Source: Actinomycetota bacterium (lineage in GTDB: Bacteria > Actinomycetota > Coriobacteriia > Anaerosomatales > Anaerosomataceae). From it: 40,425 bases of DNA. Every line of letters starts with the position of its first letter. Positions within the stretch are counted from its first letter, which is position 1. The stretch lies in the NCBI GenBank assembly GCA_004348925.1, contig RCMX01000006.1, positions 315,493 to 355,917 of the forward strand, written 5' to 3'. Under the pieces are notes generated by a model. The model made no database searches and was not told the origin of the DNA. It saw nothing but the letters and a program-made list of their open reading frames with translations. Both the position numbers and the translations under genes were made by a program. This document shows positions 1 through 40,425 of the stretch, piece after piece.

Positions 1-160
1 CCTCGAGGTGCCACACGTCATCCCACAACTGCTTGGCTTCAACCGGCGTGGGAAGCCCGCCGTACTTGCCGAGCTCATCGATGGCGGTGGCGAATCGCTG
101 ATACACCGCGATCCGGGAGGGTCGTCCCCGAGGCGCTCGGCCAGCAGGTGAGTTTGTCAT
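1..160 (-). CDS. Unrecognised protein, N-terminal 53 residues (cut by the left edge)
   Basis: The frame is open from an ATG at 160 to the window edge, with a GAGGGGG ribosome-binding site 4-5 bases upstream. The visible residues begin MTNSPAGRAPRGRPSRIAVY and continue with an acidic, Trp-containing stretch. The basic start followed by a helical region could suit a DNA-binding or mobile-element accessory protein, but I do not recognise the family. It is divergent from the sigma-factor gene and belongs to cassette E0. Confidence 0.55.
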   Translation of the reverse strand, partial: MTNSPAGRAPRGRPSRIAVYQRFATAIDELGKYGGLPTPVEAKQLWDDVWHLE

Positions 161-179
161 CGTGCCCCCTCAGAAAGGT

Positions 180-239
180 AACAACGACAATCTATCAAAT
201 TGTCACCGGTGGCGCCACATAAACTCACAACGACAAATC
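180..239. promoter_or_regulatory. Divergent control region with twin CAACGACAA repeats
   Basis: Two near-identical direct repeats (ACAACGACAATC near 181 and ACAACGACAAATC near 227) flank a perfect GTGGCGCCAC palindrome near 209. They lie just upstream of the leftward gene at 1-160 and far upstream of the sigma-factor gene. This arrangement suggests an operator, but the binding protein is unknown. Confidence 0.35.
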
Positions 240-395
240 GGAGGCCAGCGGCGGGAGACGACTCGATGGGCGATACTGCACCAAGGCACATCCACATCGC
301 CGGACGCGATTGATCAACTCCTCAAACACAATCGCCCCTGCCGGACACTTAGCGGGTGTCAGGCAACATACAAGTCCGGCAAGGAGGTTCACTGC

Positions 396-998
396 ATGGC
401 GCACCATCCCCCACCGCAAGCAGCGCGCTTTGACGAGCTGTTCGCGGCGTATAGCGCACAGATCTTCGCGTACTGCCGAATGCGCTCCCGTTCTGTGGTC
501 GACGCTGAGGATGCCTTGGCCGAGGTCTTCCTGGTCGCATGGCGCCGACTCGATGACATTCCCGGGGGCGACGCTGCTCGCGCATGGCTGTACGCCACCG
601 CACGCCGCGTGACGGCCAACCAGCTCCGTTCCGCCAGACGTTCGGCGAGCTTGCTCGAACGAGTGTCCGTTTGGCGCGACGACCGCGCCGCTTACGATTT
701 CGCCGATACTGACGAAACGTCCGAGCTGGTCCACGAAGGCCTCAAGCGCCTGAAGCCGATCGACCGCGAGGTGCTCCTTCTGGCCGAGTGGGAGCAGCTG
801 TCCTCGGTCGAGATCGCAACCGTGACCGGTTGCTCGGACACTGCGGCTCGCGGTCGCCTGCATCGTGCCCGCAGACGCTTCCGTGAAGCGTTCGAGTACG
901 TCTCGGCCCGCCGGATGCAGGCCGCAATGGCACACTCACTCGATCTGACCGATTCACTCACTCTCGCCGGCGAAGCACTCGGCGAGATTCACGACTGA
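396..998 (+). CDS. ECF-type RNA polymerase sigma factor
   Basis: This 200-residue protein has the layout of a group 4 sigma factor. Region 2 is near residues 10-60 (FDELFAAYSAQIFAY, DAEDALAEVFLVAWRRL) and region 4 near 125-175 (LKPIDREVLLLAEWEQLSSVEIA, then the helix-turn-helix ending RGRLHRARRRF). It should direct RNA polymerase to a small set of promoters. I chose ATG 396 because a strong AAGGAGG lies 8 bases upstream and the protein then has normal length; the frame stays open upstream to 162 but without family-like sequence. The membrane protein beginning 12 bases downstream is the likely partner. The stimulus is not visible. Confidence 0.9.
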   Translation: MAHHPPPQAARFDELFAAYSAQIFAYCRMRSRSVVDAEDALAEVFLVAWRRLDDIPGGDAARAWLYATARRVTANQLRSARRSASLLERVSVWRDDRAAYDFADTDETSELVHEGLKRLKPIDREVLLLAEWEQLSSVEIATVTGCSDTAARGRLHRARRRFREAFEYVSARRMQAAMAHSLDLTDSLTLAGEALGEIHD

Positions 999-1009
999 AG
1001 GAGCGCGAC

Positions 1010-2020
1010 ATGACTGAAAACAGCATGCAGGCATTGCGAGACGCTGACCCGCGGAAGACTAGGCCAGCCTCGGTGGACTTCACGGCCATTCGCGACCGAA
1101 TCGTCTCCTCGCCAGCAGTTGAGACAGCACGGCAGAGCGAGCCGCGGCGCTGGAGACCCGCGGGCGTCAGGGGGCTCGCGATCTCGGCTCTCAGCGTTGG
1201 AGCTCTCGCTGTGGCAGTGATGTTCGGCGCGTTCGGCTCACTCGGTCAGCCAAGCACGCAGTCCGCATACGCGGCGGTGGCACAAGCGGTCGCCAAGACC
1301 GTTGAGCTTGGCACCTCAGGCACCATCGTCACGGGCCTACAAGCGAAGAGGTCAGATGGCAAGGCCGAGGTGCCCGATCCCGACGTGCCGACCCACGATG
1401 CTGCCGCCGCGGGCCTGGGCTCGACCTTCAAGTGGAGTGGCGACAACTTCGAGCTCAGCGGCCCACGCAATCTTCGCCTGGTGGACGGCGAGTTGTACGG
1501 ACTCACTGACGATCAGTGGTGGCTTATCGGCGCGCTCGGCAGTGCACCCGCCGCCGGCGGCGTTGGGAGCGGGGTGGACGACTGGCTCGCAAGCTCCAAG
1601 CGCGCATACGATCCCGAGCGCCTTGGCGAGCTGGCGGAACGTCTCGATGGCCTCGTGACAGAGAGCCGGGAAGACGGCGCGACCATCTATACGGGCAAGA
1701 CCACCGTGCGGGTGATCCGCGAGTGCTTCAGCAAGGGCTACTCCGCTGACAGCAACGACGTTGTGGGCATGATGCTGCCGAGCAACATCTCCCCCGATAC
1801 GCAGATCGACGTACAACTTGTGGTGGGTGCCGACGGCAGCCTGTCTGAGTGGACCGGAAGCTACACCGCAAGAGGCGCCGACTTCATCCTTGCGCCGGTG
1901 GGTACTAACGGCTCCGCGGGCTATCAGTTCCCCGACGTGGACTACGACTTCGTGTTCACCGCCACGTACAAGGACATCGGTTCGACGTCAGCGATTGAGA
2001 AGCCCGTTGTCGTCGAGTAG
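1010..2020 (+). CDS. Membrane protein paired with the sigma factor, possible anti-sigma factor
   Basis: The gene starts 12 bases after the sigma factor stops, behind GAAGGAGCG, so the two are probably co-transcribed. The 336-residue product has a cytoplasmic N-terminus of about 53 residues, one membrane segment near residues 54-77 (GLAISALSVGALAVAVMFGA) and a long outer domain rich in Gly, Asp and Val. This resembles the actinobacterial CU044_5270-type proteins encoded next to ECF sigma genes. I see no HxxxCxxC zinc anti-sigma motif, so direct binding of the sigma factor is inferred from layout only. Confidence 0.65.
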   Translation: MTENSMQALRDADPRKTRPASVDFTAIRDRIVSSPAVETARQSEPRRWRPAGVRGLAISALSVGALAVAVMFGAFGSLGQPSTQSAYAAVAQAVAKTVELGTSGTIVTGLQAKRSDGKAEVPDPDVPTHDAAAAGLGSTFKWSGDNFELSGPRNLRLVDGELYGLTDDQWWLIGALGSAPAAGGVGSGVDDWLASSKRAYDPERLGELAERLDGLVTESREDGATIYTGKTTVRVIRECFSKGYSADSNDVVGMMLPSNISPDTQIDVQLVVGADGSLSEWTGSYTARGADFILAPVGTNGSAGYQFPDVDYDFVFTATYKDIGSTSAIEKPVVVE

Positions 2021-2221
2021 CCGGACGTCGCGCTGAGCATGTAGATCGATATCAAGAGGTGCCGCAGGATCAGGACCTCGCCTTCTTCGAGCAGGACTCG
2101 GAGGGGCGAGGTCTCCCCTATGTGGGATGCCGTACTCGGGGACTAGCGAACCGCATGCATCCGGCCGACGAGGCGCGCGAAGCCTAGCAGCCAGAAGAAA
2201 GAGGAGAGCAACGGGAGCATC

Positions 2222-2242
2222 GGGCAACAAGTCGGGCAACAA
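2222..2242 (+). repeat. Two iterated GGGCAACAA motifs at the right inner boundary of E0
   Basis: GGGCAACAA occurs at 2222-2230 and again at 2234-2242, a 12-bp step. The same pair stands at 12764-12784 before the end of E2. GGGCGACAA pairs stand at the opposite inner boundary of E1 and E4. They mark where conserved terminal sequence gives way to cargo. Confidence 0.6.
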
Positions 2243-2265
2243 CTCAGCCGACAGCCGATTCTCGA

Positions 2266-2412
2266 CAACAGGGACTGCTATTGGGCCGCATCGAGACATC
2301 GGCACCCACTCTGAGCTGCCCTTTGCCCCGCGCCCGGCCTCAGCCCGAAGACAATTGTAGCCCGATTTCGCACTCGAAATCGGGCTACTCAGGCCTGTGG
2401 CCTGCGGAAACT
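2266..2412 (+). repeat. Cassette terminal block, copy 1
   Basis: This 147-bp block runs from CAACAGGG to the base before the att core. It shares order and sequence with blocks at 8936, 12808, 19554 and 26674: GGCCGCAT, CTCTGAGCTGC-like, CCCGATTTC, then GACCTGCGG or close variants. It contains a perfect 12-bp hairpin at 2359-2386 (AGCCCGATTTCG, loop CACT). By position it is the arm of the attachment site opposite the palindrome. Confidence 0.8.
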
Positions 2413-2438
2413 TGGTGCCCCCAAGGGAATTCGAATCC
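2413..2438 (+). other. att core 1: 26-bp copy of the tRNA-Glu 3' end
   Basis: The 26 bases are identical to 26816-26841, the CCA end, acceptor strand and part of the T arm of tRNA-Glu on the minus strand. No D arm or anticodon arm follows, so this is not a tRNA gene. It is the crossover region expected when an element integrates into a tRNA 3' end and restores it. Confidence 0.88.
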
Positions 2439-2449
2439 CGATAGTGCTT

Positions 2450-2533
2450 GTGACTATTGGGACTACTTGGGACTCGTTGGTACTCAAGAGCTGCGGTGAG
2501 TCCCAATAGATACCAACGAGTACCAACAGTCAC
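2450..2533. repeat. 84-bp phased inverted repeat, copy 1
   Basis: Two 37-base arms (2450-2486 and 2497-2533) flank a 10-base centre, AGAGCTGCGG. Each arm carries three TTGG-containing units spaced exactly 10 bp apart; the right arm has them inverted as CCAA. About 27 of 37 arm positions pair. It starts 11 bp after the att core, as in copies 2-4. One-turn spacing places all sites on one face of the helix, which suggests cooperative binding by a recombinase or accessory protein. Confidence 0.85.
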
Positions 2534-2542
2534 CATGTATTT

Positions 2543-2563
2543 GGGCGACAAATTGGGCGACAA
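2543..2563 (+). repeat. Paired GGGCGACAA motifs at the left inner end of E1
   Basis: GGGCGACAA lies at 2543-2551 and 2555-2563. The pair recurs at 19833-19853 in E4, and single copies lie at 9214 (E2) and 13087 (E3). Sequence similarity among the cassettes stops just after these motifs. Confidence 0.65.
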
Positions 2564-2603
2564 ATCCGGGGCGCTCCGATCCGAGACGAGAATGGAGCCG
2601 CGC

Positions 2604-2634
2604 TTGCCTTCTTTGTGATTAATCATATAATCAC
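2604..2634 (+). promoter_or_regulatory. Promoter with overlapping palindrome upstream of the Fic gene
   Basis: A consensus -10 TATAAT at 2626-2631 lies 16 bp downstream of TTGCCT (2604-2609). The -10 is embedded in an inverted repeat at 2615-2634 with perfect GTGATTA/TAATCAC arms. A repressor bound there would block the promoter, so autoregulation or control by a cognate antitoxin is plausible. Confidence 0.6.
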
Positions 2635-2671
2635 GTTAGTGTTTCGCGCTTCAATCAGAAAGGCTGTCACC

Positions 2672-3859
2672 GTGTACCGTTACGAGACTACAGAGATCGT
2701 CGCCACAGGCGTCCGACGGATCGAAGAGCTCCGCGCCCGCCTGGATGCGCAGGGGCCGCTCCCCCGGATCTGGCTCGGCCGGACTCGGCGCGACCTTGAG
2801 GCCGAAGCCGTAGCCGCCTCCACGATCATGGAGGGTGTGGCGGTCACCGTCGACGAGGCCCGCAGGATCCTGGCAGGCGACCGGCCCACCGGCATCTCGG
2901 CCGAAGACATCGGTCTGGTGGACGGCTACCGGAATGCGATGCGCTTCGTGCTCGCTCGCGCCGACGCGGATGCGTTCCAGTGGCAGAGCGAGCTTGTGCT
3001 GTCGCTGCACCACCTCGTGCTCGGCGGTTCGTATGCCAAGGGCGCGGGCCGGTTCAGGGAGACCCAGAACTGGCTCACGAACAGGGCGAGTGGCGCACAG
3101 GTCTACCTGCCCCCTCCCGCCGATGAAGTGCCGTCGCTCGTGGACGGCCTCATGGCGTGGCTCCAAAGAACGGATGAATCCGGGCCGGTGGCGTCGGCGC
3201 TCGCGCACGTGTCGGTGGCGGGCATCCACCCGTTTACGGATGGCAACGGCCGTACGGCGCGTATCGTCGCGTCGCTTGCGATGTATCGCGCCGGGTTCCG
3301 GCTGCCGCAGTTCACCAGCCTCGAGGAGTGGTGGGGACGTCACCTCGAGGACTACTGCTCCGCGTTCGACTGTCTCGGAACGGAGTGGGCACCTGATTCG
3401 GACGTCACCCCGTTCCTCGAGGCCCACGTACAGGCGCAGGTCGCCCAGGTGGAGGCTCTCTCGCTGCGCAACACCACCGAACGCGCTCTGTGGACGGTGC
3501 TGCAGGACGCGGCCGTGAGCGACATGGGCCTGAACGAACGCGCCACGCATGCGCTCTACGACGCCTTCTTCGCGCGCGAGGTCACCAACCGCTACTACCG
3601 TGGCATGGCGGACGTTTCCGAGGTGACCGCCTCACACGATCTGGGCAAACTCGTTGCCTCAGGCGCCCTCCAGGCCAGAGGGGCCGGAAGAAGCGCGCAC
3701 TACGTAGCTGCGCCAGCGCTCTACGAGCTTGTGGTACAGCACGCCGAACTCGATCCGCGATGGCTCGGCACGCCGGGGGACAACGTCGCCCAGCGGGACG
3801 CTGTTCTCATGGGGCTTGCGAATCGCCTGCATGCGGCCGGCGCCGCATCGGTGGTCTGA
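2672..3859 (+). CDS. Fic-domain protein, probable AMP-transferase with built-in inhibitory motif
   Basis: Fic enzymes usually transfer AMP from ATP to a hydroxyl side chain of a target protein. The full active-site motif HPFTDGNGRTAR is at residues 186-197 (catalytic His186), within a protein of 395 residues. Near the N-terminus STIMEG (residues 50-55) matches the (S/T)xxxE(G/N) inhibitory motif of class II Fic proteins, which keeps activity low until relieved. The C-terminal third looks like a winged-helix region. I chose GTG 2672 because AGAAAGG lies 8 bases upstream and the -10 box overlaps the earlier possible start at 2615. Targets are unknown; a regulatory or toxin-like role is possible. 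Confidence 0.88.
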   Translation: MYRYETTEIVATGVRRIEELRARLDAQGPLPRIWLGRTRRDLEAEAVAASTIMEGVAVTVDEARRILAGDRPTGISAEDIGLVDGYRNAMRFVLARADADAFQWQSELVLSLHHLVLGGSYAKGAGRFRETQNWLTNRASGAQVYLPPPADEVPSLVDGLMAWLQRTDESGPVASALAHVSVAGIHPFTDGNGRTARIVASLAMYRAGFRLPQFTSLEEWWGRHLEDYCSAFDCLGTEWAPDSDVTPFLEAHVQAQVAQVEALSLRNTTERALWTVLQDAAVSDMGLNERATHALYDAFFAREVTNRYYRGMADVSEVTASHDLGKLVASGALQARGAGRSAHYVAAPALYELVVQHAELDPRWLGTPGDNVAQRDAVLMGLANRLHAAGAASVV

Positions 3860-3992
3860 GCGGACGCCGGGCCCGGGGGCATCGGAGTCACACTCCTTCA
3901 TCGGATGCAGTCTGCGTGACCGCCCTGCCAGGCACCGGTGGCCGGTGTCGGACGCGCTTGCACCCCCCAACCGACGCCCATCACGCTCTTGC

Positions 3993-4709
3993 TCAGGCGA
4001 GCCACACCAGATACGCGGCGGCTACCAACAATCCCACGCCGCCGATCCTCGTGAGCACGCCGGTCGCGCGCGAGAGCTTGGTCATCACGACAAGGGATCC
4101 CGACGCGAGCCCCAGGAGCACCAGTGGCGCGCCCTTCCCCATCCCGAATACGAAGAGAAGCGCTGCACCTTGGACGGCCGAGCCCCGGGCGGCCGCGATC
4201 GTCCCGATGGCCGCAAGGATCGGCGTCGAGCAGGGAGAGGCGACGACGCCGAACAGCATGCCGAACAAGAACGCTCCAAGGTACCCGCGGCGCTCGGGCC
4301 TCCTGCTCGGCACGAACCGGTTGACGGCGTCGAACCGCAGGTTGATGACGCCCAGCATGTGGAGTCCGAGGACCAGGCAGATCGCAGCTACCACGTAGTA
4401 GGCCCACCACGCGATGAAGAGCGCCCGGCCGAGCGCGCCTGCTGCCGCACCGATCGCGGCGAACAGGAGGCTCATCCCCATGACGAACGCCCCGGCGAGC
4501 GATAGGGAACGCAGGTACGTGCGCCCGCGCGAGTCCGTGGCACCCTCAGAGCCCACGGTGCCGGTGAGGTAGCCGAACACCGCCGGCAGCATCGGCAGCA
4601 CGCAGGGGCCGAAGCCCGCCACCAGTCCACCGAGGAGCGCGATACCGAACGCGGCCGGCCCGGTCACGGCGCCTGCCGCAAGCTGACGTGCGAGTTCGTC
4701 CACGTTCAT
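3993..4709 (-). CDS. ccdA: CcdA/DsbD-type membrane thiol-disulfide transporter
   Basis: CcdA-family proteins carry reducing equivalents from cytoplasmic thioredoxin across the membrane. This 238-residue protein has about six membrane segments and the two hallmark cysteines: Cys36 in GFGPCVLPMLP and Cys160 in VASPCSTPI. The ATG at 4709 overlaps the stop of the upstream thioredoxin gene as TGATG, showing translational coupling. It ends a three-gene leftward operon of small thioredoxin, anchored thioredoxin and CcdA. The natural reading is that CcdA reduces the anchored thioredoxin outside the membrane. The final substrate is not evident; cytochrome c maturation is less likely without haem genes nearby. 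Confidence 0.88.
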   Translation of the reverse strand: MNVDELARQLAAGAVTGPAAFGIALLGGLVAGFGPCVLPMLPAVFGYLTGTVGSEGATDSRGRTYLRSLSLAGAFVMGMSLLFAAIGAAAGALGRALFIAWWAYYVVAAICLVLGLHMLGVINLRFDAVNRFVPSRRPERRGYLGAFLFGMLFGVVASPCSTPILAAIGTIAAARGSAVQGAALLFVFGMGKGAPLVLLGLASGSLVVMTKLSRATGVLTRIGGVGLLVAAAYLVWLA

Positions 4710-5182
4710 CACTCCGCCAGTAGCGCGTCGAGGTACTGCCGCACACCGGCGGCGTCGAGCTTGCCTGTATACGAGTGGAGGACCGTGCCGTCCGTGCGGA
4801 TGAAGTACGACGTGGGCACGAACTGGAACGAGAACCGCTTGGCGAGCTCCTGCCCGGCGGGCTCGTCCGTCATCACGTGCAGGTAGACGACCTCGTCCTC
4901 GTACTCGGGCATGACCTGCTGGACCGACTTCTCCATCTCCGCGCAGTTGTCGCAGTACGACAGACCGAAGTTGAGGAAGACGGGCCGTCCATCGTCGAGC
5001 GCCCTCTCGAAGGCTTCCACCGGGTCCTCCGTGGCGCCAGCGGCAAGACCTGTCCCACCCGCCGTGGCAGCTCCTGGCGCAGCGGGATCCGGAGCCGAGC
5101 TGCCGAGCTTGACCACGACCAGAACGGCGAACGCCGCCGCCACGCCGACAAGGACGAGCGTCTTCGATCTACGCGTCGGCAT
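4709..5182 (-). CDS. Membrane-anchored thioredoxin-like protein
   Basis: The 157-residue protein has a membrane anchor near residues 9-25, an Ala/Gly/Pro linker, then a thioredoxin fold with CDNC (Cys77, Cys80). The later stretch QFVPTSYFI contains the conserved cis-proline region (VPT). The catalytic domain should face outside. It overlaps the upstream small thioredoxin gene by 14 bases and the downstream ccdA by one. Likely role: a thiol-disulfide reductase kept reduced by CcdA, perhaps protecting thiols during metal or oxidative stress; the target is inferred, not seen. Confidence 0.85.
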   Translation of the reverse strand: MPTRRSKTLVLVGVAAAFAVLVVVKLGSSAPDPAAPGAATAGGTGLAAGATEDPVEAFERALDDGRPVFLNFGLSYCDNCAEMEKSVQQVMPEYEDEVVYLHVMTDEPAGQELAKRFSFQFVPTSYFIRTDGTVLHSYTGKLDAAGVRQYLDALLAE

Positions 5183-5411
5183 CGAGCATCCTCCTCAGTT
5201 CCTCGGCCGAGGGCACGCGTCCGGACGCTGCCACCCGCCCGTCGATCACCAGCCCTGGAAGCGCCACCACGCCGGTCTCCATGATGCCGGCCGGGTCTGT
5301 GACCTTCTTGATGTCTGCGGCGACGCCGATCTCACCCATGATCCGCCGAACCGCCGCCTCGAGTTCACGACAGGTCGGGCAGCTCGCCGAGCCCACCAGT
5401 TGGACGATCAT
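5169..5411 (-). CDS. Small thioredoxin-family protein (redox-active disulfide protein type)
   Basis: The 80-residue protein starts MIVQLVGSASCPTC with the redox pair Cys11/Cys14, and has the conserved proline at VVALPGLVIDG. This is the layout of the MTH895/TM0996-type mini-thioredoxins. I start it at ATG 5411 behind AAAGGTGGT; the frame upstream adds 39 residues without family likeness. It opens the redox operon with the anchored thioredoxin and CcdA. Mini-thioredoxins often sit with CcdA-like or metal/metalloid permease genes. Confidence 0.82.
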   Translation of the reverse strand: MIVQLVGSASCPTCRELEAAVRRIMGEIGVAADIKKVTDPAGIMETGVVALPGLVIDGRVAASGRVPSAEELRRMLDADA

Positions 5412-5451
5412 GCCGGCACCACCTTTCGACGCAGACGGAGCGGCCCTGCAC

Positions 5452-5498
5452 CGGACCATAGTCCGAACGATCGGGAGCGCTCCTTGACTCCGGTCAAG
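5452..5498 (-). promoter_or_regulatory. Palindromes in the leader of the redox operon
   Basis: Two inverted repeats lie upstream of the small thioredoxin start: CGGAC-CATA-GTCCG (5452-5465) and CTTGAC-TCCG-GTCAAG (5483-5498). They are candidate operators for the leftward operon. The second resembles operators of thiol- or metal-responsive regulators, but that is only a likeness. Confidence 0.4.
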
Positions 5499-5545
5499 AC
5501 CATCGTCGCTTGACAGGAGCCGACACATGGCGTTTACTTCTCACA

Positions 5546-5571
5546 TGATAATCATTTACTACTGATAATCA
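5546..5571 (+). promoter_or_regulatory. Twin TGATAATCA boxes before the MarR gene
   Basis: TGATAATCA occurs at 5546-5554 and 5563-5571, 17 bp apart. Each is a near-perfect palindrome and the AT-rich stretch stands out in GC-rich DNA. The second box ends 11 bases before the MarR start codon. Likely an operator, perhaps for the MarR protein itself; likeness to Fur/DtxR-type boxes keeps an iron or metal regulator possible. Confidence 0.6.
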
Positions 5572-5582
5572 AGGAACTTCCA

Positions 5583-6137
5583 ATGCCGCCCCGCTCTGAA
5601 CGCCTCTCGCACCTGATGCCGTTGCTCCAGCATGCGACCTCGCATCTCGGCGCCCTGTCGACCGAATCCGGCCGTTCGTTCTCCCTGTCGAACTCGCGCA
5701 TGGCGGTGCTGTCCACGCTCATGCAGCGTGGGCGGCTTCGGATGTCGGATCTTGCCGAGCTGCTGGACCTGCCCCGCCCGCTCGCCACGAGGACCGTCAA
5801 CGAACTCGTGGCGAGAGGGCTGCTCGAGCGCTGCGACGATCCGTCGGATCGGCGGATCGTCCTGGTGCAGCCCACCGAAGCGGGGCGCACGGTCTACGAG
5901 GACGTGCAGCGCGAGTCCGCAACGGCGCTCGAGGGCGTCCTCGGCGACATGACGGCAGACGAGGCGGACGCCCTGCTCGCTGGACTCGAGGCGCTGCTCG
6001 AGGCGCTGCACAAGCCGGGCCGCGGCCGCAGGTGCTGCGGGCCCGACGACCCCGATGGGCATCACGACGCGCACACGAGCCAACCAGGTTGCGTGCACGC
6101 ACAGTCAGTACACCCTGTTGAGAGGAGCCAGCCATGA
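5583..6137 (+). CDS. MarR-family regulator with Cys/His-rich tail, candidate metal sensor
   Basis: A winged helix-turn-helix covers roughly residues 35-105 (RMSDLAELLDLPRPLATRTVNELVARGLLER, then the wing DPSDRRIVLV). MarR proteins are dimeric repressors released by ligands. Beyond the usual domain a tail of about 40 residues includes GRRCCGPDDPDGHHDAH and a further Cys and several His, which could bind metal. AAGGAACT lies 5 bases before the start. Its last codons overlap the HMA gene (ATGA), linking regulator and metal handling in one operon. Metal sensing is inference. Confidence 0.85.
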   Translation: MPPRSERLSHLMPLLQHATSHLGALSTESGRSFSLSNSRMAVLSTLMQRGRLRMSDLAELLDLPRPLATRTVNELVARGLLERCDDPSDRRIVLVQPTEAGRTVYEDVQRESATALEGVLGDMTADEADALLAGLEALLEALHKPGRGRRCCGPDDPDGHHDAHTSQPGCVHAQSVHPVERSQP

Positions 6138-6370
6138 CCGAGACCGCCGCCCTGAAGGAGACCGTCCTGCGTTCCGACGAGCTTACGTGTCCCTCCTGCA
6201 TCGCCAAGATCGAGGCGAAGCTCACCAGCCTCGATGGCGTCGCCTCAGCCGAGGTGAAGTTCGCCTCCGGGAGGATCGTGGTTCAGCATGACCCGTCGAA
6301 GGTGTCCGTCGGCGACCTGGTGAAGGCCGTCAGGGAGATCGGCTATGCGGCCAAGCCGTCTGCGATCTAG
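6134..6370 (+). CDS. Heavy-metal-associated (HMA) domain protein
   Basis: This 78-residue protein is a single ferredoxin-like metal-binding domain of the CopZ/MerP type, with the site LTCPSC near residues 18-23. Such proteins carry soft metal ions to a P-type ATPase. It overlaps the MarR gene by four bases and is followed by the ATPase after a hairpin. The ATPase lacks its own N-terminal HMA domain, so this protein probably supplies that function in trans. Confidence 0.88.
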   Translation: MTETAALKETVLRSDELTCPSCIAKIEAKLTSLDGVASAEVKFASGRIVVQHDPSKVSVGDLVKAVREIGYAAKPSAI

Positions 6371-6386
6371 TCACGCCACGTCCGGT

Positions 6387-6419
6387 GGACCCCGGGTGAG
6401 AGCGCTGAGCCCGGGGTCC
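6387..6419 (+). terminator. Hairpin between the HMA gene and the ATPase gene
   Basis: A perfect 10-bp stem GGACCCCGGG/CCCGGGGTCC with a 13-base loop is followed by TTCTC. It could be a terminator or partial attenuator that makes the small HMA protein more abundant than the ATPase. Confidence 0.6.
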
Positions 6420-6442
6420 TTCTCACACCAAGGGGTGACGAC

Positions 6443-8293
6443 ATGAAGCGAGCATGGAACGACTGGGGCATCGTCATCGCCTCCGGCCTCCTGATCGCCC
6501 TCTCCTGGGCAACGGGCCAGGAGTGGCTGATGATCGGGGCGGCCGTGGTCGCGGGCTATCGGATAGCCATCACCGCCGTGCAGGCGCTGCGCGTACGCAA
6601 CGTCTCGATCGACCTGCTCGTCACCGTCGCCGCAGTGGGCGCCCTCTTCATCCACAACTACTGGGAGTCCGCCGCGGTCACCTTCCTCTTCGCACTCGGC
6701 AAGGGGCTTGAGCGGGCGACGCTCAACAAGACCCGCAAGGCGCTCTCGGACCTGGTGGATGCGGCGCCGGAGACGGCGACCGTCATGCGAGACGGCGTGC
6801 CGGTGACCGTCGAGGTGTGGGAGCTCGCTCCCGGCGACATCGTGCTGGTGCGCAACGGCGAGCAGGTTCCGGTGGACGGCCGCGTCGTGACCGGCCATGG
6901 CGGCGTGGACGAAGCCACCATCACCGGAGAGTCCCTGCCCGCCGAGAAGGCCCAGGGCTCCGAGACGTTCGCGGGCACGTGGCTGCGATCGGGTGTCCTG
7001 CAGATCGAGGCCGTGAACATCGGTCCCGACACCACGCTCGCGAAGATCATCCACCGGGTGGAAGAGGCTCAGGACGATAAGGCGAAGACCCAGACGTTCC
7101 TGGAGAGGTTCTCGCGCTGGTATACCCCCGGAGTGATCGTCACATCCGTGCTCGTCGGCCTCGTCACCCGCGATATCGAACTCGCGTTGACACTGCTCGT
7201 GATCAGCTGCCCCGGCGCGCTCGTGATCTCCATCCCCGTCTCCATCGTGGCCGGCATCGGCCGCTCGGCCAAAGACGGCGTGCTCATCAAGGGCGGCGAG
7301 TATCTCGAGACCTCGGCGAAGGTGGATGCCATCGTGGTCGACAAGACCGGCACGCTGACGAACGGCCGCCCAGAGCTCACGGACGTGGTCGTGTTGGATC
7401 CGGCGTACACCGAGGCCGACGTGCTGCGCCTTGCGGCGCGCGCTGAGACCGCCTCCGAGCATCCGCTTGCCGATGCCATCATCCGCGGCGCCAAGGAGCG
7501 TGGACTGCAGGTCGTCATGGCGGAGAAGTCCGAGCCTATCGCCGGCAAGGGCATCCGCACGCACGTGGAAGGCCGCACGGTGGCCGTGGGGTCGGCGGAC
7601 CTGCTCGACGCGCGCCCGGACGACGCGCATGTCGCGGCCTTCAACGAGCACGGCAAGACCGCGATGTACGTTGGTGTGGACGGCGCAGCGATCGGCATCG
7701 TTGCGGTCGCTGACACCATCCGCAACGACGCCGCCGCGGCGATCAAGGCGCTCCACGCACGGGGGGTGAAGGTCATCATGGCCACCGGCGACGCACGGCG
7801 GGTGGCAGAGAGTGTCGCCGCGCAACTCGGTGTCGATATCGTCCACGCGGAGCTGATGCCGGAAGACAAACTGGCGATCGTCAAGGGCCTTCAGGCCGAG
7901 GGCTACACCGTGGCCATGGTCGGCGACGGCGTGAATGACACGCCAGCGCTGGCGCAAGCGGACATCGGCGTTGCGATGGGCGCCGCCGGATCGCCGGCTG
8001 CCATCGAGACGGCGGATATCGCGCTCATGGCCGACGACCTGCCGCGCCTCCCCTACGCGCTGGGACTCGCGCAGCGGACGGTCCGTACGATGCGCGTCAA
8101 CATCGGGATCGCGCTCGTGGTCGTGGCAACGCTGCTGGCGGGCGTCCTCTTCGGGGGCGTCACGATGTCCATCGGCATGCTCGTCCACGAGGCGTCGGTC
8201 ATGCTGGTGATCGGCATCGCCATGCTGCTGCTACGCCCGACGCTGAAGAAGGAGCCGGTGGGTGCTGCCGCGGTTCCTTCCCCCATCGCGTGA
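6443..8293 (+). CDS. Heavy-metal P1B-type ATPase with a CPG membrane motif
   Basis: Metal-exporting P-type ATPase of 616 residues. Visible are TITGES, the phosphorylation site DKTGTLTNG (Asp300), the SEHPLA motif typical of P1B pumps and GDGVNDTPALAQADI. The membrane motif before the catalytic domain reads SCPGALVISIP (Cys256-Pro-Gly258), where most P1B pumps have CPC, CPH or SPC. That leaves one membrane cysteine and makes the metal hard to predict. There is no N-terminal HMA domain; the preceding gene encodes one separately. AAGGGG lies about 9 bases upstream of the start. Confidence 0.9.
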   Translation: MKRAWNDWGIVIASGLLIALSWATGQEWLMIGAAVVAGYRIAITAVQALRVRNVSIDLLVTVAAVGALFIHNYWESAAVTFLFALGKGLERATLNKTRKALSDLVDAAPETATVMRDGVPVTVEVWELAPGDIVLVRNGEQVPVDGRVVTGHGGVDEATITGESLPAEKAQGSETFAGTWLRSGVLQIEAVNIGPDTTLAKIIHRVEEAQDDKAKTQTFLERFSRWYTPGVIVTSVLVGLVTRDIELALTLLVISCPGALVISIPVSIVAGIGRSAKDGVLIKGGEYLETSAKVDAIVVDKTGTLTNGRPELTDVVVLDPAYTEADVLRLAARAETASEHPLADAIIRGAKERGLQVVMAEKSEPIAGKGIRTHVEGRTVAVGSADLLDARPDDAHVAAFNEHGKTAMYVGVDGAAIGIVAVADTIRNDAAAAIKALHARGVKVIMATGDARRVAESVAAQLGVDIVHAELMPEDKLAIVKGLQAEGYTVAMVGDGVNDTPALAQADIGVAMGAAGSPAAIETADIALMADDLPRLPYALGLAQRTVRTMRVNIGIALVVVATLLAGVLFGGVTMSIGMLVHEASVMLVIGIAMLLLRPTLKKEPVGAAAVPSPIA

Positions 8294-8342
8294 TCCGTCA
8301 ATGACATCGTGATGCACGAACGACAGGTCTTGTCGGTCGCTC

Positions 8343-8873
8343 GTGTCGGGCGGGCAGGTGGACTCGCTGATCGCAGTGCCCGCATTCGTGCTCGACTTCC
8401 TGTGCATCCACCCGTTCTCCGACGGCAACGGGCGGATGTCGCGCATCCTGAACCTCATGCTCCTGTACCAGGCCGGCGATGATGTCGGCCGTTACATCAG
8501 CCTCGAGAAGGTCATCGAGGACTCGAAGGCGACGTACTACGAGGCACCCGAAGCCTCGTCGGGCGGAGGGCACGAGGACCGACACGATCTCGTTCCCTGG
8601 CTTCAGTACTCGCACGGCGTTCTCATCGCAGCGTACGTTGAGTTCGAGCAGCGAGTCGGGCAGATGGGGACAGGGCGCGGGGCGAAGCGCGACATGGTGA
8701 TCGACTGCATCCGGCACATCCCGGCGACCTTCCGGTATGCCGACGTCGAGCGAGCCTGTCCGGGGGTGAGCCGTCCCATGATCGTTCGCGTGCTCGGCGA
8801 GCTTCGAGACAAGGGTGAGATCAGGTGCACGAAGGGCGGGCGCGACGCGACGTGGGAGCGAACGACTCAGTGA
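8343..8873 (+). pseudogene. Truncated Fic-domain gene
   Basis: The frame holds the Fic active-site motif HPFSDGNGRMSR only about 23 residues from its first possible start, then 140 residues including a winged-helix-like tail. The helices that normally precede the motif are missing. The frame is open only from 8313, after a TGA, with no ATG and no ribosome-binding site. It is not a copy of the intact Fic gene at 2672. It looks like the 3' remnant of a gene cut when cassette material was joined. Confidence 0.7.
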
Positions 8874-8935
8874 GTCGTTAACGATATCATCCGTGGGCTC
8901 TCTGATTCGTTTGGGGAACTGCGGGCACTCATCAG

Positions 8936-9083
8936 CAACAGGGAGTGCTGCTGGGCCGCATGAAGGCGCCGACACCGCCTCTGAGCAGCACCTTTGCCGC
9001 GCGCCCGCTCTCAGCCCGAAGACATCTGTAGCCCGATCTCACACTCGAAATCGGGCTACTCAGGCCTTTGACCTGCGGTCTTA
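8936..9083 (+). repeat. Cassette terminal block, copy 2
   Basis: The block at the right end of E1 runs from CAACAGGG to the att core. The hairpin at 9030-9057 keeps its outer stem but has changed bases near the loop (CCCGATCTC against GAAATCGGG). Confidence 0.8.
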
Positions 9084-9109
9084 TGGTGCCCCCAAGGGAA
9101 TTCGAATCC
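9084..9109 (+). other. att core 2: 26-bp copy of the tRNA-Glu 3' end
   Basis: Identical over 26 bases to the tRNA-Glu 3' end at 26816-26841. The next bases, TGATTGTGCTT, match copy 3 and differ from copies 1 and 4 (CGATAGTGCTT), hinting at two cassette lineages. Confidence 0.88.
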
Positions 9110-9120
9110 TGATTGTGCTT

Positions 9121-9204
9121 GTGACTATTGGGACCTATTGGGACTCGTTGGTACAGCGGAGCTGCGGCGAGTCCCAATAGGTACCAACGAGTACCAACAG
9201 TCAC
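9121..9204. repeat. 84-bp phased inverted repeat, copy 2
   Basis: Same length and distance (11 bp) from the core as the other copies. It is the most divergent copy, with changes in the left arm and centre, yet the TTGG and CCAA steps keep their 10-bp phasing. Confidence 0.82.
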
Positions 9205-9251
9205 CATGTATTTGGGCGACAAATCGGGCAGCGAGTTGTCCGCCGCTAGCC

Positions 9252-10673
9252 CTACGTGAGGAGCCGCGCACGACGAAGTAGGCTCGCATCTTCCAGTACT
9301 TCACACGAGGGCCCGTCCGCAATCACTCGGCCGTCGGCCAGCACTACGCAACGATTGGAGAGCCGGGCGGCGAAACGCACATCATGTGTGACGAGCAATA
9401 CGCCAGCGCCATCATCAAGTCGTCGCTCAACCGCAGACACGACGGTCTCTGCAGCATCGGCGTCGAGTGCCTTTGTGGGTTCATCGAGCACGATGAGACG
9501 GGGCTCCGCCACAAGAACCGAGGCGAACGCCACCAACTGTCGCTCAGAGGCAGTGATTTCGTGGGGGTTCTCCTTCGCCAACCTGTCGATGGCTAGCTCC
9601 ACCATGACCGCATGCGCCCGCTCAACGGCTGCGTCCCGAGCGATTCCTCGAGCGATGAGACTCCACGCGACCTCGATCTCCACCAGTCTGTTGAACACTT
9701 GATCGTCGGGATTCTGAAAGAGAAGTCCTACATCGCGCGCCAAGTCCCAGATCTCACAGTCACTCGCATCCTTGTCGAGCACCCACACGTCACCCGAATC
9801 AGGTCGGAGCAGGCCGATGGTGTGCTTCATGATCGTCGTCTTGCCGGCGCCGTTCGGGCCGAGAAGGGCGACCGACTCCCCTTCACGCACGCTGAGATCG
9901 ACGTCCTCGACACCACCGCCGGAGCCATACCGGTGGGTGAGATTACGTATCTCCAGGAGCAGGCCCCCCAGGGGGCGGGCTGCGGGCCGACACGCGATCC
10001 TCGGCCCAGCATCATCAAGGTGGGGAACACCCGCGACAAGATGAAGCCGCTGTGCGCCCTCCGGCACGTGCTCGGCCTCGCGGGTGGCAATGAACACCGT
10101 CGTCCCAAGGGCGGCCTGCCGGCGTGCGAGTCCAAGAACCTCATCGGCCGATGCAGGATCGAGCTGTTCGAAGGGCTCGTCCAGAAGCAGCACGTCTGGA
10201 TCGACCGCGAGAGCCGCCGCAACTGCAACCTTCTGACGCTCACCACCGGAGAGCGTGTGCATCAAACGAGCCTCGAGATGCGCGATGTCGACCACTTCGA
10301 GCGCACCTCGAACTGCCGGTTCCAGTTCGTCCTCCGACACCCCGCGGTTGGCCAGCGGAAAGGCAATCTCGTCGAAGACGGTGCGAAACAGATAGACGCC
10401 CGAGTCCTGCAATACCATCGACGGAGTGGCCGCAGTCCCCGTGCCGACCCCGACGACATCCAGTCGTCCCGTCAGCTTGCCCTCGATCACCGTGGGCACA
10501 ACACCCGCAATGATCTCCAGGAGAGTACTCTTCCCCGCCGCATTCGGCCCGGTTATCCAGTTCTCGGAGCCGGGGGTGGCGACGAAGTTGATGCCTGCGA
10601 TTGCCGCAGTACGAGTACCCGCGTACGTGAAGCCGACTCCCTCGGCTGTGACGCGTGCGCCGCGGTCAGTCAT
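9252..10673 (-). CDS. ECF-type transporter ATPase, two nucleotide-binding domains in one chain
   Basis: A fused EcfA-like ATPase of 473 residues. Domain 1 has Walker A GPNAAGKST (42-50), signature LSGGERQ (141-147) and VLLLDEP, but the switch position reads IATRE, with Arg198 where His is usual. Domain 2 has GPNGAGKTT (272-280), a weak signature ITASERQ (373-379), VLDEPT and a normal THD (His430). One composite ATP site is therefore likely degenerate. ATG 10673 overlaps the stop of the EcfT gene (ATGA). Together with EcfT and the S component this makes a complete ECF uptake system. Confidence 0.9.
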   Translation of the reverse strand: MTDRGARVTAEGVGFTYAGTRTAAIAGINFVATPGSENWITGPNAAGKSTLLEIIAGVVPTVIEGKLTGRLDVVGVGTGTAATPSMVLQDSGVYLFRTVFDEIAFPLANRGVSEDELEPAVRGALEVVDIAHLEARLMHTLSGGERQKVAVAAALAVDPDVLLLDEPFEQLDPASADEVLGLARRQAALGTTVFIATREAEHVPEGAQRLHLVAGVPHLDDAGPRIACRPAARPLGGLLLEIRNLTHRYGSGGGVEDVDLSVREGESVALLGPNGAGKTTIMKHTIGLLRPDSGDVWVLDKDASDCEIWDLARDVGLLFQNPDDQVFNRLVEIEVAWSLIARGIARDAAVERAHAVMVELAIDRLAKENPHEITASERQLVAFASVLVAEPRLIVLDEPTKALDADAAETVVSAVERRLDDGAGVLLVTHDVRFAARLSNRCVVLADGRVIADGPSCEVLEDASLLRRARLLT

Positions 10674-11440
10674 CGGAGCACCAGCCGAGTCGTTGCGACA
10701 ACCACAATCCAGAGCACGCCCAGTGCATAGCACGCTACGGCTCCCGAGGTCACCTTGCGCTGTGGCTTCACCCTACGGCTGGAGCCGTACCCTCGGACAT
10801 GGAGCAGAACAGCCATGCCGTAGGCGCGCACGAGTGACTTCACGATGACGGGGATTAACACGGCGAGGTAGGCGCGCATCTTGCGCACAAGGTTCCCACC
10901 CATGGCCATCCCGCGGGCCTGCTGTGCCTGGATGGTGGTATCCATCTGCTGCTTCATCACAGGCAGCACACTGAGCGTGAGCGAGACCATGATGCCAAGA
11001 TCCTCGTTCACATCTCCGGCCCACCGTATGATCGCGAGCGGCCCCGTTGACAGCAGCAGCAGATACATGACGGAGACGAACCCGAGGAGGCGGATGACGA
11101 TAAGGAGTCCGGCGAGAAAGCCTTGGACGCCGAAGATCCACACGTGCTCGGTCGAGCTGGGATATGCCCATGAGTAGATGACCAGCAAAGAGAGCGAGAC
11201 CCAGGCAACGCCCCTCCAACTCCGCACGAGAGGTATGAGAAGCCTTGTGGCGGTTGCCGCCACAAGGAGCACGAGCAGCTGAGCTCCGAGACCCGGAATC
11301 GTCGGTGTCAGTGCCACAGCGAGAATCCCACAGGCGGCGAGGAACATCCGCGGGCCGACGGGGACGACCCGTAGCCCTATCGGATGCGGAAGGGCCCCCG
11401 GCTCGAACGCCGGGAGCCCTCCTGTCACATTAGCGGACAC
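10670..11440 (-). CDS. ECF transporter transmembrane coupling protein (EcfT)
   Basis: This 256-residue membrane protein is mostly hydrophobic in its first two thirds, then has the cytoplasmic stretch with QARGMAMGG and a further helix, matching EcfT coupling helices that carry Ala-Arg-Gly signatures (QQARG). EcfT links the ATPase to the substrate-binding S component. It lies between the two in one leftward operon, with a four-base overlap to the ATPase. GTG 11440 is the start with the longest fit but has only a weak ribosome-binding site; a later start near 11347 is possible. Confidence 0.85.
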   Translation of the reverse strand: MSANVTGGLPAFEPGALPHPIGLRVVPVGPRMFLAACGILAVALTPTIPGLGAQLLVLLVAATATRLLIPLVRSWRGVAWVSLSLLVIYSWAYPSSTEHVWIFGVQGFLAGLLIVIRLLGFVSVMYLLLLSTGPLAIIRWAGDVNEDLGIMVSLTLSVLPVMKQQMDTTIQAQQARGMAMGGNLVRKMRAYLAVLIPVIVKSLVRAYGMAVLLHVRGYGSSRRVKPQRKVTSGAVACYALGVLWIVVVATTRLVLR

Positions 11441-11464
11441 GAGCTTCTAAACGCATGTCGAGAG

Positions 11465-12025
11465 CTACGCTTCTTCCGGGCCCGCGGCGAAGCCCTTCAG
11501 CGTTTTCGGAAGCGCCATGATCACAAACATCACCACGAAGACCGAGAGCAGCTTATCGACCAGGTTCGAACCGATCCTGGGTATGAACGCGGCCGTGAAC
11601 ACGTCGGCACCGGCCTTCATGAGTCCGCCGACGAAGATGTCGAGCCCGCCGCCGGTGAGCCCACCGTATACATACGTCGCAATTGTGGTACCGATGATCG
11701 GCGCCACGACAGAGACGATGAGACCTGCGATGAGCACGACAAGCCACTTCTGGAACCCGAACTTGACGGAGATGAAGCCTACGATGAGGCCAACGGCGAT
11801 GTTGACGATTGCGAACCACATATCCATCGGGTTCTGGAGAGCCATGATGATGTTCGTCAGACCCCCCGTAAGCGCTCCCCACCATGGGCCGAGTATCGCC
11901 GCGGAGAGAATCGTACCGATCGTATCGAGGAATACGGGCAACTTGAGCGAGCTGGCAAGCAGCCCACCAATCACGTTGATCCCGATTCCCACCGGTACGA
12001 ACACGAGTGCGATGCGCTTGTTCAA
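11465..12025 (-). CDS. ECF transporter substrate-binding S component, CD3073-like
   Basis: This 186-residue protein has about six membrane helices. Its start (MNKRIALVFVPVGIGINVIG) and LDTIGTILSAAILGPWWGALTG resemble, from memory, the Clostridioides CD3073 family of S components. The S component sets substrate specificity. The start is TTG 12025 with AGGAGG 7 bases upstream. It leads the operon S-T-A and faces a divergent TudS-like gene, as CD3073 sits beside CD3072, so the substrate may be a sulfur-containing small molecule. The exact substrate is unknown. Confidence 0.8.
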   Translation of the reverse strand: MNKRIALVFVPVGIGINVIGGLLASSLKLPVFLDTIGTILSAAILGPWWGALTGGLTNIIMALQNPMDMWFAIVNIAVGLIVGFISVKFGFQKWLVVLIAGLIVSVVAPIIGTTIATYVYGGLTGGGLDIFVGGLMKAGADVFTAAFIPRIGSNLVDKLLSVFVVMFVIMALPKTLKGFAAGPEEA

Positions 12026-12172
12026 TGCAGGCCTCCTTCTTCACCAGATGCCGGTCGGTCGACATGCATGACCGTGCGCTCAAGGTATCATCCTGCTTGA
12101 TGGTTGTCATCAGGAATGTCAATCTGAATCGTCAAGTGGAATCCTTTCGGTAGCCACGAGGAGATGATCGAG

Positions 12173-12754
12173 ATGACCACAGAAGATGCGGGCCGAAACC
12201 CGGTGGATTCCAGGAGTCGCAGAATCGTCTTCGTGTGCCACTGCCTGCTGAACGCGAACTCGAAGGTAGAAGGTCTCGCCCAGTACGCGGGAGTGCACCC
12301 GTTGATCACGCAGCTGGCCGCCCTCGGCATCGGGATTATTCAGATGCCCTGTGCTGAGATGGGATCATGCGGCATGAGTAGGTGGGGTCAGACTCGAGAG
12401 CAGTACGAGAATGTCGCATTCCGCGGGCTATGTGCCCGGCTCTCCGATGAGACCCTCGCACAGGTTCATGAGTATCGGCGCTGCGGGTACGAGATCCTTG
12501 GTGTCGTGGGGGTCGACGGGAGCCCGACCTGTGGCGTGGCAAATTCGGCTTCGGGCCACTGGGGCGGTGAATACGCGCCTGCGGAATGGGCGGAGGTCGT
12601 GTCCAGTGTTGAATCCGCGCCGCTGCCTGGAGTGCATATCGAGGCTCTCTTTGAGCGACTTGAGCCTCTCGGCATACGCTTCTTCGCGATTGACGAGAGC
12701 GTCGAGGGCCATCACGTCGACGAGGTGATCCGGGGGCTCACGGCGACGGAGTAG
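12173..12754 (+). CDS. TudS-related putative desulfidase (CD3072-like)
   Basis: The 193-residue protein carries conserved cysteine motifs: VCHCLLNANSKVEG near the start, MPCAEMGSCGM in the middle and DGSPTCGV further on. This is the pattern of DUF523/TudS-like proteins, where thiouracil desulfidase uses an iron-sulfur cluster to remove sulfur from thiolated compounds. I start at ATG 12173, 9 bases after GAGGAG; ATG 12164 would sit directly against that site. It is divergent from the ECF operon. Import of a thio-compound followed by desulfuration is the natural joint model. Confidence 0.8.
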   Translation: MTTEDAGRNPVDSRSRRIVFVCHCLLNANSKVEGLAQYAGVHPLITQLAALGIGIIQMPCAEMGSCGMSRWGQTREQYENVAFRGLCARLSDETLAQVHEYRRCGYEILGVVGVDGSPTCGVANSASGHWGGEYAPAEWAEVVSSVESAPLPGVHIEALFERLEPLGIRFFAIDESVEGHHVDEVIRGLTATE

Positions 12755-12763
12755 CTGCACAAC

Positions 12764-12784
12764 GGGCAACAAATCGGGCAACAA
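12764..12784 (+). repeat. Paired GGGCAACAA motifs at the right inner end of E2
   Basis: Copies at 12764-12772 and 12776-12784, 12 bp apart, begin 9 bases after the desulfidase stop codon. They match the pair at 2222-2242. Confidence 0.6.
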
Positions 12785-12807
12785 CTCAGTCGAGCGCCGA
12801 TTCTGGA

Positions 12808-12956
12808 CAAAAGGGACTGCTATTTGGCCGCATGAGGGCATCTACACCCCCTCTGAGCTGCGCCTTTACCCCGCGCCCGCTCTCAGCCCAAAGACATTTG
12901 TAGCCCGATTTCACGCTCGAAATCGGGCCACTCAGGCACTCTGACCTGCGGTCTTA
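12808..12956 (+). repeat. Cassette terminal block, copy 3
   Basis: 149 bp similar to copy 1, including the extended CAACTCAG flank. The hairpin at 12902-12929 keeps CCCGATTTC/GAAATCGGG. Confidence 0.8.
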
Positions 12957-12982
12957 TGGTGCCCCCAAGGGAATTCGAATCC
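12957..12982 (+). other. att core 3: 26-bp copy of the tRNA-Glu 3' end
   Basis: Identical over 26 bases to 26816-26841. Flanking bases match copy 2. Confidence 0.88.
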
Positions 12983-12993
12983 TGATTGTGCTT

Positions 12994-13077
12994 GTGACTA
13001 TTGGGACTACTTGGGACTCGTTGGTACTCAAGAGCTGCGGTGAGTCCCAATAGGTACCAACGAGTACCAACAGTCAC
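12994..13077. repeat. 84-bp phased inverted repeat, copy 3
   Basis: Almost identical to copy 4. About 28 of 37 arm positions are complementary and the three-by-three TTGG/CCAA pattern is intact. Confidence 0.85.
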
Positions 13078-13095
13078 CATGTATTTGGGCGACAA

Positions 13096-13442
13096 GCTAA
13101 CCCACAATTCGGGAGCTTGAGCCCTTGTCGAACGCGGCGCGTTTCACTACCTACTTTGGCCTTCGACGTTCGCCCACACAACGCTCAGATCTGTGAGTTC
13201 AAGCGCCAAGCGATGCTTCAAAATGTGACTTCTGTCAGGGACTTCAGCCGGACACGGTTGAGGGCCTTGCCGCGTTCTCTAGGGAGCGCCAGCTACCCGA
13301 CCGGCCGAGCACTTCTTCGAGCGAACGGCCCGAGTGGGGCAAGGGAAACATCAGCCATTGAGCATCGTGGCACGACCTGTGCTTCCAATCCTGATGAAAT
13401 GGGTAAGAATTAGAAGCACCGATTGAATCGAGGAAGGAATAC
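13096..13442. other. Gene-free stretch at the left end of E3
   Basis: About 350 bp between the palindrome and the first E3 gene. I see no coding frame with a ribosome-binding site and family-like sequence. It presumably holds the promoter of the small secreted protein gene, but no clear -35/-10 pair stands out. Confidence 0.4.
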
Positions 13443-13646
13443 ATGATGAAGACTCTAGCCGTCTTTGCTTTGGCAGCCGTTCTTGCGCTCGCACTTGCCG
13501 CTCCGGCGTTCGCCGCCACAGGTGCAGGTGGGGCGGGTGCAGCTTTCGGTCAGCACCATGCGATGCACGCCCAAGAAATGGGCGGTTTCACCGGTACAGA
13601 GAATCCTGGCATGCACCAGGGCTTCGCTGGTTGGACCGCACCGTAA
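13443..13646 (+). CDS. Small secreted His/Met-containing protein
   Basis: A 67-residue protein with a clear Sec signal peptide (MMKTLAVFALAAVLALALAAPAFA, cleavage after AFA). The mature part of about 43 residues includes QHHAMHAQEM and a second Met/His cluster, NPGMHQGF. Such residues bind copper or silver in periplasmic or extracellular chaperones. AGGAAGG precedes the ATG pair. It is convergent with the CopB-type ATPase gene, and a shared terminator lies between them. I know no named family. Confidence 0.7.
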   Translation: MMKTLAVFALAAVLALALAAPAFAATGAGGAGAAFGQHHAMHAQEMGGFTGTENPGMHQGFAGWTAP

Positions 13647-13667
13647 CATCGCACACACGCGGTTGCC

Positions 13668-13706
13668 GGCGCCCCGTTCCCGGAAAGGGACGGGGCGCCT
13701 TCTATT
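13668..13706. terminator. Bidirectional terminator
   Basis: A 14-bp stem (GGCGCCCCGTTCCC against AGGGACGGGGCGCC, one weak pair) is followed by TTCTATT on the plus strand. It separates the convergent small secreted protein and ATPase genes. Confidence 0.8.
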
Positions 13707-13744
13707 CTCGAGGTGTGCCGTCACCTGAACGCCAGGGAGGTTCT

Positions 13745-15775
13745 CTACTTGACTCTTAGCGTCCGCGCATTGATGGCTACGATGATTGTGGATGCCGACA
13801 TGAGAACTCCGCCCACCGCGGGACTGAGCAAGATGCCGGCGCCCGCCAATACGCCCGCCGCCAGTGGTATGGCGATCACGTTGTACCCGGTTGCCCACAC
13901 GAGGTTCTGCACCATCTTGCCGTACGTGGCGCGCGCAAGCGCGATGACTGTGGGGATGTCGCCCGGGTTACTTCGCACGAGAACCACGTCGGCGGTGGCC
14001 ACCGCAACGTCGGTTCCGGCGCCGATGGCGATCCCGACATCGGCCGAGGCGAGCGCTGGTGCATCGTTCACGCCATCGCCGATCATCGCGACGACCTTGC
14101 CCTCCGAGCGAACGCTCTGGATCGTTGCCGCCTTCTCAGCGGGGAGGACCTCAGCGAAGAAGCGCTTGATGCCCAGTTCAGTCGCCACCCTCTCAGCGAC
14201 CACCGCGTTGTCGCCGGTGAGCATGATGGGCTCGATACCCATCTCGATGAGCCGGCGCACGGTTTCGGCGGACTCGGGTCGGATGATGTCGGAAAGGGAG
14301 ATCGCTCCCTTGAGCGCGTCGTCGACGACGACGAAGACCACGGTCCGTCCCCCAGCGGTGAGTGTCGCGACATCGACCGGCGAGGCGATTCCCGATGCCG
14401 CGAGGTGGCCCGGGCTGACGACCTGCACCTCGCGACCCCCAACGGTGCCACGAGCACCCTTCCCTGGGATGGCGGTGAATCCGTCCACTGCCCGCTTCGA
14501 AGGAGCGGCATCGGCTATTGCCCGCGCGATGGGGTGCTCCGAGAGCTCCTCGACCGAACCCGCAAGGGCGAGGACCTCGTCGCGATCGATGTCGGCGAAC
14601 GTCGTGACATTCTCGACGCCGAAGATCCCCAGCGTGAGGGTGCCGGTCTTGTCGAAGATGACGGCGTCGATCAGCCGAGCGTTCTCGAACGCCATGCGGT
14701 TACGGACCAGCAGCCCGCTGGCGGCACCGCGGGCCGTCGACACAGCCACAACGAGCGGGATCGCCAGGCCGAGTGCATGCGGGCAAGCGATGACCATGAC
14801 GGTAACGGCTCGCTCCATTGCGAAGGCCAGCGACTCGCCCAGCGCCATCCATACGCCGAACGTGGAGGCGCCACCGACCAGAGCCACGACCGTGAGCCAC
14901 ATGGCGGCGCGGTCCGCAAGATCCTGCGTCTTGGACTTCGACTGCTGAGCCTCACGCACCAGATCGATGACCTGGGACAGGAACGACTCGGCTCCCGTGC
15001 GCGTCACGGCGATGACCAAGGCGCCCTCGCCGTTCACGGCACCGCCGATGACCGGATCGCCAACCGACTTCGAGACCGGAACCGACTCGCCCGTGAGCAT
15101 CGACTCATTGACGGCAGATGCGCCCTCGATGACGGAACCGTCGGCCGGCACCTTCTCGCCGGGTCGCACGAGGACCAGGTCGCCCGGCTGCAGCTCATCG
15201 AGCGGCACGTCAGTCGTGCTGCCGTCCTCGTTGCGTCGGTGAGCTTGTGACGGCATCAGCTTCGCGAGCGATTCCAGCGCCTTGGAAGCCTCACCCACTG
15301 AGCGCATCTCGATCCAGTGACCGAGCAGCATGATATCGATCAGGGTGGCGAGCTCCCAGAAGAACGGCATACCTTCGAGACCGAACACCGTGGCGGCGCT
15401 GTAGAAGTAGGCCACGCTGATGGCGACCGCAACGAGCGTCATCATGCCAGGCTTGCGATCGCGCAGCTCGCGGGCGAGGCCCTTGAGGAACGGCATGCCG
15501 CCGTAGACGTAGAGGAAGGTGGAGAGTCCGAGCAGGACCCAGTCCGCCCCAGGGACGTTGACGATTCGCTCACCGGCGACGAACGGCAACCCGGGGGATA
15601 TCAGAATGACGGGAACCGTGACCGCGAGACAAATCCAGAATCGGCGTCGAAAGTCCGCTACAGAATGACCTTCGTGTCGACCCGTCGAATGCCCCTCGTG
15701 ACTGGATGCCTCTGCCCTTGGGCCGGCATGAGCTCCATGCTCGTCCGTGTGTGAGTGAACCAAGTTGCCCTCCAT
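13745..15775 (-). CDS. copB: CopB-type P1B ATPase (CPH motif), copper or silver export
   Basis: This 676-residue metal pump has a His-rich N-terminal tail (residues 1-40 with ten His, such as [10 protein letters not shown]) instead of an HMA domain. It has TGES at 228-231, the membrane motif [11 protein letters not shown] (Cys331-Pro-His333), DKTGTLT with Asp375, SEHPIA and [15 protein letters not shown]. The CPH motif and His-rich tail are typical of the CopB/P1B-3 group that moves Cu(II), Cu(I) or Ag(I). It starts 3 bases after the SHOCT gene stops and is the last gene of the operon DUF305, SHOCT, ATPase. Confidence 0.93.
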
Positions 15776-15778
15776 TCG

Positions 15779-16063
15779 CTAGGCTCCGAGCGCACGCATG
15801 ATCTCGTCATACTCTTGCGTGGTGATCTCGCCGCTCGCACACCTGCGCTTGGCGATGGCCACAGCTTCGTCATGACCGACCGCTCCAGGAGGCAATGTCC
15901 CTCCGCCGGCGGTCGGATGCTGAGTCGAGGCTCGCACCCCCCAAATGATGAGCAGCACGATCCCGGTGATGACCAGTGCGCCGAAGAAGAACATGAGCAA
16001 CGCACCGAACCAGCCGTAACCGCCCATCATGTCGTAGCCATAGCCGTATCCTGGACCCATCAT
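15779..16063 (-). CDS. Small membrane protein with SHOCT domain
   Basis: A 94-residue protein: a Met/Gly/Tyr-rich start (MMGPGYGYGYDMMGGYGWFG), one membrane helix near residues 20-43, and a C-terminal SHOCT motif (RRCASGEITTQEYDEIMRAL). SHOCT is a short helical motif thought to help oligomerisation. GAGGAG lies 11 bases before the ATG. It is translationally close to the CopB-type ATPase and DUF305 genes, so a role in the same metal system is likely but unproven. Confidence 0.8.
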   Translation of the reverse strand: MMGPGYGYGYDMMGGYGWFGALLMFFFGALVITGIVLLIIWGVRASTQHPTAGGGTLPPGAVGHDEAVAIAKRRCASGEITTQEYDEIMRALGA

Positions 16064-16106
16064 GGTGTGCTCAACTCCTCTGACTGTCAGGTACCGACCC
16101 GGATGA

Positions 16107-16685
16107 TCATCGTCCGTACCACTCGTCGTACCAAGCCTGCATCTTCTCGATCTCCGCGCTCTGCGCGTCGATGATTGATGACGTGAGGTCTCGCATCTCA
16201 GGTCTGCCGGAAGCACTGCCGGCCATCTGCGACATCATGATCGCTGTCTGGTGGTGGGGGATCATCGCTTCGATGAATGCCTTGTCGAACGGTTCAGCGG
16301 CCTCGAGGTCGGCCATGTCCGTGACCCCAGAGCCCATCATGCCGCCCATCATCGAGGACGAGTCTCCGACGTCAGGTACAGGGGTACCGAACCACTCACG
16401 GTACCAAGTCCGCATCTGAGCGTTCTCGGCGGTTTGGGTCCGCTTGATGTCCGCGGCGAGCTGGCTGATCTCGGGGTGTTCGGCACGCGTGAGCGCCAGA
16501 TCGGCCATCTCGATCGCATCGTCGTGGTGAGGGATCATCTGCTCGATGAACATGGCATCCATGCCGCTCGCGGGCACCATACCGACAGGCACGACAGGCT
16601 GGACGAGCGCTGCAGTCACGAGGATGCCAGTCAGGCCGACGATGATGAGACCCGCCGCGAAGATTGGTGTGGCTACCCGATGCAT
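16107..16685 (-). CDS. DUF305 protein, two-repeat helical metal-associated protein
   Basis: A 192-residue protein with a membrane anchor or signal segment at residues 8-30 and two DUF305 repeats: FIEQMIPHHDDAIEMA and FIEAMIPHHQTAIMMSQM. Each carries the HH pair and Met residues typical of this ferritin-like four-helix family, often encoded with copper resistance genes. A Met-rich linker (SSMMGGMMGSG) sits between repeats. GGAAGG precedes the start. It is first in the operon with the SHOCT and ATPase genes. Probable function: extracytoplasmic copper binding. Confidence 0.88.
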   Translation of the reverse strand: MHRVATPIFAAGLIIVGLTGILVTAALVQPVVPVGMVPASGMDAMFIEQMIPHHDDAIEMADLALTRAEHPEISQLAADIKRTQTAENAQMRTWYREWFGTPVPDVGDSSSMMGGMMGSGVTDMADLEAAEPFDKAFIEAMIPHHQTAIMMSQMAGSASGRPEMRDLTSSIIDAQSAEIEKMQAWYDEWYGR

Positions 16686-16790
16686 GGTCCACCTTCCTTT
16701 GCCTTGGGATCCCGTTCAATGCGCTGCCGACGGGCCCATTTACGGCCATTACACCTGGCACGCCAACGCGCGGCGTCGCTGCGGCCCGGA

Positions 16791-16825
16791 CCGTGACACT
16801 GTGCTTCACGGCGGGTAGATACCCG
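16791..16825. promoter_or_regulatory. Adjacent palindromes upstream of the DUF305-CopB operon
   Basis: CCGTGA-N9-TCACGG (16791-16811) directly abuts CGGGTA-GA-TACCCG (16812-16825) in the divergent region between the DUF305 and small membrane protein genes. They are candidate operators. No copper regulator gene is recognised in this cassette. Confidence 0.4.
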
Positions 16826-16950
16826 AACGACGCCTCCAAGGCACGGATTTCGCCGAAAGCGAACTGCCGCTCGACCCGATCGCCGGGATGGCAGTATCAC
16901 GGTGGCGGCTGACATCTCACGTTCGTCCACTAGGATCCGGAGGCACAGAA

Positions 16951-17166
16951 GTGAACGACCAAGTCCTTATGCTGGTCTTGCTGGTCAGCGGTCTGATGCT
17001 GGCAACCGGGATCACATTCCAGATCATCACGGGGATGCGCATGCACCGACCAGGGTCATCGCCCCGCAGGAAGTCGCACCGGGTGATCGGCTACTCGGTG
17101 GTTGCCCTGAGCCTGGTCCATCTGCCTTTCGGAATACTCGATTTTGTGGAAGCGTTCACGAACTAG
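16951..17166 (+). CDS. Small two-helix membrane protein
   Basis: A 71-residue protein starting at GTG 16951, 7 bases after GGAGG. It has two membrane segments (residues 5-25 and about 45-63), a basic loop (RRKSHR) and one His at the second helix (VHLPFG). It is convergent with the HMA gene at 17177, 10 bases away, and is the only rightward gene among leftward neighbours. I do not recognise the family; a short haem- or metal-linked membrane subunit is conceivable. Confidence 0.6.
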   Translation: MNDQVLMLVLLVSGLMLATGITFQIITGMRMHRPGSSPRRKSHRVIGYSVVALSLVHLPFGILDFVEAFTN

Positions 17167-17176
17167 CGGTCTCGAC

Positions 17177-17389
17177 CTACATCGCCTCCACGTCGAACCC
17201 CGCAGCCGTAATCGCGGCAACGATGGTCTCTTTGGCGACCAGCTTCTCATCGAACAGGACGGACGTCGCGCCCCGCGACAACCCCGCTGTGACGCTTACA
17301 ACTCCAGGCAGTCCCCTCACCGCGCTCTCCACCTTGCTCGTGCATTCATGGCACATGAGGCCGGGTGTCTTTGCGTGCACCGCATCCAT
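17177..17389 (-). CDS. HMA-domain metallochaperone-like protein
   Basis: A single 70-residue HMA fold with the site GLMCHEC. The site has Met and His beside the cysteine pair (CHEC), which fits soft metals such as Cu(I). It continues with TSKVESAVRGLPGVVSV and ends GFDVEAM, as in CopZ-like proteins. ATG 17389 has GGAGG 6 bases upstream. It likely delivers metal to, or buffers it for, the CopB-type pump. Confidence 0.85.
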   Translation of the reverse strand: MDAVHAKTPGLMCHECTSKVESAVRGLPGVVSVTAGLSRGATSVLFDEKLVAKETIVAAITAAGFDVEAM

Positions 17390-17507
17390 GACGTTCCTCC
17401 AATGGTCTTCTCGAGGTCTGTGACTACCTGTCACTGTGCGGCATGCCGCCGCACAGTGACGATACTCGCGTTCCCCTTACTGGTCGATTAGCAGGACGGC
17501 CGCGGGC

Positions 17508-17729
17508 CTAGCTGATGGCCCGCCGAATCTCCTCGAACTGAGCCGAGTCGATCTCGCCACGGGCGAGGCGCTGGCGTGCTATGTCTATCGGGGCCGGGCC
17601 AGCCGCAGACGGGGTCTGCGTCGGTCCCGTGTGGCTCACGTCATGGCCGCCCATGGCATTCCCGGAACGCATCATCCAGATCATCGCAAGCGGGCACAAG
17701 AGCAGGAACGGAAGCCAGAGAGACATCAT
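17508..17729 (-). CDS. Short membrane protein with SHOCT motif
   Basis: A 73-residue protein with an N-terminal membrane helix (MMSLWLPFLLLCPLAMIWMM), a His/Met-containing loop (GNAMGGHDVSH) and a C-terminal SHOCT motif (IARQRLARGEIDSAQFEEIRRAI). It is a second SHOCT protein in this cassette, parallel in design to 15779-16063. AAGGAG lies 9 bases before the start. Confidence 0.75.
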   Translation of the reverse strand: MMSLWLPFLLLCPLAMIWMMRSGNAMGGHDVSHTGPTQTPSAAGPAPIDIARQRLARGEIDSAQFEEIRRAIS

Positions 17730-17816
17730 CAGAGTTCACTCCTTATGGTTGTCAGAGAATCGAACCGGGCAAGAGCGGGACGACCCAGAACCGCGGCCGC
17801 CCCGCGAGAACGTGTC

Positions 17817-18233
17817 CTAGTAGGTCGAACCCATCATTTGGTAGCCAGTCGAGCTGCGGCCCGACCACTGACCTTGCATCATCGCGGGACCCCCGCGATA
17901 CGAACGCCCTCCGCCCTGAGACGTGGCGGTCTGTCCGGTACTTGACGTGCCTCCGGCGCACGGTGGCGTGACCTTGCCGCTCGTGACGTCGGAGTGCATC
18001 CGGTTGACGTCGATCGATCCGTCAGCCTGGCGGTACTGATCCATGAACGAGTTCATCTCGGCGACTGTGGACGAGTCGAATGTGCCCGACGCGCCGAGCG
18101 ACCGCATCATGCCGTTACCGCTGAAACCTGCGGCGCTCACTGTCCGAGGTGCCGCAACGGCCGTTCCCACGAGCATGGTGCCAGCGATGAGGCCCGCGAA
18201 CATGCCGCTGGCGATCTTGATCTTGGTGTTCAT
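17817..18233 (-). CDS. Secreted protein with Gly/Ser/Gln/Met-rich tail
   Basis: A 138-residue protein with a Sec signal peptide (residues 1-28, ending AVAA). The mature part has a short helical region (TVAEMNSFMDQYRQADGSIDVNRMHSDV), one Cys (PPCAGG) and a low-complexity tail with MMQGQW and YQMMGSTY. CAGGAG precedes the start. No named family. Its place between HMA and SHOCT genes suggests extracytoplasmic metal binding. Confidence 0.7.
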   Translation of the reverse strand: MNTKIKIASGMFAGLIAGTMLVGTAVAAPRTVSAAGFSGNGMMRSLGASGTFDSSTVAEMNSFMDQYRQADGSIDVNRMHSDVTSGKVTPPCAGGTSSTGQTATSQGGGRSYRGGPAMMQGQWSGRSSTGYQMMGSTY

Positions 18234-18295
18234 GACTGTCTCCTGGTTCTTCGCCCATCCGGGCGACTATGTCTTGTCTTGGGAAGCGTGCAGCT

Positions 18296-18526
18296 CTAGT
18301 GAGCAGGGGCCTCGCCGAGCAGGTGGGCCTCAAAGCCGGCATCCACAATCCGGCTGCGAATCGTCTTCACATCCACTATGTCGGAGTCGAAAAGCACTGA
18401 AGTCAGATGCATCGTCCGGAATGCGCGTGCGCCCTTGACTCCCGTCAAGTGAATAAGCTCGGATTCGATCCGGGGAGGGCACGCGTCACAATGCATGCCG
18501 TCGGTTTGTATGAGTGCTAGGTTCAT
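18296..18526 (-). CDS. HMA-domain protein, MHCDAC site
   Basis: A 76-residue protein with an HMA-like fold. The site DGMHCDACPPRIE near residues 10-22 is the MxCxxC soft-metal pattern, followed by the usual GVKGARA and a final GFEAHLLGEAPAH. GAGAGG precedes ATG 18526. It is the second HMA chaperone of E3, about 900 bp from the first and only distantly similar, so not a recent duplicate. Confidence 0.82.
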   Translation of the reverse strand: MNLALIQTDGMHCDACPPRIESELIHLTGVKGARAFRTMHLTSVLFDSDIVDVKTIRSRIVDAGFEAHLLGEAPAH

Positions 18527-18672
18527 GGTGATCCTCTCGCAGCGCCGTGCACATGCAGGCGCAAACGTCATGCCGGTGGTGCGGCTCGATGCGACGCCGT
18601 TAGTCGCGGAGCACATGACCGGCGTGAGCCACCCGACGACACGTCGAGGACTCATGCGTCGCGAGAGAACGA

Positions 18673-19008
18673 CTAGACCCGGATGCGCCCGTGCCGGGGG
18701 TCTGGCGGAGGAGGCAGTTCGGCTGAGATCGCCGCATCCTGACTGTCGAATCCCTGCGGAATACCGGCAAGCACTCTCGTGGGGAGAACTGCGGAGAGAG
18801 CCACGGTGATCTTGGGCGACTCGGCCGATGCTGCAGCCGTCCTGAGCGAGTCATGAGAGTCCGCCAAGCATGCGCTCGAGCTCGGCATCGCACTTCCCCT
18901 CATGGGGGCTCCGAGCGCCGCACCACAGACCACCAGGGTCGTGACAGCCACAAGGGCTAGAACCACGACAACTGACGTCAGTCTGCCGAATGTGCGAACT
19001 TGGGTCAT
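18673..19008 (-). CDS. Predicted secreted or anchored protein, unknown family
   Basis: A 111-residue protein starting at ATG 19008 after TGAGGA. It has a hydrophobic N-terminal segment (SVVVVLALVAVTTLVVCGAALGAP) that may be a signal peptide or, with its Cys, a weak lipobox. The rest is Ala/Ser-rich and ends with a proline cluster (ELPPPPDPRHGRIRV). It is the most upstream leftward gene in this run. I do not recognise it. Confidence 0.5.
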   Translation of the reverse strand: MTQVRTFGRLTSVVVVLALVAVTTLVVCGAALGAPMRGSAMPSSSACLADSHDSLRTAAASAESPKITVALSAVLPTRVLAGIPQGFDSQDAAISAELPPPPDPRHGRIRV

Positions 19009-19553
19009 GCGGTCCTCAATCTCACAGTTACCACACGCGATGACGCAATGCGTGTGCCACATTGGCAGAATCCACAAGATATACATGACTCAAGTAGCCA
19101 TGTTTGCGATACTCGCACGCCTGTCACCGATGCCATTCTCTCGGCGTCGGCCTGCTTGAGGGAGCCGCGAAAGCGTATGGAGGGAACCTTCTCTTAGGGT
19201 TTCCTGCCGGAGATGACACGGAGACCTTGCGGGGATACCCCTGATGACCGTTCGGGACATCTCGCCGCGCACAGTCCAGAGTCGCTGCACCGGAGGCCAC
19301 AGAGTCAACGCGCCTCGCAGCACCCAAGCTGGGGGAATATCTCGTCGCGTTGTATCGGCCCTCGGCATCGCCAAACGCAGGCCGTGGTCGACACGGTAAC
19401 AGCGCCAGCTGCGCCCCTGGGCCAAGCCGACGGCCATACGGTGATCAGCGCGAAGCGACGGCGGGGACGTGGGCGCGGGATGCCCGATCATCCAGCGGCT
19501 TCGAGAACGTGTGCATCTCCCGCCGCGGGGGGACCACCCACGGCCGGTCTAAG
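19009..19553. other. Stretch without a convincing gene at the right side of E3
   Basis: About 545 bp. Frames are open on both strands but their translations are Arg/Pro/Ser-rich with no ribosome-binding site or family signature, as expected for non-coding GC-rich DNA. It may contain the promoter of the leftward gene run and decayed sequence. Confidence 0.45.
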
Positions 19554-19702
19554 CAACAGGGACTGCGAGAGGGCTCTATGAGGGCATCGATATGCCCTCT
19601 GAGCTGCGGCTTTGTCCTCTGTGCACCTCTCAGGAGGGCATGATTTGGTGCCCGATTTCGAGCACGCAACAGGGAATTTCAGGCCTCTGACCTGCGAAAA
19701 CG
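19554..19702 (+). repeat. Cassette terminal block, copy 4
   Basis: 149 bp from CAACAGGG to the att core. It has diverged: the CCCGATTTC hairpin is broken, and TGATTTGGTGCCCG is shared with copy 5 next to the tRNA. Copies 4 and 5 therefore form one subgroup and copies 1-3 another. Confidence 0.72.
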
Positions 19703-19728
19703 TGGTGCCCCCAAGGGAATTCGAATCC
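19703..19728 (+). other. att core 4: 26-bp copy of the tRNA-Glu 3' end
   Basis: Identical over 26 bases to 26816-26841. Following bases match copy 1. Confidence 0.88.
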
Positions 19729-19739
19729 CGATAGTGCTT

Positions 19740-19823
19740 GTGACTATTGGGACTACTTGGGACTCGTTGGTACTCAAGAGCTGCGGTGAGTCCCAATAGG
19801 TACCAACGAGTACCAACAGTCAC
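19740..19823. repeat. 84-bp phased inverted repeat, copy 4
   Basis: Nearly identical to copies 1 and 3, with the same 10-base centre and the same 11-base distance to the core. Confidence 0.85.
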
Positions 19824-19832
19824 CATGTATTT

Positions 19833-19853
19833 GGGCGACAAATCGGGCGACAA
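19833..19853 (+). repeat. Paired GGGCGACAA motifs at the left inner end of E4
   Basis: Copies at 19833-19841 and 19845-19853, a 12-bp step, as in E1. Similarity to E1 ends within a few bases after them. Confidence 0.65.
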
Positions 19854-19938
19854 ATCCGGGGTGCGATCCCAGCGTGAATGATTCCGCCAAACCCGGGGCG
19901 TTTCGGTAGTCCCCAAAGCGTCGCCGTGATCCTGCCCG

Positions 19939-20589
19939 CTACTGCACGAGGAGCGTACCGTCCACGTAGCCTTCGGCACACAGCAGCTCGTATGTACCGG
20001 GCTGCAGTGCAGGCAGCTCGAGCGTGCCTCCTTGTTCGATGTTCTGTTCCACGCCTAGCGACTCGATCTTCACTGATGCCAGATGACCCGAGCCGACTCC
20101 GAAGGTGATGGTCAGCGGTAGTCCCGCTTTGGCGGTCATGAGATTGGGCTCGAGACGTTCTCCTGGGGTAACGGCAAGCTGTTGGCTTGTCCCGTCTGCC
20201 GATACGGTGGCCGCGACGCCGTCGGAGGCCGTTAAGGCCACGTAGCCTCTGGATGCGAGCATCTGTCGAATGTCGCCCTCGGCGATCAAAGTGCTGTCGT
20301 ACTGCACCTGGAGCTCCAGTGTCGAAGCATCGAACGAGGCTCGCTCAATGGCCTGGCTTTGAACGGTCTCGAATACGTGATCGGCCTCATGGGCCGCGTT
20401 GCCGCCCTCCTGAAGCTGGATAGCGAATGTTGCCGTTGCATCACCCTTGGCCGTGCTGATTATCTCCGTCACCACTTGTCCGTCCTGTGTGCGCTTGCCA
20501 GGCGGATCTGCCACGGCCTGGTAGACCAAGATGGCGACCAGTACTGCTGCGCCCACCGACCAGATGCCTACCTTTGGCGACAACTTCAC
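19939..20589 (-). CDS. Anchored cupredoxin-like protein with an HMA-like middle domain
   Basis: A 216-residue protein: membrane anchor at 7-26, a middle region (about 70-125) that follows the HMA fold pattern but lacks CxxC (FDASTLELQVQYDSTLIAEGDIRQML), and a C-terminal cupredoxin-like domain (about 140-216) ending TYELLCAEGYVDGTLLVQ. The Cys in that end motif matches the copper-ligand Cys of cupredoxins, but the following His/Met ligands are not obvious. It is 30 bases downstream of a larger protein with the same final two domains, so they are probably paralogues in one operon. Confidence 0.68.
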   Translation of the reverse strand: MKLSPKVGIWSVGAAVLVAILVYQAVADPPGKRTQDGQVVTEIISTAKGDATATFAIQLQEGGNAAHEADHVFETVQSQAIERASFDASTLELQVQYDSTLIAEGDIRQMLASRGYVALTASDGVAATVSADGTSQQLAVTPGERLEPNLMTAKAGLPLTITFGVGSGHLASVKIESLGVEQNIEQGGTLELPALQPGTYELLCAEGYVDGTLLVQ

Positions 20590-20618
20590 CTGAACTCCTC
20601 CTGATCCGGATGGTCACA

Positions 20619-22121
20619 CTACTGAACGATGACCGATCCTGTCTGATGGCCCATCGCGCACGCGAAAGCGTAGGTGCCCGGCTCAAGCGCCGGGAGCGTC
20701 ACCGTCGTCTGGCCGGCCGAAAGAGGCTGCGTGATGCCGAGGGTCGTGAAGACGACCTCCGTGATGCACCCAGCGGCCTGGCCGAAGACGATCTCTGACG
20801 GAAGGCCCGCCTTGAGTATCACTGTCCCGGGGTCAAAGGATTCGGATGATGTATCCACGGTGGCGGTCTGCCTGGTGCCCGTCGGATCGATGGTCGCCGT
20901 GGCGGGAGCGGATGCGATCGGCGCGGCGGCGAGGCTTACGAGTCCCGTTCCTTCAACGATCTGGCGGACGCTTTCCTCCGTGTGGGAGGACTCGCAAAAC
21001 GTGACGTCCAGGGTGGACGTGTCGATCGTCAATGTCACATCACCGATGCCGTCGTATCCGGAGAAGGCGTCAACGATGTCCTTTCCCTGCTCGGCGAGAT
21101 CCACGCCTGGGTTCGGCATCAGTACGAGTGAGGTAGACGAACACGGGCTCGTCGATCCGAAGAACTTGGTGATCCTACCGTTCTTCACAGAGCCGCTGCT
21201 GCTGAGTGCGGAGACTGCCACAACAACAACCATGATCAGCGCACCGGCTATCAGAGACTGAGGTCGCAAGAAGCCGGGCCGGGGTGTGGGCTCGACGGCA
21301 GGCTCCTCCACGGTCCGGGACTTCTGCTTGGCCCGGGGCTGCTGCCGGGCCGGCGGTCGCTCTTGCGGCGCCGCTTGCGCCACGGGCTCAGGCGAGCGCG
21401 TCTCCGCCTTCTGCCGCATGGACACCACCACGATTCCGAGCAGAAGCAGCGCGGCCGCTCCCATGAACACGGTCACGATGACGTTCGTACTCGACTGGGA
21501 GGAGCCCGCCGAGGGAGCAGAGGTTGGCAACGTGTAGGAGAAGGTCAGGTCGACCACGTCTCCCGCCTTGGCGTTCGTGACGGTCTTCGAGTAGCGGCTG
21601 TAGGTCTCGTCTCCTGGCTGCATCGAGGCACCGTCCGAGGCCTGAGCGACCTGGGCGCCGCGCGGCAGTCGCTGAGACACGCGCACTGATGGCAGGTCCT
21701 GCCACGCGGTCCACCTGATGGTCGTATTCTGGATCTCGCCTGCAGTTCCCGTCATTCCGGTTGAGATGCCCTCGAATTGCGCAGTCCGCGACTTCGTCAG
21801 CGTGAACTTGTAGATGTCCATGTCACCGACGGTCGTCTTGACGTACGGCAGCTGGGGGTCCTCGGCAGGCGGCCCGCCGAGTATCTCGCCGATCCACTGA
21901 AGCTGCGTGCCTGACGGGACTGCCAACTCGGCCTCGTACGGCAGCGGCACGTCTTCAGGCAGGTCGCCAGAGACGAGCAGCAGTGGTTGGCCGTTCTCCA
22001 GGTGAAGCCCGACGTCCACGAAGGACCAGGCGGAGGGTGCCGCCACTGCGGGCGCCGCGTATCCTGCGACGAACAGCGCGACGAGGGAAGCGACTAGGGC
22101 GAAGCGAACGTGCTTGAACAT
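20619..22121 (-). CDS. Membrane protein with HMA-like and cupredoxin-like C-terminal domains
   Basis: A 500-residue protein with a signal peptide (1-28), an outer domain (about 30-215), a membrane helix near 218-238, a Pro/Gln/Arg linker, a second membrane helix near 290-310, a degenerate HMA-like domain (about 340-400, no CxxC) and a cupredoxin-like end (about 425-500) closing YAFACAMGHQTGSVIVQ. The end motif offers Cys, Met and His as copper ligands. AAGGAG precedes ATG 22121. The middle gene of a leftward trio. Likely an extracytoplasmic metal-binding or sensing protein; the outer domain is not recognised. Confidence 0.65.
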   Translation of the reverse strand: MFKHVRFALVASLVALFVAGYAAPAVAAPSAWSFVDVGLHLENGQPLLLVSGDLPEDVPLPYEAELAVPSGTQLQWIGEILGGPPAEDPQLPYVKTTVGDMDIYKFTLTKSRTAQFEGISTGMTGTAGEIQNTTIRWTAWQDLPSVRVSQRLPRGAQVAQASDGASMQPGDETYSRYSKTVTNAKAGDVVDLTFSYTLPTSAPSAGSSQSSTNVIVTVFMGAAALLLLGIVVVSMRQKAETRSPEPVAQAAPQERPPARQQPRAKQKSRTVEEPAVEPTPRPGFLRPQSLIAGALIMVVVVAVSALSSSGSVKNGRITKFFGSTSPCSSTSLVLMPNPGVDLAEQGKDIVDAFSGYDGIGDVTLTIDTSTLDVTFCESSHTEESVRQIVEGTGLVSLAAAPIASAPATATIDPTGTRQTATVDTSSESFDPGTVILKAGLPSEIVFGQAAGCITEVVFTTLGITQPLSAGQTTVTLPALEPGTYAFACAMGHQTGSVIVQ

Positions 22122-22170
22122 GAAGGACTCCTTGAGAGGGGTGCGCCGGCCATAGGAGCGACAGCGGGTG

Positions 22171-22455
22171 TCAGATCCTCAGCGGCGCGACCTCTGTCGC
22201 GAAAGGAGTCGGATGAACGGCGTGATTCAGGAAGCCCAAGGCCGGTGTAAAGACCGCCTTCATGACGGGCTCGAGCAAGCTGGTGAGCCGCCGAAGAACT
22301 CGGCGTATCGCTGAGATCAGACGGCGCACGCTCTCGTCGCGGGCGCAACACCCGTGGAGGCACACGCCGCACGCGCCTTCACCCGCCACGGTCAGCGCCA
22401 TGGCGACTATGAAGACCGCGAACAGCATCGCTATGGTGCGCATCAGACCCATCAT
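22171..22455 (-). CDS. Small Cys-rich membrane-associated protein
   Basis: A 94-residue protein with an N-terminal hydrophobic segment (MRTIAMLFAVFIVAMALTVAG) followed by a cysteine cluster, GACGVCLHGCC, then a basic helical region. The cluster (C-x2-C-x3-CC) could bind metal. No ribosome-binding site precedes the ATG pair at 22455. TATACT lies about 8 bases upstream, so a leaderless transcript is possible. It leads the operon with the two cupredoxin-like genes. Family unknown. Confidence 0.55.
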   Translation of the reverse strand: MMGLMRTIAMLFAVFIVAMALTVAGEGACGVCLHGCCARDESVRRLISAIRRVLRRLTSLLEPVMKAVFTPALGFLNHAVHPTPFATEVAPLRI

Positions 22456-22612
22456 GACGGGGAGTATAGCAGCAGGTATGCCACTGGACGATTACCTGTA
22501 GCGGCAATCAGACTCTTGCATTTCGAAGATCGCAATCCACATGCCCGCAGCCGTGGGCGTCCGTCCCCTGGGATACCATGGGGCCTCAGGGCTCTCGACG
22601 AAGGAGGGGCAC

Positions 22613-23437
22613 GTGCACGGAGCGTCACAGAAGTACGACGATCTTCGCCGCCGTCTCGAGAATCTCGGGAGCGTACTGGTCGCTTACTCGGGGGGCGTGG
22701 ATTCGACGTTCCTTGCATTTGCGGCTCATGCTTGCCTCGGCGAACGTACTTTGGCCGTATTGGGGGTGTCGGCGACAGTCCCGACGAGCGAGCTGGAAGA
22801 CGCCCGCGCGACGGCTGAGGTCTTGGGGCTGCGTCTACATGAGGTAGCCACCCATGAACTCGCCGACCCTCGCTTCCAAGCCAACCCACACGACCGCTGC
22901 TATTACTGCAAGAGTGAGTTGTTCAGCGTGCTGGGTGAGACCGCTTCAGCGTACGGAATGGAGTGGATCGCGGACGGCACCAACGCCGATGATCTCAATG
23001 ATCACCGCCCGGGCAGGAGAGCCGCAGCGGCCTACGGCGTGCTGAGCCCACTACTCGATAGCGGACTCGGCAAAGAGGAGATCCGCCTGCTCTCTAGGGA
23101 CCTGGGGCTTCCGACGTGGGACAAGCCGGCCATGGCATGCCTCTCCAGCCGCATTCCATACGGTTCACAGATCACTCCGCTGATGCTGGAGCGAGTGGCT
23201 TCCGCCGAGGCCGCGTGCCGCAGACTTGGCCTCAGACAGGTGCGCGTTCGTGCACACGGAGAAGTGGCGCGGGTGGAGGTAGATTCCTCGGAAATGGAGC
23301 AAGCATTCGCGCTGCGCAGGGAGTTGGCCCGTGGCGTTAAGGCCGCGGGCTTCCTGTTTGTCGCCCAAGACCTCGAGGGATATCGCAGCGGTTCTTTCGA
23401 CCTCGCACGCACTGGGTCTTCGTCGCAGGACCAGTGA
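22613..23437 (+). CDS. larE: LarE-type ATP-dependent sulfur transferase
   Basis: LarE proteins activate a carboxyl group with ATP and insert sulfur when building the nickel-pincer cofactor. The 274-residue protein has the PP-loop SGGVDST (26-32), CYYCK (Cys96, Cys99) and KPAMACLSSRIPYG with Cys176, the number I recall for the sacrificial cysteine of Lactiplantibacillus LarE. GTG 22613 follows AAGGAGG and gives the family's normal length; ATG 22541 would add 24 residues without a binding site. No larA, larB or larC is present in the cassette, so its partner genes must lie elsewhere or it has another sulfur-transfer role. Confidence 0.88.
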   Translation: MHGASQKYDDLRRRLENLGSVLVAYSGGVDSTFLAFAAHACLGERTLAVLGVSATVPTSELEDARATAEVLGLRLHEVATHELADPRFQANPHDRCYYCKSELFSVLGETASAYGMEWIADGTNADDLNDHRPGRRAAAAYGVLSPLLDSGLGKEEIRLLSRDLGLPTWDKPAMACLSSRIPYGSQITPLMLERVASAEAACRRLGLRQVRVRAHGEVARVEVDSSEMEQAFALRRELARGVKAAGFLFVAQDLEGYRSGSFDLARTGSSSQDQ

Positions 23438-23448
23438 CGTCGGGACAC

Positions 23449-25557
23449 TCAGCGATACCGCAACAACCGGACGCCATTCAGTGTCACCAGCACCGATGCG
23501 CCCATATCGGCGAGTATCGCCAACCACAGCGTCAACCAGCCAGGAAACACCGCGAGGACGGCGATCAGCTTGATCCCGAGCGAGAAAGCGATGTTCACAC
23601 GTATCGTATTCAGGGCCGCGCGGGACAGGCTGACAGTGAACGGCAGCTGACTCAAGTCGTCCGACAGCAGGGCGATGTCTGCTGTCTCAAGAGCCGTGTC
23701 CGATCCGGCTCCCCCCATCGCGATGCCGACGGTCGCTGTCGCCAATGCTGGCGCGTCGTTGACGCCGTCGCCAACCATGGCGACCTTGCCGTAATCGGCG
23801 AGTAGCGTCTTGACCGCGCCGACTTTGTCTTCGGGCAGCAGGCTCGCCTCGAACCGATCGGCTCCCACCTGGGCGGCAACGCTGGCTGCGACTCGCTCGT
23901 TGTCGCCGGTCAGGATGACTGCGTGCTCTACGCCGGCCTTCCGGAGATCCGATATCACTGACGGTGCATCCTCGCGCACTCGGTCCGCCACAGCGATCAA
24001 GCCGTCGGGTCCACCTTCGTCCCCAAGCACAAGAACGGTCTTTCCTTCGCTTTCCAGGGCGATCACTTGCGCCCGTACGTCGTCCGCCACCTCTGGAAAG
24101 AGCTTGAGACTCCCGATCCGAAGACGTCGTCCGTCCACGGTCGCGGAAGCACCCGCCCCGAAGGTCGCCTCGAAGTCATGTGACTCAAGTGCAGCGATGC
24201 CCTGGCGGTTCGCTTCGTCAAGGACCGCCCTGGCCAAAGGATGCTCGGAATGTCGTTCGATGGCTGCCGCGTCTGCCAGCACCGAGACGACCGCGACGTT
24301 GTCGCCCATTGGGACGACATCGGTAACGGCTGGCGAGCCCACGGTCAGGGTTCCTGTCTTGTCGAAAGCGATGGCAGTCACCGACCCCATCTGCTCCAGG
24401 TACACGCCGCCCTTGATGAGCACGCCCCGCTTTGCTGCATTGGAAATCGCGCTTACAATCGCAACAGGGGTGGACACGACCAACGCGCACGGGCAGCTGA
24501 CCACGAGGAGTGTGAGACCCCGATAGATCCACGGCTCCCACGACTGACCAGCCAGCAACGGCGGAAGCAACGCTATGCCGGCGGCCAGGCCGATGACGAT
24601 GGGCGTGTAGACAGCGGCGAACCTCTCAACGAACGCCTGCGATGGAGCCCTGTGGGCCTGCGCATCCTCGACCATGTGGATGATCTTCGCGATGGTCGTG
24701 TCCTCGACCCGCTTCGTGACCTGAACGCGGAGCAGCCCCTGCACGTTGAGCGTGCCCGCGTAGACGCCATCCCCGACGGCCTTCTCGACCGGTATCGATT
24801 CACCGGTGATGGCTGCTTGGTTGACGGACGAGACTCCAGAAATCACCACGCCATCCATGGCGAGCTTCTCGCCCGGCCGTACGTGCATGATGTCGTCGAC
24901 AACGATCTCTTCCACGGGAACGTCCGAGACTACGCCGCCCCGTTCTACACGAGCGGACCTAGGCGCAATGTCCATCAGCTCGCGAATCGAGCGCCGGGCT
25001 CGGTCCATCGTCCAGCCTTCGAGCATCTCGGACACCCCGAACAGGAGGGCGACGACTCCGGCCTCCTCGTACTCGCCGAGAGCGATAGCACCGATGACGG
25101 CCACGCTCATCAGGACCGACATGTTGAGGTCGCGACGAGGTATGGCTCTGATCGCCTTACGGTAGTTCGACCACCCACCGACGATGGCAGCGACGACGAA
25201 GGCCGTGATGCCGACGACCTCTGCGCCGAGTACCGATTCGGCTATGTAGCCCATGATGACGGCGGCCAACGCCACGAGAACGCGACGCTTCTCCCAGTCA
25301 GGTCCGGCTGACGCGGCAGATCGCGCCGGAGCGTCAGCCGGCTCTATCATGTAGTTCTCCGCCCTGCCCTCTTTGCGGATGGCTTCGAGGTCAGCTACGC
25401 CCTCGATCACCAGAGTTCCCGTTGTGGCGTTAAGACGTGCCCCGGTGACACCGGGGAGAGCGGCGACGTTCTTCTCGAACTTCGCCGCGCAGTCGAGTCA
25501 AGTGATCCCCTCGACCCGAAGCGTCTTCTTGGTAGGTTCTGCAGTTGCGATTGACAT
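23449..25557 (-). CDS. cadA: CadA/ZntA-like metal P-type ATPase, candidate selenoprotein (in-frame TGA at 25498-25500)
   Basis: Exporter for Zn, Cd or Pb. The part after the TGA has TGES (251-254), VSCPCALVVSTP (Cys355-Pro-Cys357), DKTGTLT (Asp399), SEHPLA and [15 protein letters not shown]. Reading upstream in frame from the apparent start (GTG 25410) gives a complete HMA domain: ATG 25557 with GGAGG 4 bases before it, then KKTLRVEGIT-TGA-LDCAAKFEKNVAALPGV. The TGA (codon 20) replaces the first Cys of the usual GFTCANCAGKFEKNV-like motif. A hairpin at 25460-25488 fits a bacterial SECIS. Read through as selenocysteine, the product is 702 residues; otherwise a 653-residue pump lacking this domain. 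It is convergent with larE and divergent from the ArsR regulator. Confidence 0.82.
25460..25488 (-). promoter_or_regulatory. Candidate bacterial SECIS hairpin
   Basis: Read on the minus strand, a 7-bp stem GCGGCGA/TCGCCGC is followed, after an A-G mismatch, by a 4-bp stem GTTC/GAAC and the apical loop GAGAA. The stem begins 9 bases after the TGA and the apical loop begins 21 bases after it, with G in first place. Bacterial SECIS elements lie just after the UGA with a G in the first two loop positions. The whole hairpin is inside the coding frame. Confidence 0.7.
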
Positions 25558-25593
25558 GAGACCTCCGGTCACTCCATGTTACGATGGTAAACG

Positions 25594-25651
25594 CTCAAAC
25601 GATGATTGGAGTGTATTCCCCGAGGAACATGACAGTCAAGCCGTGGCTTGA
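25594..25651. promoter_or_regulatory. Operator candidates between the ATPase and ArsR genes
   Basis: TCAAGCC-GT-GGCTTGA (25636-25651) is a perfect 7-bp inverted repeat ending 18 bases before the ArsR start codon. A weaker dyad, CTCAAACGATGATTGGAG (25594-25611), resembles the CTCAA-type half sites of CadC/SmtB operators. Either could repress both divergent genes until metal binds the regulator. Confidence 0.55.
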
Positions 25652-25669
25652 ATGTAAGGAGTTGCCCGC

Positions 25670-26044
25670 ATGACGAAGCCCAAAGACATCCCTGTCTGCG
25701 ACGTAGTCTGCGTGCACGCGGACACCGTCGAGGCTCTGCAGCCAAAGGTGCGCAGCATCGTGGGGGCTGGAGAAGTAGCAGCGCTTCTGGCAGACGACAC
25801 CCGCTTCCGCGTGCTGTACGCACTGAGCCAGTCGGAGCTGTGCGTCTGCGATGTGGCCGCCATCATCGAGTCGACCACAGCTGTCGCCTCATACCACTTG
25901 CGCTTGCTGTACCGCGCTGGACTCGCGAAGTACCGGCGTAAGGGGAAGCTCGTCTACTACGATCTTGCGGACCCGGGGATTCGTCCGCTTCTCGACGCAG
26001 CTCTGGACTACTTGCGACTGCGAGGAGAACCGGAACCAGGGTGA
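25670..26044 (+). CDS. ArsR/SmtB-family metal sensor, CadC/CmtR-like
   Basis: A 124-residue winged-helix repressor. The N-terminal Cys pair in PVCDVVCVHADTV and the ELCVCDVAAII motif in the recognition region match the metal-site cysteines of CadC-type sensors for Cd, Pb or Zn. The helix-turn-helix continues as VASYHLRLLYRAGLAKYRRKGKLVYY. AAGGAG precedes ATG 25670. It is divergent from the P-type ATPase, the usual arrangement of cadCA-like modules, and should repress it until metal binds. Confidence 0.92.
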   Translation: MTKPKDIPVCDVVCVHADTVEALQPKVRSIVGAGEVAALLADDTRFRVLYALSQSELCVCDVAAIIESTTAVASYHLRLLYRAGLAKYRRKGKLVYYDLADPGIRPLLDAALDYLRLRGEPEPG

Positions 26045-26075
26045 AGTCATGCTCATCCATGGCGCCGGACAGGCC

Positions 26076-26522
26076 TCATGCCAGGGCGGAATCCTCGTCC
26101 AACATCTGAGCGAGTTGCTCGGCGACATCCCCGGTGAACCGGATGCATTGCTCCATGTGCTCAGGTGACCCGAACTCAAACTGCCTGATCAGCGACCGAC
26201 AGCACGTGCTCCCCTTGTCGGCCAGGAACCAGTCATGGAGCTCCTTCGCCTTCTCGAGGACCAGTGGAGCCTCGTCGCCCGGGTTCGCTCGGCCATACAC
26301 CCAGCCGAGTACCATGACACCTCCGGATAGTGCGCCGCATGTACAACCCCCCGAGCCGATCCCACCCATGCCGACAGGAAAGCCAGACGACAGTCTCACC
26401 GCGTCGGTGGACATTGGCGACCCCATGGCCTCGTTGAATGCGTAGACGATCGCCTCGGAGCACAGGAACTGGCCACTCCTGTAGAGGTGCTCTGCTTGCT
26501 CCCTTACTGCTCGCGCGTCCAT
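26076..26522 (-). CDS. C_GCAxxG_C_C family redox protein
   Basis: A 148-residue protein with the family cysteine pattern: FLCSEAIV, GGCTCGALSGGVMVLG (the C-GCAxxG-like core), CCRSL and EQCI. These anaerobe-typical proteins are thought to bind a metal or iron-sulfur centre, but their reaction is poorly known. TTGGAGG precedes ATG 26522. It is convergent with the ArsR gene, 31 bases away, and lies next to the cassette end. A link to metal stress is suggested only by position. Confidence 0.85.
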   Translation of the reverse strand: MDARAVREQAEHLYRSGQFLCSEAIVYAFNEAMGSPMSTDAVRLSSGFPVGMGGIGSGGCTCGALSGGVMVLGWVYGRANPGDEAPLVLEKAKELHDWFLADKGSTCCRSLIRQFEFGSPEHMEQCIRFTGDVAEQLAQMLDEDSALA

Positions 26523-26673
26523 GTCTCATCCTCCAAGAGTCGCTATCAACTCTCAGCATAGTACACATCAGCACTATCGATAAGACTGCCTAGACGTTGG
26601 TGATGCACCTGCGGTCGATCCGCTGCATGGGCGCGTTCAGGCTACTGACGACCCAAGCACTCTCAATTCTCAG

Positions 26674-26815
26674 CAACAGGGAGCTTTGGGCACAAGATGC
26701 AGCGAAATGGCGTCTGATCTGCGGCTTTGTCTTCGGCGTGCCCCCCATGATGGCCTGATTTGGTGCCCGCCTTCGCTCCCGAAATGGCCAGAAATAGGCC
26801 TCTGACCTGCGGTTT
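26674..26815 (+). repeat. Cassette terminal block, copy 5 (tRNA-proximal)
   Basis: 142 bp from CAACAGGG to the CCA end of tRNA-Glu. It keeps GCGGCTTTGTC, TGATTTGGTGCCCG and GGCCTCTGACCTGCGG in common with copy 4. It is the outer end of E4. As expected at the chromosomal side, no 84-bp palindrome follows; the rest of the tRNA does. Confidence 0.75.
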
Positions 26816-26891
26816 TGGTGCCCCCAAGGGAATTCGAATCCCTGTTGCCGCCTTGAAAGGGCGGAGTCCTTGGCCGCTAGACGATGGGGGC
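26816..26891 (-). tRNA. tRNA-Glu (UUC), integration target
   Basis: A 76-base cloverleaf on the minus strand: acceptor GCCCCCA pairs with TGGGGGC, anticodon loop CTTTCAA has TTC at 26855-26857, the T loop includes TTCGAAT, discriminator A, and CCA is encoded. Its 3' 26 bases are the sequence repeated at four other junctions. The gene is intact, so integration has preserved tRNA function. Confidence 0.97.
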
Positions 26892-26902
26892 CTATGAGTT
26901 TG

Positions 26903-26978
26903 TGGTGGGCCGTATAGGGATCGAACCTATGACCTTGGGATTAAAAGTCCCCTGCTCTACCAACTGAGCTAACGGCCC
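26903..26978 (-). tRNA. tRNA-Lys (UUU)
   Basis: A 76-base cloverleaf on the minus strand: acceptor GGGCCGT, TAGCTCAGTTGGTAGAGCA D arm, anticodon TTT at 26943-26945, GGTTCGATCC T arm, encoded CCA. It lies 11 bases upstream of tRNA-Glu, and the two are probably one transcript. Confidence 0.97.
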
Positions 26979-27035
26979 GTGTTCGAGCACATTCCGTGCC
27001 CACGCACGGCCTTCCGGCCAGAAAGCGCAACGCGT

Positions 27036-27065
27036 AGTGTAGCCCACGCCTCAACCGAGGGTCAA
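27036..27065 (-). promoter_or_regulatory. Promoter of the tRNA-Lys/tRNA-Glu pair
   Basis: On the minus strand TTGACC (27060-27065) and TACACT (27036-27041) are 18 bp apart, about 57 bases upstream of tRNA-Lys. It overlaps an 18-bp direct repeat (CAACGCGTAGTGT-x-GCCC at 27028 and 27063). Confidence 0.6.
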
Positions 27066-27124
27066 CGCGTAGTGTCGCCCTGAATCGTATAATCGACGAC
27101 AACGACCGCCGAGAAGGAGCTGGC

Positions 27125-28159
27125 ATGACCATTCTGGGAACCGAAGCCGTCGACCTGGGTCTCTTCGCACTCTACGTCGCGGCTGGCTTCGCGGTAGGGT
27201 GGCTCGTCGACCTGCTCGTGATCGGCGGTCTTCGCGGGCTGGCACGCAAACGCAACTGGATGCCTTGGCGTATCACCCTCAAGGGCCTCGGCCACATGCC
27301 CGTCTGGTGGTTCACGCTTGCGGGAGCAGCATTCGGCCTGCAGGACAGCGGCTGGAGCCCTCGCCTCTCGATGCTGACGGGACGCGTGCTCGTTGTGCTC
27401 GCGGGCATCACGGTCACGTACGCCGCGATGCGCATCGCCACCGGTTTCGTACGCGGCTACGCGGTCTCGGCAAACGGACCGCTCCCCTCCACCAGCATCT
27501 TCGTGAACCTCGCCCGTATCGCCATCGTGCTTCTCGGCGCGCTCATCATTCTCAACGCGCTCAACATCTCCATCACCCCGGTGCTCACCGCGCTCGGCGT
27601 TGGCGGTCTGGCGGTCGCGCTCGCGCTCCAGGACACGCTCGGCAACCTCTTCGCAGGGCTGCAAATCGTAGCTTCAAAGCAGGTCCGGCCGGGCGACTAC
27701 CTGCTACTTGAGACCGGACAGGAGGGCACCGTCGAAGACATCGCGTGGCGCTACACCACGCTCCGCACACAGGCGAACAACCTTGTGGTGGTTCCCAACG
27801 CGAAACTTGGCCAGGCGATCATCACCAACTACCAGCTGCCCGAGCAACCGCTCTCCATCACCGTGGATTTCGGCGTCGCCTACGGCAGCGACCTGCCGCG
27901 TGTCGAGGCGATCGCGCTCGACGTCGCCGCGCGCGTGATGGCCGAGATGCAGCCCGACATCACCGACTGGGAGCCGCTCATGCGCTTCCGCGGCTTCGGC
28001 GAGTCGCAGGTCCAGGCCGCCATCATCATGCGGGTGCTCGACTTCGGCGACCAGTACGCGCTCAAGAGCGAGTTCATCAAGCGCCTGCACGCCCGTTTTG
28101 CCGAGGAAGGCATCGAGTTCCCGTTCCCGCAGCGGGTCGTGCGCCAGCTGCCGGTCTAG
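27125..28159 (+). CDS. MscS-family small-conductance mechanosensitive channel
   Basis: This 344-residue protein has several N-terminal membrane helices and the MscS pore helix and following beta domain: VLTALGVGGLAVALALQDTLGNLFAGLQIVASKQVRPGDYL, then EGTVEDIAWRYTTLRT and VVVPNAKL. Such channels open under membrane tension to release solutes. GAAGGAG precedes the ATG, and TATAAT at 27088-27093 may be its -10 box. Its 3' end overlaps the convergent toxin gene by four bases. Confidence 0.92.
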   Translation: MTILGTEAVDLGLFALYVAAGFAVGWLVDLLVIGGLRGLARKRNWMPWRITLKGLGHMPVWWFTLAGAAFGLQDSGWSPRLSMLTGRVLVVLAGITVTYAAMRIATGFVRGYAVSANGPLPSTSIFVNLARIAIVLLGALIILNALNISITPVLTALGVGGLAVALALQDTLGNLFAGLQIVASKQVRPGDYLLLETGQEGTVEDIAWRYTTLRTQANNLVVVPNAKLGQAIITNYQLPEQPLSITVDFGVAYGSDLPRVEAIALDVAARVMAEMQPDITDWEPLMRFRGFGESQVQAAIIMRVLDFGDQYALKSEFIKRLHARFAEEGIEFPFPQRVVRQLPV

Positions 28160-28425
28160 CGAGGGCGGTAGATGTCCGCGCGGTGGTCGATCTTGGTGAC
28201 CAGCACGACGCCGACCTGTTCATTTACCCGATACACGACGCGGTAGGCGCCGCGACGCGCAGCGCGCCATCCCAGGTACGGCGCATGCAAGGGCTTGCCC
28301 AACCGATGCGGTTCGGCAAGCAATGCGCCGGTCATGAACTCTACGATCGCGGCGGCGGCAGATTCGGGCAGTCTTTGGAGCGAGCGTTCGGCAGCAGGAG
28401 CGGTCTGCAGCGCGTACGCGCTCAC
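28156..28425 (-). CDS. RelE/ParE-family toxin
   Basis: The 89-residue protein has the RelE fold pattern: APAAERSLQRLP at the start and RAARRGAYRVVYRVNEQVGVVLVTKIDHRADIYRPR at the end, with the Arg/Tyr/His residues common in mRNA-cleaving RelE enzymes. The GTG start overlaps the antitoxin stop as GTGA. With the Phd-like antitoxin upstream it forms a type II toxin-antitoxin pair. Confidence 0.88.
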   Translation of the reverse strand: MSAYALQTAPAAERSLQRLPESAAAAIVEFMTGALLAEPHRLGKPLHAPYLGWRAARRGAYRVVYRVNEQVGVVLVTKIDHRADIYRPR

Positions 28426-28724
28426 TTCCGCTTCTTCGGCTTGATGTACTTCTCACGCAGTTGCTCTGCCGTGAAGTAGTTGCCGGACGCAATGTCGGCC
28501 TCTGCCTGACGGATTTCTTCAGCTGCGCCTGGCGTTGATAGCAAGTCGAGCGTCTCGATGATGCCCTCGTACTCGTCCATGCCGAGAATCACCGCGGCGG
28601 GTCGCCCGCGTCTGGTGATGATGACGTTGTCTTGCGTGGCCTCGACCTCATCGATGATTTCCGAGAGGTGCGCCTTGGTGTGCGCCAATGATCGATACTC
28701 AGTCATGACCTTAATGGTAGTCAC
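28422..28724 (-). CDS. Phd/YefM-family antitoxin
   Basis: Phd-type antitoxins bind their operator with the N-terminus and the toxin with the C-terminus. The protein reads TEYRSLAHTKAHLSEIIDEVEAT, then ITRRGRPAAVILGMDEYEGI, typical of the family, and ends in a basic tail that should contact the toxin. I start at GTG 28724 because GGAGG lies just upstream (100 residues). ATG 28706 would give 94 residues and fits family alignments equally well. Confidence 0.88.
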   Translation of the reverse strand: MTTIKVMTEYRSLAHTKAHLSEIIDEVEATQDNVIITRRGRPAAVILGMDEYEGIIETLDLLSTPGAAEEIRQAEADIASGNYFTAEQLREKYIKPKKRK

Positions 28725-28803
28725 ATATCCTCCCGCCGACAAGACCGACGGGAGCAGCGTAGCGGGTGCGCCTGAACTGGGTCTGAAACGGAGTTGAACT
28801 CCT

Positions 28804-30366
28804 CTAGTGCCGGAAGTGGCGGTGTCCCGTGAAGACCATCGCGACGCCGAGCTCGTCAGCCTTGGCGATAACCTCCTCGTCGCGGATCGAGCCGCCCGGC
28901 TGGATGACCGCCGTGACGCCCGCCTCCGCAACGACTTCGAGCGAGTCCGCGAACGGCATGAACGCGTCGCTCGCGCACACAGCGCCCACGGTCTTCTCGC
29001 CCGCGGCCTCAACCGCGATGCGCGCCGAGTTCACGCGGTTCATCTGCCCGGCGCCCACGCCCACGCTCACGAAGTCTCTCGCCAGCAGGATCGCGTTGCT
29101 CTTCACGCTCTTGGCGACCTTCCAGGCGAAGAGCAGCTGCTCCATCTCCTCGGCGGAGGGCTGGCGCTTGGTCACGACCTTGAAGTCGGCGGGGTCCTCG
29201 ACGACGTTGTCGCTCGTCTGGATGAGCATGCCGCCCTCAACACTGCGGCTGTCGTAGTGGCCGCCCACGGGGCGCATGCCGCCGGTTCGCAGCACGCGAA
29301 CGTTCGGCTTCGTGGCGAGCAGCTCGAGCGCGTGCGGCTCGAACTCCGGCGCAATCATGACCTCCACGAACTGGCCGTTCTCGAAGATCGCCTCGATGAG
29401 CGAGCCCGGAACGGGACGGTTGAACGCCATCACGCCGCCGTACGCGCTCACGGGATCCGCCGAGTGCGCACGCGTGTACGCCACGACGATGTCGTGCGCC
29501 ACCGACGTGCCGCACGGATTCATGTGCTTCACGATCACGCACGCCGGCTCGTCGGTGAACTCGCGGACAGCGGTCCATGCGGCGTCGGTGTCGAGGATGT
29601 TGTTGTACGAGAGCTCCTTGCCCTGCAGCTGCTCGGCACGAGCGAGCGTTTCGGGCTTCGAATCCATGAAGCGGTAGAACGCCGCCGATTGGTGCGGGTT
29701 CTCGCCGTAGCGGAGATCCTGGACCTTCTCAAGGCGGAAGCGGACTTCCTCGGGAAACGCCTGGCCCTTGTATCCCGAGAGGTACATCCAGATGGCGGTG
29801 TCGTACGCGCTCGTCTTGGCGAACACGTCGACGGCGAGCGCGCGACGGGTGTCGAAGGTGGTCGCGCCGCCGTGCTCGCGCATCTCGGCAAGGATCGCGT
29901 CGTAGCTTCCGGGTTCGGTCACCACGGCCACGCTCGCGAAGTTCTTCGATGCCGAGCGAAGCATGCTGGGACCGCCGATATCGATGTTCTCGATGGCGTC
30001 TTCCTCGGTCACGTTCTCCTTCGCGATCGTCGCCTCGAAGGCGTACAGGTTCACGACCACCATGTCGATCATGCCGATGCCGTGCTCCTCGGCCGCCGCC
30101 ATGTGCTCGGCGACGTCGCGGCGTGCAAGCAGTCCGCCATGCACGCGCGGGTGGAGCGTCTTGACGCGGCCGTCCATCATCTCGGGGAACCCGGTGAGGT
30201 CGTCGATGGGGCGAACTGGCACGCCTGCATCGGCCAACACCTTCGCGGTGCCGCCGGTGGAGACGATCTCCACCCCGAACTCGCTCGACAGCGCCGAGCA
30301 GAACTCGACGACGCCCGTCTTGTCGGTGACCGATACCAGCGCGCGCTTGACCTTGACGTGATCCAC
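28804..30366 (-). CDS. purH: Bifunctional AICAR formyltransferase/IMP cyclohydrolase
   Basis: PurH performs the last two steps of IMP synthesis. The 520-residue product has the cyclohydrolase domain first (KRALVSVTDKTGVVEFC, STGGTAKVLADAGV, MMDGRVKTLHPRVHGGLLARR, VNLYAFEATI, NIDIGGPSMLRSA) and then the transformylase (LRYGENPHQSAAFYR, VKHMNPCG, SDPVSAYGGVMAFNR, ending in IQPGGSIRDEEV and MVFTGHRHFRH). GTG 30366 follows AGGGG at 8-9 bases. It is the most downstream pur gene of the leftward run. Confidence 0.97.
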   Translation of the reverse strand: MDHVKVKRALVSVTDKTGVVEFCSALSSEFGVEIVSTGGTAKVLADAGVPVRPIDDLTGFPEMMDGRVKTLHPRVHGGLLARRDVAEHMAAAEEHGIGMIDMVVVNLYAFEATIAKENVTEEDAIENIDIGGPSMLRSASKNFASVAVVTEPGSYDAILAEMREHGGATTFDTRRALAVDVFAKTSAYDTAIWMYLSGYKGQAFPEEVRFRLEKVQDLRYGENPHQSAAFYRFMDSKPETLARAEQLQGKELSYNNILDTDAAWTAVREFTDEPACVIVKHMNPCGTSVAHDIVVAYTRAHSADPVSAYGGVMAFNRPVPGSLIEAIFENGQFVEVMIAPEFEPHALELLATKPNVRVLRTGGMRPVGGHYDSRSVEGGMLIQTSDNVVEDPADFKVVTKRQPSAEEMEQLLFAWKVAKSVKSNAILLARDFVSVGVGAGQMNRVNSARIAVEAAGEKTVGAVCASDAFMPFADSLEVVAEAGVTAVIQPGGSIRDEEVIAKADELGVAMVFTGHRHFRH

Positions 30367-30413
30367 GAGAATGCCCCTTCCCGAACGACTTGTACTGCGT
30401 ATTGTGCAACAGA

Positions 30414-30441
30414 ACGGCCCCGGCGTGTGCGCCGGAGCCGT
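30414..30441 (-). terminator. Terminator after the binding-protein gene
   Basis: On the minus strand a 12-bp stem ACGGCTCCGGCG/CGCCGGGGCCGT (one G-U pair, loop CACA) is followed by TCTGTT. It lies between the binding-protein stop and purH. Confidence 0.7.
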
Positions 30442-30475
30442 CCTTTCCCCCAACCCCTCGGACAGGTAGTTGTCG

Positions 30476-31648
30476 CTACTCGACGATCTGCTTCCACTCG
30501 CCGCTCGTCACCTTGTATGCCGAGATGACCTGGTTCTTCGTGTCACCATTGGCGTCGAAGGAGGTGGTTCCGGTCACGCCGTCGTAGCTGAGCCCGCGAA
30601 TGGCGGTGGCCACGGCCGCACGGTCGGGACCGGCCTTGAGCACGGCCTTGATGATGATCCACGCCGAGTCGTACGCGTAGCTGTCGTACGCTTCCGGGTC
30701 CTTGCCGTACTTCTCGTTGTACGCGGCCTTGAACTCCGTGCCCTTCGGCTGCTGGTCGAGCGGCAGGCCGAGGCTCGTGCAGATATCGCCCTCGGCGTTC
30801 TCGGCACGTGCGATCTTGATGTACTCGGGCGAGAAGAGCATGTCTCCGCCGATGACCGGGATGTCGAGCCCGGCTTCCTTGGCCTGCTTGGCGATGAGCG
30901 CGCCCTCGGTGTGCGCGCCACCGTAGTAGAGCGCCTGCGGTGCGGCCGCCTTCACGCGCGTGACAACCGCGCTGAAGTCGACTTCTTTGGACTGCACCTT
31001 CTCCTGGACGACGACCTCGCCGCCCTTCTCCTTGAAGCGCTTCACGAACTCGGTCGCCAGACCGGTGCCGTACGGCGTCGAGTCATCGAGCACGGCAACC
31101 TTCTTGTAGCCGAGCGTGTCGAAGACGAGGTCGGCGGCGAAGGTGCCCTGCGCGTCGTCCTTGGCAACGATGCGGTTCACGACCGCGAAGCCCTGCGCGG
31201 TAAGCTGCGGGTTCGAGGACACGGACACCATCGCGAGCCCGGCGCGCTCATACACCGCCGAGGCGGGAATCGAGCAGCCCGAGTTGAAGTGGCCGACAAG
31301 CGCCACAACGCCGGCGTCGCCGTCGAGCAGGTTCGCGACGTTCACCGCCTGCTTCGGGTCCGCCTGGTCGTCCTGCGCGGAGATCTCGAAAGTGTAGCCC
31401 GCTGCTTTGACCTCATCGCTCGCGTTGGCCTCTTCGATCGCCATCTCGACGGCGCGCTTCATGCCTTCGCCGTAGACGGCGTTATCGCCGGTGAGCGGCG
31501 CGGCGAAGCCGATCTTCACCGTCGTTGGGGTGGTCTTCGCCGAGCCGTCCTCGGTCTCGGATTTCGCCGAGCAGCCAGCAAGCATTCCGGTCGTCGCCAC
31601 AGCGGCGACGAGCAGTAGGGCGAGCGCCTTGCGTCGCGTGTTCCTCAT
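30476..31648 (-). CDS. Branched-chain amino-acid-type ABC transporter binding lipoprotein
   Basis: A 390-residue periplasmic-binding-protein fold of the LivJ/Leu-Ile-Val type. A lipoprotein signal ends MLAGC (Cys26). The mature part begins VKIGFAAPLTGDNAVYGEGM, and includes GHFNSGCSIPAS and YDSYAYDSAW, typical of this group. It should capture an amino acid or related ligand for an ABC importer. The permease and ATPase genes are not adjacent; it stands alone between purH and an aminotransferase gene, so the ligand is unknown. Confidence 0.92.
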   Translation of the reverse strand: MRNTRRKALALLLVAAVATTGMLAGCSAKSETEDGSAKTTPTTVKIGFAAPLTGDNAVYGEGMKRAVEMAIEEANASDEVKAAGYTFEISAQDDQADPKQAVNVANLLDGDAGVVALVGHFNSGCSIPASAVYERAGLAMVSVSSNPQLTAQGFAVVNRIVAKDDAQGTFAADLVFDTLGYKKVAVLDDSTPYGTGLATEFVKRFKEKGGEVVVQEKVQSKEVDFSAVVTRVKAAAPQALYYGGAHTEGALIAKQAKEAGLDIPVIGGDMLFSPEYIKIARAENAEGDICTSLGLPLDQQPKGTEFKAAYNEKYGKDPEAYDSYAYDSAWIIIKAVLKAGPDRAAVATAIRGLSYDGVTGTTSFDANGDTKNQVISAYKVTSGEWKQIVE

Positions 31649-31779
31649 GCCGGATTCCTTTCCGTGCGAGCCGATGCCAGATGCGTGCATGCCTATGCAC
31701 CAAGCTGCATGAAACTGCAGGGAGATGAATATAGCAGCACGCGGGCTCAAAGCGGAAGCATCGACCGGCGGGAGCGACG

Positions 31780-32568
31780 CTAACGCCGACGAGCTCCGCG
31801 CTCCCAGACGTCGCGCATCGCCTCGCTGAACGCGATGCACGCTTCGCCTCCCCTGCCCTGCATCTCGCGAATCCCGCCGAACGCGTTCGCGAAGAAGACC
31901 TCGTCGGCAACGCCAAGGTCGTCGACGCTGATCGGCGCCGCCAATGCCGAGTAGCCGAGCATCGAGCAGTTGTCGAGGATCCACCGTCGCGCAACGCCGG
32001 CGATGGCCGCAGGCGATGGCGGGGTGGCGATGACCGTTCCAAGCCGACAGAAGATCGACGCGGTGCTGCCGTCGATGATGAAGCCGTTCGGGCGGGTGAT
32101 GATGGCCTGATCGGCACCCTGATCGCGTGCCTCCCGGTGCGCTGCGTCCCAGAACGAGCGGTCGGCGGGCTTGGCCGCACCTGACGGTAGCGCCGGGTCC
32201 GTCTCGGCTATGACCGGCACGGCGACGATCCCGTCCATCACGTCGAGCGACGAGAGCCTGCGGTCCACATCGGCCGTGGGCACGCCGTCAGCGTCGATCA
32301 CGAGGGTGAGCCGAACGCGTGATGTCAGCGACCCGTCGTATGCAGCGATCGCGGCGCGCGCGACCTCGTGGGCCTTGCTGATGACGTCGGCGCCACAGCC
32401 GCCAGCGCGGAGGCGTGCGGCATGGTAGCGCCACAGCGGTATCTGACGGGCTGTTGAGACCCGACACGTCTCCTTCAGTGCGACCTTCGGTGTCGCTGCC
32501 GGATCCAATTGCGGCTCCTGCCGTATCGGGGCTCCCATGTAGGGCCCGAACGCCGACCATGCGTACAT
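31780..32568 (-). CDS. Class IV PLP-dependent aminotransferase/lyase (PabC-like)
   Basis: The 262-residue protein has the class IV fold: YHAARLRAGG near the start, a Lys in SGAAKPADRSFWDAAHREARDQG as the likely PLP lysine, DQAIITRPNGFIIDGSTASIF and DEVFFANAFGGI. Family members include aminodeoxychorismate lyase (PabC, folate synthesis), branched-chain and D-amino-acid aminotransferases. The short length favours PabC. In the DGSTASIF motif the usual Glu is replaced by Asp. Neighbours do not settle the substrate. Confidence 0.82.
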   Translation of the reverse strand: MYAWSAFGPYMGAPIRQEPQLDPAATPKVALKETCRVSTARQIPLWRYHAARLRAGGCGADVISKAHEVARAAIAAYDGSLTSRVRLTLVIDADGVPTADVDRRLSSLDVMDGIVAVPVIAETDPALPSGAAKPADRSFWDAAHREARDQGADQAIITRPNGFIIDGSTASIFCRLGTVIATPPSPAAIAGVARRWILDNCSMLGYSALAAPISVDDLGVADEVFFANAFGGIREMQGRGGEACIAFSEAMRDVWERGARRR

Positions 32569-32601
32569 TGTGACCGACCCCCATCGCGCTGCTTACGCTT
32601 C

Positions 32602-32648
32602 AGGCGGGCCTGTCGTGGCGCCCCCTCGCACCACGACAGAACCCGCCT
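32602..32648 (-). terminator. Long hairpin between the purN and aminotransferase genes
   Basis: Arms AGGCGGG-C-CTGTCGTGG and CCACGACAG-AA-CCCGCCT pair over 16 bp with a small bulge and a 12-base loop. No strong T run follows, so it could be a terminator or an RNA-processing site after the purN message. Confidence 0.55.
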
Positions 32649-32712
32649 GTATCGTGGCACGTGGTACTAAACAGAAACTAAACCGGCTGCTCAGAGGGTG
32701 TATACGCGCGTT

Positions 32713-33381
32713 CTAGCGCGACGGCAGCACATGAACGCGACGCCCGTCGATCTCCAGTCGGCCCTCCGAGAAGAGCCGCACGGCCTCCACGATCAGCCGG
32801 TGCTCGACCTCGTGGATCTTCGCTTCCAGCGTGGCAAGCGTGTCGTCCTCGGCGATGCGGATGGGCTCCTGCGCGATGATCGGGCCGCGGTCGAACACCT
32901 CGTCAGCGAAGTGCACCGTCACGCCGGTCACCTTCACGCCGTGCTCGAACGCATCCCTGATGCCGGACGCACCCGCGAACGACGGCAGCAGCGCCGGGTG
33001 CAGGTTCATCACGCAGTGCGGATACGCCGACAGGACCTCCTGGCCGAGCAGGCGCATGTACCCTGCCATCACGACGAGCTCGACGGCGTGCGCCTTCAGG
33101 GCTTCGGTCAGCGCATGGTTGTACGCCGAGATAGTCGTGTACGCAGCGCGATCCACGTAGACAGCCGGGATGCCGGCTTTGCGCGCACGCTCCAGACCGA
33201 ACGCGTCGGGCTTGTTGGAGATCACGACGGCGATTTTCGCGTCGAGCTCGTGTGCGTCGATGGCGTCGATGAGCGCCTGTAGGTTCGTGCCGCTGCCCGA
33301 GATGAGCACGCCCACGCGAAGACAGTCGGCGTCGCCACGCAAACGGAAAAGCTCATCGCCGGGACCGGTGATGCTATCCAT
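32713..33381 (-). CDS. purN: Phosphoribosylglycinamide formyltransferase
   Basis: PurN formylates GAR with 10-formyl-THF, the third step of purine synthesis. The 222-residue protein has LRVGVLISGSGTNLQALIDA near the start, VISNKPDAFGLERA, and the folate/active-site segment MNLHPALLPSFAG followed by GVTVHFADEVFDRGPIIAQ, with His and Asp of the catalytic set. The first 20 residues are an unusual extension. Its start overlaps the end of purM by 8 bases, implying coupled translation. Confidence 0.95.
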   Translation of the reverse strand: MDSITGPGDELFRLRGDADCLRVGVLISGSGTNLQALIDAIDAHELDAKIAVVISNKPDAFGLERARKAGIPAVYVDRAAYTTISAYNHALTEALKAHAVELVVMAGYMRLLGQEVLSAYPHCVMNLHPALLPSFAGASGIRDAFEHGVKVTGVTVHFADEVFDRGPIIAQEPIRIAEDDTLATLEAKIHEVEHRLIVEAVRLFSEGRLEIDGRRVHVLPSR

Positions 33382-34429
33382 ACACGACCTCCCCCGAACC
33401 GCTGATGATCTCGCCGATCTCGGTCACGCTCTCGCCGGCGGCGCGAAGCGTCACCGCAGCGGCGGGTGCCTCGGCGGGGTCGAGTACGATCGCGAAGCCA
33501 ATGCCCATGTTGAACGTCCGGTACAGCTCATCCTCCGGCAACGATGTCGCCTGTTGGATAAGGTCGAACACCTGCGGCCGCTTCCAGGCGCTGCGGAAGA
33601 CGCGTGCGTCGCAATTCGAGGGCAACGTGCGGTTGAGGTTCTCGGTGATGCCGCCGCCGGTGATGTGCGCCATCCCCTTCACCGTCGCGCCCGAACGCAG
33701 CAGGCCGAGGACCGAGCGCACATACAGGCGCGTCGGCTCAAGCAGCGCCTCGCCGAGCGTCCGACCGCCGAGGTCGACTCTCGGCAGCGAGAGCTCGGCC
33801 TCCCGACCGTCGACGAGCGCGCGGCGGATGAGCGAGAAGCCGTTGCTGTGCGCGCCGCTCGAGCCGAGGCCGAGGATGACGTCGCCCGGCACGATGCCGG
33901 AGCCGTCGATCGCTTTCGGGCGGTCCACCACTCCCACACAGAAGCCGGAGAGGTCGTAGTCATCCGGCTCCATGACGCCGGGGTGCTCGGCCATCTCTCC
34001 GCCGATGAGCGAGCAGCCGGACTGGCGGCACCCCTCGGCGATGCCCGAGACGATCTGCGCGGTGAGCGCGGCATCCAGCTTGCCGACAGCGATGTAGTCG
34101 AGGAAGAAGAGCGGCTCGGCGCCGGTGACGAGGATGTCGTTCACGCACATCGCAACCAGGTCGATGCCAACGGTGTCGTGCTTGCCGAGCAGCTGCGCGA
34201 GCTTGAGCTTGGTGCCCACGCCGTCGGTGCCGGAGACCATGATCGGCTCGGCCATCTCCTTGAACGCCGCCGCCGAGAACATCCCGCCGAAGCCGCCGAT
34301 GTCGCCGATGACTTCGGGGCGGTACGTGGAGCGCACTGCCTCGCGGATGCCTTCGACCGCTCGGGCGCCCTCGTCGATGTCGACGCCGGCGTCGCGATAC
34401 GAGATTGGCTTATCGGGCGTGTCGGTCAT
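33374..34429 (-). CDS. purM: Phosphoribosylformylglycinamidine cyclo-ligase
   Basis: PurM closes FGAM to AIR using ATP. The 351-residue protein shows the family landmarks: YRDAGVDIDEGARAVEGI, SGTDGVGTKLKLAQ, DTVGIDLVAMCVNDIL, GGEMAEHPG, GVVDRPKAI, LGLGSSGAHSNGFSLIR, and MAHITGGGITENLNR. Length and motifs are normal. It lies between a small membrane protein gene and purN in the leftward run. Confidence 0.97.
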   Translation of the reverse strand: MTDTPDKPISYRDAGVDIDEGARAVEGIREAVRSTYRPEVIGDIGGFGGMFSAAAFKEMAEPIMVSGTDGVGTKLKLAQLLGKHDTVGIDLVAMCVNDILVTGAEPLFFLDYIAVGKLDAALTAQIVSGIAEGCRQSGCSLIGGEMAEHPGVMEPDDYDLSGFCVGVVDRPKAIDGSGIVPGDVILGLGSSGAHSNGFSLIRRALVDGREAELSLPRVDLGGRTLGEALLEPTRLYVRSVLGLLRSGATVKGMAHITGGGITENLNRTLPSNCDARVFRSAWKRPQVFDLIQQATSLPEDELYRTFNMGIGFAIVLDPAEAPAAAVTLRAAGESVTEIGEIISGSGEVVYG

Positions 34430-34495
34430 GCGGTCCTCCGGCTCGACGATGCGTGTTGGCTGCCATGATACCAGCGGAGCGGAGCCTGCGGTCGC

Positions 34496-34957
34496 CTACC
34501 CCAACGCTCCGAGCGACGCGATGAGCGTGGAAAGCGCAAGCGAGGCGCCGACAGCGATCGCTGTGGCCGCGAGCCAGCCGGTCCCGTGCGTGACGCGGCG
34601 TCCGACGGTGATGCCGACTAGTGCCGGCGCGACGTACCCGAGCCCGAGCGAGACGACCGCCCACACCGTCACCAGCAGGTACGCGGACCACGCGGGTGTC
34701 ACGAGCGCGAACGCGCCGACCCCATCGACGACTTCGCGTGTCCGGCCAAGGATCATCAACCCGTCGCCTGCCAGCCATGCGACCGCGATGACCGCTCCGG
34801 CCCAGAACCGACGCTCGCGCGGCGCGCGCGGATAGCCGAGCAGCGCGGCAGCAACGACCGCTCCGCCGATGCCGAACACAGGGTTGTACTGTACGCCCAA
34901 CGACGCGCCCTGCCAGAGTGCGCGCACCGCGCCTGTCACGAGTGCAGCAAAGCTCAC
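34496..34957 (-). CDS. Small integral membrane protein, unknown function
   Basis: A 153-residue protein with about four membrane segments and no charged domain (AVVAAALLGYP, AVIAVAWLAGDGLMIL, YLLVTVWAVVSLGLGYVAPALVG, LAATAIAVGASLALSTLI). Its start overlaps the end of purF as ATGA, so it is translated with purF and precedes purM. I do not recognise it; its position suggests a lineage-specific passenger of the purine operon. Confidence 0.7.
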   Translation of the reverse strand: MSFAALVTGAVRALWQGASLGVQYNPVFGIGGAVVAAALLGYPRAPRERRFWAGAVIAVAWLAGDGLMILGRTREVVDGVGAFALVTPAWSAYLLVTVWAVVSLGLGYVAPALVGITVGRRVTHGTGWLAATAIAVGASLALSTLIASLGALG

Positions 34958-36429
34958 CCGACCGGCTCCAGGCTCAGTTTGCCGCGCTTGACGGAGTCGG
35001 GGATCTCGACCGGGTACTCACCGGTGAAACACGCCGCACAGTACTCGGCAGCGGTGCCGCCGGTCGAGGCGATCATGTCGGGCACCGAGAGGTACGCGAG
35101 CGAGTCCGCGCCGATGAACTCGCGAACCTGTTCCACCGACTTGCTGGCGGCGATGAGCTGCTCTTGCGTGTCGGTGTCGATGCCGTAGAAGCACGGCCAC
35201 TTCACCGGCGGCGAGGTGATGCGCATGTGCACTTCGGCGGCGCCCGACTCGCGCAGCAGCGCCACGAGTTTGCGCGAGGTGTTGCCCCGAACGATCGAGT
35301 CATCCACGACGATGAGACGCTTCCCGTTGATGACGTGCCGAAGCGGATTGAGCTTGAGGCGGATGCCCTGTTGCCGCAGCGACTGACTCGGCGAGATGAA
35401 CGTGCGTCCCACGTAGCGGTTCTTGACGAGCCCTTCGCCGAACGGGATGCCGCTCTCCTTGGCGTAGCCGACGGCGGCAGGAACGCCGGAGTCGGGCACG
35501 CCGATGACGATGTCGGCCTCGACCGCCGAGGAACGCGCCACCGCCGCACCCATGCGCATACGGGCCTCGTAGAGGTTGCAGTCGTTGAGCACGCTATCGG
35601 GACGCGCGAAGTAGATGAACTCGAAGATGCAGAGGCTGGGCTTCTCGGCAGGGACGGCCTGCTCGGATTCAAGACCGCCGGGACCGATCTTCACCATCTC
35701 GCCGGGGGCGATGTCGCGCACGTACTGTGCGCCGATGATGTCGAGCCCGCACGTCTCGGACGCGATGACCCAGGTCTCGCCAAGCTTGCCGAGTGAGAGC
35801 GGACGCACGCCGTACGGATCGCGGAACGCGTACACCGCTTCCTCGGACATGAGGACGACCGAGTAGGCGCCACGAACGTACTTCATCGTGTCGCGGATGC
35901 CGCCCCGGATCGAGCCGTGCTCCTGCGTGAAGTGGTCGACGAGCGTCGCGATGACCTCGGAGTCGGTGGTCGAGCGGAAGCGGATCCCGCGATCCTTGAG
36001 CGCGTCACGCAGCTCCACCGTGTTCACCAGGTTGCCGTTATGCGCAAGCGCGATCGTCGTGGTGCCGATCGAGGAGACCATCGGCTGAGCGTTCTCCCAC
36101 GCGCTGCTCGATCCCGTCGTGGAGTATCGCGTGTGCCCGATCGCGAGATGCCCTTGCAGTGTGGCGAGGTCGCTCTCCTTGAAGGCCTGCGGTACAAGAC
36201 CGAGGCTCTTCACGACAGTGAGCGTATGCCCATCGGCAACGGCGATACCTGCGGATTCCTGGCCCCGATGCTGCAGGGCGTGAAGACCGAAATAGGTGAG
36301 CCTGGCGACGTCTTCGCCCGGACCAAAGACGGCGAATACGCCGCACGCTTCTTCGGGGCGATCAGGGCGCTCTTCCAGTATCCATTCTTGCGAGGACGGC
36401 TCGACCGAGACGGGCGAATGAGGGTCCAT
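34954..36429 (-). CDS. purF: Amidophosphoribosyltransferase
   Basis: PurF makes phosphoribosylamine from PRPP and glutamine. The 491-residue protein begins with about 28 residues before the catalytic Cys in EEACGVFAVFG (Cys29), so a propeptide must be removed. The glutaminase domain shows HRGQESAGIAV and GHTRYSTTG; the PRPP loop is VDDSIVRGNTSRK. Late cysteines in AAEYCAACFTGEYPV suggest an iron-sulfur cluster as in Bacillus PurF. I chose ATG 36429 after GGAG; the frame runs 15 residues further upstream. Confidence 0.96.
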   Translation of the reverse strand: MDPHSPVSVEPSSQEWILEERPDRPEEACGVFAVFGPGEDVARLTYFGLHALQHRGQESAGIAVADGHTLTVVKSLGLVPQAFKESDLATLQGHLAIGHTRYSTTGSSSAWENAQPMVSSIGTTTIALAHNGNLVNTVELRDALKDRGIRFRSTTDSEVIATLVDHFTQEHGSIRGGIRDTMKYVRGAYSVVLMSEEAVYAFRDPYGVRPLSLGKLGETWVIASETCGLDIIGAQYVRDIAPGEMVKIGPGGLESEQAVPAEKPSLCIFEFIYFARPDSVLNDCNLYEARMRMGAAVARSSAVEADIVIGVPDSGVPAAVGYAKESGIPFGEGLVKNRYVGRTFISPSQSLRQQGIRLKLNPLRHVINGKRLIVVDDSIVRGNTSRKLVALLRESGAAEVHMRITSPPVKWPCFYGIDTDTQEQLIAASKSVEQVREFIGADSLAYLSVPDMIASTGGTAAEYCAACFTGEYPVEIPDSVKRGKLSLEPVG

Positions 36430-36496
36430 GCGACGGGAGACTCCTGCTTGAGGCGGGCTGATGCGCGGTAGCATACCACGATTGCAGCAAAGGCGC

Positions 36497-36525
36497 GGGA
36501 CCCGTCGCGGGCAGCGACGGGTCCC
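36497..36525 (-). terminator. Perfect hairpin after the surface-protein gene
   Basis: A 12-bp perfect stem GGGACCCGTCGC/GCGACGGGTCCC with a 5-base loop lies between the surface-protein stop and the purF start. Downstream on the minus strand only CCTTTGCT follows, so termination may be partial. Confidence 0.6.
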
Positions 36526-36557
36526 TGGGGGCTTAAGGCCGCGGTGGCGGGACCGCG

Positions 36558-38678
36558 TTACCTTAGGGCACTGGTCGCAGCGTCACGGGTCACCAGATCG
36601 ATGGCCTGCGTGCTGCCCAGGAAGACGACTCCGTCAATCTCGGCGGCGTGGTCGCGAAGCGCCTTGCCGACGGGCTCCGACAGGGTGTTCGGCGTGCTCA
36701 GCAGCATGACCGACCCGCGCGAGCCAAGCATCGTGCCACCGGCGAGTGCGTCCGGGAAGTTCGTGCCGGTTGCGATGCCGACGCCATTCCAGCTCAGACC
36801 GAATGCGCTCACACCGTGCGCCGCCACCAGAGCCGCAGTCTGGTACCGATCGGCACCGGCCAGCCGGGTCACGTGCTCGGCGCTGAATGCCGCAACCATC
36901 TCGGCCTCGACGCCTTCGCCGACAGCGGGGAGTCCGCCGAGGAGGATGACGTCGGTGACGCCGCCGTTGAGCATCTCATCCTGCAGTGCTGCGCGACCTT
37001 CGGGCGGGGTCAGGAAGACCGGGGCGCCGCTCGTGTTCGCCAGCGGCGACGCCGCGAGGGCGTCCGCGAAGGTGCGGCCCGTCGCAACGAATGCGCGACC
37101 GTCATACGTGTCGCCGGCGAGCGCGATGACCTCGCGGGCAACAGCGTCGGCGGTCTCGTAGCGGGTGGCGCCGGCCAGACGATTGACCTCGCCCGTGCCA
37201 AGCAGCGGCTTGAGCGCTTCGACGACCGCCTCGGAGACTGCAGCGTCTCCACCGATCACGAAGGCATCCGCAGCGCCGAGACGCCAGATCTCATCGGCCA
37301 CGACCTGCGGCAGTGCATCCTTGCGGGTGAGCAGGAGCGGTGCGTGCAGGCGACCTGCGAGGGCCGATGCCGTGACAGCGTCCGGCCAGTTCTCGCCGCT
37401 TGCGATGACCACGTGGTCGGAGCCGCCTTCGAATGCGAGCTTCGATGCCTCGACCGCGGTCTCATACCGGGTGGCGCCTGCGACCTCAAGGGTGTCAAGC
37501 GTGTTCGGAACGGGCACGGGAGGCCTGTAGGCGCTGACCGCTACGGTCTGCGGCGACGGGACCACATGGATGCTCGCGTCGCTGTAGTCTGCGATGACGA
37601 TGTCGATGGTCGCGTCACCGTTGGGGTTGCCGACCGCGAGCGCGGTTGGTTCCGACGCTACCGTGGAACTCTCGACGGCCACGATCGCACCGCTGCCGTC
37701 GTTCTCGAACGCCACAAGCGTACCGGTCGTCGCGTTCAGTGCGAGCAGATCCAGGTCACCGTCACCGTCGAGATCAAGCGCGGCGATGGCGCCCGTGCGA
37801 GCGTCGACACCTGCCGAGGCGATGATGGGGGCAGCAAATCCACCGGCACCGTCACCGAGGAAGATCTCCACGTCGGACGCGATGCTGCTCGAGGCCACCA
37901 CGTCGTCATTGCCGTCGTTGTTGAAATCCGCGACTGCAACGGCAGTCGGCTGCTCGCCGGTACCGAGAGTGGCGACCTGGCTGAAACCAGAACCCGTGTT
38001 CTCGAGCACGACGACGCACGAACCGGCGTTGTCGACGACCGCAAGGTCGAGAAGCGTGTCTCCTGCAAGCTGGCCAGCAGCAACCTCAAGCATGTTGTCC
38101 CCACCGGCGACACCGAACTCGCTCACGCAGAACCCGCCGCCGGTGCCGGTCAGCACCACGACGCCCGGGCGCGCCGGCTCGACGCCGGCGATGTCGAGCC
38201 ATCCATCGGCGTCCATGTCAGCAACGGCAAGACCGAGAACCGGAGCACTCGTCAGATACGCCACGGGCTCGTTGAAGGTGCCATCTCCGCGACCGAACAG
38301 CACCACGATCCCGGCACTCTCGCTCAGGGAGGCCACGACATCCGCATGGCCGTCCTTGTCAAGATCGGCCGTCGCGACAGACCAAGTCGGTCCGCCCACG
38401 CCGGTCATCACGGGTGCGCCGAGAACCGGGTCTGCGGCACCAAGCGAGATGCCGATGCCGGCCGGGTTCGCGTCCGCGCCGCTGACCGCGCTGACAACGT
38501 CGTCGTAGCCGTCTTCATTGAAGTCGGCGACAGCAACGTCACGCGGAGCTGCCGGATCCTGCATCATCGTGGACGCTCCGAACACCGGCGCTTCGAGCCC
38601 GAAGGCTGAGCCGGAACCCAGAGCCACGACCAGCACCGCCGCCAGCAGTACTGCGAGAATCCTCTTCTGTGCCTTCAT
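36558..38678 (-). CDS. Secreted surface protein: FG-GAP/VCBS repeats plus three cell-wall-binding-2 repeats
   Basis: A 706-residue protein. A signal peptide (residues 1-28) is followed by about seven FG-GAP/VCBS-like repeats to roughly residue 385, each with a calcium-loop-like Asp motif (DFNEDGYDD, DLDKDGHAD, DMDADGWLD, DFNNDGNDD, DLDGDGDLD). Three cell wall-binding repeat 2 units then follow (about 400-700; RLAGATRYETA, GENWPDAVTASALAG, VIGGDAAVSEAV and copies). The C-terminal units anchor the protein to the wall, and the propeller part probably mediates binding. GAGGGG lies 9 bases before ATG 38678. It interrupts the purine cluster between purF and purL. Confidence 0.9.
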   Translation of the reverse strand: MKAQKRILAVLLAAVLVVALGSGSAFGLEAPVFGASTMMQDPAAPRDVAVADFNEDGYDDVVSAVSGADANPAGIGISLGAADPVLGAPVMTGVGGPTWSVATADLDKDGHADVVASLSESAGIVVLFGRGDGTFNEPVAYLTSAPVLGLAVADMDADGWLDIAGVEPARPGVVVLTGTGGGFCVSEFGVAGGDNMLEVAAGQLAGDTLLDLAVVDNAGSCVVVLENTGSGFSQVATLGTGEQPTAVAVADFNNDGNDDVVASSSIASDVEIFLGDGAGGFAAPIIASAGVDARTGAIAALDLDGDGDLDLLALNATTGTLVAFENDGSGAIVAVESSTVASEPTALAVGNPNGDATIDIVIADYSDASIHVVPSPQTVAVSAYRPPVPVPNTLDTLEVAGATRYETAVEASKLAFEGGSDHVVIASGENWPDAVTASALAGRLHAPLLLTRKDALPQVVADEIWRLGAADAFVIGGDAAVSEAVVEALKPLLGTGEVNRLAGATRYETADAVAREVIALAGDTYDGRAFVATGRTFADALAASPLANTSGAPVFLTPPEGRAALQDEMLNGGVTDVILLGGLPAVGEGVEAEMVAAFSAEHVTRLAGADRYQTAALVAAHGVSAFGLSWNGVGIATGTNFPDALAGGTMLGSRGSVMLLSTPNTLSEPVGKALRDHAAEIDGVVFLGSTQAIDLVTRDAATSALR

Positions 38679-38775
38679 CGCCAACACCCCTCACCCCTGA
38701 GCCACTGCACCGTTCCTCGTCCCTGCCGGGGACGTCAAACGGTTCATCGGCGAAGATGAGTGGTATCTAAACAGC

Positions 38776-38820
38776 AATCAGACGAACGGTCATCGTCCAT
38801 ATGTGACCGTTCGTCTGATT
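38776..38820. repeat. 17-bp perfect inverted repeat between purL and the surface-protein gene
   Basis: AATCAGACGAACGGTCA and its exact complement flank an 11-base loop. No T run follows on either strand. It could be a terminator for purL, a processing site or an operator for the surface-protein gene, whose start is about 100 bases further left. Confidence 0.7.
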
Positions 38821-38869
38821 TCACGTCCGTTTATCCCTATGTGAAGCCGTTCACACCCAGGCAGCCCGG

Positions 38870-40425
38870 CTATTCGCCCGACAGCGCCCTCTCGAGCGCC
38901 GGCTCCCACGCCTCCCGCAACTGCGTGAGCGTGACACCGACTTTGTCTTCGACGCTGAGACGATCCCCGCCCACCGTGCCGATCACGGAGTACGGGACCT
39001 CGTTCGCCAGCGCGAGTTCGACGAGACGCTCGGCATCCTCGGGCGAGGTCGTTACGACGATACGGCTCTGCGTCTCCGAGAAGAGCGACGCGTATGCGGG
39101 CAGCCCGTCGTCGAGGTGGATGTCCGCGCCCAGGTTGCCGGCCATGCAGCACTCCGCAACCGTCACCGCCAATCCGCCCTCCGAGCAGTCATGCGCAGAC
39201 TTCGCGATTCGCGCATCGATCGCCGCGAGCACGGTGGCCTGCACTGCCTGCTCGAGCTCCAGGTCCAGCGCCGGCGGCTTGCCCGAGACGACGCCGTGCG
39301 CGAGCTTGAGGTACTCGCTGCCGCCGATCTCGTTCTCGGTCTCGCCGAGCAGGAAGATCACATCGCCCTCGTCCTTGAACGCGACTGTGCAGTGCTTGGA
39401 CACGTCCTCCATCACGCCGACCATGCCTACCGTCGGCGTCGGGTAGATGGGCGAGCCGAAGCTCTCGTTGTAGAAGCTCACGTTGCCCGAGATAACCGGC
39501 ACGCCGAATGCGCGACAAGCATCCGAGAGGCCGCGGATGGCCTCGTGGAATGTCCAGAACACCTCGGGCTTCTCGGGATTGCCGAAGTTGAGGCAGTCGG
39601 TGATGGCCGCGGGTGTGCCACCGGAGCACGCGACGTTGCGCGCCGCCTCGGCGAATGCGATCTGCGCGCCCACGTACGGGTCCAGGTAGCAGTAGCGGCC
39701 GTTGCAGTCGCTGGAGACAGCGATGCCACGCCCCGTCATCTCGCCTCGGCCGGTGTCGCCGATGCGCAGCACGGCCGCGTCGCCGCCCGGCAGCACCACC
39801 GTGTTGAGCATCACCTGGTGATCGTACTGCTGCCAGATCCAGCGTCGCGAACAGATGTTGGGACTTGCGAGCAGCGCGAGCACGATGTCGTCGAGCACGT
39901 ACTCGCAGCCGGGGTGGTCGAGCTGTGTGACCGGATCGAACGCCTGGACCTCATCGAGATATGCCGGGCGCACCATCGCCGGGTCGTAGATCGGCGCATC
40001 GTGCGCGAGCGTGGCGGCAGGCATGTCGGCGACGATCTCGTCGCCCTCACGGACGACGAAGCGTCCGGTGTCGGTGACGGTGCCGATCACCGTGGAGCGC
40101 AAGCCCCACTTGGTGCACACCGCCTGCGCGGCCTCGAGGTTCTCGGGCACAAGCACGGCGAGCATGCGCTCCTGGCTCTCCGAGACCATGAACTCGAACG
40201 GCTTCATCGCGTCTTCGCGCGCGGGGATCTTCGTGACGTCGATGTCGAGGCCCACGCCGCCGCGACTCGCCATCTCGCTTGCCGAGGAGGTCAGCCCCGC
40301 GGCGCCAAGATCGCCGAGACCCACGAGCAGCCCCTCTTCGAGCAGCTCGAGGCATGCCTCGATGAGCAGCTTCTCCTCGAACGGGTCGCCCACCTGCACG
40401 CTGGGGCGCTTATCCTCGGCCTTCT
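38870..40425 (-). CDS. purL: Phosphoribosylformylglycinamidine synthase, C-terminal part (cut by right edge)
   Basis: PurL makes FGAM from FGAR, ATP and glutamine-derived ammonia. The visible 517 residues begin within RPSVQVGDPFEEKLLIE and include GLGDLGAAGLTSSASEMA, MKPFEFMVSESQERMLAVL, LNFGNPEKPEVFWTF and SGNVSFYNES, ending GEW-like AWEPALERALSGE. This is the small-subunit type found with PurS and PurQ. The codon at 40399 is an internal GTG (Val), not the start; the frame stays open to the window end and the N-terminus lies to the right. Confidence 0.96.
   Translation of the reverse strand, partial: KAEDKRPSVQVGDPFEEKLLIEACLELLEEGLLVGLGDLGAAGLTSSASEMASRGGVGLDIDVTKIPAREDAMKPFEFMVSESQERMLAVLVPENLEAAQAVCTKWGLRSTVIGTVTDTGRFVVREGDEIVADMPAATLAHDAPIYDPAMVRPAYLDEVQAFDPVTQLDHPGCEYVLDDIVLALLASPNICSRRWIWQQYDHQVMLNTVVLPGGDAAVLRIGDTGRGEMTGRGIAVSSDCNGRYCYLDPYVGAQIAFAEAARNVACSGGTPAAITDCLNFGNPEKPEVFWTFHEAIRGLSDACRAFGVPVISGNVSFYNESFGSPIYPTPTVGMVGVMEDVSKHCTVAFKDEGDVIFLLGETENEIGGSEYLKLAHGVVSGKPPALDLELEQAVQATVLAAIDARIAKSAHDCSEGGLAVTVAECCMAGNLGADIHLDDGLPAYASLFSETQSRIVVTTSPEDAERLVELALANEVPYSVIGTVGGDRLSVEDKVGVTLTQLREAWEPALERALSGE

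Follow-up and report, generated by a model that had tools for sequence, protein, structure and literature searches.

The window analysed here, a stretch of 40,425 nucleotides from a member of the Anaerosomatales, contains four copies of an 84-bp palindromic block in which three TTGG units face three CCAA units, and the question is what such a block does and why it recurs. The original prediction, made from the sequence, saw an ordered protein array beside a crossover core. This fits the position of the block, at +37 to +120 from a 26-bp core (TGGTGCCCCCAAGGGAATTCGAATCC) whose sequence is that of the tRNA-Glu 3′ end in reverse complement; the attachment (att) site is of the phage type, and the 84-bp block forms part of its right (P′) arm. 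Judged from its sequence, the layout of core and arms is that of a tyrosine-integrase attP with the crossover inside the tRNA gene. Every att copy begins with the core, which is followed by the 3+3 TTGG block and then by 12-bp direct repeats. To the right of the core stands GTGCTTGTG, and beyond the block the 12-bp repeat (GGGCNNCAAAT) occurs at +130 and +142, with GGGCNNCAA at both positions in most copies. The 12-bp repeats also occur left of the core, at -56/-44 or -192/-180, and are candidate integrase arm-type sites. In most copies the core is preceded by a conserved left end of ~200 bp (present in 91 of 120 core copies), which comprises the 12-bp repeats, a terminator-like stem and GACCTGCGG at -14. 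The conserved unit is thus larger than 84 bp, comprising the ~200-bp left end, the core and ~155 bp rightward. The motif GA[GC]CTGCGG is found three times around the core, at -14 (88 copies), at +75, which is the centre of the TTGG block (82 copies), and at -102/-101 (48 copies); it is possibly the site of a third protein. Matching of the 12-bp repeat types (GA/AA/AC) between the two ends of an element was weak (22/44 against 16 expected, p 0.036).

The core is identical over 26/26 bp at eight places in the source genome (G000), namely seven att copies and tRNA-Glu itself, and direct repeats of a tRNA 3′ end at the borders are what a tRNA-targeting tyrosine-integrase element has. The four block copies originally listed are all real, but the genome has seven, in a single orientation on one contig (C1:304184, 311026, 314432, 317905, 324576, 328449 and 335195) and within 31 kb behind tRNA-Glu; the eighth place is the core alone, inside the tRNA gene. 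In the window, core and TTGG block lie on the + strand at 2413-2438 and 2450-2533 (att e4), 9084-9109 and 9121-9204 (e5), 12957-12982 and 12994-13077 (e6), and 19703-19728 and 19740-19823 (e7). In e4, TTGG starts at 2457, 2467 and 2477 and CCAA at 2503, 2513 and 2523, and the right arm continues at 2540-2567 (+) with two direct repeats of GGGCGACAAAT, again candidate integrase arm-type sites. The sequence immediately to the left (2213-2412, +) is the left end of cassette e3, with GGGCAACAA repeats, a GAGCTGC motif, a terminator-like stem and CTGTGGCCTGCGG beside the core. The tRNA-Glu (TTC) gene, identified by ARAGORN and Rfam, is located at 26816-26891 on the - strand; its 3′ end (26816-26841) is the core, presumed to be attB and the anchor of the array. 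Outside the window, the copy at C1:311026 has lost ~9 bp of its left arm, and in the copy at C1:314432 the third step reads ATGG.

The att copies of the source genome delimit seven recombinase-free cassettes of 3.4-7.1 kb with genes for metal transport, AbiE/Fic, ECF transport and a sigma factor, and no tyrosine recombinase was found in any interval of the array; being att-flanked and having neither integrase nor transfer genes, the cassettes have the make-up of CIMEs. The right part of cassette e3, which begins at -1060, occupies 1-2412 (+) and encodes a sigma-70 factor (162-998) and a protein without a Pfam match (1010-2020); its Fic gene lies mostly left of the window. Cassette e4 (2413-9083, +), annotated with Pfam and free of tyrosine recombinases, encodes Fic (2615-3859), a DsbD/CcdA-like protein (3993-4712), thioredoxins, MarR and HMA proteins, a P-type ATPase (6443-8293) and a Fic fragment (8343-8873). 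Cassette e5 (9084-12956, +) carries an ECF transporter made up of an ABC ATPase (9252-10733), a CbiQ-like protein (10670-11440) and an S component (11465-12025), and e6 (12957-19702, +) a P-type ATPase (13745-15775), a DUF305 protein (16107-16685) and an HMA protein (18296-18655). The tRNA-proximal cassette e7 (19703-26815, +), of which 99% is covered by a homologous cassette in another genome (G014), encodes cupredoxin proteins (19939-20589 and 20619-22121), a P-type ATPase (23449-25410), ArsR (25670-26044) and a C_GCAxxG_C_C protein (26076-26522). The cargo to the left of the window or across its edge comprises cation efflux, NlpC/P60 and cupredoxin proteins, AbiEi/AbiEii, Fic and a sigma factor. 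The interval G000:C1:311026-314432 is composite: its first 1.5 kb is a cassette that stands alone in other genomes, which suggests a fusion by loss of an internal att. Beside the leftmost att copy lies a terminator-like stem similar to what natively flanks tRNA-Glu in other genomes, and in three genomes with an empty site (G006, G016 and G020) the genes of both insertion flanks adjoin tRNA-Glu.

The regularity of the block was confirmed, with TTGG at +44/+54/+64 and the mirrored CCAA at +90/+100/+110 from the core start in all four window copies. It is not due to chance, because TTGGn6TTGGn6TTGG occurs 13 times in the whole 2.25-Mb genome, 12 of them inside att sites, and the reversed control pattern 0 times. 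In all, 72 distinct copies, all of the same length and taken from ~30 genomes, were compared for conservation and pairing. Mean conservation was 0.990 in the TTGG/CCAA columns and 0.865 in the other columns of the same units, a contrast that 0 of 20,000 permutations reached; substitutions thus spare the TTGG steps genome- and order-wide. The standard pattern is present in 56 of 92 full copies, and most of the others differ by single units or bases. Measured from the core, the block ends after 94, 104, 114 or 124 bp (or one more), i.e., units are gained or lost in 10-bp steps, with the caveat that slippage between 10-bp repeats can give 10-bp indels without selection. The number of units may differ between the arms (2+3, 3+2 and 4+3 versions), and 5 of the 92 copies are one base off the 10-bp register. 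A natural null variant, an att copy without any TTGG units (GTGACTATTCAATAGTCACC), exists at G056:C29:46901 (L127). The centre (GGAGCTGCGG), originally described as 10 bases around which the six sites lie, is itself conserved at ~0.97. The proposal that all six sites lie on one helical face was not supported: the innermost TTGG and CCAA start 26 bp apart, or ~2.5 helical turns, so that a single face is not established and each three-site arm is phased on its own.

Outside the TTGG units the dyad is not maintained either, as arm-to-arm pairing was 0.80 against 0.79 in column shuffles, the variable dyad pairs gave a normalised MI of at most 0.09, and several dyad positions are consistently mismatched. 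Given the absence of dyad covariation, two sets of direct repeats facing each other describe the dyad better than a stem does. This bears directly on the idea that the palindrome works as a folded single strand, an attC-like or oriT hairpin, in recombination or conjugation. The predicted single-strand folding is indeed strong (z -4.3 to -7.7), and an att end that doubled as oriT would suit cassettes that have no match to the region upstream of the relaxase in the conjugative element described below; however, the folding is explained by the block's own repeats, and pairing at the level of shuffles, mismatched dyad positions and arms of unequal length argue against it. The hairpin was accordingly rejected, and a function as a folded strand is very unlikely. 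A transcribed terminator or other RNA element is scarcely conceivable: the repeat follows the 3′ end of tRNA-Glu and folds well, but it has no T run after the stem and hence is not an intrinsic terminator, it has no Rfam match and no covariation between its arms, and what does resemble a terminator, the stem to the left of the core, is a different element.

The features of the block indicate instead that it would act as a phased protein array on duplex DNA, occupied by a directionality factor (RDF) or by the integrase at arm sites. The former is favoured because RDFs recognise direct repeats spaced by one helix turn (PMC7498355) and each RdfS monomer takes up 10 bp (PMC11963761), and the TTGG units, too, are direct repeats with a spacing of about one turn within an att arm. 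In the known RDF arrays (lambda Xis, 186 Apl and RdfS; PMC7498355, PMC11963761) head-to-tail sites likewise stand one helix turn apart on one side of the att core; unlike these, the block consists of two opposed triplets around a conserved GAGCTGCGG centre, and its binding protein is putative. That the TTGG units are the integrase's own arm-type sites, contacted by its N-terminal arm domain, is a less probable reading that nevertheless deserves serious consideration. IntS of ICEMlSymR7A has five P/arm sites with the consensus TGKTGGTATC (PMC11963761), close to the TGTTGGTACT unit, and because of this resemblance the integrase rather than an RDF may bind; the block is, moreover, common to the conjugative element and the cassettes. 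On the other hand, the TTGG units are confined to one arm, whereas the 12-bp repeats occur on either side of the core, the arrangement that integrase arm sites should have, and head-to-tail 10-bp steps are typical of RDFs. A search within the conjugative elements for further TTGG arrays that might serve as an RDF operator yielded scattered single matches only, most other matches being unmasked att copies; candidate small HTH genes are present in these elements.

The conjugative element is the likely source of the integrase. A full-length tyrosine integrase was found in eight genomes of the order, 88-96% identical to the copy in G024 and located directly at tRNA-Glu in 8/8, with a further partial copy in G002. 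In these eight genomes a cognate integrase thus stands at the border of the element; the cassettes of the source genome have none. Its C-terminus (LVPPREFESLLPP) is the tRNA-Glu core read antisense. In the G024 integrase (G024:C38:4991-6352, L071) and its homologues, KSGDKSGDKS precedes the C-terminal end and is encoded by the 12-bp arm repeats; since the end of the protein is encoded by the arm repeats and the tRNA-Glu core, its stop codon differs between the integrated and the circular state. In G004, G005, G014 and G021 the integrase ends an element of 45-53 kb with a MobP3 relaxase, VirD4, a VirB4-like protein, TrbL and ParA, identified by Pfam and NCBIfam in G014 and as homologues in the other three; in G014, MobP3 scored 172.7 bits (cut-off 150) and VirD4 CD1115 296.6 (250), the VirB4-like protein fell below its cut-off, and the integrase matched Phage_integrase. 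With a relaxase, a coupling protein, a T4SS ATPase and an integrase between defined ends, this element is, by predicted gene content, an ICE, and its end opposite the integrase carries the same TTGG arm as the cassettes. The full-length integrase is always tRNA-proximal, and this suggests that elements enter on the side of the tRNA. Among 62 intervals shorter than 44 kb, this integrase is present in one (9.9 kb, G045), and one other (39.7 kb) has a weak recombinase match; as 61 of the 62 are without this integrase, they do not conform to IMEs, which have their own. The integrase gene of the 9.9-kb element (G045:C36:47034-48377), counted among the eight full-length copies, contains an in-frame TGA. 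A 299-aa protein beside the integrase (G014:C1:77763-78662, L065) is conserved in the ICEs and in the 9.9-kb element; neither Pfam nor the PDB gave a relative, apart from a weak zinc-finger-like match at its C-terminus, and it is a possible recombination partner. Upstream of the MobP3 relaxase gene lies a conserved 38-bp inverted repeat (G014:C1:68071-68108) that is a candidate for the element's oriT; nothing in the cassettes matches the region that precedes the ICE relaxase.

The cassettes recur in other genomes. Between genomes that share 72-82% identity in the chromosomal gene purH, whole cassettes reach 87-97%: a 2.0-kb cassette is 94% identical in G035 and G039 (purH 73.5%) and a 3.9-kb cassette 94% identical in G052 and G056 (purH 77.8%), and a 1.5-kb AbiEii cassette is found in G000, G003, G012, G028, G041 and G044. 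The same cassettes recur end to end across different genera and families, and this identity, far above that of purH, implies that they move as att-bounded units. The sampled cargo is varied and includes metal ATPases and several defence-type families (AbiE, Fic and a restriction enzyme). In the relatives' cassettes shorter than 11 kb, 120 of 173 called genes have the same orientation as tRNA-Glu, genes in operons being non-independent, an orientation bias reminiscent of integron cassettes. The left end of the cassettes differs from the integrase end of the ICE but has the -14 motif in common with it, and two cassettes of G021 share ~1.1 kb with the ICE. The cassettes might also be regarded as dead remnants, CIMEs left by the decay of separate ICEs and no longer moving; such decay is the usual explanation of tandems of this kind (PMC5704250), and some copies are truncated. 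Yet the cassettes have a common left end of their own, unlike the ICE integrase end, and their end-to-end recurrence in several genera and families makes this explanation unlikely. In the source genome itself no copy of the ICE integrase was found (best match 36% identity, C1:739010), and its array may therefore now be inert and is probably silent unless an ICE arrives.

The att query was matched, at least in the tRNA core, by 67 of 99 related genomes, and ~30 have full sites, often several per contig; nearly all come from metagenome assembly, with several contigs ending at an att copy, so that array counts are lower bounds. Array-bearing genomes belong to the same order of subsurface bacteria, Anaerosomatales-type Coriobacteriia; some carry seven or eight cassettes, and truncated att copies exist in G056 and G017:C3. 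Among 84,980 species, the named matches to the att pattern are all Actinomycetota/Coriobacteriia MAGs, two of them labelled Anaerosomatales, and there was no match in phage, plasmid or viral-contig collections.

Beyond what was originally predicted, the att site punctuates a tRNA-anchored cassette array whose integrase is ICE-borne. It is highly probable, on this comparative evidence, that a tyrosine integrase targeting tRNA-Glu and supplied in trans by the ICE built the tandem array of recombinase-free cassettes, with the TTGG block in the P′ arm of its site. Repeated site-specific insertion at tRNA-Glu would build up small cassettes with complete attachment ends, the integrase being provided in trans by an ICE of ~45-53 kb of the same order that integrates at the same place with the same P′ arm. 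A cassette circle would contain the left arm with its 12-bp repeats, the tRNA core, the TTGG block and the right-hand 12-bp repeats; the ICE integrase would recombine tRNA-Glu with the core carried by a circular cassette or ICE, adding the unit beside the tRNA and regenerating its 3′ end. Integrase arm sites would be provided by the 12-bp repeats of both arms, and the TTGG block would be read as duplex, as two opposed sets of three ~10-bp sites with one monomer per turn, the triplets most likely loading an RDF, or else the integrase arm-binding domain. According to this model, the ICE integrase would act on the cassettes, which would circularise and be transferred by conjugation together with the ICE. 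Given that the cassettes have no ICE oriT region, passage between cells alongside an adjacent ICE would be the simplest route.

Several known systems share parts of this organisation. The Dehalococcoides ssrA islands (PMC3146451) likewise lie in tandem behind one RNA gene, with direct repeats of its 3′ end as borders, an integrase gene that overlaps att, adaptive cargo and 15 islands without an integration module; they differ in their target (ssrA), in the serine recombinases of 16 islands and in that the passages cited report no ICE carrier. By contrast, the integrase here belongs to the tyrosine family and is ICE-borne, and hardly any cassette contains a recombinase. In the ICE/CIME accretion described for ICESt1-related elements of Streptococcus (PMC5704250), recombinase-less att elements form tandems with an ICE or IME whose specificity is related; those CIMEs are described as decayed ICEs or IMEs, whereas the present cassettes bear on the left a conserved end of their own, reach seven or eight per genome in some cases and circulate as units throughout the order. 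Integrons and CALINs (PMC11389934) also consist of recombinase-less cassettes, with one site each, polarised from one anchor and mobilised in trans. Here, however, the anchor is tRNA-Glu and the att is a phage-type core with arms, read as duplex and not as a folded attC, for which dyad covariation is missing; and the integrase scored 28 bits with the integron integrase model TIGR02249 (cut-off 265). The array is, as far as its sequence tells, best classed as ICE/CIME accretion organised like an integron. Recombinase-less members of tandem islands at one RNA gene and recombinase-less cassette arrays (integrons) were already known; the novelty lies in the way they are combined here, with a shared cassette end, circulation throughout the order and an integrase borne by an ICE. 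Literature searches returned no report of this cassette system, and a term search of the paper describing the order (PMC9686372) found no mention of mobile elements.

It is tempting to speculate, with about even chances of being right, that the order maintains an integron-like exchange, in which a pool of recombinase-free cassettes with duplex, phage-type att sites would be loaded stepwise at one tRNA by the ICE integrase and spread by the ICE, the TTGG double triplet acting as their shared excision control. The ~90 natural variants of one att arm, among them 2+3, 3+3 and 4+3 versions, lend themselves directly to testing how recombination is controlled by phased sites. For an order of which few strains have been cultured, an integron-like cassette economy that would run on an ordinary tRNA att site and a conjugative element gives a route to reading the adaptive and defence genes that circulate in the Anaerosomatales.

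What the first reader, a model, noticed from the sequence alone, without database searches (positions are those of the whole stretch)
9252..12754. A mobile cassette dedicated to uptake and desulfuration of an unknown thio-compound
E2 contains only a complete ECF transporter (S, T and fused A components) and a divergent TudS-like protein with three Cys motifs. The same neighbours are known to me as the CD3072/CD3073 pair of clostridia. A self-contained import-plus-desulfidase module travelling as one cassette suggests scavenging of thiolated nucleobases or another sulfur-bearing nutrient.
Basis: partly seen in the sequence, partly recalled or inferred. Interest (0 to 1): 0.55.

Follow-up and report, generated by a model that had tools for sequence, protein, structure and literature searches.

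The report
Mobile cassette for possible selenium scavenging
A small mobile gene cassette encodes a vitamin-type importer plus an iron-sulfur enzyme that probably strips sulfur or selenium off the imported compound, and its relatives occur almost only in selenium-using bacteria, so it may be a dedicated selenium-uptake system of a kind not yet identified.

Summary
Window 9252-12754 encodes a complete ECF importer (double ATPase, T, S) and a divergently read TudS-like protein. S and TudS-like proteins pass NCBI's cut-offs for the CD3073/CD3072 families. The cassette lies between tRNA-Glu 3'-end repeats in an array of seven such units. In another genus one 3.6-kb stretch matches it at 88% with sharp ends.

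The "thio-compound" reading is only partly supported; I found a strong link to selenium. Of 343 Clostridia genomes, 12 of 12 with CD3073 have selD, against 66 of 331 others. In Bacilli it is 5 of 6 against 114 of 392. Of 50 carrier genomes given, 48 have selD. A sister S family shows no such bias. The pair adjoins selenium genes in enterococci and a selenium-associated LysR regulator in some clostridia.

Best reading: the importer takes up a small selenium compound and the TudS-like enzyme frees selenide for SelD. Substrate and chemistry are inferred. Against: three selD-less carriers, no selenium genes at 14 freshly sampled loci, no substrate data. Reviews call a specific selenium importer unidentified.

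The parts
9252..10673 (-). Fused double ATPase of the ECF module (two ABC domains; the open frame runs to 10733, likely start 10673)
   Evidence: in L027 the same gene starts 4 bp inside the T gene
10670..11440 (-). ECF T component (CbiQ family)
   Evidence: Pfam CbiQ 53.1 bits, cut-off 25
11465..12025 (-). ECF S (substrate-binding) component, CD3073 family
   Evidence: NF045596 198.8 bits, cut-off 180; model pLDDT 92.1, matches ThiT and FolT (Z 15.0 and 14.9)
12026..12163 (.). Divergent intergenic region between the S and TudS-like genes; no Rfam match
12164..12754 (+). TudS-like protein, CD3072 family, predicted [4Fe-4S] desulfidase or deselenidase (C27, C63, C123, E65, S120)
   Evidence: NF045597 142.3 bits, cut-off 130; model pLDDT 91.6; TudS 6z92 Z 11.7
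8991..9229 (.). Left flanking repeat with tRNA-Glu 3'-end core at 9084-9109
12864..13102 (.). Right flanking repeat with tRNA-Glu 3'-end core at 12957-12982
9161..12757 (.). Unit shared with another genus as one 3599-base match, 87.9% identical, flanks unrelated
   Evidence: L027
26816..26891 (-). Intact tRNA-Glu (ttc) at the head of the cassette array

Best explanation
The cassette is a selenium-acquisition module. The CD3073 S protein, driven by its own T and fused ATPases, imports a small organic selenium compound. By fold and chemistry this is most likely a heterocyclic selone such as a selenated nucleobase, or a selenoneine-like ring. The CD3072 enzyme binds the Se (or S) of the C=Se group to the free iron of a [4Fe-4S] cluster held by C27, C63 and C123. 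With E65 and S120 assisting water attack, as proposed for TudS, it hydrolyses the bond and releases selenide (or sulfide). SelD then turns selenide into selenophosphate for selenocysteine or other selenium uses. Shown here: gene content, family membership, fold, conserved active site, tight pairing, and association with selD and selenium genes. Inferred: that the cargo holds selenium, its identity, the reaction on selenium, and delivery to SelD.
For: selD (TIGR00476) is in 12 of 12 CD3073 genomes among 343 Clostridia, against 66 of 331 others (Fisher 1e-8). In 398 Bacilli it is in 5 of 6 against 114 of 392 (p 0.010). Of 50 genomes given, out of the 78 non-duplicate loci, 48 have it, including Bacillota, Fusobacteriota, Actinomycetota, Spirochaetota, Synergistota and Desulfobacterota. 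In Listeria, CD3072 is in 2 of 25 genomes, both among the 4 with selD. The sister S family is neutral: 14 of 43 genomes with selD, background 30% (p 0.73). Neighbourhood: E. gilvus has yedF-DUF3343-selB-aminotransferase-selA-CD3072-CD3073. 9 of 78 loci hold selD/selA/selB/yedF/DUF3343/selC. A selenium-associated LysR regulator passes its cut-off at five loci, bringing the total to 13 of 78 with a sixth by my own profile. None appears at 22 sister-S loci. The host has selD, selA and selB, and its selD has an in-frame TGA. TudS fold and catalytic positions.
Against: Three carriers lack selD: Paenibacillus radicis, G728 and a Synergistaceae MAG. None of the 14 freshly sampled CD3073 loci has a selenium gene within about 8 kb, and 13 of 78 against 0 of 22 is only p 0.066. 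Genomes are related, so Fisher values overstate independence. In the host's own genus 3 of the 4 genomes without the cassette also carry selD over cut-off. Six S genes stand without a TudS-like gene in the stretch held. TudS itself is known to act on thio-uracil compounds, not selenium. No selenium gene lies in the cassette. Sister S genes sit by nucleoside hydrolases, which says nothing of selenium.
Confidence: 0.52

Rival explanations
1. Thio-nucleobase scavenging. The importer takes up thiouracil, a thiouridine base or a thiopurine, and the enzyme removes sulfur to give uracil or a purine.
For: [quoted passage not shown] The fold and active site match. Sister S genes adjoin nucleoside hydrolases in 4 of the 6 annotated sister contexts fetched, as does a distant TudS-like gene.
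Against: It gives no reason for the link to selD, the selenium operons or the selenium LysR regulator. No nucleoside hydrolase was seen in the window cassette.
Confidence: 0.2
2. Shared lifestyle. Amino-acid-fermenting anaerobes tend to have selD and also tend to have this system, which imports some other scarce nutrient unrelated to selenium.
For: Many carriers are Tissierellales, Peptostreptococcales and the like. Three carriers lack selD. Most loci have no selenium gene nearby.
Against: Carriers also include Listeria, Vagococcus, Facklamia, Loigolactobacillus, Propioniciclava and enterococci, all selD-positive. The sister S family in the same Bacilli sample is neutral. Direct adjacency to selenium genes occurs in several lineages.
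Confidence: 0.18
3. Turnover of tRNA selenium or sulfur. The enzyme recycles 2-selenouridine or 2-thiouridine bases, and the importer takes up those bases from outside.
For: TudS acts on the matching thio bases, and RudS, a TudS fusion, acts on 4-thiouridine in tRNA (PMC11417400, abstract start in the search listing).
Against: The carriers seen in selenium operons sit with Sec genes (selA, selB, selC).
Confidence: 0.1

Closest known systems
CD3073 family putative ECF transporter S component (NCBIfam NF045596) with CD3072 family TudS-related putative desulfidase (NF045597)
   Same: Both window proteins pass the curated cut-offs; adjacency of the two as in other members
   Different: No substrate is stated in the names; here the pair is tied to selenium use. 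In the window the pair has its own T and fused ATPases and lies in a tRNA-Glu cassette
TudS thiouracil / 4-thio-UMP desulfidase (PDB 6z92, 6z96; PMC10611767)
   Same: Fold (Z 11.7, rmsd 3.3 over 145 residues); C10/C43/C104, E45, S101 match C27/C63/C123, E65, S120 by spacing
   Different: About 20% identity, no Pfam hit, no sequence-profile match to solved TudS at E 10, S103 position is S, T or N, extra Cys90 in 68 of 79, paired with an importer
FolT / ThiT / RibU S components of ECF vitamin transporters
   Same: Fold (Z 15.0 to 14.5); FolT weak sequence match E 2e-4
   Different: Different family; TIGR04518 FolT family 19.3 bits against 60
YedE/FdhT and SelF (DedA) of Campylobacter jejuni, proposed selenium transporters (PMC11237541, passages)
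   Same: Proposed route of selenium into a selenium-using cell
   Different: Not ECF transporters; tested there with selenite and selenate; no desulfidase-like partner is described in the passages seen

Membership tests
NF045596 ECF_S_CD3073 | Score above the curated cut-off of 180 bits | tested here: met
   198.8 bits
NF045596 ECF_S_CD3073 | Groups with the family rather than sister S families | tested here: met
   Clade of 94 CD3073 sequences plus L164, support 0.985; all other sister sequences lie outside
NF045597 TudS_rel_CD3072 | Score above the curated cut-off of 130 bits | tested here: met
   142.3 bits
TudS / DUF523 | Pfam DUF523 match | tested here: not met
   No Pfam family at E up to 0.1
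TudS / DUF523 | TudS fold | tested here: met
   TudS entries are the top matches, Foldseek E 2e-4, Z 11.7; next entry Z 7.1
TudS / DUF523 | Three cluster cysteines, catalytic Glu and first Ser | tested here: met
   C27, C63, C123, E65 and S120 kept in 78-79 of 79, same spacing as C43xE45 and S101xS103C104
TudS / DUF523 | [4Fe-4S] cluster and desulfidase activity | not testable with these tools
   Needs purified protein
ECF importer with its own module | S, T and two ATPase domains encoded together | tested here: met
Selenium-utilisation gene | Found mainly in genomes with selD | tested here: met
   65 of 68 distinct carrier genomes tested, summing and 63/64; background 23-30% in the two class samples
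Selenium-utilisation gene | Next to known selenium genes | tested here: inconclusive
   13 of 78 loci, 0 of 14 freshly sampled loci, 0 of 22 sister loci
Selenium-utilisation gene | Selenium-dependent expression, uptake or growth | not testable with these tools
   No data found in the searches
tRNA-integrated mobile element | Direct repeats of a tRNA 3' end at both sides | tested here: met
tRNA-integrated mobile element | Own integrase | tested here: not met
   No integrase domain in the array genes scanned; some short frames were not scanned

The most novel reading that the evidence does not exclude
CD3073/CD3072 is a dedicated, high-affinity organoselenium importer coupled to a deselenidase. 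It would be the first ECF transporter for selenium and the first iron-sulfur enzyme that hands selenide from a selenated ring to SelD. In the window it travels as a plug-in cassette for selenium-using hosts.
Probability: 0.45. Interest if true: 0.85.

Novelty: new variant of a known kind. Interest (0 to 1): 0.66.

Why it matters
[quoted passage not shown] A named pair of families without assigned substrate, present in many anaerobes, would become a concrete and testable candidate. It would also show that TudS-type clusters work on selenium, and that ECF vitamin transporters cover a trace element in organic form.

Tried and rejected
Riboswitch in the divergent intergenic region: no Rfam match at the gathering score other than the two tRNAs. 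Viral contigs: no relative of the S protein. Phage records: only weak S relatives, in four records. Solved structures by sequence: no TudS match for the TudS-like profile at E up to 10, so the relation rests on fold and motif spacing. Literature on CD3072/CD3073 by locus name, family name or accession: nothing relevant; TudS with selenium, and energy-coupling factor with selenium: nothing relevant seen in the listings. Haft and Gwadz 2023 is not held, and Haft and Tolstoy 2025 did not appear, so I cannot exclude that they mention this pair. An integrase in the array: none found. The control hits of NF045597 in Methanocaldococcus jannaschii and Methanosarcina acetivorans are not used, since the output does not say which of the two passes the cut-off.

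Rows dropped before counts: L049 and L052 as duplicates of G014 and G048. G580 (L164) was first counted as sister S and later seen to be a broken CD3073 copy with a TudS-like neighbour; moving it gives 6 of 7 against 113 of 391, p 0.003, and sister 13 of 42. L124 is among the 50 but its S falls with the sisters in the tree. L112, L121 and L123 are sister-like and were not among the 50.
Full report
OBSERVATION. The window (40,425 bases, G+C 64%) lies in a 2.25-Mb genome (G000:C1:315493-355917). At 9252-12754 it encodes, on the minus strand, S (11465-12025), T (10670-11440) and a fused double ATPase (9252 to about 10673), and on the plus strand a 196-residue TudS-like protein (12164-12754). S scores 198.8 bits for ECF_S_CD3073 (cut-off 180) and the TudS-like protein 142.3 for TudS_rel_CD3072 (cut-off 130).

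CASSETTE. Repeats of about 240 bases flank the unit (8991-9229 and 12864-13102) and hold the last 26 bases of the tRNA-Glu at 26816-26891. Eight such ends, including the intact tRNA, lie over 38 kb of G000:C1, with spacings of 6842, 3406, 3473, 6671, 3873, 6746 and 7113. Neighbouring units carry metal ATPases, cation efflux, cupredoxins, Fic and AbiEi-type genes; no integrase was seen. The S family is absent from 4 of 4 other genomes of the genus and present in 4 of 61 genomes, host included. In G016 (same family, other genus) one 3599-base match at 87.9% covers exactly 9161-12757, ending 3 bases past the TudS-like stop, with unrelated flanks. The cassette is therefore a discrete travelling unit, though how it moves is unknown.

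PAIRING. A scan of GTDB contigs with an S alignment gave 110 relatives, 80 kept. Of 78 after removing two duplicates, 67 have a TudS-like gene in the stretch. Of the 11 without, two are cut by contig ends, three are sister-family S genes and six have S alone. All 14 freshly sampled carrier loci have it. Where both are present, 77 of 78 pairs lie within 300 bp and 71 of 78 on one strand. In a tree, 94 of 95 sequences labelled CD3073, plus the broken copy L164, form one clade (0.985). The other 25 sister S sequences lie outside it, and the remaining one labelled CD3073, L124, falls among them.

FOLD AND SITE. The TudS-like model (pLDDT 91.6) matches TudS best: Foldseek E 2e-4, Z 11.7, rmsd 3.3 over 145 residues, 20% identity. 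The next entry is the double-cubane protein 7yyl at Z 7.1. Pfam and a sequence profile against solved chains find nothing. TudS uses Cys10, Cys43, Cys104, Glu45, Ser101 and Ser103 (PMC10611767, passages). The spacing C43-x-E45 and S101-x-S103-C104 is repeated as C63-x-E65 and S120-P-T122-C123, with C27 as the first cysteine. In 79 relatives C63, E65, S120 and C123 are invariant, C27 is kept in 78, position 122 is S, T or N, and C90 is kept in 68. The S model (pLDDT 92.1) matches ThiT (Z 15.0) and FolT (14.9, rmsd 2.5 over 147); by sequence it is nearest FolT, weakly (E 2e-4).

SELENIUM. In Enterococcus gilvus the pair follows yedF, DUF3343, selB, a class V aminotransferase and selA. That led to a test of selD. 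The host has selD with an in-frame TGA, selA and selB. Clostridia sample, 343 genomes: CD3073 over cut-off in 12, selD in 78, both in 12; Fisher 1e-8, or 8e-7 without three genomes already known. Bacilli sample, 398: CD3073 over cut-off in 6, selD in 119, both in 5; p 0.010, or 0.029 without the centre genome. Sister S below the cut-off, 43 genomes: selD in 14, p 0.73. Carriers from the named scan: 48 of 50. Listeria, 25 genomes: selD in 4, CD3072 in 2, both within the 4, p 0.02, and the two may be close sister species. Summing distinct carrier genomes over and 63/64: 65 of 68.

NEIGHBOURHOOD. Of 78 loci, 9 hold selD, selA, selB, yedF, DUF3343 or tRNA-Sec within the stretch. A LysR regulator of the selenium family passes its cut-off at L069, L080, L082, L084 and L086, and L070 joins by my own profile, giving 13 of 78, from enterococci, Orenia, Halanaerobium, Facklamia and clostridial lineages. 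Listeria has a weaker LysR relative (169 bits against 250). Halanaerobium also has yedF, selA, a C-GCAxxG-C-C (seleno)protein and double-cubane reductases around the pair. Against this, 0 of 14 freshly sampled carrier loci have any such gene, and the contrast with 0 of 22 sister loci is p 0.066. selD alone within the stretch at 6 of 78 compares with about 0.4 expected by random placement in a 3-Mb genome, but only three or four lineages are involved.

EXCEPTIONS. Paenibacillus radicis (L093) and G728 lack selD yet carry both proteins over cut-off. They nest with selD-positive Bacilli. L099, a Synergistaceae MAG, nests with L105 and L109; L105 has selD, L109 was not tested. They may be losses, missing sequence, or a sign of a sulfur role.

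MECHANISM AND RIVALS. TudS is proposed to remove sulfur from thio-uracils by letting the sulfur bind the cluster's free iron while water attacks the carbon. That selenium in the same position would bind and leave at least as well is inference. An importer for a selenated ring, an enzyme that frees selenide, and SelD as consumer make a pathway that explains the genome pattern. Sister S genes beside nucleoside hydrolases suggest a nucleobase-like ligand, which fits both selenium and sulfur readings. I put selenium at about one half, thio-nucleobases at a fifth, and lifestyle confounding at somewhat under a fifth.

KNOWN WORK. Reviews state that no specific high-affinity selenium transport system has been identified in prokaryotes (PMC9312934 and PMC13188914, passages). 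PMC11097638 (passages) tested five candidate loci in Methanococcus without success. SelF and FdhT/YedE are proposed in Campylobacter (PMC11237541, passages). PMC5322559 (passages) named YedE, YedF, LysR_Se and DUF3343, with no occurrence of the terms ECF or DUF523. I found no paper on this pair; two likely papers by Haft and co-workers were not readable, so priority is not certain.

Noticed in passing
G000:C1:304184-342383 (window 1-26891 and to its left): Tandem array of seven tRNA-Glu-bounded units of 3.4 to 7.1 kb, mostly metal resistance and Fic or AbiEi-type genes, with no integrase seen: a cassette array without its own recombinase.
   Followed up: partly
window 2615-3859 and 8343-8873: A full Fic gene and a second, shorter Fic C-terminal frame at the two ends of the unit left of the finding.
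   Followed up: no
window 22541-23437 and 26076-26522: LarE sulfur transferase and a C-GCAxxG-C-C (seleno)protein-family gene in the unit next to tRNA-Glu; the latter family also sits beside CD3072 in Halanaerobium (L083:9141-9605).
   Followed up: partly
L083:6687-7955, L109:3322-4929, L110:5529-6695, L111:5528-6694: Double-cubane-cluster reductases next to the CD3073/CD3072 pair in Halanaerobium, Synergistaceae and Listeria; the double-cubane protein is also the next structural match after TudS for the CD3072 model. A possible electron donor or extra reduction step.
   Followed up: partly
L033, L037, L038, L040, L159: Sister ECF S genes (halophilic archaea, Lacticaseibacillus, Enterococcus) and a distant CD3072-like gene in Neorhizobium lie by nucleoside hydrolases, hinting at nucleoside-type cargo for the wider family.
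   Followed up: partly
P0001 (window 9252-10673): The second ABC domain of the fused ATPase has ITASERQ where an LSGGQ-like signature is usual (recalled), while the first keeps LSGGE.
   Followed up: no
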